This document shows positions 1 through 42,143 of a stretch of DNA of 42,143 nucleotides, in pieces. A model generated the notes under the pieces. The model made no database searches, was not told the DNA's origin, and worked only from the letters and a program-made list of their open reading frames with translations. The DNA comes from Chrysophaeum taylorii (taxonomy: Eukaryota; Sar; Pelagophyceae; Pelagomonadales; Pelagomonadaceae), in contig JAQMWT010000560.1 in the NCBI GenBank assembly GCA_029834535.1, forward strand, positions 17,501 to 59,643. The letters run 5' to 3'. Numbering within the stretch: the first letter of the stretch is position 1; every line of letters begins with the position of its first letter. Made by a program: the position numbers and the translations under genes.

Positions 1-169
1 CGTGGGAAGACGCCGCGAGATGTGCCGCGGCTTGTAGCGAGCATAGTGAACAGGGCGGAACTTCCCAGAGCTCACCACATCTCACCACATCTGCCATCCC
101 ATACGTACCGAGACCCGGTTTTGGATCAGCCCCGTCCCTGAACCGCGAGGTTATCCTTCCGTCTTCCTC

Positions 170-241
170 TGGAGATCACCGGGGTTGAACCGGTGACTTT
201 CCGCATGCAAAGCGGACGCTCTTCCACTGAGCTAGACCCCC
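170..241 (-). tRNA. tRNA-Ala (anticodon UGC)
   Basis: The minus strand folds as a complete 72-nt cloverleaf. The 7-bp acceptor stem includes G:U pairs. The D arm GCTC/GAGC sits in a good A box, the anticodon stem is TCCGC/GCGGA with loop TTTGCAT (anticodon TGC, alanine), and the T arm is ACCGG-TTCAACC-CCGGT, a good B box. The discriminator is A and no CCA is encoded, as expected for a eukaryotic nuclear tRNA gene. There is no intron. No T-run terminator is visible within about 60 nt downstream on the minus strand. An AT-rich stretch (TTTATTATAAAG) lies about 40 nt upstream. Its 3' end matches the first bases of the primer-binding sites of the two gypsy elements. Confidence 0.93.
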
Positions 242-296
242 ACGGAGTGTTCGTTCAATATCCGTTTTCTATGAACCTCACTTTATTATAAAGTAA

Positions 297-497
297 CAAG
301 TGCAGGCCAGTAAGTTCACCTAGTCCCAATCTCTAACCGCAGTAAATTTGGCGTAAACCCATTCGTGCTCACATCCACTCACCCCACTCTCCTTTGAACT
401 CGTCGCTCTCACCCCCGCCAGTCTAAGCTGCTTTGATCCGCACACGCCGCTAACCTTTGAGTTTACTCTAAAAACCCCAGTAAGTTCACTTGGTCCC
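297..497. repeat. Helitron-associated spacer repeat, interrupted by the LINE
   Basis: This stretch contains AAGTGCAGGCCAGTAAGTTC, the segment ending in CTCACATCCACTCACCCC, the segment CTAAGCTGCTTTGATCCGC, and then AGTAAGTTCACTTGGTCCC. The same order recurs at 4865-5018 plus 14746-14941, and in part at 26040-26186 plus 28706-28884. It is the spacer of a tandem Helitron-like unit. It ends where the LINE is inserted and resumes at 3975. No coding potential was seen. Confidence 0.75.
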
Positions 498-640
498 TTG
501 CGATCGTTAACCTTATGGTTGCGATGGAGGACGGCGCCTAATACGCTTGCTCCCTGCGGCGGCCCCGGCCGTCCCGGAGTGAGACGGTGCCTGCCCGCCT
601 CCCGGGCTGGCCGGTTAGCACCCGGAAAGTCTGCGCTGGG

Positions 641-1606
641 ATGGGGTTCGCTCGGTTGGGTAGAAAGCGACGGACGGGTCGATTATTCGTGGACCAAAAC
701 GTTCGCGGTCTGCGACGCGACGAGAAGAAGGAAGAGTTGTTCGCATCTTTACGGCGGCGGGACATCTTCGCGGCCACGTTGCAGGAGACGTGGCTCACCG
801 GCAACGAGTCGCTCGAGCGACACGGCTACGTCGCTGTTTGTTCCGGTTTGGCAGCCTCCGAGCAGTCTTCCCGCGGCAGCCAGGGTGTGGCCGTGGTGCT
901 GTCCCCTGCGGCGCAACAGGCGTGGCACGCGAGCGGCAGCACCGTTATCCGCGCATCTGCGCGAGTTATTGCGCTGCGACTCGATGTCCAGGACGATGAC
1001 GATCGAGACCTCGGCCTCTTTGTCATGAGCGCTTACGCTCCAGTCGGAACCGCGCCTGACGAGAAATGGGACGCGTTCTTCGACGACATTGACCTTGCGC
1101 TTCAAGCGCGACGGCCGGACGACATCCTCGTCCTGGGGATGGACGGGAACGCGGCTCTCGGCGTGCGCTCCAAGTACGTCGTCGACGGCCCCTGTGGGCC
1201 CTACGGGGCGCCTTACGTCAACAACGCTGGCCGCCGTCTCCACACGTTCCTCGCAACACGGCGTCTGGCGTCGGTCGGCACGTTCTTCCGCAAGCGCGCC
1301 TACGCGTCGTGGCTGCACCCGCGCTCCTGGAAAACGTACCAGCTCGATCACATGATCTCACGGCGGCGCGACGTGCACCGGTTCGCTGATGTGGGTTTGA
1401 CCAGCAGCCTCGTGGACTCGGACCACCGCGCTCTCAAGTGCATCCTGCGCGTCAAAGTCCGCCTCGCACGGCCTCCTGGCACACGGCCCTCTGTGGCGCG
1501 CCTTGACTACGCTCCCCTGCGCTCAGAAAGCACGCGCTTCGGATTCCGGCGCCGGTGGTGCTCGAAAGTGCTCGACATCTTCGGCTTGGGCCACGGGGTC
1601 ACATGA
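641..1606 (+). CDS. LINE endonuclease (exonuclease-endonuclease-phosphatase, APE-like)
   Basis: This is the N-terminal half of the LINE polyprotein, which nicks target DNA to prime reverse transcription. The frame is open from 587; the first ATG is at 641. EEP motifs appear in order: QNVRGL near the start, QETWL (catalytic Glu), SAYAP, GMDGNA (the D-x-N motif) and SDHRAL (the catalytic SDH motif) near codon 284 counted from 587. The frame runs past the domain into a linker (VARLDYAPLRSES) typical of this LINE type and then stops at 1606. The matching continuation is in the next frame, so a frameshift lies at about 1520-1610. Function is inferred from motifs; activity of this copy is unlikely. 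Confidence 0.85.
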   Translation: MGFARLGRKRRTGRLFVDQNVRGLRRDEKKEELFASLRRRDIFAATLQETWLTGNESLERHGYVAVCSGLAASEQSSRGSQGVAVVLSPAAQQAWHASGSTVIRASARVIALRLDVQDDDDRDLGLFVMSAYAPVGTAPDEKWDAFFDDIDLALQARRPDDILVLGMDGNAALGVRSKYVVDGPCGPYGAPYVNNAGRRLHTFLATRRLASVGTFFRKRAYASWLHPRSWKTYQLDHMISRRRDVHRFADVGLTSSLVDSDHRALKCILRVKVRLARPPGTRPSVARLDYAPLRSESTRFGFRRRWCSKVLDIFGLGHGVT

Positions 1607-3887
1607 CAACGCGACCGACGACGCACCGACCGACGCCACGGACGAGGTACCCGACGCCGACCAGGCCGACGCCGACCAGGGCTCGCCGTCCTCGCCGTAC
1701 TCCCGCCTTGCGCGGGCGGCGGCCTCGGCCTCTGACGCCTTACTGCCGAAGACCCGACGCCTCCGACCCGGATGGTTTGAGGACGCGGCGGAAGAACACC
1801 AGCCTCTGATCGAGCGACGCAACTCCCTCCACGCGTTTGTACTCTCGCTCGGTGCCCGGCGCCGTCTTCGCTCGGCGTCCACGATCCTCGACGACCTTCG
1901 GGCGATCATGTCGCGGCTCGCGAAGGCCGTAGCACGGGCGAAAGAGCGATGGATTACTCGTCTGTGTGCCGGACTCAACGCGGGAAGCGAGTCGCTCGGC
2001 GGCACCTCGAAATACTGGAATACAGTCGGACGGCTCCGACGCGGTCTCACGAAGACCACATTGGCTAGGCAGGTGCAGATGACGAAGGCCGACGGTAGCA
2101 GGTGCTCGTCGCCACAGGAGAACGCCGACGTGTTCAAGGCACACTTCAAGCAGCTCTACAGTCGAGAAGCTCGCTACGACCCCACCGTGATCAACGACGT
2201 TGACCAGTTGCCGATCCGTCCGGAACTCGGGGAACCACCGACGCAGGAGGCGATAAAACGGGCCGTTGGTCAGCTGAACTGCACCGCGCCCGGCGAATCG
2301 GGCCTGCGCGCGGAGGTCTGGAAGGCGCTCGCCACCGACGCTCGCACGCTCCCGCTGTTGGAGCGTGTAGTCCTCGAGTTCTGGGAGTCTGAAGTCCAGC
2401 CGGCCGAGTGGGACGTAGGCCTCCTCGGGATTCTCCCCAAGAAGGGGGACCTCTCCCTGCCGGGCAACTACCGCGGGATCATGATGCTCGAGGTCGCGCA
2501 GAAGATCGTTTCGAACATCGTCCGTGCGCGACTCAACGTCATCTGCGAGGCCCTCGATCACGAGTCTCAATGTGGCTTTCGACCCGAGCGCGGTACGTCC
2601 GACGCCACCTTCTCGCTCAAGCTAGCGCTGAAGAAGCGGCGTGAGCACGGTCAGGACTCGTGGGTACTGTTCATCGATTTCGTTAAGGCGTTCGACCGCG
2701 TCCCGCGAGAGCTTCTCTGGGAGGTGCTCCTGAAGTTCGGCGTCCCGCCGAAGCTCGTCGCAGTCATCAAGGGCCTCCACCGAATCCAGGTCCACTTCTC
2801 GGTCAGCGGTGTCGTCGCCTCGGTTGACTCGATCATCGGCGTCAAGCAGGGCGACGTCCTGGGCCCCGTCCTGTTCGTGCTGTTCATGGCGGCACTGACG
2901 ACGTCGTTTCGACGACGCCATGGCCGCACCCCATGTGTCTACCGTACGCGGAAAGACTTTCAGATGACGAACCGGAGTTGGTCCGCTCGCGGCGACGAGT
3001 TTCCCTTCGATGAATCGGCGTACGCCGACGACGTTGCCTTTCTCTTCTGGGACCGCCACATCGCCGCCAGCGAGACACCGCGCCTCATCGAACACTGCGA
3101 CGCCTGGGGCATGGAGGTGCATTGCGGCAACCGACACACGAAAGCGGCGTCCAAAACGGAGATGCTGTTCGTCGCTCGCCCGGCACACCTGTACGGCGAC
3201 CCAAAGTCGTTCGACGACACGAACCTCTCGGACATCGAGCTCGGGCGCGGCCGCTTCATACCGGTCGTCGACCAGTTTAAGTACCTCGGCTCGGTCCTCT
3301 CGCGCGACTGCCGCGACGACTCAGACGTCGACGCGCGGATCAAGAAGGCGTCTCAGGCCTTCGGTGCCTTGCGGGACTGCATCTTCGCCTCGAAGTCCGT
3401 CTCTGCTCGCGCCAAGCGCCTCGTCTATGTCTCGCTCGTCCTGGCCATCCTCCTTCACGGTGCGGAATCGTGGTGCCTCACCGAGGTCCTGTTCCGCCGG
3501 CTGCGGTGTTTCCACGCGCAGTGCGCCCGCGTCATGTGTCGTGTGACCCGGAAACACACCTGGTCCCACCACATCTCAACGGAGATCCTGCGGCGGCGCC
3601 TCGGCCTCGAGTCCATCGACGTCTACGTCACGCGCCGCCAGCTCCGCTGGGCCGGTCACGTCGCCCGCATGCCCTTCTCCCGACTCCCTCGCAAGATGCT
3701 CTCGTCTTGGGTCCGCTCCAAGCGCCCACCGGGGGCTCCGCAGATGACGTACGGGAGGTCGCTCGCCAAGGCACTCCGGAAATGCGACATCCCCTTCAAC
3801 TCGTGGCACGACCTCGCACAAGACCGCGCGCAGTGGCGGTCCGCCATCCATGCAGTTTCATCCCAAGCTTCTACCCCAACTGTGTGA
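1503..3887 (+). CDS. LINE reverse transcriptase with C-terminal zinc-binding-like region
   Basis: This is the C-terminal part of the LINE polyprotein. RT motifs (codons counted from 1503) are LPKKGDLSLPGNYRGI near 311-326, FIDFVKAFDRV near 390-400, GVKQGDVLGPVLF near 446-458, AYADDVAFL with catalytic YADD at 507-510, and DQFKYLGSVLS later. The C-terminus has the RRQLRWAGHVARM motif common to RTE/CR1-like and related LINE RTs. The upstream linker (LLPKTRRLRPGWF) normally joins endonuclease and RT, so one ancestral ORF has been split. The first in-frame ATG is at about 1908, inside the domain, so independent translation is unlikely. The RT core itself has no internal stops, suggesting fairly recent activity. 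Confidence 0.9.
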   Translation: MTTLPCAQKARASDSGAGGARKCSTSSAWATGSHDNATDDAPTDATDEVPDADQADADQGSPSSPYSRLARAAASASDALLPKTRRLRPGWFEDAAEEHQPLIERRNSLHAFVLSLGARRRLRSASTILDDLRAIMSRLAKAVARAKERWITRLCAGLNAGSESLGGTSKYWNTVGRLRRGLTKTTLARQVQMTKADGSRCSSPQENADVFKAHFKQLYSREARYDPTVINDVDQLPIRPELGEPPTQEAIKRAVGQLNCTAPGESGLRAEVWKALATDARTLPLLERVVLEFWESEVQPAEWDVGLLGILPKKGDLSLPGNYRGIMMLEVAQKIVSNIVRARLNVICEALDHESQCGFRPERGTSDATFSLKLALKKRREHGQDSWVLFIDFVKAFDRVPRELLWEVLLKFGVPPKLVAVIKGLHRIQVHFSVSGVVASVDSIIGVKQGDVLGPVLFVLFMAALTTSFRRRHGRTPCVYRTRKDFQMTNRSWSARGDEFPFDESAYADDVAFLFWDRHIAASETPRLIEHCDAWGMEVHCGNRHTKAASKTEMLFVARPAHLYGDPKSFDDTNLSDIELGRGRFIPVVDQFKYLGSVLSRDCRDDSDVDARIKKASQAFGALRDCIFASKSVSARAKRLVYVSLVLAILLHGAESWCLTEVLFRRLRCFHAQCARVMCRVTRKHTWSHHISTEILRRRLGLESIDVYVTRRQLRWAGHVARMPFSRLPRKMLSSWVRSKRPPGAPQMTYGRSLAKALRKCDIPFNSWHDLAQDRAQWRSAIHAVSSQASTPTV

Positions 3888-3974
3888 TTTTTTGCTCTGT
3901 GATCCTGGACCGGCTACTACCGGCCCAGCCTGGCTCCCATGCCCGGGAGAGGTCCGAAGTTAGTTAGTTAGTTA

Positions 3975-4083
3975 GTCCCAGTAAGTTCGCCTGGTCACTA
4001 AGTTCACCTAGTCCCAATCTCCAACCTCAGTAAGTTCACCTGGTTCCAGTAAGATCCCCTGGTCCCAGTAAGTTCACCTATAG
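3975..4083. repeat. AGTAAGTTCACCTGGTCCC short-repeat array
   Basis: Several imperfect 19-20 bp units with consensus AGTAAGTTCACCTGGTCCC stand head to tail, with variants such as AGTAAGATCCCCTGGTCCC and TAAGTTCACCTAGTCCC. The same array type recurs at about 4905-4975, 14850-14941, 24856-24892, 26064-26140, 28793-28882 and 29284-29342. It sits beside the 3' end of each helicase fragment, so it is probably part of the Helitron-like unit. Confidence 0.85.
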
Positions 4084-4085
4084 TG

Positions 4086-4725
4086 CGCGTGTAGACGCCG
4101 GGAGGGGGCTTATCGGTATTGCGCAGCAAGTGTGGGGTAGGGTGGAGTCGTCGACCCAGATGAGTATATCCTCGGGGTTGCCGATCGACAGAGAGCCACG
4201 TAGAGCTGGACGTGGCAGAAGACGGGCTTGGGCAAGAGGACGCCGACCTCGCGGGGCGTCTGGCTCTGGCTCTTGTTGATCGTTTGGCGTAGGCGGGCCT
4301 TAAGGGGTACAGGTTGGAGGAGCCTCGGTGACACGACACGATCGATGATGTATCGGGTGCCGTTGCAGTGGCCGTGCGACGGGTCGAGGTTGCGAAGACC
4401 TTAAGCTCGTGCTCAAAGTCAGCATGCCGTTGGTTGTCAGGAAGTTGAAAACTCTACTGTAAAGAGCGAGGCGTCATCTTCCGACCCAACCTAGTCTGCC
4501 GAAAAGAACTCCGACGCCTCGTCTCCGGGAAAGGCCGCGGTCATGCGCGCGTTGTCAGCATCGACAACATCGTTTCGACGGGGCGTGAGAATGGCGCGCT
4601 GAAAGAGCCGCCGCGGATCGTGGAAATAGTCTGCGAGGTCGCCGTAGACGGCTTGGAGGATCAATGCCTGGCTCGCGGGCCTACCTGATCCTTACCCTGA
4701 ATCGGGGGACCCACCCACATCCTTC
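4086..4725 (-). pseudogene. Helitron/Pif1-type helicase C-terminal fragment, copy A
   Basis: Read on the minus strand from 4725, the broken frames spell the C-terminal half of a Helitron SF1 helicase. ILTPRRNDVVDADNAR and FPGDEASEFFSAD come first. A segment corresponding to the family's leader into HELKV...LDPSHGHCNGTRYI follows. Then come TINKSQSQTPREVGVLLPK (helicase motif V region) and QLYVALCR (motif VI, usually YVALSR). There are in-frame stops and frameshifts. The stretch that normally precedes TINKSQGQT is missing, as in copies B and C. No Rep nuclease domain is present in the window. A decayed host PIF1 gene is possible, but three dispersed copies with the same deletion favour a transposon. 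Confidence 0.75.
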
Positions 4726-4856
4726 ATGCTCCCCACACACACACCCCTCTTAGCAGTCGACCTTTAAAGACAAACCACCCACATCCTTCATGCACCACAC
4801 ACACACCCCCCTCTTAGCAGTCGACCTTTAAAGACAAACAGACAAACAAACATCTG
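4726..4856. repeat. C-rich CTCTTAGCAGTCGACCTTTAAAGACAAACA repeat pair
   Basis: There are two copies of a unit made of CACACACCCC, then CTCTTAGCAGTCGACCTTT, then AAAGACAAACA, joined by CCCACATCCTTCATGC. The longer array at 25529-26035 and the single copy at 29973-30028 hold the same unit, always on the right side of a helicase fragment. Confidence 0.85.
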
Positions 4857-4864
4857 CCAATTAG

Positions 4865-5018
4865 TAGTGACAAGTGCAGGCCAGTAAGTTCACCTAGTCC
4901 CAATCTCCAACCCTAGTAAGTTCACCTGGTCCCAGTACAGTAAGCTCACCTGGTCAGTAGGTTCACTTAGTCCCAATCTCTAACCCCAGTAATTCGGCGT
5001 AAACCCACTCGTGCTCAC
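4865..5018. repeat. Helitron-unit spacer, left part, split by gypsy-1
   Basis: It starts AATTAGTAGTGACAAGTGC, carries short-repeat copies and stops at GTGCTCAC, where gypsy-1 is inserted. The text continues at 14741 with CTCACATCCACTCACC, so the pre-insertion spacer matches 297-497. CTCAC (5014-5018) is the duplicated target. Confidence 0.8.
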
Positions 5019-5354
5019 TGTGGCGGCAACTCCCGCCTCCTAAGGCTTACCCCTCTTCTAGGCCCCCCCCTTATCAGGGGCACCCTACTCCGTCATGATG
5101 ATGTCAGTTTTCTTTATGACATCATCTTCCTTTTCCGTGACATGTGTCACCCTGATTTCTGTTTTTCGATAATATCTTAATCATAAAGCAACAGCCGATC
5201 CTCAAGTTGTGAGGACCAGGCACGGTAGTTGTTTGTGGTTGTGTGGCGGGAGAACGGCCATCCTCGTCCAGTGACTCCATCAAGGGCACGGACGCGAGCG
5301 GCGAGCCAGGATTCGAAGGCACGCCAGGTAGGCCTAAATTCTCCTTACGCCACA
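5019..5354 (+). repeat. 5' LTR of gypsy-1
   Basis: A 336-bp direct repeat of 14421-14740, TG...CA with imperfect terminal inversion TGTGGCG / CGCCACA. It contains an inverted pair GATGATGTCA (5097-5106) and TGACATCATC (5117-5126). This pair could be an RNA hairpin or two bZIP/CRE-like half-sites, and it is also kept in the 3' LTR. Relative to the 3' LTR it has several tiny insertions. Confidence 0.93.
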
Positions 5355-5356
5355 GG

Positions 5357-5364
5357 TGGTGGAG
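5357..5364 (+). promoter_or_regulatory. Primer-binding site of gypsy-1
   Basis: TGGTGGAG begins 2 nt after the 5' LTR, the usual place for minus-strand priming. It is complementary to a tRNA 3' end CTCCACCA. The tRNA-Ala at 170-241 ends GATCTCCA and would end CTCCACCA after CCA addition. Complementarity beyond these 8 nt is poor in this copy. Confidence 0.6.
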
Positions 5365-5596
5365 GAATACGAGACTCGAGCGACCATATCGGTCGCAGCG
5401 AACGAGTGCATCTTGCATTCTCTACACGGTCCGGACAAGCCGTGCGCGCCCTGATCAAGCGCGCCGACAAGGAATTCCAGAAGGACCACTGCTGTGGGAA
5501 AGTTCCCGGGCCGGATACGGTAGTCGTCGGAAGTGACGACGCGCGATTCGGTTCTAGCCGACGCGCAACCCGGGTACCGCTGCCGCAGGCGAGCGG

Positions 5597-5615
5597 AGTG
5601 AGATCGCAACTCACT
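5597..5615 (+). other. Leader hairpin conserved with gypsy-2
   Basis: AGTGAG - ATCGCAA - CTCACT forms a 6-bp stem with a 7-nt loop, about 240 nt after the 5' LTR and upstream of gag. The gypsy-2 leader has GTGGG - ATCGCCA - CCCAC at the corresponding place, with a paired A-U to G-C change. The loop core ATCGC is constant. A packaging or dimerisation role is conjecture. Confidence 0.5.
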
Positions 5616-5816
5616 GAGGCATTGATTGCCGGGCAGAGATGAATTCTGCCGCCCACCGGACTGATAGATCGGTCGGTGGAAGACGCACGCGACGACGATA
5701 TTACGCGTGTCGTGGACAAGTATAAGTCCCAGAGTCGAAGGAGCACGAGAACGACAACGACTCAACCATTTTGGACCCGCTCTGATCTCGGCCGACTAGA
5801 ACGAGCCAGAGCCGAT

Positions 5817-6578
5817 ATGGAAGACGATGATGCTGCCGTCGAGCAGATGCGATATGAAGAACCGCCAAGCCGTCAGGATGAGACGAGCGAGCGGAATGAC
5901 GATGATGATAATGATGACGATGAAGAAGAGCACGACACGGAAGTCGACGACGAGGAAGAAGAGCTAGACTACAACAACGGCGAGCCCGCGGAGAGGCCGC
6001 CGGGAGGACGATCGACAGCTCCGTCAACGCGTGCACGACCCCCGGATGTAACGGGAATGAATGAGTTCTACGAGGCTCACTTGCGGGCATTACGCGAAGA
6101 GAACGAACGCGCGCAGGAACGACTTTTAAAACAAATAGAAGAAGAAAACGAACGAAAAGAGCGGCTACAACGGAAGGAGGCCGAAGAACTAAGAGAGCAA
6201 GCGCGTAGGGCCAACGCTCGAGCAGACGACCTCCAAGATCAAGTAAGCTCGTTGACACGTGAAAGAGACGAGTTGCGTACGCCGAGTCGATCAAGGCGAG
6301 CGAGCAGCCCGGGGTCCCGAGCTGAGGAAGAGCCGCCAACTACACGATCACGCGCGAAAGCTAGGAAGCCGCGCTATGAAGACGACGATGACGAAGAAAA
6401 GGAGGAGACGCGTGGCGACGGAAGGATCGACACCCAAGTTCTTGATGGGTTTCACGGATCGATTCGCCAGCGCGTTAGCTAAACACGATCGCAACAAGGA
6501 GCGGCGATCAACCTCCGGATTAAAGACCGAAACTTTTAAAATGGTTCTCGATGACGCGATCAGGACCAGTTCGATTTA
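5817..6578 (+). pseudogene. gypsy-1 GAG, N-terminal coiled-coil and capsid start
   Basis: The first ATG of a good frame is at 5817. The protein begins with acidic runs (DDDDNDDDEEEHD), then a long charged coiled coil rich in E, R, K and A (about codons 80-150), then an SR/acidic linker. The frame is lost at about 6430, and the homologous capsid text (PKFLMGFTDRFASALAK, then TSGLKTETFKMVLDD) continues one frame over until a stop at 6577. It corresponds to 23763-22960 of gypsy-2. GAG would form the particle that packages the element's RNA; this copy cannot make it intact. Confidence 0.7.
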
Positions 6579-6589
6579 GATGCGGGCGC

Positions 6590-8292
6590 GGTGATGAGTT
6601 AGCCGAAGACCATTTTAGCTTGGAGAAACTACGGTACTGCTACCTGCGACCCTGCGCTACAGTCGCACCGATTTTCCGAAACACTTAAGAAGTACGGAAG
6701 ACCTGTGTAAAATCTCGATCACCCAGCGTCTTTTATTTACGTCGGGAAATCGACGATGAGGAGTACGGTTCAGTGGTACGACGATTACGACGATTGAACG
6801 AGAAGCTTGCCTCAAGATTTTGAAATTTCCGAGAGAGTTGCCCACTGCCGGTGACGGCAAGAATCGCTACGAAAGTTGCAATGCACGACCCAAGCGACCG
6901 TTCCGAACGCCTGGGAACGCCACGTGCACGTATTGCATTAAATTTCAGCAAGAGCCCATGGCGTACTGTTCTGTGGCCAACCGGGATCTCAACGATGTGG
7001 AGTCATCTCTACTTGATACGTGGACTGGAGTCCAGCGAATTGAAATCCCGCGTGCAACCATGCGCAGCGGGCACCCGACGACGTAGCCACGTTTACGTCT
7101 ACGTTGTCATTGATTACACGGCTCGAGAACGATTTCGCGACGCCATGGCGGAGAAGAACAGCCGAAATTCAACGAACCCATCGGGCGGGAAGCCGCAGAA
7201 GCCACCGTCTGGACGCGGAGGACGCGCTCGCCTCGGGAACGAAAGATAAACGACGAAATATGCGCCATTGCGCCTCGAAGAGAATCCAAAAGTGGTTCGA
7301 GGACATGCCAGGATTGTGGGTTTTTCTTAACGACCCACGACAGGATGAACACGGGATCCGGGTCATTTGCAACCGCGAGCCTGATGACTATTATGTGGCG
7401 ATGTAAAATACATCGAAGACGGCAAAATGCCCATTTCGCGAGGACGATGGGAGAGCCGACAAAAAAAGAGATAATCATTCGCGTGACGACGGCAGTTCTA
7501 ATGCCACCCTCGGTTCGAGCGCTGCTCACGATATTCAGAGCAGGCTCAATGACATGGGCACGCAGCTGACCACGGTTATGGATTCCGTGAAGCACTTGAA
7601 AGATGGACACGGCCGATCGTCTTCGACACGACCGGGCCGTCGAGATAGCCGGAGCCCCCGACGCCGCGACAAGAGCCGCGCAGCTCGCGCCAGCGCCGAC
7701 GGAAAGACAGCCGGCTCTAGCACATTCACGCCGCTGCCGGCGACGAAGATCCGCGATCGAAATTCGGACGATGGTCGTTACCGAAAGACTCGGGACGTCG
7801 TCTGCCACGTTCGCGTTTACTACCCCTTGCGGTCAACAGTTACCATTAGGAGTATGGTGTACCCGAACACGGACACCCGCACCGACGACGCAGCCGACGC
7901 CCTTGCCGCGGCCGCATTCGAAGATCTTGCTCGCCCGCCGATGGACGAGCCACCCAATCACGTGCTGACCGATCGTCGGTCTTTGGCACGATTTATGAGC
8001 AGATGTCGAGCGATGAACTCGAAGATTCGAGCGACGACGACTCGAAGCTCCACGATACTGGGAAGGCGATTCAGATTCGGAAGATGAAGAAGCTACACCT
8101 TGTAATCAGTGTCCGCGATAACGTTATTTACGAGTCGTCCACGGACGACGCACCGTTTGTTTTTGACGAGGAAGCCCTACGCCATCGGCTTATCTTTGAC
8201 CCTCCAGGGACGACCTTTGGCGACCGAACTGTCTGTGAGCCAGACATGATTTCTGCAGTTTTAGCTCGACATCATTCGACGGACGCACGATG
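6590..8292 (+). pseudogene. gypsy-1 GAG C-terminal half (capsid end, zinc-finger-like, SR-rich tail)
   Basis: Fragments in all three frames match gypsy-2 21445-22914: capsid end, a GGRGGRA-like basic stretch near 7210-7240, the Cys/His-rich segment near 7290-7410 (now with stops), and an Arg/Ser-rich tract near 7610-7700 (SRSPRRRDKSR). The tail near 8100-8290 continues to the protease. Several single-base indels and stops interrupt it. Confidence 0.6.
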
Positions 8293-8814
8293 ACCATCGC
8301 GAGTGAAGCAGACGACGATCCTACGATAGAGTTGACGTCGGGGACGACGCATCTTTTCCTGCGGACCCCGAAACGGTTTCGGTTACTACGGATCGAGCCA
8401 CGGATACGCCGCCGGAAGGCGATGATTTAAGAAGAAGATTAGCAGCGTTCTGATTGGGACGAAGACGAGCCGACGTGGAACCTGCAGGATTGGTGGACGA
8501 ACTCAAACTTCTTGCTAAAGAAGCCACCAGAACAACCGCTCAGCTACGGACTCGAAGCCGCAGCCGACACGAACCGATCGCCGATGATGGTGATGATCAA
8601 CCAACGACGAATGAATCAACGGATGCGTTCTGGAAGACGAAATGAATGAGTATGGGTAGGTCCTTGCTTCCGAGAATACGAAGATCGATCCCTACCAGCA
8701 CCGATTCCTCTGAGATTGTCTTGAGGAAGAGCGAAAGCCGCCAGATAAAGAGGCTGCCGCGAGCGTTACGTCGATGACGCCAACAACGATGATACAAAGC
8801 CTGCCGCGGCATCG

Positions 8815-9462
8815 ATGCCCAACCCCGGAGATGACGAGTCAGATGTGTGCTCACACTCGTTGACGCCGCGAGATGGCAAGACGATCGAAGATGATTTGGT
8901 TACCCTCAGTTGTTTAGATGGTACTCTACGTTATGGCCTGTCACATCTACGGAATCGTGACGGACCGAAACTCGACGACCATCGGTGTCGATGGAATGGC
9001 AGATGTTTCTTAAATTTGCCGAGAAATGGTCAGAAAGTTGGCCAAAGATCGTTGATTTTCGATGAAGGCGAACTTCCGATTAAGCGCCGCTGTACGGACC
9101 AGGTTGAATACGACGACGATCTTTCGTTGGATCGCGATTCGGGTCGCCCTCGCCGACAACATCGCCGCCCCCATTGTCGCTATTGTGGCCGACGAACCAT
9201 CCGTTCCTGTTGGGAGGGCGCGATATACGAGTTTAGGTGCCGTCGTGGACTACCCCCACGATCGATCTGTTTTTATCGAACCCAAGTCGTCTACGGGCGC
9301 AAGAAGATTAAGTTCAAGGATACGAACGATGCACCCATCGTGACCTTTCGATCTATTTACGATCGAGGCCCGATAACCGTGCCGATTTACAATCATCACC
9401 GATTTTCGGAAGAGTCTCGACCTAGTCAAGACTCGAGTTTACGCTCGCTTGAGCACGATTAA
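8815..9462 (+). pseudogene. gypsy-1 retropepsin-like protease
   Basis: Homologous to 21658-20768 of gypsy-2. The putative active-site strand reads T-I-G-V-D-G-M-A-D-V-S at 8978-9010 and is followed at once by a TAA stop. The flap-distal text (LIFDEGELPIKRR) and the ILG-like motif (FLLGGRDIRV, near 9205-9235) are in other frames. D-G-M replaces the retropepsin D-T/S-G in both copies, so it is a family trait and not decay of one copy. Confidence 0.6.
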
Positions 9463-9899
9463 AGATCTCCGAAGCCCGCCGCCGGAACGGACGGTAGCCT
9501 TGGCTACGCTACGCATGCTACGACCAAATTCTCCCCAGCTCCGGGAGAAGACGCGCGAAGGTGGCTTACGCTGCGCGCACGCTTCAAATCGAGCCCGGTC
9601 GAACTTACAATCTACCGGTATTTTGTCGAAACCCATGGAAATGGGACAGGTTTTCGTCGCTGTTTGCTGAGAAAGCAGTTGTATTGTCGAAGGTCGTTCT
9701 TCTTGCGAAGAGCACGACCGGTCCGCTGCTCGGGTTGCGGTTACTGCCGCGGAAAAGTGCCGACGGTCGTCACTCAAGGCGTCCGCGATTGGCGATATCG
9801 TCGGTACGAAGATGAGTTAACGTCTCTACGATCAACGAACTTACGAGAATGTGAAGGATACGACAAGGAAACCCTTTCACCGTTTCTGTCGCTAGTCAT

Positions 9900-11030
9900 T
9901 TGACGCATTATACGCGTCTCCCGCCGATGTTGCTGAGCACGGCGCAGAAGGACGCTACGACCGCTATGGCAAGTCCTCCCTCAAACGACCCGAAGGCGAC
10001 GACGATTTTGCTCGAAGGTCGAAGAAGAAGAAAGAAGTGCCGCGAGATCACCGAAGCGGAGATCCGCCGCCGATACGGAGGTTCAATGGCTTCCATCCAT
10101 CGCAAGGTGGTGATGCTGTTCAGTGGAGCCGGAGGCAGTACTTTAGGTCTCCAACGAGCCAACGAAATGGGACGTCGTTTCAGTCGTGCTAGCACTCGAT
10201 GCGTCGGACACCGCCAACCAGATCCACCACAAGAATTTTCCGAAATTCCTGTGGTGCAGCCACCACTGTGGTCGCTATGTTACAACCTTTGGTTGATCGA
10301 ATCTTATTTACCCTACGGAATGGTCGTCGTCGATGTGTCGCGTCGCCACCCTGCGTACACTCCGCTCTGTGCAACTTGACTCCAGCACGGAAGGAGTCAC
10401 CGCTACCCACTGGACGATGAAATTGCAAGATGGCTGGTTTCTTCATGTGGTTGATAGAGCAGGCGCTCGATTATTTCTTACGTTGCACGTTTGCACCCTT
10501 ACGGCCGTCGTCAATTACGACATAACGCCCAGTTTGATGAGCTGTCGCGTGCGATTGTTGGTTTCCAGCCATCCGCTCCATTTGCGCGCAGTTCCAAAGA
10601 CTGGCAAGAATATGCAACAAGAGTTCGCCGCCGCACTTGGCTACGCCGACGAACACATTTACTTCAGATGAACAATTTAGGATCATCACGAGCCGCGACA
10701 GACGCAGCTGCACCGTTACGCGTCCCGCTTCGTGTAGGACCGCACCGTTCCGATTGCAGATCTCTGAATCTGAAAATGACTTCGGAGTTGCTGATATGCC
10801 CTTGATTTTGATTGGGCCGGCTTCTCCAGGACGACCTCGTTGAAACACTTGGCGTCCGTCGTGCCACCAGACACGATGACTATTGCTCGATCTGCACAAC
10901 CTGTGACCAGGAATTTCACTGAGCGGCGAAGCTTTGCCGTCGGCGTTGAGTCCTGCAGACCGACCGTTTGATTATTATTTGCAAATTGATGAAACCACCC
11001 TTCGTCACGCAAGTTCCGCTGTTAAACACG
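9900..11030 (+). pseudogene. gypsy-1 C5-cytosine DNA methyltransferase domain
   Basis: The domain lies between protease and RT. Motif I (SAM binding) reads KVVMLFSGAGGSTLGLQRAN at about 10104-10163. After a frame change comes VVLALDASDTANQIHHKNFP (about 10174-10240), which fits the strand ending in an acidic residue and the A...NFP helix that follow motif I in C5 methyltransferases. Motif IV with the catalytic Pro-Cys is VASPPCVHSALCN, with PPC at 10346-10354. FFMWLIEQ near 10438-10463 fits the helix before motif VI. The remainder (AAALGY near 10630; VGPHRSD near 10735) matches gypsy-2 in shifted frames. Enzymes of this family transfer a methyl group from SAM to cytosine C5. The copy is frameshifted and dead. 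Confidence 0.75.
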
Positions 11031-11489
11031 CGCACACGTGTCGTAAGATGGGTGTCGATGATGATCTCCAAGATCGCACCAAATGGAAACCTCCAGAGGT
11101 ACCGTTGATTCCGCCTGCAACAGATGAGCCGGACGTCTCATGCTTCTTCTGCTGCCCCCCGACAACCAAATTTGACGTTCCGCCAGATCCTGAGCGAGAT
11201 CGGGAACCGAAGATTAAGAGCGAGCCGAGGTTCGTGTCAAAGGCGAGAGGATCAACAAAAGCCACCCGGAAGTGAGGAAATACGAGAAAAAGTTTGATGT
11301 GCCATGGAAAGATGCGCCGCGCGATGCTGAGGGTGCACCGCTGCCGCAAACCCTGAGCATGTCAAGGATAACGAAGCCATGAAAGTTCAAATTCCTACGA
11401 AGGAAGAAGGACGGTTGTTCAGGAGTTGGAATTCCGACAATCCGCACTTAGATGACGAGGCGAAACTGATGCTCCGTCACTGTGTGCAA

Positions 11490-12240
11490 TATTCTTGGGC
11501 CTTTTCGACCCGATTATGAGACCTGTGGACTCGCCTCCTGTGTCTCTACGATTCAAAGACGCGAATCCGCGACCGATTAAGATGACGCCCTACCGATTGA
11601 CGCTTGCGAAGCTCGATTGTCTCCGCCAGATCAGCGAGTGGTGCCGGATGGAGTCATTCGTCCGGCCAACTCACCTTGGGGCTTTCCTGTGTTGATGCTT
11701 CCGAAGAAAGGAGCTGAGATTGAACGTCAAACGCGTTCCGTGCTGCAGTTGACTTACGTCAGCTCAACGATCAATTGGTCAATGACAGTTGGCCGAACAT
11801 TCGACAAGATGATGCTTTGCTTTTCTCGCTATGCGACGATGGCGGACGCATTGATATTAGATGGGGATACCACAACCTTCGTCTGATCCGGCAGCGCAAG
11901 ACGCTGTCACGATGGTTAGCCCACTTGGCGCTCAAGTTTCTTGCGATTACCTCAGGTGTGAAGACGGCCGGCTCTTTCTGATCCGACGATCTTCATCGAC
12001 ACTTACAGTGATCGCTTCATGTCATTTGGCACAGCAGAGGGTACGGTCGAACCGCGAAGTTCCACCTTCTCAAGGATGATATAGAATTTCTGGGACACAT
12101 TTCTACCCCAGAAGGCTTGAAGCCGAATCCGAAGACGCTGGAAGCCACTGCAGAAGATGCCGATTCCAGGTACTTTGCCGAATACCCGAAGACCCAGATC
12201 GCTCTTTCATCGGCATGAGTATTACTGCCGGCGATATGTG
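11490..12240 (+). pseudogene. gypsy-1 reverse transcriptase, catalytic FVDD deleted
   Basis: Recognisable RT text in shifting frames: PYRLTLAKLDCLR (about 11590), VIRPANSPWGFPVLMLPKKG (about 11655-11712), AVDLRQLNDQLVND-like (about 11745), IDIRWGYHNLR (about 11850), and the end FLGHISTPEGLKPNPK (about 12085-12140). Aligning to gypsy-2 shows that about 64 bp, including the catalytic FVDD, are missing at about 11981. Polymerase activity is therefore impossible from this copy. Confidence 0.8.
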
Positions 12241-12299
12241 AAGGGCTACTCGAAGATCGGAACCGCTGAGACGATTATGCCTCGAAGGTGTAAAGTTCG

Positions 12300-12830
12300 A
12301 GTGGACGCCCGAGTGTCAAGCTTGGGATGCGATTATTGAAGCTTTGGTTGATTCCCGTGGAGTCTACCACCCGATTATGATCTGCCTTTTCAGATCCGAT
12401 CCGATGCTTCCAGGATGGACTTGGAGCGTATCTCTTCCATTGTCGAAGTCAAGGACGATGCCGGAAGAGTGACTCGAGAAGAACGAGTGATTGAATATTG
12501 GAGCCGAGCTGTGCCGAAGGAGATGCGCAATTACGAGCCCCGTCGGCTAGAGCTGCTGGCAGTTATACTTTCTCTAGAGCACTTTCGAGCCTACATCGAA
12601 GGGCACCGGACTGTTTTGGAGACCGATCACCGAAACTTGCCGTTTTTACTTAAGGCGACGCACTCTCGCAGCTTGCTCGTTGGGCGATGCGCCTCGCCAA
12701 CTTTGACCCTGAACTTGGTTACGAGCCGGGAAAGTCACCGGGAATGAGTATCCCTGACTGTCTCTCCCGCAATCCGATAGATCATGTCATCGAGACTGAC
12801 GAGTTTGGAGAACCTTGAACCACGCTTATT
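12300..12830 (+). pseudogene. gypsy-1 RNase H and tether
   Basis: The segment with R-S-D-A-S near 12395-12410 and the frame 12415-12747 fit the gypsy RNase H region. The latter contains EYWSRAVPKEMRNYEPRR, LELLAVILSLEHFR and LETDHRNLPFLL. The tether segment (PDCLSRNP, about 12750-12775) follows in another frame. This copy keeps some of the RNase H text more completely than gypsy-2, where the equivalent frame is scrambled after position 17530. Confidence 0.75.
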
Positions 12831-12899
12831 TGGTGTTCCAAGAGCTTCCCCGACCTATTGATGACCGAGGAATTCCCGCTTCCGGCTGCCACCATAATG

Positions 12900-14383
12900 T
12901 CGTTTGTTACGACCGAACTGCCGGAAGACGAAGACGAAGACCCTGAAAAGATCCGATAAATTGGCTACGTCTCACGCTACAAGACAACGTCGGAAGAACC
13001 GTGCGCGCGATGAGCCACAGATCTTCAAGGACGCGCCGCTACGATATTATATCGACAAGATACCCGATAATATGATGCTACTTGCGAGGATATTCGCTAC
13101 CGAATGGCCCAAGGTCAGACGCCGCGACGTTCCCGAGCGAACGAACGATTCGAAGTCGTTAAAGACGTTCTTTACCGCATTTCTGCTGATTTGCACCCGA
13201 TGATTGTTGCCCCTGCTACGTTGCGCAAGCGCATTATTCGACTCTACCATGACACTCCGGTTAACGGTGGTCATATGGGACGTCACAGTACCGTCCAGGC
13301 TACCCAATAACGATTTTGGTGGCCCTGCATGTCGAACGAAGTTGGAGTCTTCATTGCTGAATGTTTGTTCGTGAACAAGTTGATGCGCGAGTTTTGCCAT
13401 CTCTCACACGATACCAAACTACGATTCCTTATCATGCCCTCCGTGCTTGCCTTCACGGCCGGAACATCGCGAATTGGCCCGACTTTGCCCATTATATTGC
13501 GTTTTGTTATAACCGCAAGTTTGTTCCAGGCACGCAGATTTCTCCCTTTATGCTGCGCCTGAACCGTCAGCCGATGCTGCCTACTGACTACACGCTTATG
13601 GATTTTGATACGCGAGATTGCCGAAGACTCGCTCTGATGCAGTCGCTGAAACTCGTGAACGACTGGTTATACGACGATCGTCCGCGAGGCTCGTGAGCTT
13701 TGAAGAAACAACGTTGGCTTACAATGCCGATCATGTCGATGTTGAATACAAGGAAGGATCGCACGTTTTGCTCTACATCCTTTCCTTCAGAACAAGCTTC
13801 GACCGGAATGGCGAGGACCGTTTATTATCAGGGAACGCCATTCCCCGGTCACCTAGCAGATTGAGTCTCTCGACTCTCCGCCCGAAGAACCGTGTTCATG
13901 TTAGTCAGATCACGCCTGTGATGGTACCTCCGATCGTTGATCAAACCATCCGCAAACCCGAAGAAACCTTCCGTGATGATTATCAGCACGGTAAGTTTGT
14001 TGTTTTCCGAATTCCTGACCGGAAGCGCTCTGATTGGCGCAAGAATTTATGTTGCCGTTTAAGAGCCTTACGATTACCAGAAAGATCGTGTTGTTACGCT
14101 TTCTATTCCGATTTGGGTCCGAACGATGATGTCGCTTATTTCGCCGACCTCTCACGCCAAGCTCAAGCCCGAGTTCAAGGACGTTGAAGGTCCAGTTTCA
14201 CCGACAAGTCCAGAATTTCTCCAACACAACTCTTGTGTCACGGATTTCGCTCCGCACGAGATTGATGTGTTGATCCCCAAGTTTACTTTGCGCAGTGGCC
14301 GAGTTCCTGAACCGGTCATCACCCGCGTTACCAGAAGATCGTTCACAGATGCTCGTAAGGCGAAGCCGCGCTCCTCGCGCTAG
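12900..14383 (+). pseudogene. gypsy-1 integrase, core deleted
   Basis: The zinc-binding N-terminus is visible (RLYHDTPVNGGHMGRHSTVQ, 13240-13300), followed by FWWP at 13317. The text then jumps to VNKL (about 13375), so roughly 340 bp that include the first two catalytic acidic residues are gone relative to gypsy-2. The C-terminal part resumes with YHALRACLHG (about 13430) and continues to the GPF/Y-like region and the extra C-terminal domain (GKFVVFRIPDRKRSDWRK, about 13990-14045), ending in LIPKFTLRSGRVPEPV near 14310. Confidence 0.75.
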
Positions 14384-14407
14384 CACCTCGGGGGCAGCTC
14401 GAATTTA

Positions 14408-14420
14408 CCAGGGGGAGTCC
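14408..14420 (+). promoter_or_regulatory. Polypurine tract of gypsy-1
   Basis: CCAGGGGGAGTCC lies directly before the 3' LTR, the usual plus-strand priming site. The near-identical CCAGGGGAGTCC adjoins the 3' LTR of gypsy-2. Confidence 0.75.
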
Positions 14421-14740
14421 TGTGGCGGCAACTCCAGATTCCTGCTTACCCTCTTCTAGGCCCCCTTATCAGGGGCACTACTCCGTCATGATGATGTCAG
14501 TGTCCTTTGACATCATCTTCCTTTTCCGTGACGTGTCACCCTGATTTCTGTTTTTCGATCATCTTAATCATACAGCAACGCCGATCCTCAAGTTGTGAGG
14601 ACCAGGCACGGAAGTTGTTTGTGGTTGTGTGGCGGGAGAACGGCCATCCTCGTCCAGTGACTCCATCAAGGGCACGGACGCGAGCGGCGAGCCAGGATTC
14701 GAAGGCACGCCAGTTAGGCCTAAATTCTCCTTACGCCACA
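14421..14740 (+). repeat. 3' LTR of gypsy-1
   Basis: A 320-bp direct repeat of 5019-5354. It keeps the GATGATGTCA / TGACATCATC inverted pair (14490-14499 and 14508-14517) and the CCCCT...AGGGG hairpin near its start. CTCAC follows at 14741-14745. Confidence 0.93.
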
Positions 14741-14745
14741 CTCAC

Positions 14746-14941
14746 ATCCACTCACCCCGCTCTCCTTTGAGCTCGTCGCTCTCACCCCCGCCAATCTAAG
14801 CTGCTTTGATCCGCACACGCCGCTAACCTTCGAGTTTACTCTAGAAACCCTAGTAAGTTCGCTTGGTCCCTGTAAGTTCACCTGGTCACTAAGTTCACCT
14901 AGTCCCAATCTCTAGCCGGAGTAAGTTCACCTGGTTCCAGT
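14746..14941. repeat. Helitron-unit spacer between gypsy-1 and gypsy-2
   Basis: This is the continuation of 4865-5018: ATCCACTCACCCCGCTCTCC, then the CTAAGCTGCTTTGATCCGC segment, then AGTAAGTTC units ending at TTCCAGT, where gypsy-2 is inserted. CCAGT (14937-14941) is the duplicated target. No gene was seen. Confidence 0.8.
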
Positions 14942-15263
14942 TATGGCGGCACAGAAAAACCACTCCCGACCCCCGGGTGACAAAGGGGGTACTCACCGAC
15001 TCGTCCTAGACCTCGCTGAACGAGGAAAACACGGACTCGGGGTCGGATATGCTCGCCACACACCTTGCTCACGCTCACCAAGCCTCTCAACAAGATGGAG
15101 AGATGGTATATGATAGCAAGAATGCTACAAGAATGCTGCAAGAATGCTTCTCACGAGGGAGAGGTATGATGTCACTAGGAAAGTAGGAAAAGGCGTCCCG
15201 TTGAACGGGTATCAAGCCTCGAGAAGGGAGGGTAAGCCTTAGCGGTCAGGAGTTGCCGCCACA
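14942..15263 (-). repeat. 3' LTR of gypsy-2
   Basis: A 322-bp direct repeat of 24534-24855. On the minus strand it begins TGTGGCGGCAACTCC, like gypsy-1, and ends TGCCGCCATA, so the 3' terminus is TA in place of CA. Placing the boundary here gives perfect CCAGT duplications on both sides. It contains an internal ACAAGAATGCTGCAAGAATG direct repeat. Confidence 0.93.
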
Positions 15264-15276
15264 GGACTCCCCTGGT
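15264..15276 (-). promoter_or_regulatory. Polypurine tract of gypsy-2
   Basis: Minus-strand ACCAGGGGAGTCC lies directly before the 3' LTR and is shared with gypsy-1. Confidence 0.75.
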
Positions 15277-15293
15277 GAGAATACGAGCTGCCC

Positions 15294-17167
15294 TCAGCGA
15301 GTCCGGCGAGAATCACGAGCCTTGGCTGAATGAGCATCTCGGGAACGAATCTTCTTGTAGACACGTTCAACGACAGGTTCGGGAACGCGTCCACTACGCA
15401 AAGTGAACTTAGGAATCAACACATCGATCTCATGCGGGGCGAAGTCGGTGACACAAGGAGTGGTACTGTTGTTGACCTTGGACTTGTCGGTGAAACTGCG
15501 ACCGTCCACGTCCTTGTATTCCGGCTTAAGCTTGCGAGTAGAGAGATGTGAGGTAGGCTTGTAATAAGAAACCTTGTCATGGGGACCAAGATCAGCATAA
15601 AAATGCAGAGCGACTCGATCATTCACAAAATCATAGGGCTCATAAACTTCAGCTACGTAAATCTTCTTTCGCCAATCGGACCGTTTGTTATCTGGAATCC
15701 GAAAGATAACGAACTTACCATGCTTGTAATCATCCCGAAAGGTCTCCTTGGGTTTGGGCACAGCTCGATCGACCACTGGAGAAACCATCACAGGGGTGAT
15801 CTGACTAACATGAACACAACGGCGTTCAGGAGGAGAATCAAGAGACTCAATCCTGTAAGTGACCGGAGACAAGCGTTCCAAAATAACGAATGGACCGCGC
15901 CATTCCGGTCGAAGCTTGTTCTGAAGGAAAGGGATGTAGAGCAGAACATGTGAACCTTCTTCATACTCCACATCGACATGGTCCGCATTGTAAGCGAGAC
16001 GTTGTTTACGAAGAGCCTTCTCGCGAGCTTCGTTCACCGTAGCGGTATAGAATTTCAACCTCTCGCGAGTCTCTGCAACAACATCGGAGCGAGTTTTCGG
16101 CAGGCGGCGGACATCAAGATCCATGATCGTATAATCTGTTGGCAATAGAGGCTGCCGGCTGAGACGAAGCATGAAAGGTGAGATCTGAGTTCCCGGAATA
16201 AACTTGCGATTGTAGCAAGAAGCAATGTACTCCGCGAATTCGGGCCAGTCCGTGATCTTGCGGTTTTTAAGACACGCACGGAGAAAAGCCTTGATAAAGC
16301 GGTTGACCCTTTCCGCAGGATTAGCCTGAGCATGATACAGAATCGTGGTTCTATACCGAACATTGAAGAGATGACAAACGCTTCAATCAACTTGTTGACG
16401 AACTCTTTCCCATTGTCGGTACGAATCCTCAGAGGTAGATAACATTTGAGTAATATATTCGCGACAAAAGACTCGAGGATTGACTCCGCAGTCTTATGGT
16501 GTAGTACGTCGAGAATCAAGAAACGAGGAAATGGATCAACAAAGATGATCAGATACGTCTCGGGACCAACACTGGGCAAAGGTCCAAACAAATCCACAAA
16601 GGACGGCGCAATCACCATCATACACCGGTTGCTGAATGTGGGGCCACCAAAAACGTCCAAGTATCGACTGCACTGTACTTTGACGACCCATGTGACCACC
16701 ATTGAGAGGTGTGTCATGGTACAATCGGATGATGCGCGTCCGTAAGTTCGGGGTGCGACTATCATCGGGTGCAAGTCAGGTGCGGCACGGTAGAGAACTC
16801 CTTTCACCACTTGATAGCGATAATTGGCTCCGTACCGACGAAGAGAATGGCCCTGAGCCATGCGATAACGAATGTCCTCGCAAGTAGCATCAGTGATCTG
16901 CTCTTTGGCTATCTCTTCCAAAGTCAAATTATCCGGAATCTTGTCGATGTACTCTTGGTAATCATCGGCATCACGGAAAATACTAGGTTGGGTCTGCAGA
17001 CGTTGCTTCTGACGTTGTCTCGTAGCATGAGACGCGACCAATTGCATCGGATCATCGAGATCCGCTTCTTCTTCCTCCACAGGTAACTCAGTCGTAACAA
17101 ATGACAGAATGACATGGCACCCAGGTAAAGGTACCCCTTTATCATCGACAGGGCGAGTTCTTGGCAC
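15294..17167 (-). pseudogene. gypsy-2 integrase with extra C-terminal domain (one frameshift)
   Basis: Two long minus-strand frames, 17167-16055 and 16172-15294, make up the integrase. The first has the H2C2 region (YHDTPLNGGHMGR in a neighbouring frame near 16700), VDLFGPLPSVGPE, YLIIFVDPFPRF and RTDNGKEFVNKL (catalytic Asp). The catalytic Glu (NPAERVNRF) is read one frame over at about 16325, so a shift lies near 16340-16350. The second frame carries RPEWRGPFVILERLSPVTYRI, the GPY/F module. It then has about 150 residues shared with gypsy-1: GKFVIFRIPDNKRSDW, IYVAEVYEPY, ALHFYADLGP and LIPKFTLRSGRVPEP. That tail may be a small beta-barrel targeting module, which is speculative. Confidence 0.85.
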
Positions 17168-17199
17168 ACTAGATACGCGAGGTTCAAGGGTTCACCAAA

Positions 17200-17921
17200 C
17201 TCATCCGTCTCGATGACATGATCTATAGGATTGCGAGAGAGACAGTCAGGGATACTCATTCCCGGCGACTTTCCTGGTTTGTAACCCAATTCAGGATCAA
17301 ATTTGGCGAGCCGCATCGCCCATCGAGCCAACTGCCCAGACGAGTGCTTCGCCTTTCGTAAAAACGACAAGTTGCGATGATGCGTTTCAAGGATCGTCTT
17401 GTGACCTTCGATATAAGAGCGGAAATGCTAAAGAGAAAGAATAGCCGCCAGTAGCTCTAGCCGGCGAGGCTCATAGTTCCGCATCTCTTTCGGCACAGCT
17501 CGGCTCCAATACTAACTACTCGTTCCTCTCGTGTCACCTTGCCGGTTTCGTCCTTGACTTCCACGAGCTGAAAAAGATACGCGCCCAGACCATCCTCTGG
17601 AGCAACCGAGCGGACCTGTAAAGGAAGATCGTAGTCAGGATGATAAACTCCGCGAGAGTCTACCAAAGCTTCGATGATCGTGTCCCATGCCTTTTGGCAC
17701 TCATGCGTCCACTCAAACTTAACGCCTTCAAGACACAGTTGCCTCAGCGGCTCCACAATCTTCGAATAATTCTTCACATATCGGCGGCAAGAGTTACTCA
17801 TGCCGATGAAAGATCGAATCTGGGTCTTCGGACGGTTCGGCAACGTACCGGAATCGGCATCTGCTGCAACGCCAACGTCTTGGGATTCGGCTTCAAGCCT
17901 TCCGGAGTCGAAATGTCCCAA
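17200..17921 (-). pseudogene. gypsy-2 RT connection, RNase H and tether
   Basis: The frame 17921-17457 has FIGMSNSCRRYVKNYSKI and PLRQLCLEGVKFEWTHECQ, the thumb/connection region of gypsy RTs. Then come DSRGVYHPDYDLPL and APEDGLGAYLFQ, the start of RNase H. After 17530 the text shifts frame (the gypsy-1 equivalent is YWSRAVPKEMRNYEP). The tether ARWAMRLAKFDPELGYKPG with SIPDCLSRNP is in the frame 17370-16924. RNase H would remove the RNA strand of the cDNA hybrid. The frame is broken at least twice. Confidence 0.8.
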
Positions 17922-18815
17922 AACTCGATTTCATCTTCGAGGAGGTGGAACTTCGAAGTTCGTCCACTATATCCTCGCTGCGCTAAATGGCACAGCACTT
18001 CAATCCAAACTTGTAAATGTCGGTGGAGTTCATCCGATCCCATCATAATATCGTCGACAAACGCGACCAAGTCCTTATACATCCATGTGGACAAATCGCT
18101 GGCCATCTGCTTACAGAAGAGAGCTCCTGCTGTTTTACCCTAGAGGCAAGCGCAAGAAACTATGGGCTCCAAGTGGACTAACCATCGTAACGGCGTCCTG
18201 AGCGGCGGCGTCCAAACGTAGGTTATGATAACCCCATCGAATATCAATGCACGTCCGCCAACGGCGCATGGCAAGAAAAGCCAAAGCATCATCTTGACGA
18301 ATATTCGGCCAACTGTCATTGACCAGCTGATCATTGAGCTGACGCAAGTCAACTGCAGCACGAAAAGCATTCGACGTCCCGGCCTCTGCTCCCTTCTTAG
18401 GCAGCATCAGTACAGGGAATCCCCACGGAGAGTTCGCCGGTCGGATGACTCCATCGCGACACCACTCAGTGATCTGCTTTCTGAGACACTCGAGCTTTGC
18501 TGGCGTCAACCTATACGGCGTCATCTTGATCGGTCGTGGGTTTGCATCTTTAAATCGTAGAGAAACCGGTGGCGAGTCCACGGGTCTCATAATCGGATAA
18601 AAAAAGGCCCACGCGCATTGCACGCAGTGGCTCAACATCATCTTCGCATCCTCATCCAGATGCGGGTTGTCGGGAATTCCCAGTTCTCGAAAAACCTTTT
18701 CGACTTCTTCCTTCGTCGGAGTTACGACTTTCCTCGCCTCATTGTCCTTGACGTGCCGGAGTCTGCGGTAACGGTACACCGTCCGCGTCGCGCGGCGCAT
18801 CCTTCCATGGCACAT
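17798..18815 (-). pseudogene. gypsy-2 reverse transcriptase
   Basis: Frames 18815-18135 and 18106-17798. The first has PYRLTPAKLECLRKQITEW, GVIRPANSPWGFPVLMLPKK, AVDLRQLNDQLVND, IDIRWGYHNLRL and VTMVSPLGA. It ends in a stop at 18135, just before the region that should encode the next RT block (a G-A-L-F-C-K-Q-M-like text). The second has LVAFVDDIMMGSDELHRHL, with catalytic FVDD at about 18061-18050, and EDEIEFWDISTPEG, with a one-residue loss relative to gypsy-1 (FLGHISTPEG). All catalytic aspartates are present, so only the frame breaks disable it. Confidence 0.88.
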
Positions 18816-19094
18816 CCAACTTTTCTTCGTATTTGAACCTCACCTCAGGGTGGCTCTTATTGATTTTTTCACCTTTGACGCGCACATTCGGCTCGCTCCT
18901 TACTTTCGGCTCCTGTTCAGGTTCAGGATCCGGCGGAACGTCCACTTTTGATTGTCGGGGGGGGCCGAGCAGACAAAGCATGAGCCGTCCCCGGCGCATC
19001 TGTTGGAAGCGGAAGCATAGGGACTTCTGGCGGTTCCCATTTCGTGGGATCCTAGATCATCTTGACACCCACTTAACGACACGAGTACGCGTAT

Positions 19095-20538
19095 TTAACA
19101 GCGGAATCTGTACGTGACGAAGGTGGTGTCGGAAATTCGCAAATACTGCTCGGATCGATCTGTCGGGCTCAACGCGGTCGGCAGGACTTCGCCGCTTTGG
19201 CGGAAACCTCTGGTCACGGAGTTGTGCAGATCGACTGCTAAAATCCCAAGAGTGTCTGGAGGGACGACAGACGCTAAATGTTTGAACGAATCCGTCTTAG
19301 ACAAGCTAGCCCAATCATGGTCCAGCGGCATCGTGAGCAACTCGGCCGTCATCTCGAGAGTCAAAGGCTGAGTGTCCGAGCGATGCGGTCCCAAACTCGC
19401 GCGGTAAGCCGCATCTGTTGCTTTCGGACGAGCTGAGATTATTCAGCTGGAGCAGGTGGCGTTCATGAGCGTAACCTAATGCTGCAGCAAATTTTTGTTG
19501 CATATTCGCCATGTCTTTTTCCTCTTGCAAGTGCAGTGGGTGGAAACCAACAATCGCACGCGAGAGCTCATCAAAGTGGGCGTGATGTCGTGAAAATTGA
19601 CGACGTACACGTCAGGGTGTAAACGCGCTCTATATAAATAATGGACGCCTCCTGTTCAATCAGCCACATCATGAAGCCAGCCATTTTGCACAGCTGCATC
19701 GTCCAATTAGTGGCCGTAACTCCCCTGCCATCTCTGGATGTCAAGTTGCAGAGTGCTGAATGAACGCAGGGTGGAGACGCTATACACATCGACGATGACC
19801 ATTCCGCTTCAGGCAAATAAGCCTTGATCAATCGGAGGGTCGAGTCATATCGTCCGCAGAGCGTGTGCTGAACCACAGGTATCTTCGGAAATTCTTCTGA
19901 TGAACCTTGTTGGCAGCTGTTGAAGAGTCAAGAGCAAGGACGACTCGAAACGACGTCCCGCACAACTCGTTCGCTCGTTGCAGTCCTAAAGTAATTCCTC
20001 CGGCGCCGCTAAAGAGCATCACAACCTTGCGATACGTGATCGGCGCCCAGTGAACTTTTTCAAACCTTCGGCGAATCTCGCCTTCTGTAACTTCTCGGCA
20101 TTTCTTTTCCTCCTCGTCGGTTCGTCGGTCGAAATCGTCGTTACCGAGCGATTCTTGACGAGAATTCTTATTCTTATCGGCAGAAGGAGACGCCTTCTGC
20201 ACCGAGCTCAAAAGCATCGGATCGGGAGCCGCATCGCCTTGAGTCAGATGGCTTGCGACCGAAACAGTGAACGATAGGTTAGCCTTGTCAGATTCGGCTT
20301 CACCATCCTTCGTTAAATCGTCGACCGTTTCAACATTCAGCTCGTCATCAAAACGAACAATATCGCCCAAAGCGAGAACTTCACCTTGAGTAATAACGGT
20401 CGGCACATCCTGGGTAGAGGATATCGCCACTCGAGCAGCGAACTTGTCATGTTCCTCAGGAGAAGAACACATTCCATCGACTACCCCAAGTTGCTCGTAT
20501 CCAGAAGACATAGCAACGAAAACCTGCCCGGTTTCCAT
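19095..20538 (-). pseudogene. gypsy-2 C5-cytosine DNA methyltransferase domain (between protease and RT)
   Basis: The frame 20538-19828 starts METGQVFVAM, a post-protease beta segment (TQGEVLALGDIVRF), then a charged linker. Motif I follows: YRKVVMLFSGAGGITLGL at codons 169-186 (about 20034-19981). FRVVLALDSSTAANKVHQKN fits motifs II-III. The next frame (19876-19571) holds motif IV, IASPPCVHSALCN, with the catalytic Pro-Cys at about 19774-19766. GFMMWLIEQ and YIERVY (about 19636-19619) sit where the ENV motif VI is expected. The frame 19394-19095 holds FKHLASVVPPDTLGILA (about 19283-19233), which fits motif X (GNAVPP). Order, spacing and conservation with gypsy-1 make a C5 methyltransferase the best reading. 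Two or more frameshifts disable this copy. SAM-dependent methylation of element cDNA or host DNA is the inferred role. Confidence 0.82.
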
Positions 20539-20767
20539 GGGCTATGAAAGCGACTGCCACGCCGCAGTGCGCAGTAGGTGCGCGCAGCCTCGACCTTCAT
20601 CGTGCGCGCAGCATAGGCTATCACTTCATAGGTATCGCTGTTCGAACTTTGAGAAGGCGTAACTGTAGGGACACCCCAAGTCGTCGAAGCTCCCGCTCGT
20701 TTCGGCGGTGGACGCTGGAGGTCTTCAATCTTGCACAAGCGAGCGTAAACGCGGTTCTCAACTGTGC

Positions 20768-21658
20768 TCAGGCTCTTTGCATCGCATGGTGCTGTTGCCC
20801 ATAAACCTGAACTACCACGGGGTTGCGCTCATAAGTTGTTCTGAACGTCAAAATCGGAGAATCGACTCGTCGATCCTGCACCTTTAACTTCTTGCGCCCA
20901 TAAGCGACTTGTGTGCGGAGAAACGCAATGCGATTTCGCGGGTAGTCCACTATGGCTCCCAACACCCGAATATCGCGCGCTCCCAGCAGAAATAGGTGAT
21001 TAGTATCGGCCACAATGGCAACCACTGGAACGGCCACGTCGTCCGCGAGCGCAATTCGCAATGCGACCCATTTGTGGATAGTCGTCTTATTCAATCCTGA
21101 CCCGTACAGGGTGCGCTCGACTGGGAGATCGCCTCGGTCAAGGATTATATTATCCTTTGTCAGTTTTTCGACCATCCCACGACAAACATAGGAGACATCA
21201 GCCATTCCATCCACGCCTAAAGTCGTTGCGAACTTCGGCCCGTCTCGTCGTCTGTAAATATGACCAACTATGAACGTAAGTGTACCAGGGTCCAAACAAC
21301 CGATGGTGATGAGGTCTTGCTCGATCTTTTCCCCATCGCTCGGCGAAAGTGCAGTGTGATGACATCGTATCTCCGGTTTCGCATCGCCCGGCATCTGCAT
21401 CGTCACCGCTGCCATATCTGGCGTCCCACATCTCGCCTCTGAATCTATATTGGCGCTCGCCGCTTCGGCTGCTTCCTCATTCCCCAGTTTCGCTGGCAAC
21501 AAATTCTGACACTTCTCAATCGGAGGCACATATACTCCTTTATCTCCTCTGACAATTTTCGTTTCTCGTCCATCAAATCGGACATTCCCGCCCACTTCTC
21601 CTCCATCGGCACCGCTGTGGTCTGCTCTGCTGCGACCAAAACTGTATCGGCTAAACAT
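20768..21658 (-). CDS. gypsy-2 retropepsin-like protease with D-G-M active site
   Basis: A minus-strand frame of 296 codons overlapping the GAG tail frame. The protease core runs from about codon 120 (LITIGCLDPGTLTFIVGH) to 240. The active-site strand is ATTLGVDGMADVSYVC with D150-G151-M152 (about 21211-21203). The strand-loop LLGARDIRVLGAIVDYP fits the conserved ILG motif of Ty3 proteases. Retropepsins normally carry D-T-G or D-S-G. This family has D-G-M followed by A-D-V-S, also in gypsy-1. Either the alignment is offset, or the family uses a degenerate active site. It would process the GAG-POL polyprotein. Confidence 0.65.
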   Translation of the reverse strand: MFSRYSFGRSRADHSGADGGEVGGNVRFDGRETKIVRGDKGVYVPPIEKCQNLLPAKLGNEEAAEAASANIDSEARCGTPDMAAVTMQMPGDAKPEIRCHHTALSPSDGEKIEQDLITIGCLDPGTLTFIVGHIYRRRDGPKFATTLGVDGMADVSYVCRGMVEKLTKDNIILDRGDLPVERTLYGSGLNKTTIHKWVALRIALADDVAVPVVAIVADTNHLFLLGARDIRVLGAIVDYPRNRIAFLRTQVAYGRKKLKVQDRRVDSPILTFRTTYERNPVVVQVYGQQHHAMQRA

Positions 21659-22914
21659 CGGCTAAAACGTTTCGGGGGTCCCGTAGGAAAAGAAGACGTC
21701 GCCCCCGACGTCAACTCAAAAGGTCTAACGTCATCATCGTGAACTGCCCTGCAAGACATGCACATTGAAGAATGGGGGGACACTGGAACCTGCGGCATGG
21801 GCTCGTCGGTCTCCGAGTCTGAGTCTTCCCAGTAGCGCGGAGAATCCAAAGTTGCATCTGATATTGCTTCCACATACGATGCAGAAGACCACCGAATGAT
21901 CCGAGCGTTGGTGGTATTTTGCTCCTGTTGCAAGCGATGGCTGCTCGTCCCAGCGGCATCGGCAACATCATCGGAGACTCGGGCGGGGCGCGCCGTCGGG
22001 TAAAAAACAACTCCCGACGATGGCCGCGCTTCGCATAGAGATTGGAACGCGAAAGTTGCGCTCGAATGTCCCGAACTATCCTGATATCGGCCTCCGTCAT
22101 ATTCGTCATCGAGCTGTCGATGACGTCTGCGCCGGCGCGAATTGCGACTAGAGCTCCGGCTATGGCGGCGACGGCGGGGGCTCGGGCTTGATGTAGGACT
22201 ATTGGCCTTTTGATCAAGGCTCTTACTTCGGTGTCGGCGCGACGATCGTCTAGAAGGCGATCGTCCGTCTCGCTGTCGTGTAGAAGACGACTTGCTATCT
22301 TTGATGCCTCTGACCTCGCTCACCATGGTCGCCATTGTGGTTCCAAGCTCGGTGAGGGCCGTTTGTATTTCATTAGTAGGTTCCGATCCGCGCGTGGCGT
22401 GCGCATTAGATGCATCGTCACGCTTCTCCCAATCGGAACGCGATATGGGTTGTTTTTTGTACTTCCGAATGCGCTTCCATATCGCACAGTGATAACGGTC
22501 CGGATCGCGGTTGCAAACCACGCGATTTCCGTGTTCATCTTCATCATGGGTGGACCAGAAGTATCCGCACTCCTTGCACGTCTTCTTGCACCACCAAGAA
22601 GGATCTCGTAAGATCAGCGGAACCGTATTCCCAGACGGTTTATCCGCATCTTGCTTAGCTTGTTGATCGGAAGTCATAGCTCGACCTCCCCGCCCTCGCG
22701 GCGGTTTATTTGGTTTCGGATTGGAAGGCCCTTGGTCCTTCTCCTCCTCCATCAACTTCCGAAAGTCGTTCTCGAGTCGCGTAATAAGCGCCACCATCGA
22801 CTTGAAAGTCACGTAACTATCCGGGTGTCCGCTCCTCATAGTCCGCACACGGGTCCGTAAATCCTTGGACGCCAAACCACTGATAAGCTGGTCGATGATA
22901 TCAACGTCATCCAT
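21445..22914 (-). CDS. gypsy-2 GAG C-terminal half: Cys/His-rich segment and SR-rich tail
   Basis: A 489-codon open frame. It starts at the capsid end (MDDVDIIDQLISGLASKDLR, about codons 1-20), then a basic RGRGGRA linker. Near codons 107-145 is an unusual Cys/His cluster, CKKTCKECGYFWSTHDEDEH, then CNRDPDRYHC. It is not the classical CCHC knuckle, though it could bind zinc and RNA. Codons about 210-265 are a strong arginine/serine tract (SPSRRSSRRHRSKS, RRRRHSRSSSRNSRRRRR) like those of SR splicing factors. The last third is acidic and of unknown role and ends overlapping the protease frame. The upstream GAG half lies in another frame ending at 22960. Confidence 0.7.
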   Translation of the reverse strand: MDDVDIIDQLISGLASKDLRTRVRTMRSGHPDSYVTFKSMVALITRLENDFRKLMEEEKDQGPSNPKPNKPPRGRGGRAMTSDQQAKQDADKPSGNTVPLILRDPSWWCKKTCKECGYFWSTHDEDEHGNRVVCNRDPDRYHCAIWKRIRKYKKQPISRSDWEKRDDASNAHATRGSEPTNEIQTALTELGTTMATMVSEVRGIKDSKSSSTRQRDGRSPSRRSSRRHRSKSLDQKANSPTSSPSPRRRRHSRSSSRNSRRRRRHRQLDDEYDGGRYQDSSGHSSATFAFQSLCEARPSSGVVFYPTARPARVSDDVADAAGTSSHRLQQEQNTTNARIIRWSSASYVEAISDATLDSPRYWEDSDSETDEPMPQVPVSPHSSMCMSCRAVHDDDVRPFELTSGATSSFPTGPPKRFSRCLADTVLVAAEQTTAVPMEEKWAGMSDLMDEKRKLSEEIKEYMCLRLRSVRICCQRNWGMRKQPKRRAPI

Positions 22915-22959
22915 CGTGCGGCTGGACTCGGTACAAAAGGCTAAAGCCTCACTCTGAAG

Positions 22960-24105
22960 TTAGGTACAATACGTTTGTACGTGCCGCTCCCCAGATTTCT
23001 TCGGAACTGAAGACTGAGTGACCTTCTGCAGCTTATCGAGCAGCTCCTGCTGCGTGCTCGGAGGTCGGCAAGTCGATCTAAAATAATCCAGAATCTTATC
23101 ACAGTAAGTCTTGTTGAGACGACGGATGCACCGAATCGAGGCTCCATGCTCTTCGTCATCAGCATCCAATTTCAAATAAAATGACGGACCGTGCGGTAGC
23201 TCATCGCAGAGCTCCTCGTATTTCCGCAAATGCACCTCGAAAATTGGTGCAACGGTGTCGCGTAAATGCACCGGTAATAGGTAACGTAATTTCTCGACCG
23301 AGTAATGGTCATCTGCCAAAGTATGCATCACCGCTGCCGAATCCAGATTGAATTGCCGTTGATCTCGGCCGTCGATGACGAGTTTGAAGTTGTCAGCCTT
23401 CAAACTGGAAGTGGGGCGACGAGATCTGCTCAAGTTGGCCTTCTCGAAGGCGTCCGCGACCGTCTGCGATAATCCCCGTGATAATCCCCGTAAAAATTTC
23501 GCACCTTCATCTTCAGTTTCCGCCCTACCCTCAGTCTCCGTATCGACTCGGGGCGGAGGTTCATCCCCCGTTTCAGTGTTCCTTTCCGGTTCAGGCCGCC
23601 TCACGGGCGTTTCCTGTGCGGGTCGACTCACGGGTCGTTCGCGGCTACTCTCACGACGCGTACGTTCGGCTAACAATTCATCTCGCTCACGACGAAGTCG
23701 TTCAACCTCCTCCCGTAGGGTCCTCGTTGTTTCGATCTCTTGCTGCAATGCGTCGTTCAGCATATTGACTTCTCGTCGAGCCGCTTCTTCTTTAGCTTCA
23801 GCCCTTTCACGGGCAAATCGCTCAGCTAATCGTTCATTTTAGCGACGTCTCCGCTCGAGGTCTTCACAAAGTCGACTGTCGACTTCGGATTGCGGATCCG
23901 CGCTCAATCGTAACACGCTCGCCACGGTCCGGGGTCGTTGGACTCAACGGCGAAAAATGGCGGTATCTGGAGTCGCGTCAGGGGGCAAGTCAGCAACGTC
24001 GACTGGCTCGGCCTCTCGTAATTCACCTTCCTCGCGGCCTATCTCAGGGGCGGCGGGAAGTACTGGAGGAGATTCTTCCTCACGCACGTCTGCGTCTGTA
24101 TCCAT
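22960..24105 (-). pseudogene. gypsy-2 GAG N-terminal half
   Basis: A start ATG lies at 24105-24103 (MDTDADVREEESPPVLP), giving an acidic N-terminus that meets a stop near 23945. The downstream frame (NERLAERFARERAEAKEEAA, then the open stretch 23763-22960) is a long coiled coil (TRTLREEVERLRRERDELLA). A capsid-like helical region follows (FLRGLSRGLSQTVADAFEK, SLKADNFKLVIDG, EKLRYLLPVHLRD). The coiled coil plus capsid layout matches gypsy-1. At least one stop (TAA just before NERLAERF) separates the parts. It would form the retrotransposon particle. Confidence 0.75.
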
Positions 24106-24248
24106 ATTGTATCAATGTCGATGAGGAATCTCGAAACAAGTCCGGATTCGATCACTCGAAGTAATGCACGTTGATCACAACAACGCTGTCTGTCGCTGTG
24201 AAAACCGCACTCACGGAATTCTGATCCGCTGGCGATCCAAAAATGCCC

Positions 24249-24265
24249 GTGGGTGGCGATCCCAC
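24249..24265 (-). other. Leader hairpin of gypsy-2
   Basis: Minus-strand GTGGG - ATCGCCA - CCCAC lies about 270 nt after the 5' LTR and upstream of GAG. It is the counterpart of the gypsy-1 hairpin, with a paired A-U to G-C substitution in the stem and the ATCGC loop core unchanged. Confidence 0.5.
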
Positions 24266-24523
24266 TCGCTAACAGCTTCCGCCGTTCAGCTATACCAAAA
24301 TCAATTCCCGGGTGAGTGCGCTGCGATTTCCAACTCGCACGCGTGTTCGTCGTCTCTCGGGACGCACGAACAAAACAAAGTCCGCGTATATTCTCAACGC
24401 ACACCGGTCCACTGGAACTCCGCGTGCTTGATCAGGGCACACGTGCAAATCCGGACCACGCAATACAATACGTACGGCAGCACTCGTTCGTCGGCGACCG
24501 ATATAGTCGCACGATCTCGTGTA

Positions 24524-24531
24524 CTCCACCA
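24524..24531 (-). promoter_or_regulatory. Primer-binding site of gypsy-2
   Basis: Minus-strand TGGTGGAGTACAC starts 2 nt after the 5' LTR. The first 8 nt are complementary to CTCCACCA, the mature 3' end expected for the tRNA-Ala at 170-241. Positions 11-13 (CAC) also agree after a two-base mismatch. Confidence 0.6.
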
Positions 24532-24533
24532 CG

Positions 24534-24855
24534 TATGGCGGCACAGAAAAACCACTCCCGAACCCCGGGTGACAAAGGGGGTACTCACCGACTCGTCCTA
24601 GACCTCACTGAACGAGGAAAACACGGACTCGGGGTCGGATATGCTCGCCACACACCTTGCTCACGCTCACCAAGCCTCTCAACAAGATGGAGAGATGGTA
24701 TATGATAGCAAGAATGCTACAAGAATGCTGCGAGAATGCTTCTCACGAGGGAGAGGTATGATGTCACTAGGAAAGTAGGAAAAGGCGCCCCGTTGAACGG
24801 GTATCAAGCCTCGAGAAGGGAGGGTAAGCCTTAGCGGTCAGGAGTTGCCGCCACA
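24534..24855 (-). repeat. 5' LTR of gypsy-2
   Basis: A 322-bp repeat of 14942-15263 with about four substitutions. It is flanked on the right by CCAGT (24856-24860). It should hold the promoter for the minus-strand genomic RNA; no confident TATA box was identified. Confidence 0.93.
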
Positions 24856-24892
24856 CCAGTAAGTTCACCTGGTCCCAGTAAGTTCACCTACA
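24856..24892. repeat. Short-repeat copies resuming the Helitron-like unit
   Basis: Two AGTAAGTTCACCTGGTCCC-type units right after gypsy-2 join directly to helicase copy B. Removing gypsy-2 restores the array from 14941. Confidence 0.8.
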
Positions 24893-25528
24893 GTGCGCGT
24901 GTAGACGCCGGGTGGTGGCTTATCGGCATTGCGCGGCACGTGTGGGGTAGGGTGGAGTCGTCGACCCAGAAGAGGATATCCTCGCGGTTGCCGACTCGAC
25001 AGAGAGCCACGTAGAGCTGGAGGTGGCAGAAGACGGGCCTTGGGCAAGAGGACGCCGACCTTGCGGGGCGTCTGCCCCTGGCTCTTGTTGATCGTTTGGC
25101 GTCGGCGGGGCTTAAGGGATACTGGTTGAAGGAGCCTCGGTGACACGACACAACATGATCGATGATGTATCGGGTGCCGTTGCAGTGGCCGTGCGACGGG
25201 TCGAGGTTGCGAAGACTTTAAGCTCGCGATCAAAGTCAGCATGCCGTTGGTTGTCAGGGAGTTGAAAACTCGACTGTAAAGAGCGAGGCGTCGTCTTCTG
25301 ACCCAACCTAGTCGGCCGAAAAGAACTCCGACGCCTCGTCTCCAGGAAAGGCTGCGGTCATGCGCGCGTCGTCAGCATCGACAACATCGTTTCGACGGGG
25401 CGTGAGAATGGCGCGCGGAAAGAACCGACGCGGGTCGTGCAAATAGTCTGCGAGGTCGCCGTTGACGGCTTGGAGGATCAACGCCTGGCTCGCGGGCCTA
25501 CCTGATCCTTACCCTGATTCGGGGGACA
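24893..25528 (-). pseudogene. Helitron/Pif1-type helicase C-terminal fragment, copy B
   Basis: Close relative of copy A. Minus-strand text includes the PRRNDVVDADDAR-like segment (about 25415), LTLIASLKSSQPRP, RHPIHHRSC, then SLKPRRRQTINKSQGQTPRK (motif V) and a frameshifted motif VI region. It lacks the same stretch before TINKSQGQT as copies A and C. Single-base differences from copy A are scattered, so the copies are not very recent duplicates. Confidence 0.75.
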
Positions 25529-26035
25529 AAACCCCTCTTAGCAGTAGACATTTAAAGACAAACACCACCCACATCCTTCATGCCCCCCCCACACACCCCC
25601 CTCTTAGCAGTCGACATTTAAAGACAAACAACACGATGGCCCCGACTACGTCCCGCGTACTTATCTCCGCCCGTCAGGCACTTCCCTCCTACCCCACACA
25701 CCCACCCACATCCTTCATGCCCCCCCCCACACACCCCCCTCTTAGCAGTCGACATTTAAAGACAAACAACATTTAAAGACAAACAGCGGCGATGCCCCCG
25801 CCACACACCCCCCTCTTAGCAGTCGACATTTAAAGACAAACAGCGGCGATGACCCCGACTAGGTCCCGCGTACTTATCTCCGCCCGTCAGGCACATCCCT
25901 CCTACCCCACAAACCCACCCACAGCCTTCATGCCCCCCACACACACCCCCCTCTTAGCAGTCGACATTTAAAGACAAACAGGCACACACACACCCCTCTT
26001 AGCAGTCGACATTTAAATACAAACAGAAAAACATC
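25529..26035. repeat. C-rich tandem array (CTCTTAGCAGTCGACATTTAAAG units)
   Basis: Six or so copies of CCCCTCTTAGCAGTCGAC-ATTTAAAGACAAACA with C-rich joins. A larger duplication of about 210 bp, containing CGACTACGTCCCGCGTACTT and CTCCGCCCGTCAGGCAC, is present at about 25635-25735 and again at about 25848-25950. The array is an expanded version of 4726-4856. No coding potential. Confidence 0.85.
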
Positions 26036-26039
26036 TGCC

Positions 26040-26186
26040 AATTAGTAGTAATTAAGACAAGTGCAGGCCAGTAACTTCACCTGGTCCCAGTAAGTTCACC
26101 TGGTCATTAAGTTCACTTAGTCCCAATCTCTAAACCCCAGTAAGTTCGGCGTAAACCCACTCGTGCTCACACCCACTCACCCACTC
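26040..26186. repeat. Helitron-unit spacer, split by the gag-only LTR element
   Basis: It carries AATTAGTAGTAATTAAGACA, AAGTGCAGGCCAGTAACTTC, short-repeat units, and CCACTCACCCACTC, and stops at the insertion. CACTC (26182-26186) is the target duplication, and the spacer continues at 28706. Confidence 0.8.
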
Positions 26187-26396
26187 TAGAGACAGAAAAT
26201 TGGTTGTCACCTGGGCGGAGTCCTTGTGGCAGTGGTCGAAGTGCTTGTCCTCTGTGCGTCCCGTCTCATTCGACGCAGGGACAGCACTTGACAGTATCAG
26301 GTGACGGGCTTCTTGAGCGTGTACGTAGTGTGTTTAGCGAGATAGAGAGGGGGGGGGGGGGGGGGGTCATGGCGAAAATGAAATTTTCGTTCTCTA
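26187..26396 (-). repeat. 3' LTR of the gag-only element
   Basis: 210 bp, with an 18-nt uninterrupted G run on the plus strand (26349-26366). Its partner at 28483-28700 has G9-T-G11 at the same place, so the run changes length readily. The internal sequence next to it (minus GTGAGGGCG) is the probable polypurine tract. Confidence 0.88.
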
Positions 26397-27152
26397 CGCC
26401 CTCACAGAGCGAACTCGGGAGAGTGGAGCTCTGGACCAAGAAAGGTCGAAGAAGGAAAAGAGCGGACGGCGGGGAAGTAGCCGAAGAGGTTGCGGTCGTG
26501 AGAAGTGGGTGTGGTGGCGGGCGACGGAGTCGTCCAAAGTGGCGGGATGAGGCCGAAAGTTCGAATCATGGGGGGTGGGTGATGCGGGTGGTGAGGTGTT
26601 GGAGGGTGGATTCGGCAGGAAGAAGGCCTGGAGGGGCGTAGGTGGTAAGGGGGCCGGGTCCGTTGTGTGGGAAGAGGGTATGTTTGAGTGGGGAGTCGGC
26701 GTAAGATGGAGGTGGGTGACATGGTGGAGGCGAAGGAATGCGGTCGGGAGAGGACTCGGGGAAAGGAGTGTCGTGTGCGGGAGAAATGAGATGGTGTGAG
26801 GAGTCCGGGGTTCCGGGTCCGGGCCGGGAAAGGGGAAGAGGGGTGGGTCGGGAGAGAGGTTGAGGGGTGTGACGCCCTCAGAAGAGGAACGTGGGGCTGA
26901 AGGGAGGGTCGGAGCGACAGTGGGTGTGGGAGCGAAAGGGGTAGGCGGTGAAGGAACAACTTGCGGCTGTGGTGCCGGTGGGGATATGGTGTCGGTGCAT
27001 GGGGGTGTACCAGGGTCGTAACCGTAGGTGGAGTAGGTTTGGGGGGTGATGCGAGGAGCATCCGGGTGGAGAAGCGGTGGAAGGGAGTTGAGGATTTGCC
27101 GAAGAACAGCATCCTGGGCTTGTTGGGTGTCGTGGAGGATCGCGAAGGAGGC

Positions 27153-28043
27153 TTATTGGGCGGAAAGATGAGCGTTTGCTTGGGCGAGATCGGATTTGGT
27201 TTCGTCGTGAGCCCGGACTTCAGCGTCAAGGCGGGCGTTGGCGCGGGCGAGTGCGGTTTGAGTTGCGATCAAAGCGTCGTAGAGAACTTCTGGGTTCATA
27301 GAGGAGGGAGGAAGGGTGGTGTTGTCGGAGAAGTTGCCAGGGCCGTCACAACCACACGTGGCGTAGTTGCGCGGGTGGAGGCGATGGTCTTCGAAGAGGA
27401 GTGTGCCATGTACCGGGGTAATAATGGCAGTGGTGTCGGAGATGGGGACTTGAGTGTGGAGTGGTGGTGGTGTGTTCGACATCGGTGGCGAGGAAAGCGA
27501 ACAGGGTGATGGTGATGGGGTGGTGCCTGGAGAGGCAGAGGAAGGTGGGATTGTGGTTGGGGTGACGACCGGGATGATCGGTGGGACGATCGGGACGGTC
27601 GGTGTGGTGACCGGGGTGGTCGTGGCTTTGGGTGGTGTGACTGGAGTGGTCAGGGGTGGTGGTGGTGCAGAAGCGGCGGCTATAGTTGGAGGAGCGAGCT
27701 GGACGGTCGGAGGGGAGGTTCTGCTGTAAATGGCGTCGATCCGTTTGGCCCTCTGCTGGTAGAGCTGGGGAAGCATGGCGCGGCTGGCGGCTGCGGCAGC
27801 GTCGAACTGCAGTGGGGTATGTAGCTGCTTGTACAGCTGCCGAGACAGAGCGAGGTGGGCGGCTACTCGGGCACGGTGGGCGGCGGAGTCCGCGGCGAGT
27901 GCGTCGAGTTGATCGTCGTCGATATCTTCTTCGTCGTCGTCGTCGAGATCTTCGTCGTTGGCGGCATGGTCGGCGGCGAAAGCGTCTGCTAGTGGTGCGA
28001 TCGCTTGGTGCGGGTCTTGGTCTTGGTCTTGCGTGCGCGACAT
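27153..28043 (-). CDS. Gag-like ORF2 of the gag-only element
   Basis: A 296-codon frame starting ATGTCGCG at 28043, overlapping ORF1 by 55 nt in a different frame. The N-terminus has an acidic block (DEDLDDDDEEDIDDDQLDAL), then an alanine-rich helical region (AHLALSRQLYKQLHTPLQF, ASRAMLPQLYQQRAKRIDAI). A long Pro/Thr/Ser linker follows, then a short CGCDGPG segment and a C-terminal coiled coil (ALARANARLDAEVRAHDET, SDLAQANAHLSA). No zinc knuckle and no enzyme motif were seen. A structural GAG role is inferred from position and composition only. Confidence 0.5.
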   Translation of the reverse strand: MSRTQDQDQDPHQAIAPLADAFAADHAANDEDLDDDDEEDIDDDQLDALAADSAAHRARVAAHLALSRQLYKQLHTPLQFDAAAAASRAMLPQLYQQRAKRIDAIYSRTSPPTVQLAPPTIAAASAPPPPLTTPVTPPKATTTPVTTPTVPIVPPIIPVVTPTTIPPSSASPGTTPSPSPCSLSSPPMSNTPPPLHTQVPISDTTAIITPVHGTLLFEDHRLHPRNYATCGCDGPGNFSDNTTLPPSSMNPEVLYDALIATQTALARANARLDAEVRAHDETKSDLAQANAHLSAQ

Positions 28044-28315
28044 CTTGTGCGGCGAGTCGCGGGACGTGGTGGGGTCTGTGGGTCTTGACTTGTGAACGTG
28101 CTGGGGGTGGGGTCCGGGGTGGTGGGTGAAGGTGTACTCGCTGGAGCGGGTGCAGGAGGGGTTCCGCCGGTAAGAGCGGCGATTTGATGCTGGATCTGGG
28201 TCTGCATCTCGTTTTGGAGTCGGGCGATATCGGCGGCGTGATCCTTCTTGAGGTCGTCATGTTCTTGCTTCAGTTGTTCGAATTCTCGTCGCATATCTTG
28301 GTTGCCGCGAGACAT
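27989..28315 (-). CDS. Gag-like ORF1 (short coiled-coil protein)
   Basis: 109 codons from the ATG at 28315. The first 45 residues are a charged coiled coil (RREFEQLKQEHDDLKKDHAA) followed by a Pro/Thr-rich tail and a basic end (RRTRCRARKTKTKTRTKR). The frame is open further upstream to 28471 without an ATG. A short coiled-coil segment likewise comes first in the copia element (40280-39996), so this may be a shared GAG architecture. Confidence 0.45.
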   Translation of the reverse strand: MSRGNQDMRREFEQLKQEHDDLKKDHAADIARLQNEMQTQIQHQIAALTGGTPPAPAPASTPSPTTPDPTPSTFTSQDPQTPPRPATRRTRCRARKTKTKTRTKRSHH

Positions 28316-28482
28316 CTTGGGCGATGATGATGACGTGGTGGGGATCTTGGCTTGACTTGAGTTGGGGGGGGTGGCGTCGAAGTGAACTTCGATTGCCTGT
28401 CGAGGTCGGGACGTCGAGCGAGCGATTGTCTCCGAGTAGCGCGAGATTAAAGAACTCCGCGACTGTGACAAGGGCCCAAACC

Positions 28483-28700
28483 TAGAGACAGAAAATTTGA
28501 TGTCACCTGGGCGGAGTCCTTGTTGCAGTGGCAGAAGTGCTTGTCCTCTGTGCGTCCTGTCTCCTTCGACGCAGGGACAGACAGCACTTGACAGTATCAG
28601 GTGACGGGCTTCTTGAGCGTGTACGTAGTGTGTTTAGCGAGATAGAGAGGGGGGGGGTGGGGGGGGGGGATCATGGCGAAAATGAAATTTTCGTTCTCTA
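28483..28700 (-). repeat. 5' LTR of the gag-only element
   Basis: A 218-bp partner of 26187-26396. Just inside it on the minus strand is GGTTTGGGCCCTTG, the presumptive primer site; the matching tRNA was not identified. Confidence 0.88.
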
Positions 28701-28705
28701 CACTC

Positions 28706-28884
28706 TCCTTTGAGCTCGTCGCTCTCACCCCCGCCAATCTAAGCTGCTTTGATCCGCACACGCCGCTAACCTTTGAGTTTACTCTAAAAACCCCAGTAAG
28801 TTCACCTGGCCCCAGTAAGTTCACCTGGTCCCAGTAAGTTCACCTGGTCCCAGTAAGCTCACCTGGTCACTACGTTCACCTAGT
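28706..28884. repeat. Helitron-unit spacer and AGTAAGTTCACCTGGTCCC array
   Basis: This resumes the spacer cut at 26186 (TCCTTTGAGCTCGTCGCTC, CTAAGCTGCTTTGATCCGC), then about five 20-bp units up to the LINE derivative. No gene. Confidence 0.8.
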
Positions 28885-29283
28885 AACTAACTAACTTCAG
28901 CCCTCTCCCGAGCATGGGAGCCAGGCCGGAACGGCAGGAGCCGGTGCGGAATCACAGAGGAAAATCACGCAGTTGGGGCAGAGGCGAGGGACGAGGGCGG
29001 ACTTGTTGATGGTGGACCGCCACTGCGCGCGGTCTTGTGCGAGGCCGTGCAAAAGCGTCGCAGGCCGCGGACGTGTTGGTCCACGAACAATCGACCTGTC
29101 CGACGCGTTCTGCCCAACCGAGCGAACCCCATCCCAGCGCAGACTTTCCGGGTGCTAACCGGCCAGCCCGGGAGGCGAGCAGGCACCGTCTCACTCCGGG
29201 ACGGCCGGGGCCGCTGCAGGGAGCAAGCGTGTTAGGCGCCGTCCTCCATCGCAACCAACGGTTAGCGATCGCAGGGTTAGGGT
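28885..29283 (-). mobile_element. Internally deleted LINE derivative, copy 1
   Basis: About 400 bp on the minus strand that joins the first ~215 bp of the LINE (equivalent to 500-717) directly to its last ~170 bp (equivalent to about 3804-3974), ending in a GTTA tail. About 3.1 kb encoding endonuclease and RT are missing. The flanks CTAGT / TTAGT suggest a short target duplication. The same junction occurs at 35771-36170, so this is a propagating non-autonomous family. The open frames across it are chance. Confidence 0.85.
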
Positions 29284-29342
29284 CAATTAGTCCCAATCTC
29301 TAACCCCAGTAAGTTCACCTGGTCCCAGTTAAGTTCACCTAC
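29284..29342. repeat. Short-repeat array beside helicase copy C
   Basis: TAGTCCCAATCTCTAACCCC followed by AGTAAGTTCACCTGGTCCC units, as at 4010-4083. Confidence 0.75.
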
Positions 29343-29967
29343 AGTGCGCATGTAAACGCCGTGAGGGGGCTTATCGGTATTGCGCAGCACGTGTGGGGCA
29401 GGGTGGAGTCGTCGACTCAGAAGAGGATATCCTCGGGGTTGCCGATCGACAGAGAGCCACGTAGAGCTGGACGTGGCAGAAGACGGGCTTGGGCAAGAGG
29501 ACCCCGACATCGCGGGGCGTCTGGCCCTGGCTCTTGTTGATTGTTTGGCGTAGACGGGCCTTAAGGGATACAGGTTGGAGGAGCCTCGGTAACACGACAC
29601 GATCGATCATGTATCTGGTACCGTTGCAGTGGCCGTGCGACGGGTCGAGATTGAGAAGACCTTGAGCTCGCGATCAAAGTCAGCATGCCGTTGGTTGTCA
29701 GGGAGTTGGAAACTCGACTGTAAAGAGCGAGGCGTCGTCTTCCGACAAACCTAGTCGGCCGAAAAGAACTCCGACGCCTCGTCTCCGGGAAAGGCCACGG
29801 TCATGCGCGCGTTGTCAGCATCGACAACATCGTTTCGACGGGGCGTGAGAATGGCGCGCCGAAAGAGCCGCCGCGGGTCGTGGAATTAGTCTGCGGGATC
29901 GCCGTAGACGGCTTGGAGGATCAATGTCTGCCTCGCGCGCCTACCTGATCCTTACCCTGATTCGGGG
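29343..29967 (-). pseudogene. Helitron/Pif1-type helicase C-terminal fragment, copy C
   Basis: The third copy. Minus-strand RLFRRAILTPRRNDVVDADN (about 29875-29815), FPGDEASEFFSAD, RVVLPRLLQPVSLKARLRQ, then TINKSQGQTPRDVGVLLPK (motif V) and QLYVALCRSATPR (motif VI region). It carries the same internal deletion as copies A and B, plus private substitutions and a small deletion near 29743. Confidence 0.75.
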
Positions 29968-29972
29968 GACAA

Positions 29973-30035
29973 CCACACACCCCCCCCCCCTTCTTAGCAG
30001 TCGGCCTTTCAAAGACAAACAGACAAACATCTCCT
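29973..30035. repeat. C-rich repeat beside helicase copy C, abutting the copia element
   Basis: One copy of CACCCCCC...CTTCTTAGCAGTCGGCCTTT-CAAAGACAAACAGAC, then AAACATCT. In the other units this is followed by GCCAATTAGTAG, but here it runs into the copia LTR region. The right flank of the copia element does not resume the unit. Confidence 0.75.
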
Positions 30036-30082
30036 TTTTACTTGTAGAAGTTTGGGTAAAAAGCACAACAAAGCGTAGTTAG

Positions 30083-30234
30083 TAGAAGTAACAAAGCTCA
30101 GTCACCCCAGAAAGTGATTGACCTAGAGGGAGCCCGTGAGGAGCACGGCGTTAGACATTCGAGTCGTTAATGGTAGTAGGAGACCAAGACAAGAAGGGCT
30201 AGGGTCACTAGTCTAGGGTTAGGATCACTTAACA
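30083..30234 (-). repeat. 3' LTR of the copia element
   Basis: Shares with 40395-40589 the core CCTAGAGGGAGCCC, ACACGGCGTTAGACAT-type and CTAGGGTCACTAGTCTAGGG segments. On the minus strand it begins TGTTAAGTGATCC. The outer limit is uncertain between 30036 and 30083. Confidence 0.75.
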
Positions 30235-30243
30235 CCCCCTCGA
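30235..30243 (-). promoter_or_regulatory. Polypurine tract of the copia element
   Basis: Minus-strand TCGAGGGGG lies directly before the 3' LTR start TGTTAAG. Confidence 0.6.
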
Positions 30244-30301
30244 GTGAAGCTATGGTGTACGCATGTGCAAGTGGCTCACTCGCAGATATGTCCCAGTGTT
30301 T

Positions 30302-32839
30302 TCATTCGCTGACCATGTAATGACGGAGGGGTTCAGAGTCATACAGGTCGGTGAGGAGCAGGTTCGGTGGGGTCTCCAGGAACGGAGGCAAGTCAGCGCA
30401 CGAAGTAACGAGGTAAGAACCCTCGTCTTTATGTGTGATGATGTCTTTCTGTTCGTTGTAGTCCACGTTTACCAGGAACCGTGCGAGGCGTGGGAAATCC
30501 ACGGTGGACAGGAGCTTCGAGAAGAAGCCTGCCACATTGGTTTTCGTGGGACACCAGAAACAGCGTATGCGACGTGGGTGACCATTATCGCCCTGGTAAT
30601 CGCGAATGCGAAAAACGCGAATGTCGATATGCTTGGTCTGAGGCGTGGTTTTTGGATGATTGGCTGTTGATACAGCTCCCTCGTTGTCAATCAGCAGCGG
30701 TATAGCGGGGACCTCGCGACAGGTAGGAAATCCAAACATGAAGGGGACTGATTCCATGCGTGTATGGAACCATACTGCTTCATCGGCCGTGGTCGCTGCG
30801 GCAATGATCTCTGCGTGTAGTGTTGACTTGGCTGTGATGGTTTGTCTCTTGTATGACCATGACACTAGACATCCGAACACGTATACGCAGTAACCAGTCG
30901 TCGATCGCAGGCGAGAGTCTTGTGGGTCTGCGAAGTCTGTGTCGCTGAAGGCAAGGATGGGGCAGCGCGAGATGCTCTTTAGTTCGGGATACTTGGCGGA
31001 CAGCAGCTTGATGATGTCGGATGACAAAGGTGAGCCGTCTGCTTTGTAGACCAAGCCATGGTCTGGATTTGTGTGTAGATACCTGAGCGTAACTTCTATC
31101 CAAACTACACGTAGGCGTTCGGGCGAGTGCATCCCTTTGCAAGCACGGTTCAAGATGGCGGTGATGTCCGGTCTGACCGTGATATTCAGGTAGATGAGAG
31201 AGCCACACACTGTTTGAAATGAATCCCGAATTTTTGCTTGCAGGGGGGTCAGCGGTACGTGGTTCTTCTTGGACAGGTCCTTAAAATCGGCGTTGTGCGG
31301 GATGCGTTTGTGCGAGAGTTGCCCCAAATTGAGTTTGGAGAGGAGTTCGTTGACTTTGTGTCCTGCGCTCAATGTGAACACCCCCTTGACCGGATCGTAG
31401 GTACACTTGAGACCTAGGAACGATTTCACGGTTTCTCCCCACTTGACGCCGTCTCCGAATGTCTTGAAGAGCGCGTCTTTGACGTTTTTGATGAGCGCTG
31501 TGTCTGTACCTGTTATGAGCAGGTCATCGACAAAGGCAGTGATTGCACACCACTGGTCAGCGCTGGGGTCGTGTTTCGTGAACTGTGTTGCGTCATTCCA
31601 GCTGCAGGTGAAGCCAAGGTCGGTCATGAACTTGTCCATATGTTTTGAGAAAAGGGCGGGTGACGAATGGAGTCCATAGAGGGCGTTGATCAGTCGGAAG
31701 GCGATCTTGCCTTTTGGATTCATCTGCCGAAATTTCTCAGTGATCTCAGGCTTTACTTGTATGCCCTTGGGCAGGTCCACCCAGATAGGTCTGTCGATGA
31801 GGCTTTGAATGAACGCCTGTGGAACATCACAGTGATGCACAGGTAGCCGATGGTGCGTGGCGACTGCGATCAGGGTGCGACCAGTGGCTAGCATTGTCGT
31901 GGGTGAGTATACGCTGTAAAAGTCGAGTCCTACTCGGGCCAGGAAGCCTTTTACCACACATCTGGCCTTGTGCTTCAGGTAAGCACCGTTTTCGGTTTTG
32001 ACCTTGAGAACGAGACGTGTAGGGAGAGCGGATCTGCCTTCGGGGACGAGAGATAGGCGGATGACGCCTTTGTCTGTGATGCCATCAAATTCTTTGATGA
32101 TACCTTCCAGGTGCTTGCGCTTCTCGTCATTGGACATTCCCTTTAGCTCTAATATCTGGTCAGGCGAATATTCAAGGTCGCCGGTCTTGATGTCAGGGCC
32201 ATCCCCAGGTTGCGTCGAGAGCGGGTCAAATGTAAGGTGAATTGCTTCCACTTGACTGACGTCTGTATCCAGGAGTTGAGAGCGTAGGTCCTTGTTGGGG
32301 TCGTGGTGTTGCGCAAACAGATGATCGTTCTCGCATCCACTGAACAGGGAGGTCCTGGAGTTGTTTAGCGCGTCCACTGCCGGCGCGGCGTCTGCGGATC
32401 CAAAGAGTGCCAGCGAGATGTCGTCGTAGGTGGTCGGCTCGCACTGGTATAGTCCCTTGGATTCGAGTTCGAGTTGAACTCTCGCAGGGTGTATGCGAGG
32501 TAGCATGGTGCGCTCGGGGTGAATGAGGGCAACTAGCTGTTCGACCATCTTGGAGCCGTTGGCGGAGTTGAGATCCAGTTTTACAAATTGGTTCTCGATC
32601 GCTTGCCTTAGGTCCGAGGCAGTTCCTCCAAGCTCACTGAACTCTGTCGTGTTGCGGGCGTTGGCGTATGGTTGTTGCTTGAACCTTGTGAACGCTTCGG
32701 TATGTTCTTCTGCTTCTTGTAGGTGTTCTGCGTTGGTGTGCGCAGTTGGGGAGAAATCCACCCTCTCAGGCGTGCGGCATGACTCAAGAGGCTTTCGTAC
32801 GCGTCGTCGACGGCAGGGTCGTCGCTGGTGTCGAGGCAC
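30302..32839 (-). CDS. Copia reverse transcriptase and RNase H
   Basis: A single open frame of 845 codons. RT begins near codon 256 (TDKGVIRLSLVPEGRSALP) with RLVLKVKTENGAYLKHKARC, VHHCDVPQAFIQSLI (first catalytic Asp), FRLINALYGLHSSP and AITAFVDDLLITGTD (FVDD at 436-439). TVRPDITAILNRACKGMHSP follows. RNase H shows FSDTDFAD, TLHAEIIAAATTADEAVW and LLIDNEGAVS, then KHIDIRVFRIRD, the copia C-terminal signature. The first 250 codons are a linker from integrase without a recognised domain. All catalytic residues are in place and the frame is intact, the best preserved gene in the window. Confidence 0.92.
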   Translation of the reverse strand: MPRHQRRPCRRRRVRKPLESCRTPERVDFSPTAHTNAEHLQEAEEHTEAFTRFKQQPYANARNTTEFSELGGTASDLRQAIENQFVKLDLNSANGSKMVEQLVALIHPERTMLPRIHPARVQLELESKGLYQCEPTTYDDISLALFGSADAAPAVDALNNSRTSLFSGCENDHLFAQHHDPNKDLRSQLLDTDVSQVEAIHLTFDPLSTQPGDGPDIKTGDLEYSPDQILELKGMSNDEKRKHLEGIIKEFDGITDKGVIRLSLVPEGRSALPTRLVLKVKTENGAYLKHKARCVVKGFLARVGLDFYSVYSPTTMLATGRTLIAVATHHRLPVHHCDVPQAFIQSLIDRPIWVDLPKGIQVKPEITEKFRQMNPKGKIAFRLINALYGLHSSPALFSKHMDKFMTDLGFTCSWNDATQFTKHDPSADQWCAITAFVDDLLITGTDTALIKNVKDALFKTFGDGVKWGETVKSFLGLKCTYDPVKGVFTLSAGHKVNELLSKLNLGQLSHKRIPHNADFKDLSKKNHVPLTPLQAKIRDSFQTVCGSLIYLNITVRPDITAILNRACKGMHSPERLRVVWIEVTLRYLHTNPDHGLVYKADGSPLSSDIIKLLSAKYPELKSISRCPILAFSDTDFADPQDSRLRSTTGYCVYVFGCLVSWSYKRQTITAKSTLHAEIIAAATTADEAVWFHTRMESVPFMFGFPTCREVPAIPLLIDNEGAVSTANHPKTTPQTKHIDIRVFRIRDYQGDNGHPRRIRCFWCPTKTNVAGFFSKLLSTVDFPRLARFLVNVDYNEQKDIITHKDEGSYLVTSCADLPPFLETPPNLLLTDLYDSEPLRHYMVSE

Positions 32840-33671
32840 GAGGCGACCAGTGTCGGGTGAGTACCAGCGATGGTGTCCATTACGGATTGCGCGGCGAGGT
32901 GCGCGAGCGACTTCGAACGGGAGCGGGTGGTGGAGGTGCCTTTGTACCGCCAGGTGTCACCATGATTGCACGGGGAGAGGTGCTTGGTGTACCGGGTGCG
33001 GTGCGGATCTTGGAGATCGACGATGACGCGAGTGTCCTCCGGAGGTATGGGGTTACCGTTCGCGTGTTTGAGCGGGATTTTGCCGCGTTGGTTGGGGGCG
33101 ATGAGAGCATCTGCCCAGATATCGTGCCCATCGGCACCGTGCCATCGGACTTCGATGACGTCGCGAGTTTGGGGGGCACGGTGGTACACGGTACGAGGAC
33201 GACGTTGGGACCGAGTGGGGCCAGGGGCGTCGTCGGCAACATCTGGGGGCGACGGTGCACTCGGAGCGGAGGAGTTGGCGACCGTGGGCGAACGGGACGG
33301 GGAAGCGTCGGGTGCGTTCGGTGGTGCCTGAGTCGGGGAGACTTGGCGGCGGCGAACTCCGGGGAGGCGACGAGGCGGGGTGCGTCGGGCTGGTGGGTGT
33401 GGGGTCGGGTTTGTCGGCGACATTTGAGGTTTCGCGTGCTGCGTCGGGGAGGCGGTGTCGGGGATTCGGCATCGCACTCGGACGACTGGTGGTCATCGTC
33501 GTCTTCTGGCGGAGCGGTGTCGTCGGGGACAGGCCAGCAGCCGGACAATCGCAGCGAGGGTGCTATCGCCGGGGGAGGCTCAGGCGGAATTGGCGGGGAT
33601 GCTTCTTGCGCGGTGTTGGGTATGACGCGTGGATCTTTCAGGGAGCGGTTGGAGTTGGTGGCTTGGTTCAC
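32608..33671 (-). pseudogene. Copia integrase-RT hinge, Pro-rich, with a possible small barrel
   Basis: Two overlapping minus frames (33671-32880 and 33477-32608) hold the hinge. The first starts NQATNSNRSLKDPRVIPN and is proline-rich. The second contains TRDVIEVRWHGADGHDIWAD and GKIPLKHANGNPIPPEDTRV, which could be a small Tudor/chromo-like barrel, then a helical stretch (SLAHLAAQSVMDTIAG) and ends as the RT frame takes over. The frame passes between at least three registers, so either shifts have accumulated or the hinge is decayed. Confidence 0.45.
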
Positions 33672-33719
33672 CAGTTGCTGGGTGCGGTATGCGCGCCAGT
33701 CGGGGCGGAGGTCCTCGGC

Positions 33720-34844
33720 TTAGAACTGCCCAGTGGTGATAATGTCACCAGTGTCAACCAGTTGGATGAGCGACTCGCGGTGATTGGCGATATGCAGCGC
33801 ATGCAGTGGGAGCATGTCGGCACTTCCAAGGTATATGCCGCGCACGGTCTTGGGTTCGCGCTTGTTGCGGTGGGGTGGGTTGACCAACACCCACGAGCCA
33901 AAGGGGTAGAGCTGGGAGCTCATTTCCTCTTGGCGGGACAGCACCTGGTGGGGCGTGCGGTCAACATGTTCACGACGGGAAAGGAGTCGCGACCCTGTGT
34001 TGTTGTGCACGGTGCTGTAGAACAAGCTTGAGAACACCCAGTAAGTTGACGGGTCGATTTGGTGACCCTTGACCGTCTTGCCGCGCAGGCCTTCCTGTGC
34101 CATGGTGGCGCGTTTGGTGAGACGACCAATGAAATGCTCGGCGGGACTGCCATAGTGCAGCTGATATCGTCCAAGCGTCTCAATTTGCAGGGAGAGCTCA
34201 GTCTTCAGGTGGTTCAGCTCGGTGGCCTGGAACTGTTTGGCCGCGTCAGTGAGCACTACTCGCACTCGTATGTCGTACCTGATTTTCAACAGGTTCACAC
34301 CATAGAGGATTGCAGCGAGGGCGGTCTTGGCGTCTAGGCGGTTAGCGGGGTATACAACGCTAAAGTCGCATTTCACACACACCATCACGTAGAGGTGAGA
34401 GTAGTGGCGGTACACCGAGTGGATCGTCGACTCGGCGACATCCAGAGCGAGAACTTGGCCAAAGGCAAAGGAGAGCTCATTTGGAGTGTACGTCTCGAGA
34501 TTTTTGGTCCACGGTAGGTTGTCCAGATACTTGGCCATCCTGTCGTCTGGGACTAGAAATCTCAGGTACCGAGAATCACCGGGCTGTAGGTTGCAGATGT
34601 TGGGATTGGCTCGGATGTTGCGTTCCATCATATCAGGTGAGTGCAGGAAGATGGACCTGTACCAACTGACTTTGAAAAGCTTGGCGGGAAAGCCATGATG
34701 CGTTGGAGGCAACTCAGAGGGCCATGCTGACGTCGGGATGGAGTCCGCTGTTTTGGTCTTTGCTGCTGCCGGTGAGAACCGAACCGCCTTAATCCTGTAA
34801 TCAGGCTTTTGCTTAGGTGGTCGCTTCTTGAGATGCTCAACCAT
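33720..34844 (-). CDS. Copia integrase
   Basis: 374 codons from the ATG at 34844; the frame is open upstream to about 34985 with RRRLQGQDVDTLLYS and a helical run, probably the N-terminal region. The catalytic core shows D135 (FGQVLALDVAEST), D200 (RVVLTDAAKQF) and E236 (YGSPAEHFIGRL). The Asp-to-Glu gap is 35 residues, the classic DD35E spacing. The C-terminus has TPHQVLSRQ, PFGSWVLVNPP and TVRGIYLGSAD, the copia post-core motif. No clear HHCC finger is seen. It would insert the cDNA. It lies between methyltransferase and RT, as expected for copia except for the extra domain upstream. Confidence 0.88.
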   Translation of the reverse strand: MVEHLKKRPPKQKPDYRIKAVRFSPAAAKTKTADSIPTSAWPSELPPTHHGFPAKLFKVSWYRSIFLHSPDMMERNIRANPNICNLQPGDSRYLRFLVPDDRMAKYLDNLPWTKNLETYTPNELSFAFGQVLALDVAESTIHSVYRHYSHLYVMVCVKCDFSVVYPANRLDAKTALAAILYGVNLLKIRYDIRVRVVLTDAAKQFQATELNHLKTELSLQIETLGRYQLHYGSPAEHFIGRLTKRATMAQEGLRGKTVKGHQIDPSTYWVFSSLFYSTVHNNTGSRLLSRREHVDRTPHQVLSRQEEMSSQLYPFGSWVLVNPPHRNKREPKTVRGIYLGSADMLPLHALHIANHRESLIQLVDTGDIITTGQF

Positions 34845-35022
34845 GGCAGCTAGCGCAGAGTGGCTGTGAGAGCCCTCAATGGCGATCAGGAGCTGATCTG
34901 CACATGCCGCTGTGACGTCGACACTGTATAGCAGTGTGTCTACGTCTTGTCCTTGGAGCCTACGCCGGTGGGTTGCGCGGTCGCAATGTCAGTGATAACA
35001 CATGACGCGACGTTTTTGGGCG

Positions 35023-35770
35023 CTACACGATGGAGCGACAAGTAAAGCGCCAAGAGCTGGGGGGGGCGATCATGGATGCCTGCTCCTTGAAGACCTGTCT
35101 GGGTGGCATCTTACGCCATCGCTCGTGCAGTACTGCGTCGTCTGGAGCGCAGATCCGTGCGGTTTCTTCAGGTGTGACGTAGCGATATTGATGAGAGCTC
35201 ATGCGTACCAATAGGTTGCCGTCGGAGGTGAGCGTACGTGCGGGTCCAGAAGGCAGGTAGGTGCGTAGACCTAGCGTGGTCTGTTTCTGGGGTAGCTCGC
35301 AATGCCCGTCACGGTGAGCCAGCGACATGCGCGTCTGGGGATACAGCGTGTTGCGTGGGTCGCGAACGGCTATGGTCTTCTGTTGGTAGTTGAGCGAGAA
35401 AGCCTGGGGGTTCTGCAAGTTGATCAGTTCTGCTACTCGGAGACTAAGATCTGATGAGTGCCTGTCCATCTCGGGGAGCTTTGGTCGACATGCAAATGCA
35501 GCCACAAGGTAGCCTTGATGTGCGTCGAATCCTGATACGGCGTGACCACATAGCTTAAATGGCGTGCCTTTGGCATTTCGCGTGTGTCGGCCAGTGGGCT
35601 TCGTTGCTGCTCGAGGGTCGGTTGTCCGCCTGTGAAGAAGCCGAGAGTAACCAGGGCGTCCGGTCGGAGGTGACTGACTTCCGCGGTGGTGAACTCGAGC
35701 GGATCGTGCGAGGCGCGTACAACGAAGAAACCAGCGTTGATTCCAGCGTCCGAGAACGTTTCCGGAGTAA
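35023..35770 (-). pseudogene. Copia methyltransferase, C-terminal part (motifs IX and X)
   Basis: The minus-strand frame to the stop at 35023 has GPARTLTSDGNLLVRM, then YRYVTPEETARICAPDDAV (about 35187-35130) and KEQASMIAPP (about 35088-35059). These fit the C-terminal motif IX region of C5 methyltransferases (TLT... RYLTPREAARL..FPD) and motif X (GNAVPP) in order and spacing. Just after the LINE insertion the better frame reads ITPETFSDAGINAGFFVVRA. It changes to the final frame near 35590 (GTPFKLCGHAVSG). The part between motifs VIII and IX would be the target recognition domain and is not recognisable. Confidence 0.65.
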
Positions 35771-36170
35771 CTAACTACCGAACTAACTTCAGACCTCTCC
35801 CGAGCATGGGAGCCAGGCCGGACAGGCAGGAGCCGATCCGGGATCACAGAGGAAAATCACGCAGTTGGGGCAGAGTCGAGGGACGAGGATTCGTTGATGA
35901 CGGACCGCCACTGCGCGCGGTCTTGTGCGAAGTCGTGCAAATGCGTCGCAGGCCGCAAACGTGTTGGTCCACGAACAATCGACCTGTCCGTCGCGTTCTG
36001 CCCAACCGAGCGAACCCCATCCCAGCGCGGACTTTCCGGGTGCTAACCGGCCAGCCCGGGAGGCGAGCAGGCACCGTCTCACTCCGGGACGGCCGGGGCT
36101 ACCGCAGGGAGCAAACGTGTTAGGCGCCGTCCTCCATCGCAACCAACGGTTAGCGATCGCAGGGTTAGGG
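35771..36170 (-). mobile_element. Internally deleted LINE derivative, copy 2, inserted in the copia element
   Basis: 400 bp with the same internal junction as 28885-29283. It is flanked by GTTTCCGGAGTAA (35758-35770) and GTTTCCCGGAGTAA (36171-36184), a 13-14 bp target duplication. It disrupts the copia methyltransferase between motifs VIII and IX, so it is younger than the copia insertion. The frame that runs through it from the copia pol is accidental. Confidence 0.9.
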
Positions 36171-38041
36171 GTTTCCCGGAGTAATATCCACGTTTTCTGA
36201 GCTAGATGCGAGTGCCGGCACGATGCTTGCATTATTGCAGGCAGAGAGCGTAAGTCCTTGTCCAGTCCCAGGGTGATGGTGACTGTGGACCGTCTCTGTT
36301 GTTTGGTTTCACCCCCTGTGTCAGAAGCGGGGGGCGCGTGACACTGTAAGAGATGCATAGCGTGGGAGACCAGATGGTTGGCATGTGGGGGAACGACGGC
36401 ATCATCTGGGTATCGATGGGTCCTCTGGGCTGCGAAGAACGCGTGGCGCGGAGGGGTCAGAGTCGAAATCCACGGTAAGCGGGCATCTCGGAACGCGAAG
36501 CCGGCGCGGGGAATGACCAGTGAGCGGGGAACAGCGGGATCCGAGAGAAGGAAATTCTGCAGCGGCGTTACCGAGGAGGACAGTCGCGACATGCGGGGAA
36601 GGTCCAGAGGTGGAAGCGGAGCTGTGCTGTGAATCGCAAACCATCGAATCTTAGAGACGGGGGCGCCCACGGAAGCAGCGTCGCAAATGGTTGCAGAGGA
36701 ATAGAAACCAAAATTGCGGGCTTGAGCGAGGACGTGTTGGTGGTGCCCATGATTCGTCTCTGAGGGAGGGGTCATCTCCTCGAGAATGCACGTGGCATGG
36801 AGGGCCAGGGCGATGCGAAATCGCAAATCGGAGCGGAACATCCAGGCCGAGCGGGCGTCAGGATAACTGTTGAGATCCTTGAGTGTCGACTCCGAGGTGC
36901 ATTCGGCGGAGTACATGACAACGTCAGCAGCGACTTTGAGCTGACCAGACGTCACCAGACGCGGAATGAGTGTAGCATCGGAGCACGTGACAATGTCTGG
37001 GCCAAAACGCTGACGAGCCAGGTGCAGGAGGGATGGTTGTTTTTCGCATACGAACACAACGCGGAAGTTGGCGGCGAAGATGCGGTTGTTGCGGAACAGA
37101 GAAGAGCCTTCAGTCGAGACACCGGTGCACACGAGCGCGAGGGTGCGGGGCTGAGGCGTGCCGCGAAACTCGCCGGAGGCCGACATGGAGAGCATCATGT
37201 GCGGCGCGTCCGATGACTGTTGCGTCAGTAAAACGGCGGGTAGGTCCGAGCGGGCCAGTTTGCGCAGATTGGGGTCGACGGCTTGAATGTGGCCGAGATC
37301 ACGAGACAGCGAAAAGGTGTCGTGCGTGATGAGGGACCGCAGGGTCTTAAACTCGTGAGAGTGGCGCAAGGGGAGCTGGATGAGCCCGTTGAACGTTTTC
37401 TCACACGTGAAGACAGCGGCGGCGGCGTCTATTTCGCGATAGTCCAGCGGGAGAGCGGCAAGTCCGGGCGACTTGTGGGTCCCGTATGGAATGTGCGGAA
37501 GGGGCGCGTCGAAAATGATCACGTTGAACACGTGACCAACTGCCGAGGAGAGGAGAAAGAGATCCTCTCGAAAGTCATCCAACAGGAGGACCGGCGCGAG
37601 GTACACAAGGCCTGTGTCGGGATTGCGAGCGTCTGCAACCACGAGTAAGGAAAGTGCAATCTTGGTGGCCATGACCGACGTGGAGCCCTGTGAGATCTTG
37701 ACAGGGGTAACGTCGACGTGGGACCCCTCGATGACGAGAGGTGACGACGAGTGGCCGAAGTTGAAAGTGGCACCCGTATCCGAAATGGCGACGAGCTTTG
37801 GCTTGGGAGCGTGGTCATGCTTAAGCGACACAGGGTCGGCGGAGGATGAGGAGAAGCATGAAAAGGGTATGTCGTTGAGGGACATTTCGAGGGGATGGGG
37901 AGTGGTGAAGGAGTACAGGAGAGAGCTAGTAGGGGAACCTAGGGAGGAGGAGGAAGGGAGCTGCGGGGAAGAACTACTGGCAGCGGGAGAGGCGTCTACG
38001 GGAGGAGAAGCTAAAAAGGTGTGGGCTCGTGAGAAGAGCAC
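36171..38041 (-). CDS. Copia protease and methyltransferase N-terminal part
   Basis: An open frame to the LINE insertion (it runs by chance to 35789). A Ser-rich start leads to the protease: LVAISDTGATFNFGHSS with catalytic D88-T89-G90 (about 37780-37772). About codon 300 a methyltransferase-like domain begins. TLALVCTGVSTEGSSLF fits motif I. RVVFVCEKQPSLLHLARQRF fits motif II with its acidic residue. VVMYSAECTSESTLKDL fits motif IV, with the catalytic Cys at codon 381 (about 36901) but Glu in place of Pro. ATCILEEMTPP fits motif VI. FYSSATICDAASVGAPVSKI, then RWFAIHS, fits motif VIII (GVPQSRxR). The best reading is a divergent C5 methyltransferase; an inactive relative is possible. Confidence 0.72.
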
Positions 38042-38070
38042 ACTGCGTGTACGAGCCGCCCGCGCAGTGC

Positions 38071-39216
38071 TCAGGGGTTTGACGGGTCGTCAGCTCCGTC
38101 GATATCGTCATCCGGCTCTTCGGCGGCAATAAAGGCATCGACGGCGGCCTCCGTGTCGAGCGAGTCTTCGTCGAGGTCGCGGGTAAATTGGAGGAGGTAG
38201 GACACGGCCGTTTTGACTTTTTCTTTGCTGCCACCCGCAAGAGTTCGGACTTCTTGGAGGATGGTCTCGATGAGTTGATCGCGACGATCGCTCTGGGGTT
38301 TCTTGAGGAGGGCCGAGACTTTCTGGGCTTTCCGTAAGATTTTGGAAACAACGTCGGACGGAAGGCTGCTCGAGTGCGGGGTTTGCGGCGCGAGATCGGA
38401 TGGGGCGCCACCACGGATACGACGGTGTTTGTGGGAAAACCGCTCCGGGGGTTTGGCGCGAGGCCGAAGGGCACCCGGGGTGCGTGGTGGGTCTTCGGGT
38501 TTGCTGGGTTGGTCGTGACGCAGATACGGGTGGAGAAGCTGCTTGCGGACATGCGGAGCGTCGGGCGGTCGTTTTGGGGGACGACGAGGGGTCAAGCCAG
38601 GGATGACCCGATTGTCGAACGTAGACGTGGACCGGGGCTTGTCGGAGCCGCGATGGGGACGACGAGTCGGCTTGCGTTGATGCTTGGCGTTCCCGTAATG
38701 CATCTCGTGGTCAGACCCGTCATCAACGAGAGTCGCCAAGGCATCCTGCAGGAAATCGCTGATCTGGGCTTCTTCCTCATCTTCAGCTAGGATGGCGGGG
38801 TGCGCCTCGTGGTCGTCAGCGTGATCACTGGCTGAACCATCCGAGGGAGACTCCGGTTCCCCGAACGTAAGATGCGCCTGATACGGCGCGACGGAGGCAC
38901 GATCCGAATAATCCGCGAGAGTGCGAGACTTGAGGTCGGGGTGAGGTGCGGTTGGGATCGCGTGATTGGTCCGACGAGACAGCGTAAGGAGCGTGTCGTA
39001 GATCCGGGAGACGGACCCGCCCCGCACGAACTGAAGATCGTGGTATGTACCCGGGCACGTGAGCTCCTGGTACATGCGAGCGATGGAGCGATGCCATGGG
39101 TGAGCGTGCGGATCTTCGATAATGTTGGGGGGGTAGTGGGTGTTGAGGATGACGGTGTCGATGTGCTGGACGATCTGGGCTTCAGTGAGGCGCTGAGCTG
39201 GTTCGAGGGACTCCAT
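38071..39216 (-). CDS. Copia GAG second frame
   Basis: 382 codons if started at the ATG at 39216 (MESLEPAQRLTEAQIVQHID); the frame is open to 39234. It has a helical first part, an Asp/Glu-rich middle (DHADDHEAHPAILAEDEEEA), a basic Pro-rich section (HQRKPTRRPHRG, RPPKRPPDAP) and a helical C-terminus (KILRKAQKVSALLKKPQSDR). No zinc knuckle. It overlaps the end of the first GAG frame at a T5 run followed by TAA, and ends NP-stop at a C4 run before TGA. The next pol frame is -1 in both cases. It is therefore probably expressed by slippage, or the shifts are decay. Confidence 0.6.
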   Translation of the reverse strand: MESLEPAQRLTEAQIVQHIDTVILNTHYPPNIIEDPHAHPWHRSIARMYQELTCPGTYHDLQFVRGGSVSRIYDTLLTLSRRTNHAIPTAPHPDLKSRTLADYSDRASVAPYQAHLTFGEPESPSDGSASDHADDHEAHPAILAEDEEEAQISDFLQDALATLVDDGSDHEMHYGNAKHQRKPTRRPHRGSDKPRSTSTFDNRVIPGLTPRRPPKRPPDAPHVRKQLLHPYLRHDQPSKPEDPPRTPGALRPRAKPPERFSHKHRRIRGGAPSDLAPQTPHSSSLPSDVVSKILRKAQKVSALLKKPQSDRRDQLIETILQEVRTLAGGSKEKVKTAVSYLLQFTRDLDEDSLDTEAAVDAFIAAEEPDDDIDGADDPSNP

Positions 39217-39218
39217 TT

Positions 39219-40280
39219 TTAAAAACTTGGCCAAAGGCGGAAGACACGACCGCCATGTATGACCTCCGGACAGTCGTTGGAGGTGATGTCAGCGAGGTCT
39301 GCGGGTTCGGGGTGGTCTTGGGTGTACCTGAGCGTGAAGGAGAACAGCCTGGCGTCTACCTCCTGCGATTGGCGCTCATACGCGTGGTACGTCTCAAACA
39401 GAAGCTGATTGAGGCAGCGATGCGGGAGCTGGTTTAGCAATTGTTCCCAGTTGTGCTCGAAGCGGAGGGTGGAGTCCCAGGAATTATCGCGACAGAATTT
39501 CCGAAGCGTACTGCAATCCATCGGGTTGAATGAACACGTATCAGGTCTGCTCCCAGCGTACGTCGAGGCAGCGGATCTCGAATCTCGAGGCAACCACTTG
39601 TGCGGCGGAGGATCTGGATCCGGGCGAAGCGGCGCAGCAGGTGGCATCGCAGCCGGAGGTGGATCCGGAGGCGGCAGCACCGGGGAGGGCCGCGGAGCTG
39701 GATCGGGAGCGTGCTTGGCTTCCTCGTGAGAGACATCAGACAAAGGCGGCAAAGCAGCGACACGCGAGTGCGGGGAAGGGTCCGCGACTTCGATGGGCGG
39801 CTGTGCAGCGGGGTCGGCCGGCGCTTCGACGGTGCCGTCAGCAGCAGCTGGAGAGGTATCCGCCCGGAGGGGTTCGACGGCAGCTTTCACGTCGCCGGGT
39901 ACTTCTGGCGTGGAAAGAGCAGCAGCGCGCACCACAGATGGCTCTTCGCTTGACGGTGCGGGCGGTGCCGAGACGTCTGCACGGAGCGCGGCTTATGGTG
40001 CAGAGTCGGGACGGGTCGACTGGATCGCTTGGAGCACCTTGTCGATGTCGCTTTTAATGTCGCCTTTAATGTCCTCGATGTCGCTTTTAATGTCGCTTTT
40101 AAGGTCCTTGAGCTTGGCGTCGAACTTGGCGTCGAGTTGAGCCGCGTGGACGGCGAGCTTGGCATCGAGTTTGTCATCGAGGGCAGCGTTGGACTCCTTG
40201 AGCTTGGCCTCGAGGGTATCTTGTGTGACCATAGACGCTTGGAGGGACGTCAGGTCGTCCTTGGTGGACTTCTTCGGCAT
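39219..40280 (-). pseudogene. Copia GAG first frame, with one in-frame stop
   Basis: The start ATG is at 40280 (MPKKSTKDDLTSLQ). A 95-codon coiled coil with a repeated DIKSDI/KLDAK pattern (LKSDIKSDIEDIKGDIKSDI) ends in TAA at 39993-39995. The same frame stays open after it as a Pro/Ala-rich segment and a helical region (FCRDNSWDSTLRFEHNWEQL, LFETYHAYERQSQEVDARLF) to TAA at 39219. One stop therefore splits what looks like a single 354-codon GAG. Readthrough or a nonsense mutation are both possible. The coiled coil may drive assembly. Confidence 0.6.
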
Positions 40281-40394
40281 GGTTTGAACTTCCCCCGGGC
40301 AGTGCGTCGACGACGCCGTCGGGCTGAGAGCGCAGTTCTATGCGTCCGTTTTGTCACGGAGTAGTCCCAGCAGTGCGCCTGGGTCCCACAACCT

Positions 40395-40589
40395 TGAAGT
40401 ACCAAAACTCAGTCACTCCAGAGAGTGAATGACCTAGAGGGAGCCCGGGAGGAACACGGCGTTAGACATCCGAGTCGCTAATGGTAGTAGGAGACTAGGA
40501 AAAGAAGGGCTAGGGTCACTAGTCTAGGGTTAGGGGCACTGAAGTTTGGGTCACGGGATGAATGAAGTCATTCACAGTATCCCCTAACA
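40395..40589 (-). repeat. 5' LTR of the copia element
   Basis: Matches 30083-30234 over most of its length. On the minus strand it begins TGTTAGGGGATACTG and has about 45 bp near the start that the other LTR lacks. Inside it the minus strand reads AGGTTGTGGGACCCA, the possible primer site; the tRNA is not identified. Confidence 0.75.
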
Positions 40590-40695
40590 CTCCCCCCAAA
40601 CCTGCTTCTAAATCTAACAATACATGCCGCGTTTGGTTAATCGACGTTGAGCCTACAATGCTGCAAAATCCCAAATGTAGGTTTCCCGGACAATT
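40590..40695. other. Flank between the copia element and the next LTR
   Basis: About 105 bp of unassigned sequence (CTCCCCCCAAACCTGC then AT-richer text). It does not resume the Helitron-like unit found left of the copia element. Confidence 0.5.
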
Positions 40696-40751
40696 GGAGA
40701 TAGAAAATTTGATTTAGGGTTAGTACCCCTCCCCCTCTATCACACTCACAC
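40696..40751. repeat. Inverted partial copy of the adjacent LTR end
   Basis: GGAGATAGAAAATTTGATTT...CCCCCTCTATCACACTCACAC is the imperfect reverse complement of the last ~60 bp of the LTR at 40752-40938 (GTGTGAGTGTGATAGAGAGG...TATCTCTA). The two arms are about 125 bp apart. Confidence 0.7.
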
Positions 40752-40938
40752 TAGAGAACAGAAAAAAACACTGTGCCCCTGGTAGAGAACGATGGCAGTG
40801 GTAGTGCCACCCTGTTTGTCCTGTCCTCTTACGACACAAAGAGCGGCACGGTGTTCGACACAGCGATTTATTGCTTGTTGGGTGTGAGTGTGATAGAGAG
40901 GGGGGGGTACATACCCTAAATGGAACTTTGTATCTCTA
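40752..40938 (-). repeat. LTR of the TAGAGA...TCTCTA family (solo or 3' end of an element leaving the window)
   Basis: 187 bp, starting TAGAGAACAGAAAA and ending TTGTATCTCTA, with GATAGAGAGGGGGGGG before the end as in 26187-26396. The sequence just right of it (CGCCCTCGTAGATTGAACTCGG) matches the sequence right of the 26187-26396 LTR (CGCCCTCACAGAGCGAACTCGG). So this is probably the 3' LTR of a minus-strand element extending to the right. Confidence 0.7.
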
Positions 40939-41440
40939 CGCCCTCGTAGATTGAACTCGGTGATGAGCGAAATCAGGAACAAACAAGACAAATGTCTGGC
41001 CAGAGACAAATAGACGTTGAGTTGTGGGGAGGCGTTGAATGAGAAGTGTGCGAAGTGCACGAGAGAGATAGAGCGGAGTAGCAGGTGAGTGTGAGTGAGA
41101 AAGGAGAAAGAGCGCAAAGTTGGAATAGGTTAAAAAGGGAAAACAAAATGAAAAGGATAATGCAAAAAGAGGCGCATAATCGAAAAAGGGAAAAAGCATC
41201 GATCGTGAAGAAGAGGAAACGTGGAAGAAGATGCTAGGTGAGCTAATGGCGAAATATGGCGAATTCTGTACGAGAGATCAGATCATCTTCTTGCTCAGTG
41301 ACTGATGAAAGAAGGATGTAATGACAATATCGTGAAGAATAAGCGAGTGTAACAGTGTCATAGTTAAAGTCGAGAGTCGCACACATTAAGTCGTGGGTGT
41401 TCCGTGACATATGACGACTGTGCGTGCGGGTGGATAAATC
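40939..41440. other. Purine-rich stretch without a convincing gene
   Basis: After the LTR-proximal match the plus strand is strongly purine-rich (GAAAGGAGAAAGAGC, AAAAAGGGAAAAC). The pyrimidine-rich complement opens short frames with hydrophobic low-complexity text (LLRSISLVHFAHFSF) that I do not regard as genes. If an element extends right of the LTR, this would be its 3' untranslated region. Confidence 0.4.
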
Positions 41441-41947
41441 CTAAGTGACTGTGGGATCCTCGTAGTAGAGCGGATGGTCTAACTGATAACAATAGTAGGG
41501 ATCATGGGTCGGGCAGTCGTGATTCGTGTAGCAGACCAGTGATTGATCGAAAGGCGAATAGTGAGAGTGGCCATAGGGATGAGATTCTATTGTGACTAAA
41601 GTTGGGTTAGTAAGGGTGCGACGATGTGACTGAGCGGCAGCGTTATCCCATGAAGAGATACGACCATTTAACCAAATCGGTTTTGACATGGCAAGGTAAT
41701 CGTCGTAGCGATAGCGAGTAACGCGGAGCTGTTCCTCGAAGATGAGAGAACCAGCATTGCCTGTCACATATGTGTCGAAGCTGTCGTCCTGAGTGGAGCG
41801 TGGGACAGCTGAAGCTAAGCTATGAGCGTCTAAAGTAATATGCGGATAATCATAGTGTGATGTTGATATCGGGGTATCGTCGTCTGGGGATGGCCATAAA
41901 TACGAAAACTCTAAACTTGCTGTAGACTTGGAGTTCAGTGATATCAA
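41441..41947 (-). CDS. Unidentified ORF, 168 codons
   Basis: The frame starts MISLNSKSTASLEFSYLW and ends DHPLYYEDPTVT. It is rich in Tyr, His, Asp and Ser with many Y-D-Y, H-Y-D and Y-Y pairs (HYDYPHITLDAH, RYRYDDYLAMSKPIW, DPYYCYQLDHPLYY). No transmembrane segment, signal peptide or known motif. It lies upstream, in minus orientation, of the LTR at 40752-40938, so it could be the C-terminus of that element's polyprotein or a host fragment. Composition differs from the GC-rich Pro/Arg proteins elsewhere in the window. It may be chance. Confidence 0.3.
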   Translation of the reverse strand: MISLNSKSTASLEFSYLWPSPDDDTPISTSHYDYPHITLDAHSLASAVPRSTQDDSFDTYVTGNAGSLIFEEQLRVTRYRYDDYLAMSKPIWLNGRISSWDNAAAQSHRRTLTNPTLVTIESHPYGHSHYSPFDQSLVCYTNHDCPTHDPYYCYQLDHPLYYEDPTVT

Positions 41948-41985
41948 CCTTGACCCTTACCCTTTACCCTCCCGAATCCCCTCTT

Positions 41986-42083
41986 CCACAATAATTAATC
42001 CACAATAATTAATCCACAATAATTAATCCACAATAATTAATCCACAATAATTAATCCACAATAATTAATCCACAATAATTAAT
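41986..42083. repeat. Seven perfect copies of CCACAATAATTAAT
   Basis: A 14-bp unit repeated head to tail exactly seven times with no visible change, AT-rich in a GC-richer region. It is preceded by C-rich CCTTACCCTTTACCCTCCC. It behaves as a microsatellite/minisatellite. Confidence 0.97.
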
Positions 42084-42143
42084 TGGGAAATGTCAGTCAG
42101 TGTGTCCCGACACATTAACGGACCTCTACATTCTGTTCTTTCG

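Follow-up and report, generated by a model that had tools for sequence, protein, structure and literature searches.

The genome of the pelagophyte Chrysophaeum taylorii contains a Ty3/gypsy retrotransposon family whose pol gene encloses a putative C5-cytosine DNA methyltransferase (DNMT) domain. This identity, which a previous sequence-only reading had proposed, is supported by Pfam profile matches, by the order of the catalytic motifs, by an uninterrupted 3007-aa frame that joins the domain to reverse transcriptase (RT), RNase H and integrase, and by dN/dS ratios well below 1. The window analysed here is a stretch of 42,143 nucleotides (GCA_029834535.1, contig JAQMWT010000560.1, positions 17,501 to 59,643 of the forward strand), and coordinates refer to it unless another contig is named.

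Structure of the gypsy element

The element is a complete LTR retrotransposon of 9914 bp on the minus strand (14942-24855). Its 5' LTR (24534..24855, 322 bp, with the ends TGTGGCGG...CCGCCATA) and 3' LTR (14942..15263), both on the minus strand, were aligned as a pair and are identical at 318 of 322 positions, a difference of 1.2%. Reading the flanks by eye revealed a 5-bp target-site duplication, ACTGG on the minus strand (24856..24860 and 14937-14941). A repeat of about 0.7-0.8 kb is present in three copies of about 90% identity (4046-4840, 24856-25630 and 29306-30020), and it is at the margin of one of these that the element has inserted.

All internal parts are encoded on the minus strand. 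The gag region (21445..23838) lies between the LTR and the protease-like region and consists of two open frames (22960-23838 and 21445-22959); no Pfam gag profile matched the frames of the window element. The protease-like region (20768..21661) contains the motif VDGMADVSY (21188-21214) and was read as a retropepsin by eye; neither the window element nor the long frame of copy L029 gave a Pfam protease match. The methyltransferase domain follows (19203..20043), recognized by Pfam, motifs and relatives. The N-terminal part of the RT (18135..18839) was assigned from the relatives retrieved with this piece and from a DNA alignment over the RT of L029; Pfam gave no match on the piece itself. It is followed by the RNase H-like part of the RT (17457..17930; PF17919, RT_RNaseH_2, E 3e-8), the integrase core (16055..17191; rve, E 1.5e-5, 25.6 bits, below the cut-off of 32.6 bits) and the integrase C-terminus (15294..16382; Integrase_p58_C, E 7.6e-9). 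Direct LTRs, the short target duplication and the order RT, RNase H and, last, integrase, which is seen in the L029 frame and in the same order in the window pieces, place the element among Ty3/gypsy retrotransposons, an assignment made by domain order and Gypsy-type RT/RNase H profiles rather than by an RT tree.

Within the domain, motifs I to X follow each other in order on the minus strand: motif I LFSGAGG (19996-20016), II VLALD (19927-19941), IV ASPPCVH (19760-19780), VI WLIEQ (19652-19666), VIII SRVRLLV (19545-19565), IX LLTMP (19326-19340) and X ASVVPPDT (19251-19274). The sequence-only reading had placed motifs I, II, IV and a late VVPP motif in this order between protease and RT, and these four were correctly identified (19251-20016), but it overlooked motifs VI, VIII and IX. 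The span it gave, 19095..20538, does contain the domain, which is, however, narrower (about 19203-20043). The motifs are spread over three frames (I and II; IV and VI; VIII, IX and X), which means two or more frame changes within the domain of this copy. The copy is thus broken there despite LTRs that differ by only 1.2%, and part of the frame breaks may be assembly errors. PF00145 matched the window frame 19828-20541 with E 3.8e-4 and 20.4 bits, below the cut-off of 22 bits.

A neighbouring element, gypsy-1, holds the same domain in several frames on the plus strand (10098..10884) and is bounded by LTRs of 92.6% identity (5018-5354 and 14420-14740). Motifs I, II, IV, VI, VIII and X were found at 10116-10875, and motif IX was not found in the gypsy-1 domain. 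The recurrence previously noted for motifs I, II and IV therefore extends to VI, VIII and X. The two copies have their own LTR pairs, lie on opposite strands and fall into different subfamilies, in agreement with the independent insertions that had been claimed; the target duplication was examined for the minus-strand element only. At the DNA level gypsy-1 is 92.8% identical to copy L047 versus 75-77% to L030, L031 and L049, which by sequence assigns it to subfamily B (see below), other than that of the minus-strand element. A third gypsy lineage, suspected from gypsy-1 matches of 43-64%, was ruled out by the relatives L058 and L059 together with the DNA comparison, according to which gypsy-1 is a frame-shifted member of subfamily B.

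Distribution of the gypsy family in the genome

Searches of the genome assembly (70.8 Mb, 697 contigs) with the N-terminal domain frame of the window returned at least 150 places (913 candidates). Two subfamilies were apparent among the matches listed, A with about 70-95% and B with 64-69% identity to the window domain frame. The RT piece likewise matched at least 150 places (1188 candidates), and for 67 of the 150 RT matches listed a DNMT match was located 1.2-2.6 kb upstream on the same strand. Inspection of the upstream stretch for eight of the other 83 identified the domain in six, one of them rearranged (L057) and two with frame breaks (L052 and L055), and its absence in two (L051 and L053).

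Copy L029, as found, contains in the retrieved stretch a single uninterrupted frame of 3007 aa, in which the DNMT (residues 1446-1732) precedes RVT_1 (2001-2165), RT_RNaseH (2260-2372), H2C2 (2556-2614) and rve (2632-2725). In 11 of 21 fetched copies, 276 residues or more of the domain can be read in one frame without a stop, and in two more the one frame carries a single stop. The contig pairs C10/C297, C25/C521 and C6/C268 agree closely in their matches and in the coordinates of these, and are probably two haplotypes assembled apart.

The gypsy domain resembles C5-cytosine methyltransferases

As to whether the domain is a METHYLTRANSFERASE, PF00145 was matched by 13 of 15 stop-free copies at E<=1, the best reaching E 7.3e-7. 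The isolated L029 domain scored 26.5 bits against a curated cut-off of 22, and the same domain inside the whole 3007-aa frame scored 19 bits (E 0.001), below the cut-off. A PF00145 match to genome-wide copies, which the sequence-only reading had named as a check with coverage of motifs I-X, was thus obtained at a significant level, but over motifs I-III only, about 50 positions (profile positions 2-52 in L029). This short span, together with an AlphaFold model of low confidence (pLDDT 33.6, from a shallow alignment of 15 rows), might indicate a chance similarity or an unrelated Rossmann-like fold. We regard such an explanation as very improbable in view of the proportion and the best E value of the PF00145 matches, the ordered series of motifs I, II, IV, VI, VIII, IX and X, and the two top PDB hits of the gypsy profile, both C5 methyltransferases, although at E 0.05-0.06.

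Among the 21 fetched copies, motif I is covered by 17 rows, 14 of which show LFSGAGG without any change. Of the 19 rows covering motif IV, 18 have S-P-P-C and one has S-P-L-C, so that its cysteine is kept throughout, as is the glutamate of motif VI in all 21 copies. Motif VIII appears as S/C-R-V-R in 18 of 21. Fifteen copies have motif X as ASVVPPDT, and the other six show gaps or variants at this place. Motif I, the Pro-Cys of motif IV, the Glu of motif VI, the Arg of motif VIII and motif X hence occur in order. The catalytic cysteine and the glutamate (C93 and E131) are 38 residues apart, the same spacing as in M.HhaI. Motifs VI, VIII and X, on whose presence the earlier claim had been made to depend, were all located, but they depart from the usual forms: motif VI is EQE and not ENV, motif VIII is [SC]RVR and not QxRxR, and motif X is devoid of Gly-Asn. 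These non-canonical motifs would be compatible with loss of catalysis in a domain that persists in Pol for a structural role or for binding SAM or nucleic acids. We consider this rather unlikely, as a purely structural part would need neither the cysteine retained in 19 of 19 covering rows nor the glutamate retained in 21 of 21 copies.

The PDB matches of the gypsy domain profile at E<=1 comprised two DNMT2 chains, whose E values of 0.055 and 0.058 are by themselves not significant, and one unrelated chain (E 0.7), and no Dnmt3 chain was among them. A profile comparison with the DNMT2-like protein of the host aligned motifs I to IV (E 0.0029 in one comparison, probability 10.7%). DNMT2 enzymes are marked by a Cys-Phe-Thr motif; its absence from the gypsy domain copies inspected speaks against placing the domain in DNMT2. 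The two best PDB matches being tRNA methyltransferases, and the host DNMT2-like protein aligning as described, the domain might act in a DNMT2-like manner on RNA, either the genomic RNA of the element or the tRNA primer of reverse transcription; RNA methylation has also been raised for SymbioLINE-Dnmt by de Mendoza and colleagues (PMC5890265). With all of these scores being weak and the Cys-Phe-Thr motif missing from the inspected copies, an RNA substrate appears quite unlikely to us.

When a protein database was searched with the gypsy domain in its polyprotein context, no relative reached E<=1e-3, and the domain profile retrieved one PF00145 protein at an insignificant E of 2.6. Viral contigs held no relative of this domain or of the copia domain described below, and a phage search with the window RT piece gave no match. 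Owing to the strong divergence of the gypsy DNMT, the 57 PF00145 matches listed in the genome scan all fall more than 2 kb away from the 150 gypsy matches listed.

The gypsy domain is under purifying selection

Codon alignments were built from the longest single-frame pieces of the 21 fetched copies (10 of subfamily B and 11 of A) and evaluated by the Nei-Gojobori method. For the domain, dN/dS was 0.230 within B (45 pairs) and 0.260 within A (55 pairs), both favoured towards low values because the copies had been picked mainly for long open frames, which biases the sample towards intact ones. Between A and B the pooled ratio was 0.085 and the median 0.060 (110 pairs), with dS near saturation. 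The RT, used as a control with two B copies left out, gave 0.273 within B, 0.163 within A and 0.035 between the two; between subfamilies the domain evolves faster than the RT. The comparison of dN/dS between copies that had been suggested before therefore yields values well below 1, and judged by these ratios the gypsy DNMT domain is clearly constrained by purifying selection. In 19 copies, pairwise DNMT and RT distances were correlated (r 0.71, a value reached by 0 of 999 permutations), which fits one acquisition before the split of A and B.

A derivative without protease and DNMT

In copy L053, the linker that follows the DNMT directly adjoins the end of the gag region, and the two share a few bases where they meet. 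The deletion removes the protease-like region together with the DNMT and corresponds to about 19031-21547 of the window. L051 aligns to L053 across the joint at 96%. Of 338 candidate places for a 221-bp junction probe, 40 were scored; the match ran through the junction at 20 and, as expected of full-length copies, ended at position 200, the junction, at the other 20. The junction-probe places on C521 and C25 appear to represent one place that was assembled twice. A gypsy form devoid of protease and DNMT has thus multiplied, presumably by using the proteins of full-length copies, and the domain is accordingly not needed in cis.

A Ty1/copia family carries its own DNMT

A scan of the genome with the PF00145 profile yielded at least 57 matches (123 of 474 candidates scored), namely a DNMT2-like protein (L001), a DNMT5-like protein (L002) and 55 others. 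Of these 55, 37 overlap a Ty1/copia family and three more (C4:17268, C64:38045 and C573:36875) were assigned to it by tblastn; these assignments cover all but 15 weak matches. The copia family (L009-L028; on C96, C314, C4, C523 and other contigs) occupies at least 93 places (101 rows merged; 93 of 722 candidates scored). The sequence-only reading was right about a gypsy family with a DNMT but missed this second carrier.

The 1952-aa frame of L009, as found, comprises a protease-like region (read by eye), the DNMT (349-475; PF00145, E 1.1e-7), rve (1016-1110; E 0.006, weak and below the cut-off) and RVT_2 (1686-1933; E 1.6e-38). The integrase ahead of the RT and the RVT_2 type of the latter identify the element as Ty1/copia. 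PF00145 was matched at E<=1 by all 18 stop-free copia domain pieces (best E 5.9e-10), and the Pro-Cys of motif IV and the Glu-Asn of motif VI are kept in 18 of 18, in the form of PCQ and ENV motifs. Over the aligned stretch, dN/dS was 0.182 (153 pairs). At E<=1 the copia profile has a single PDB match, to a cytosine-specific methyltransferase (E 0.022), and the AlphaFold model has a pLDDT of 29.8 (18 rows). No relative of the copia domain was found in the protein database at E<=10; profile comparison with the host DNMT2-like protein gave E 0.13. LTR pairs were sought in 20 copia stretches, and a candidate was present in L011 only (198 bp at 96.5%).

Comparison of the gypsy and copia domain profiles produced no meaningful alignment (18 columns, probability 0.8%), which points to separate captures or to divergence beyond recognition; we read the two profiles as reflecting two separate captures. 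The window itself also contains a copia element (30302-39992, minus strand, with RVT_2 at 30302-32956), which is about 42% identical in its RT to the DNMT-bearing copia family; its scanned frames matched neither the copia DNMT nor PF00145.

Methylation genes of the host

The genome contains 84 matches to the light-harvesting family, which show the host to be a photosynthetic eukaryote. The DNMT5-like gene L002 combines a DNMT (C621:16962-17498) with SNF2 (C621:19899-20237) in one 2086-aa frame, and the DNMT2-like L001 contains Cys-Phe-Thr, which we take to be the DNMT2 motif. Among the matches scored, these two are the only recognized host DNMTs, 15 weak PF00145 matches aside, and after them no PF00145 match is better than E 1.1e-10. 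Exons of plant-type MET1 or CMT should have scored higher, which makes Klebsormidium an unlikely host.

From work in Cryptococcus, DNMT5 is a maintenance-only enzyme. According to PMC9998398, DNMT5 accompanies nucleosome-linker methylation in Micromonas, Aureococcus and Emiliania. The coding stretches studied here showed no CpG depletion (observed/expected 1.18-1.31 in gypsy pieces and 0.98 in copia loci). In the window LTRs the CpG ratio was 0.81 over 644 bases, with GpC likewise at 0.81, and no excess of transitions at CpG sites was seen. A mutational footprint of methylation is therefore not visible in these sequences.

Relation to known DNMT-bearing retrotransposons

Retrotransposons that have captured DNMTs are on record for dinoflagellates and one charophyte (PMC5890265), groups that the sequence-only reading had also named; the Gypsy case is a Dnmt3 domain in Klebsormidium nitens. 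Gypsy families with a DNMT thus have a known precedent. KnitGypsy-Dnmt3 resembles the family described here: it, too, is a Gypsy-type element in several copies whose Pol frame includes a DNMT, and it is likewise constrained, with Ka/Ks below 0.2 and key residues kept. It differs in that its domain is a Dnmt3 domain and its repeats are arranged as in DIRS elements, whereas here direct LTRs with a 5-bp duplication enclose a very divergent domain with motif I LFSGAGG, situated between the protease-like region and the RT. Compared with the host of KnitGypsy, only DNMT2- and DNMT5-like genes were recognized here, the weak PF00145 matches aside.

The same text describes unrelated retrotransposon classes with different DNMTs in one genome, SymbioDIRS-Dnmt3 and SymbioLINE-Dnmt of Symbiodinium (PMC5890265). 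The present genome is similar in this respect, but the carriers there are DIRS and LINE elements and here LTR elements of the Gypsy and Copia kinds; Symbiodinium Copia elements are reported without any DNMT. Dam-type methyltransferases of DIRS elements, cited in PMC5890265, are likewise accessory retrotransposon domains, but they are N6-adenine enzymes and structurally unrelated. In PMC12344493, Sarre et al. 2025 place some DNMT3 members in 'LTR Copia and DIRS', citing de Mendoza 2018, and PMC5890265, as seen in part, describes Gypsy, DIRS and LINE carriers. 'Copia' is thus a probable slip; if it is not, a copia precedent exists. DNMT-bearing retrotransposons are also mentioned in the accessible part of PMC6338049, and the corresponding parts of PMC3145265 and PMC9998398 describe no further such element. 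We found no report of a direct-LTR Gypsy element with this divergent domain alongside a Copia element with its own DNMT, in a literature scope that excluded many subscription papers and all preprints. The present genome would therefore add a further host, a direct-LTR Gypsy element with a highly divergent DNMT and an apparently separate Copia capture beside it.

A possible role in marking newly made DNA

We propose that a Ty3/gypsy lineage acquired a C5-methyltransferase domain between protease and RT before A and B split, and that purifying selection has retained it since. Inside the virus-like particle the domain, whether freed from the Pol polyprotein or still attached to it, would methylate the double-stranded cDNA prior to integration. 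The DNMT5-type enzyme of the host would copy the mark after insertion, so that the new copy would arrive pre-marked as resident or silent chromatin, to the possible benefit of the element. We consider this course of events, with the element marking its own cDNA as the most likely function, to be probable on balance. The sequence-only reading had suggested that the element may methylate its own cDNA or host DNA. The position in Pol, the selection and the retained catalytic residues favour methylation of cDNA, as proposed for SymbioDIRS-Dnmt3: de Mendoza and colleagues put forward that cDNA is methylated on reverse transcription, and report that SymbioDIRS-Dnmt3 domains methylate CG sites de novo in yeast (PMC5890265). 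Their Gypsy domain had no activity in the same yeast test, a result the authors call inconclusive (PMC5890265). A maintenance enzyme of the DNMT5 type might make a single act of marking heritable, and its presence renders the question of why a parasite would methylate itself testable. That two unrelated kinds of LTR elements each carry a selected DNMT suggests that such elements chemically mark the DNA they make.

In a more far-reaching version, retrotransposons would be the main or only source of de novo methylation in this alga: the host, with DNMT5-type maintenance and no recognized de novo DNMT, would copy the marks which Gypsy and Copia elements each set on their own cDNA. We regard this as unlikely; if true, self-marking would have arisen convergently as a strategy of LTR elements in genomes whose methylation is of the maintenance type only. 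The domain could instead serve the host, by slowing the element or by supplying de novo methylation, with less harmful elements persisting. The restriction of recognized host DNMTs to DNMT2- and DNMT5-like genes, weak matches excepted, would agree with this, and the idea of slowing is raised in PMC5890265. Selection on a multicopy element should, however, act first on its own spread, and DNMT-less derivatives persist too, so that a service to the host is hardly to be expected. Marking of its own cDNA by the element is the reading that we prefer. The nucleus of this alga combines copies with the DNMT, derivatives that have lost it and many other Copia copies, and DNMT gene counts in algae can, as a caution, be retrotransposon counts.

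Besides its LTR retrotransposons, the window contains a LINE-like element (542-3887, plus strand), in which a PF03372 endonuclease, just below the cut-off, is followed by RVT_1 in an 828-aa frame.
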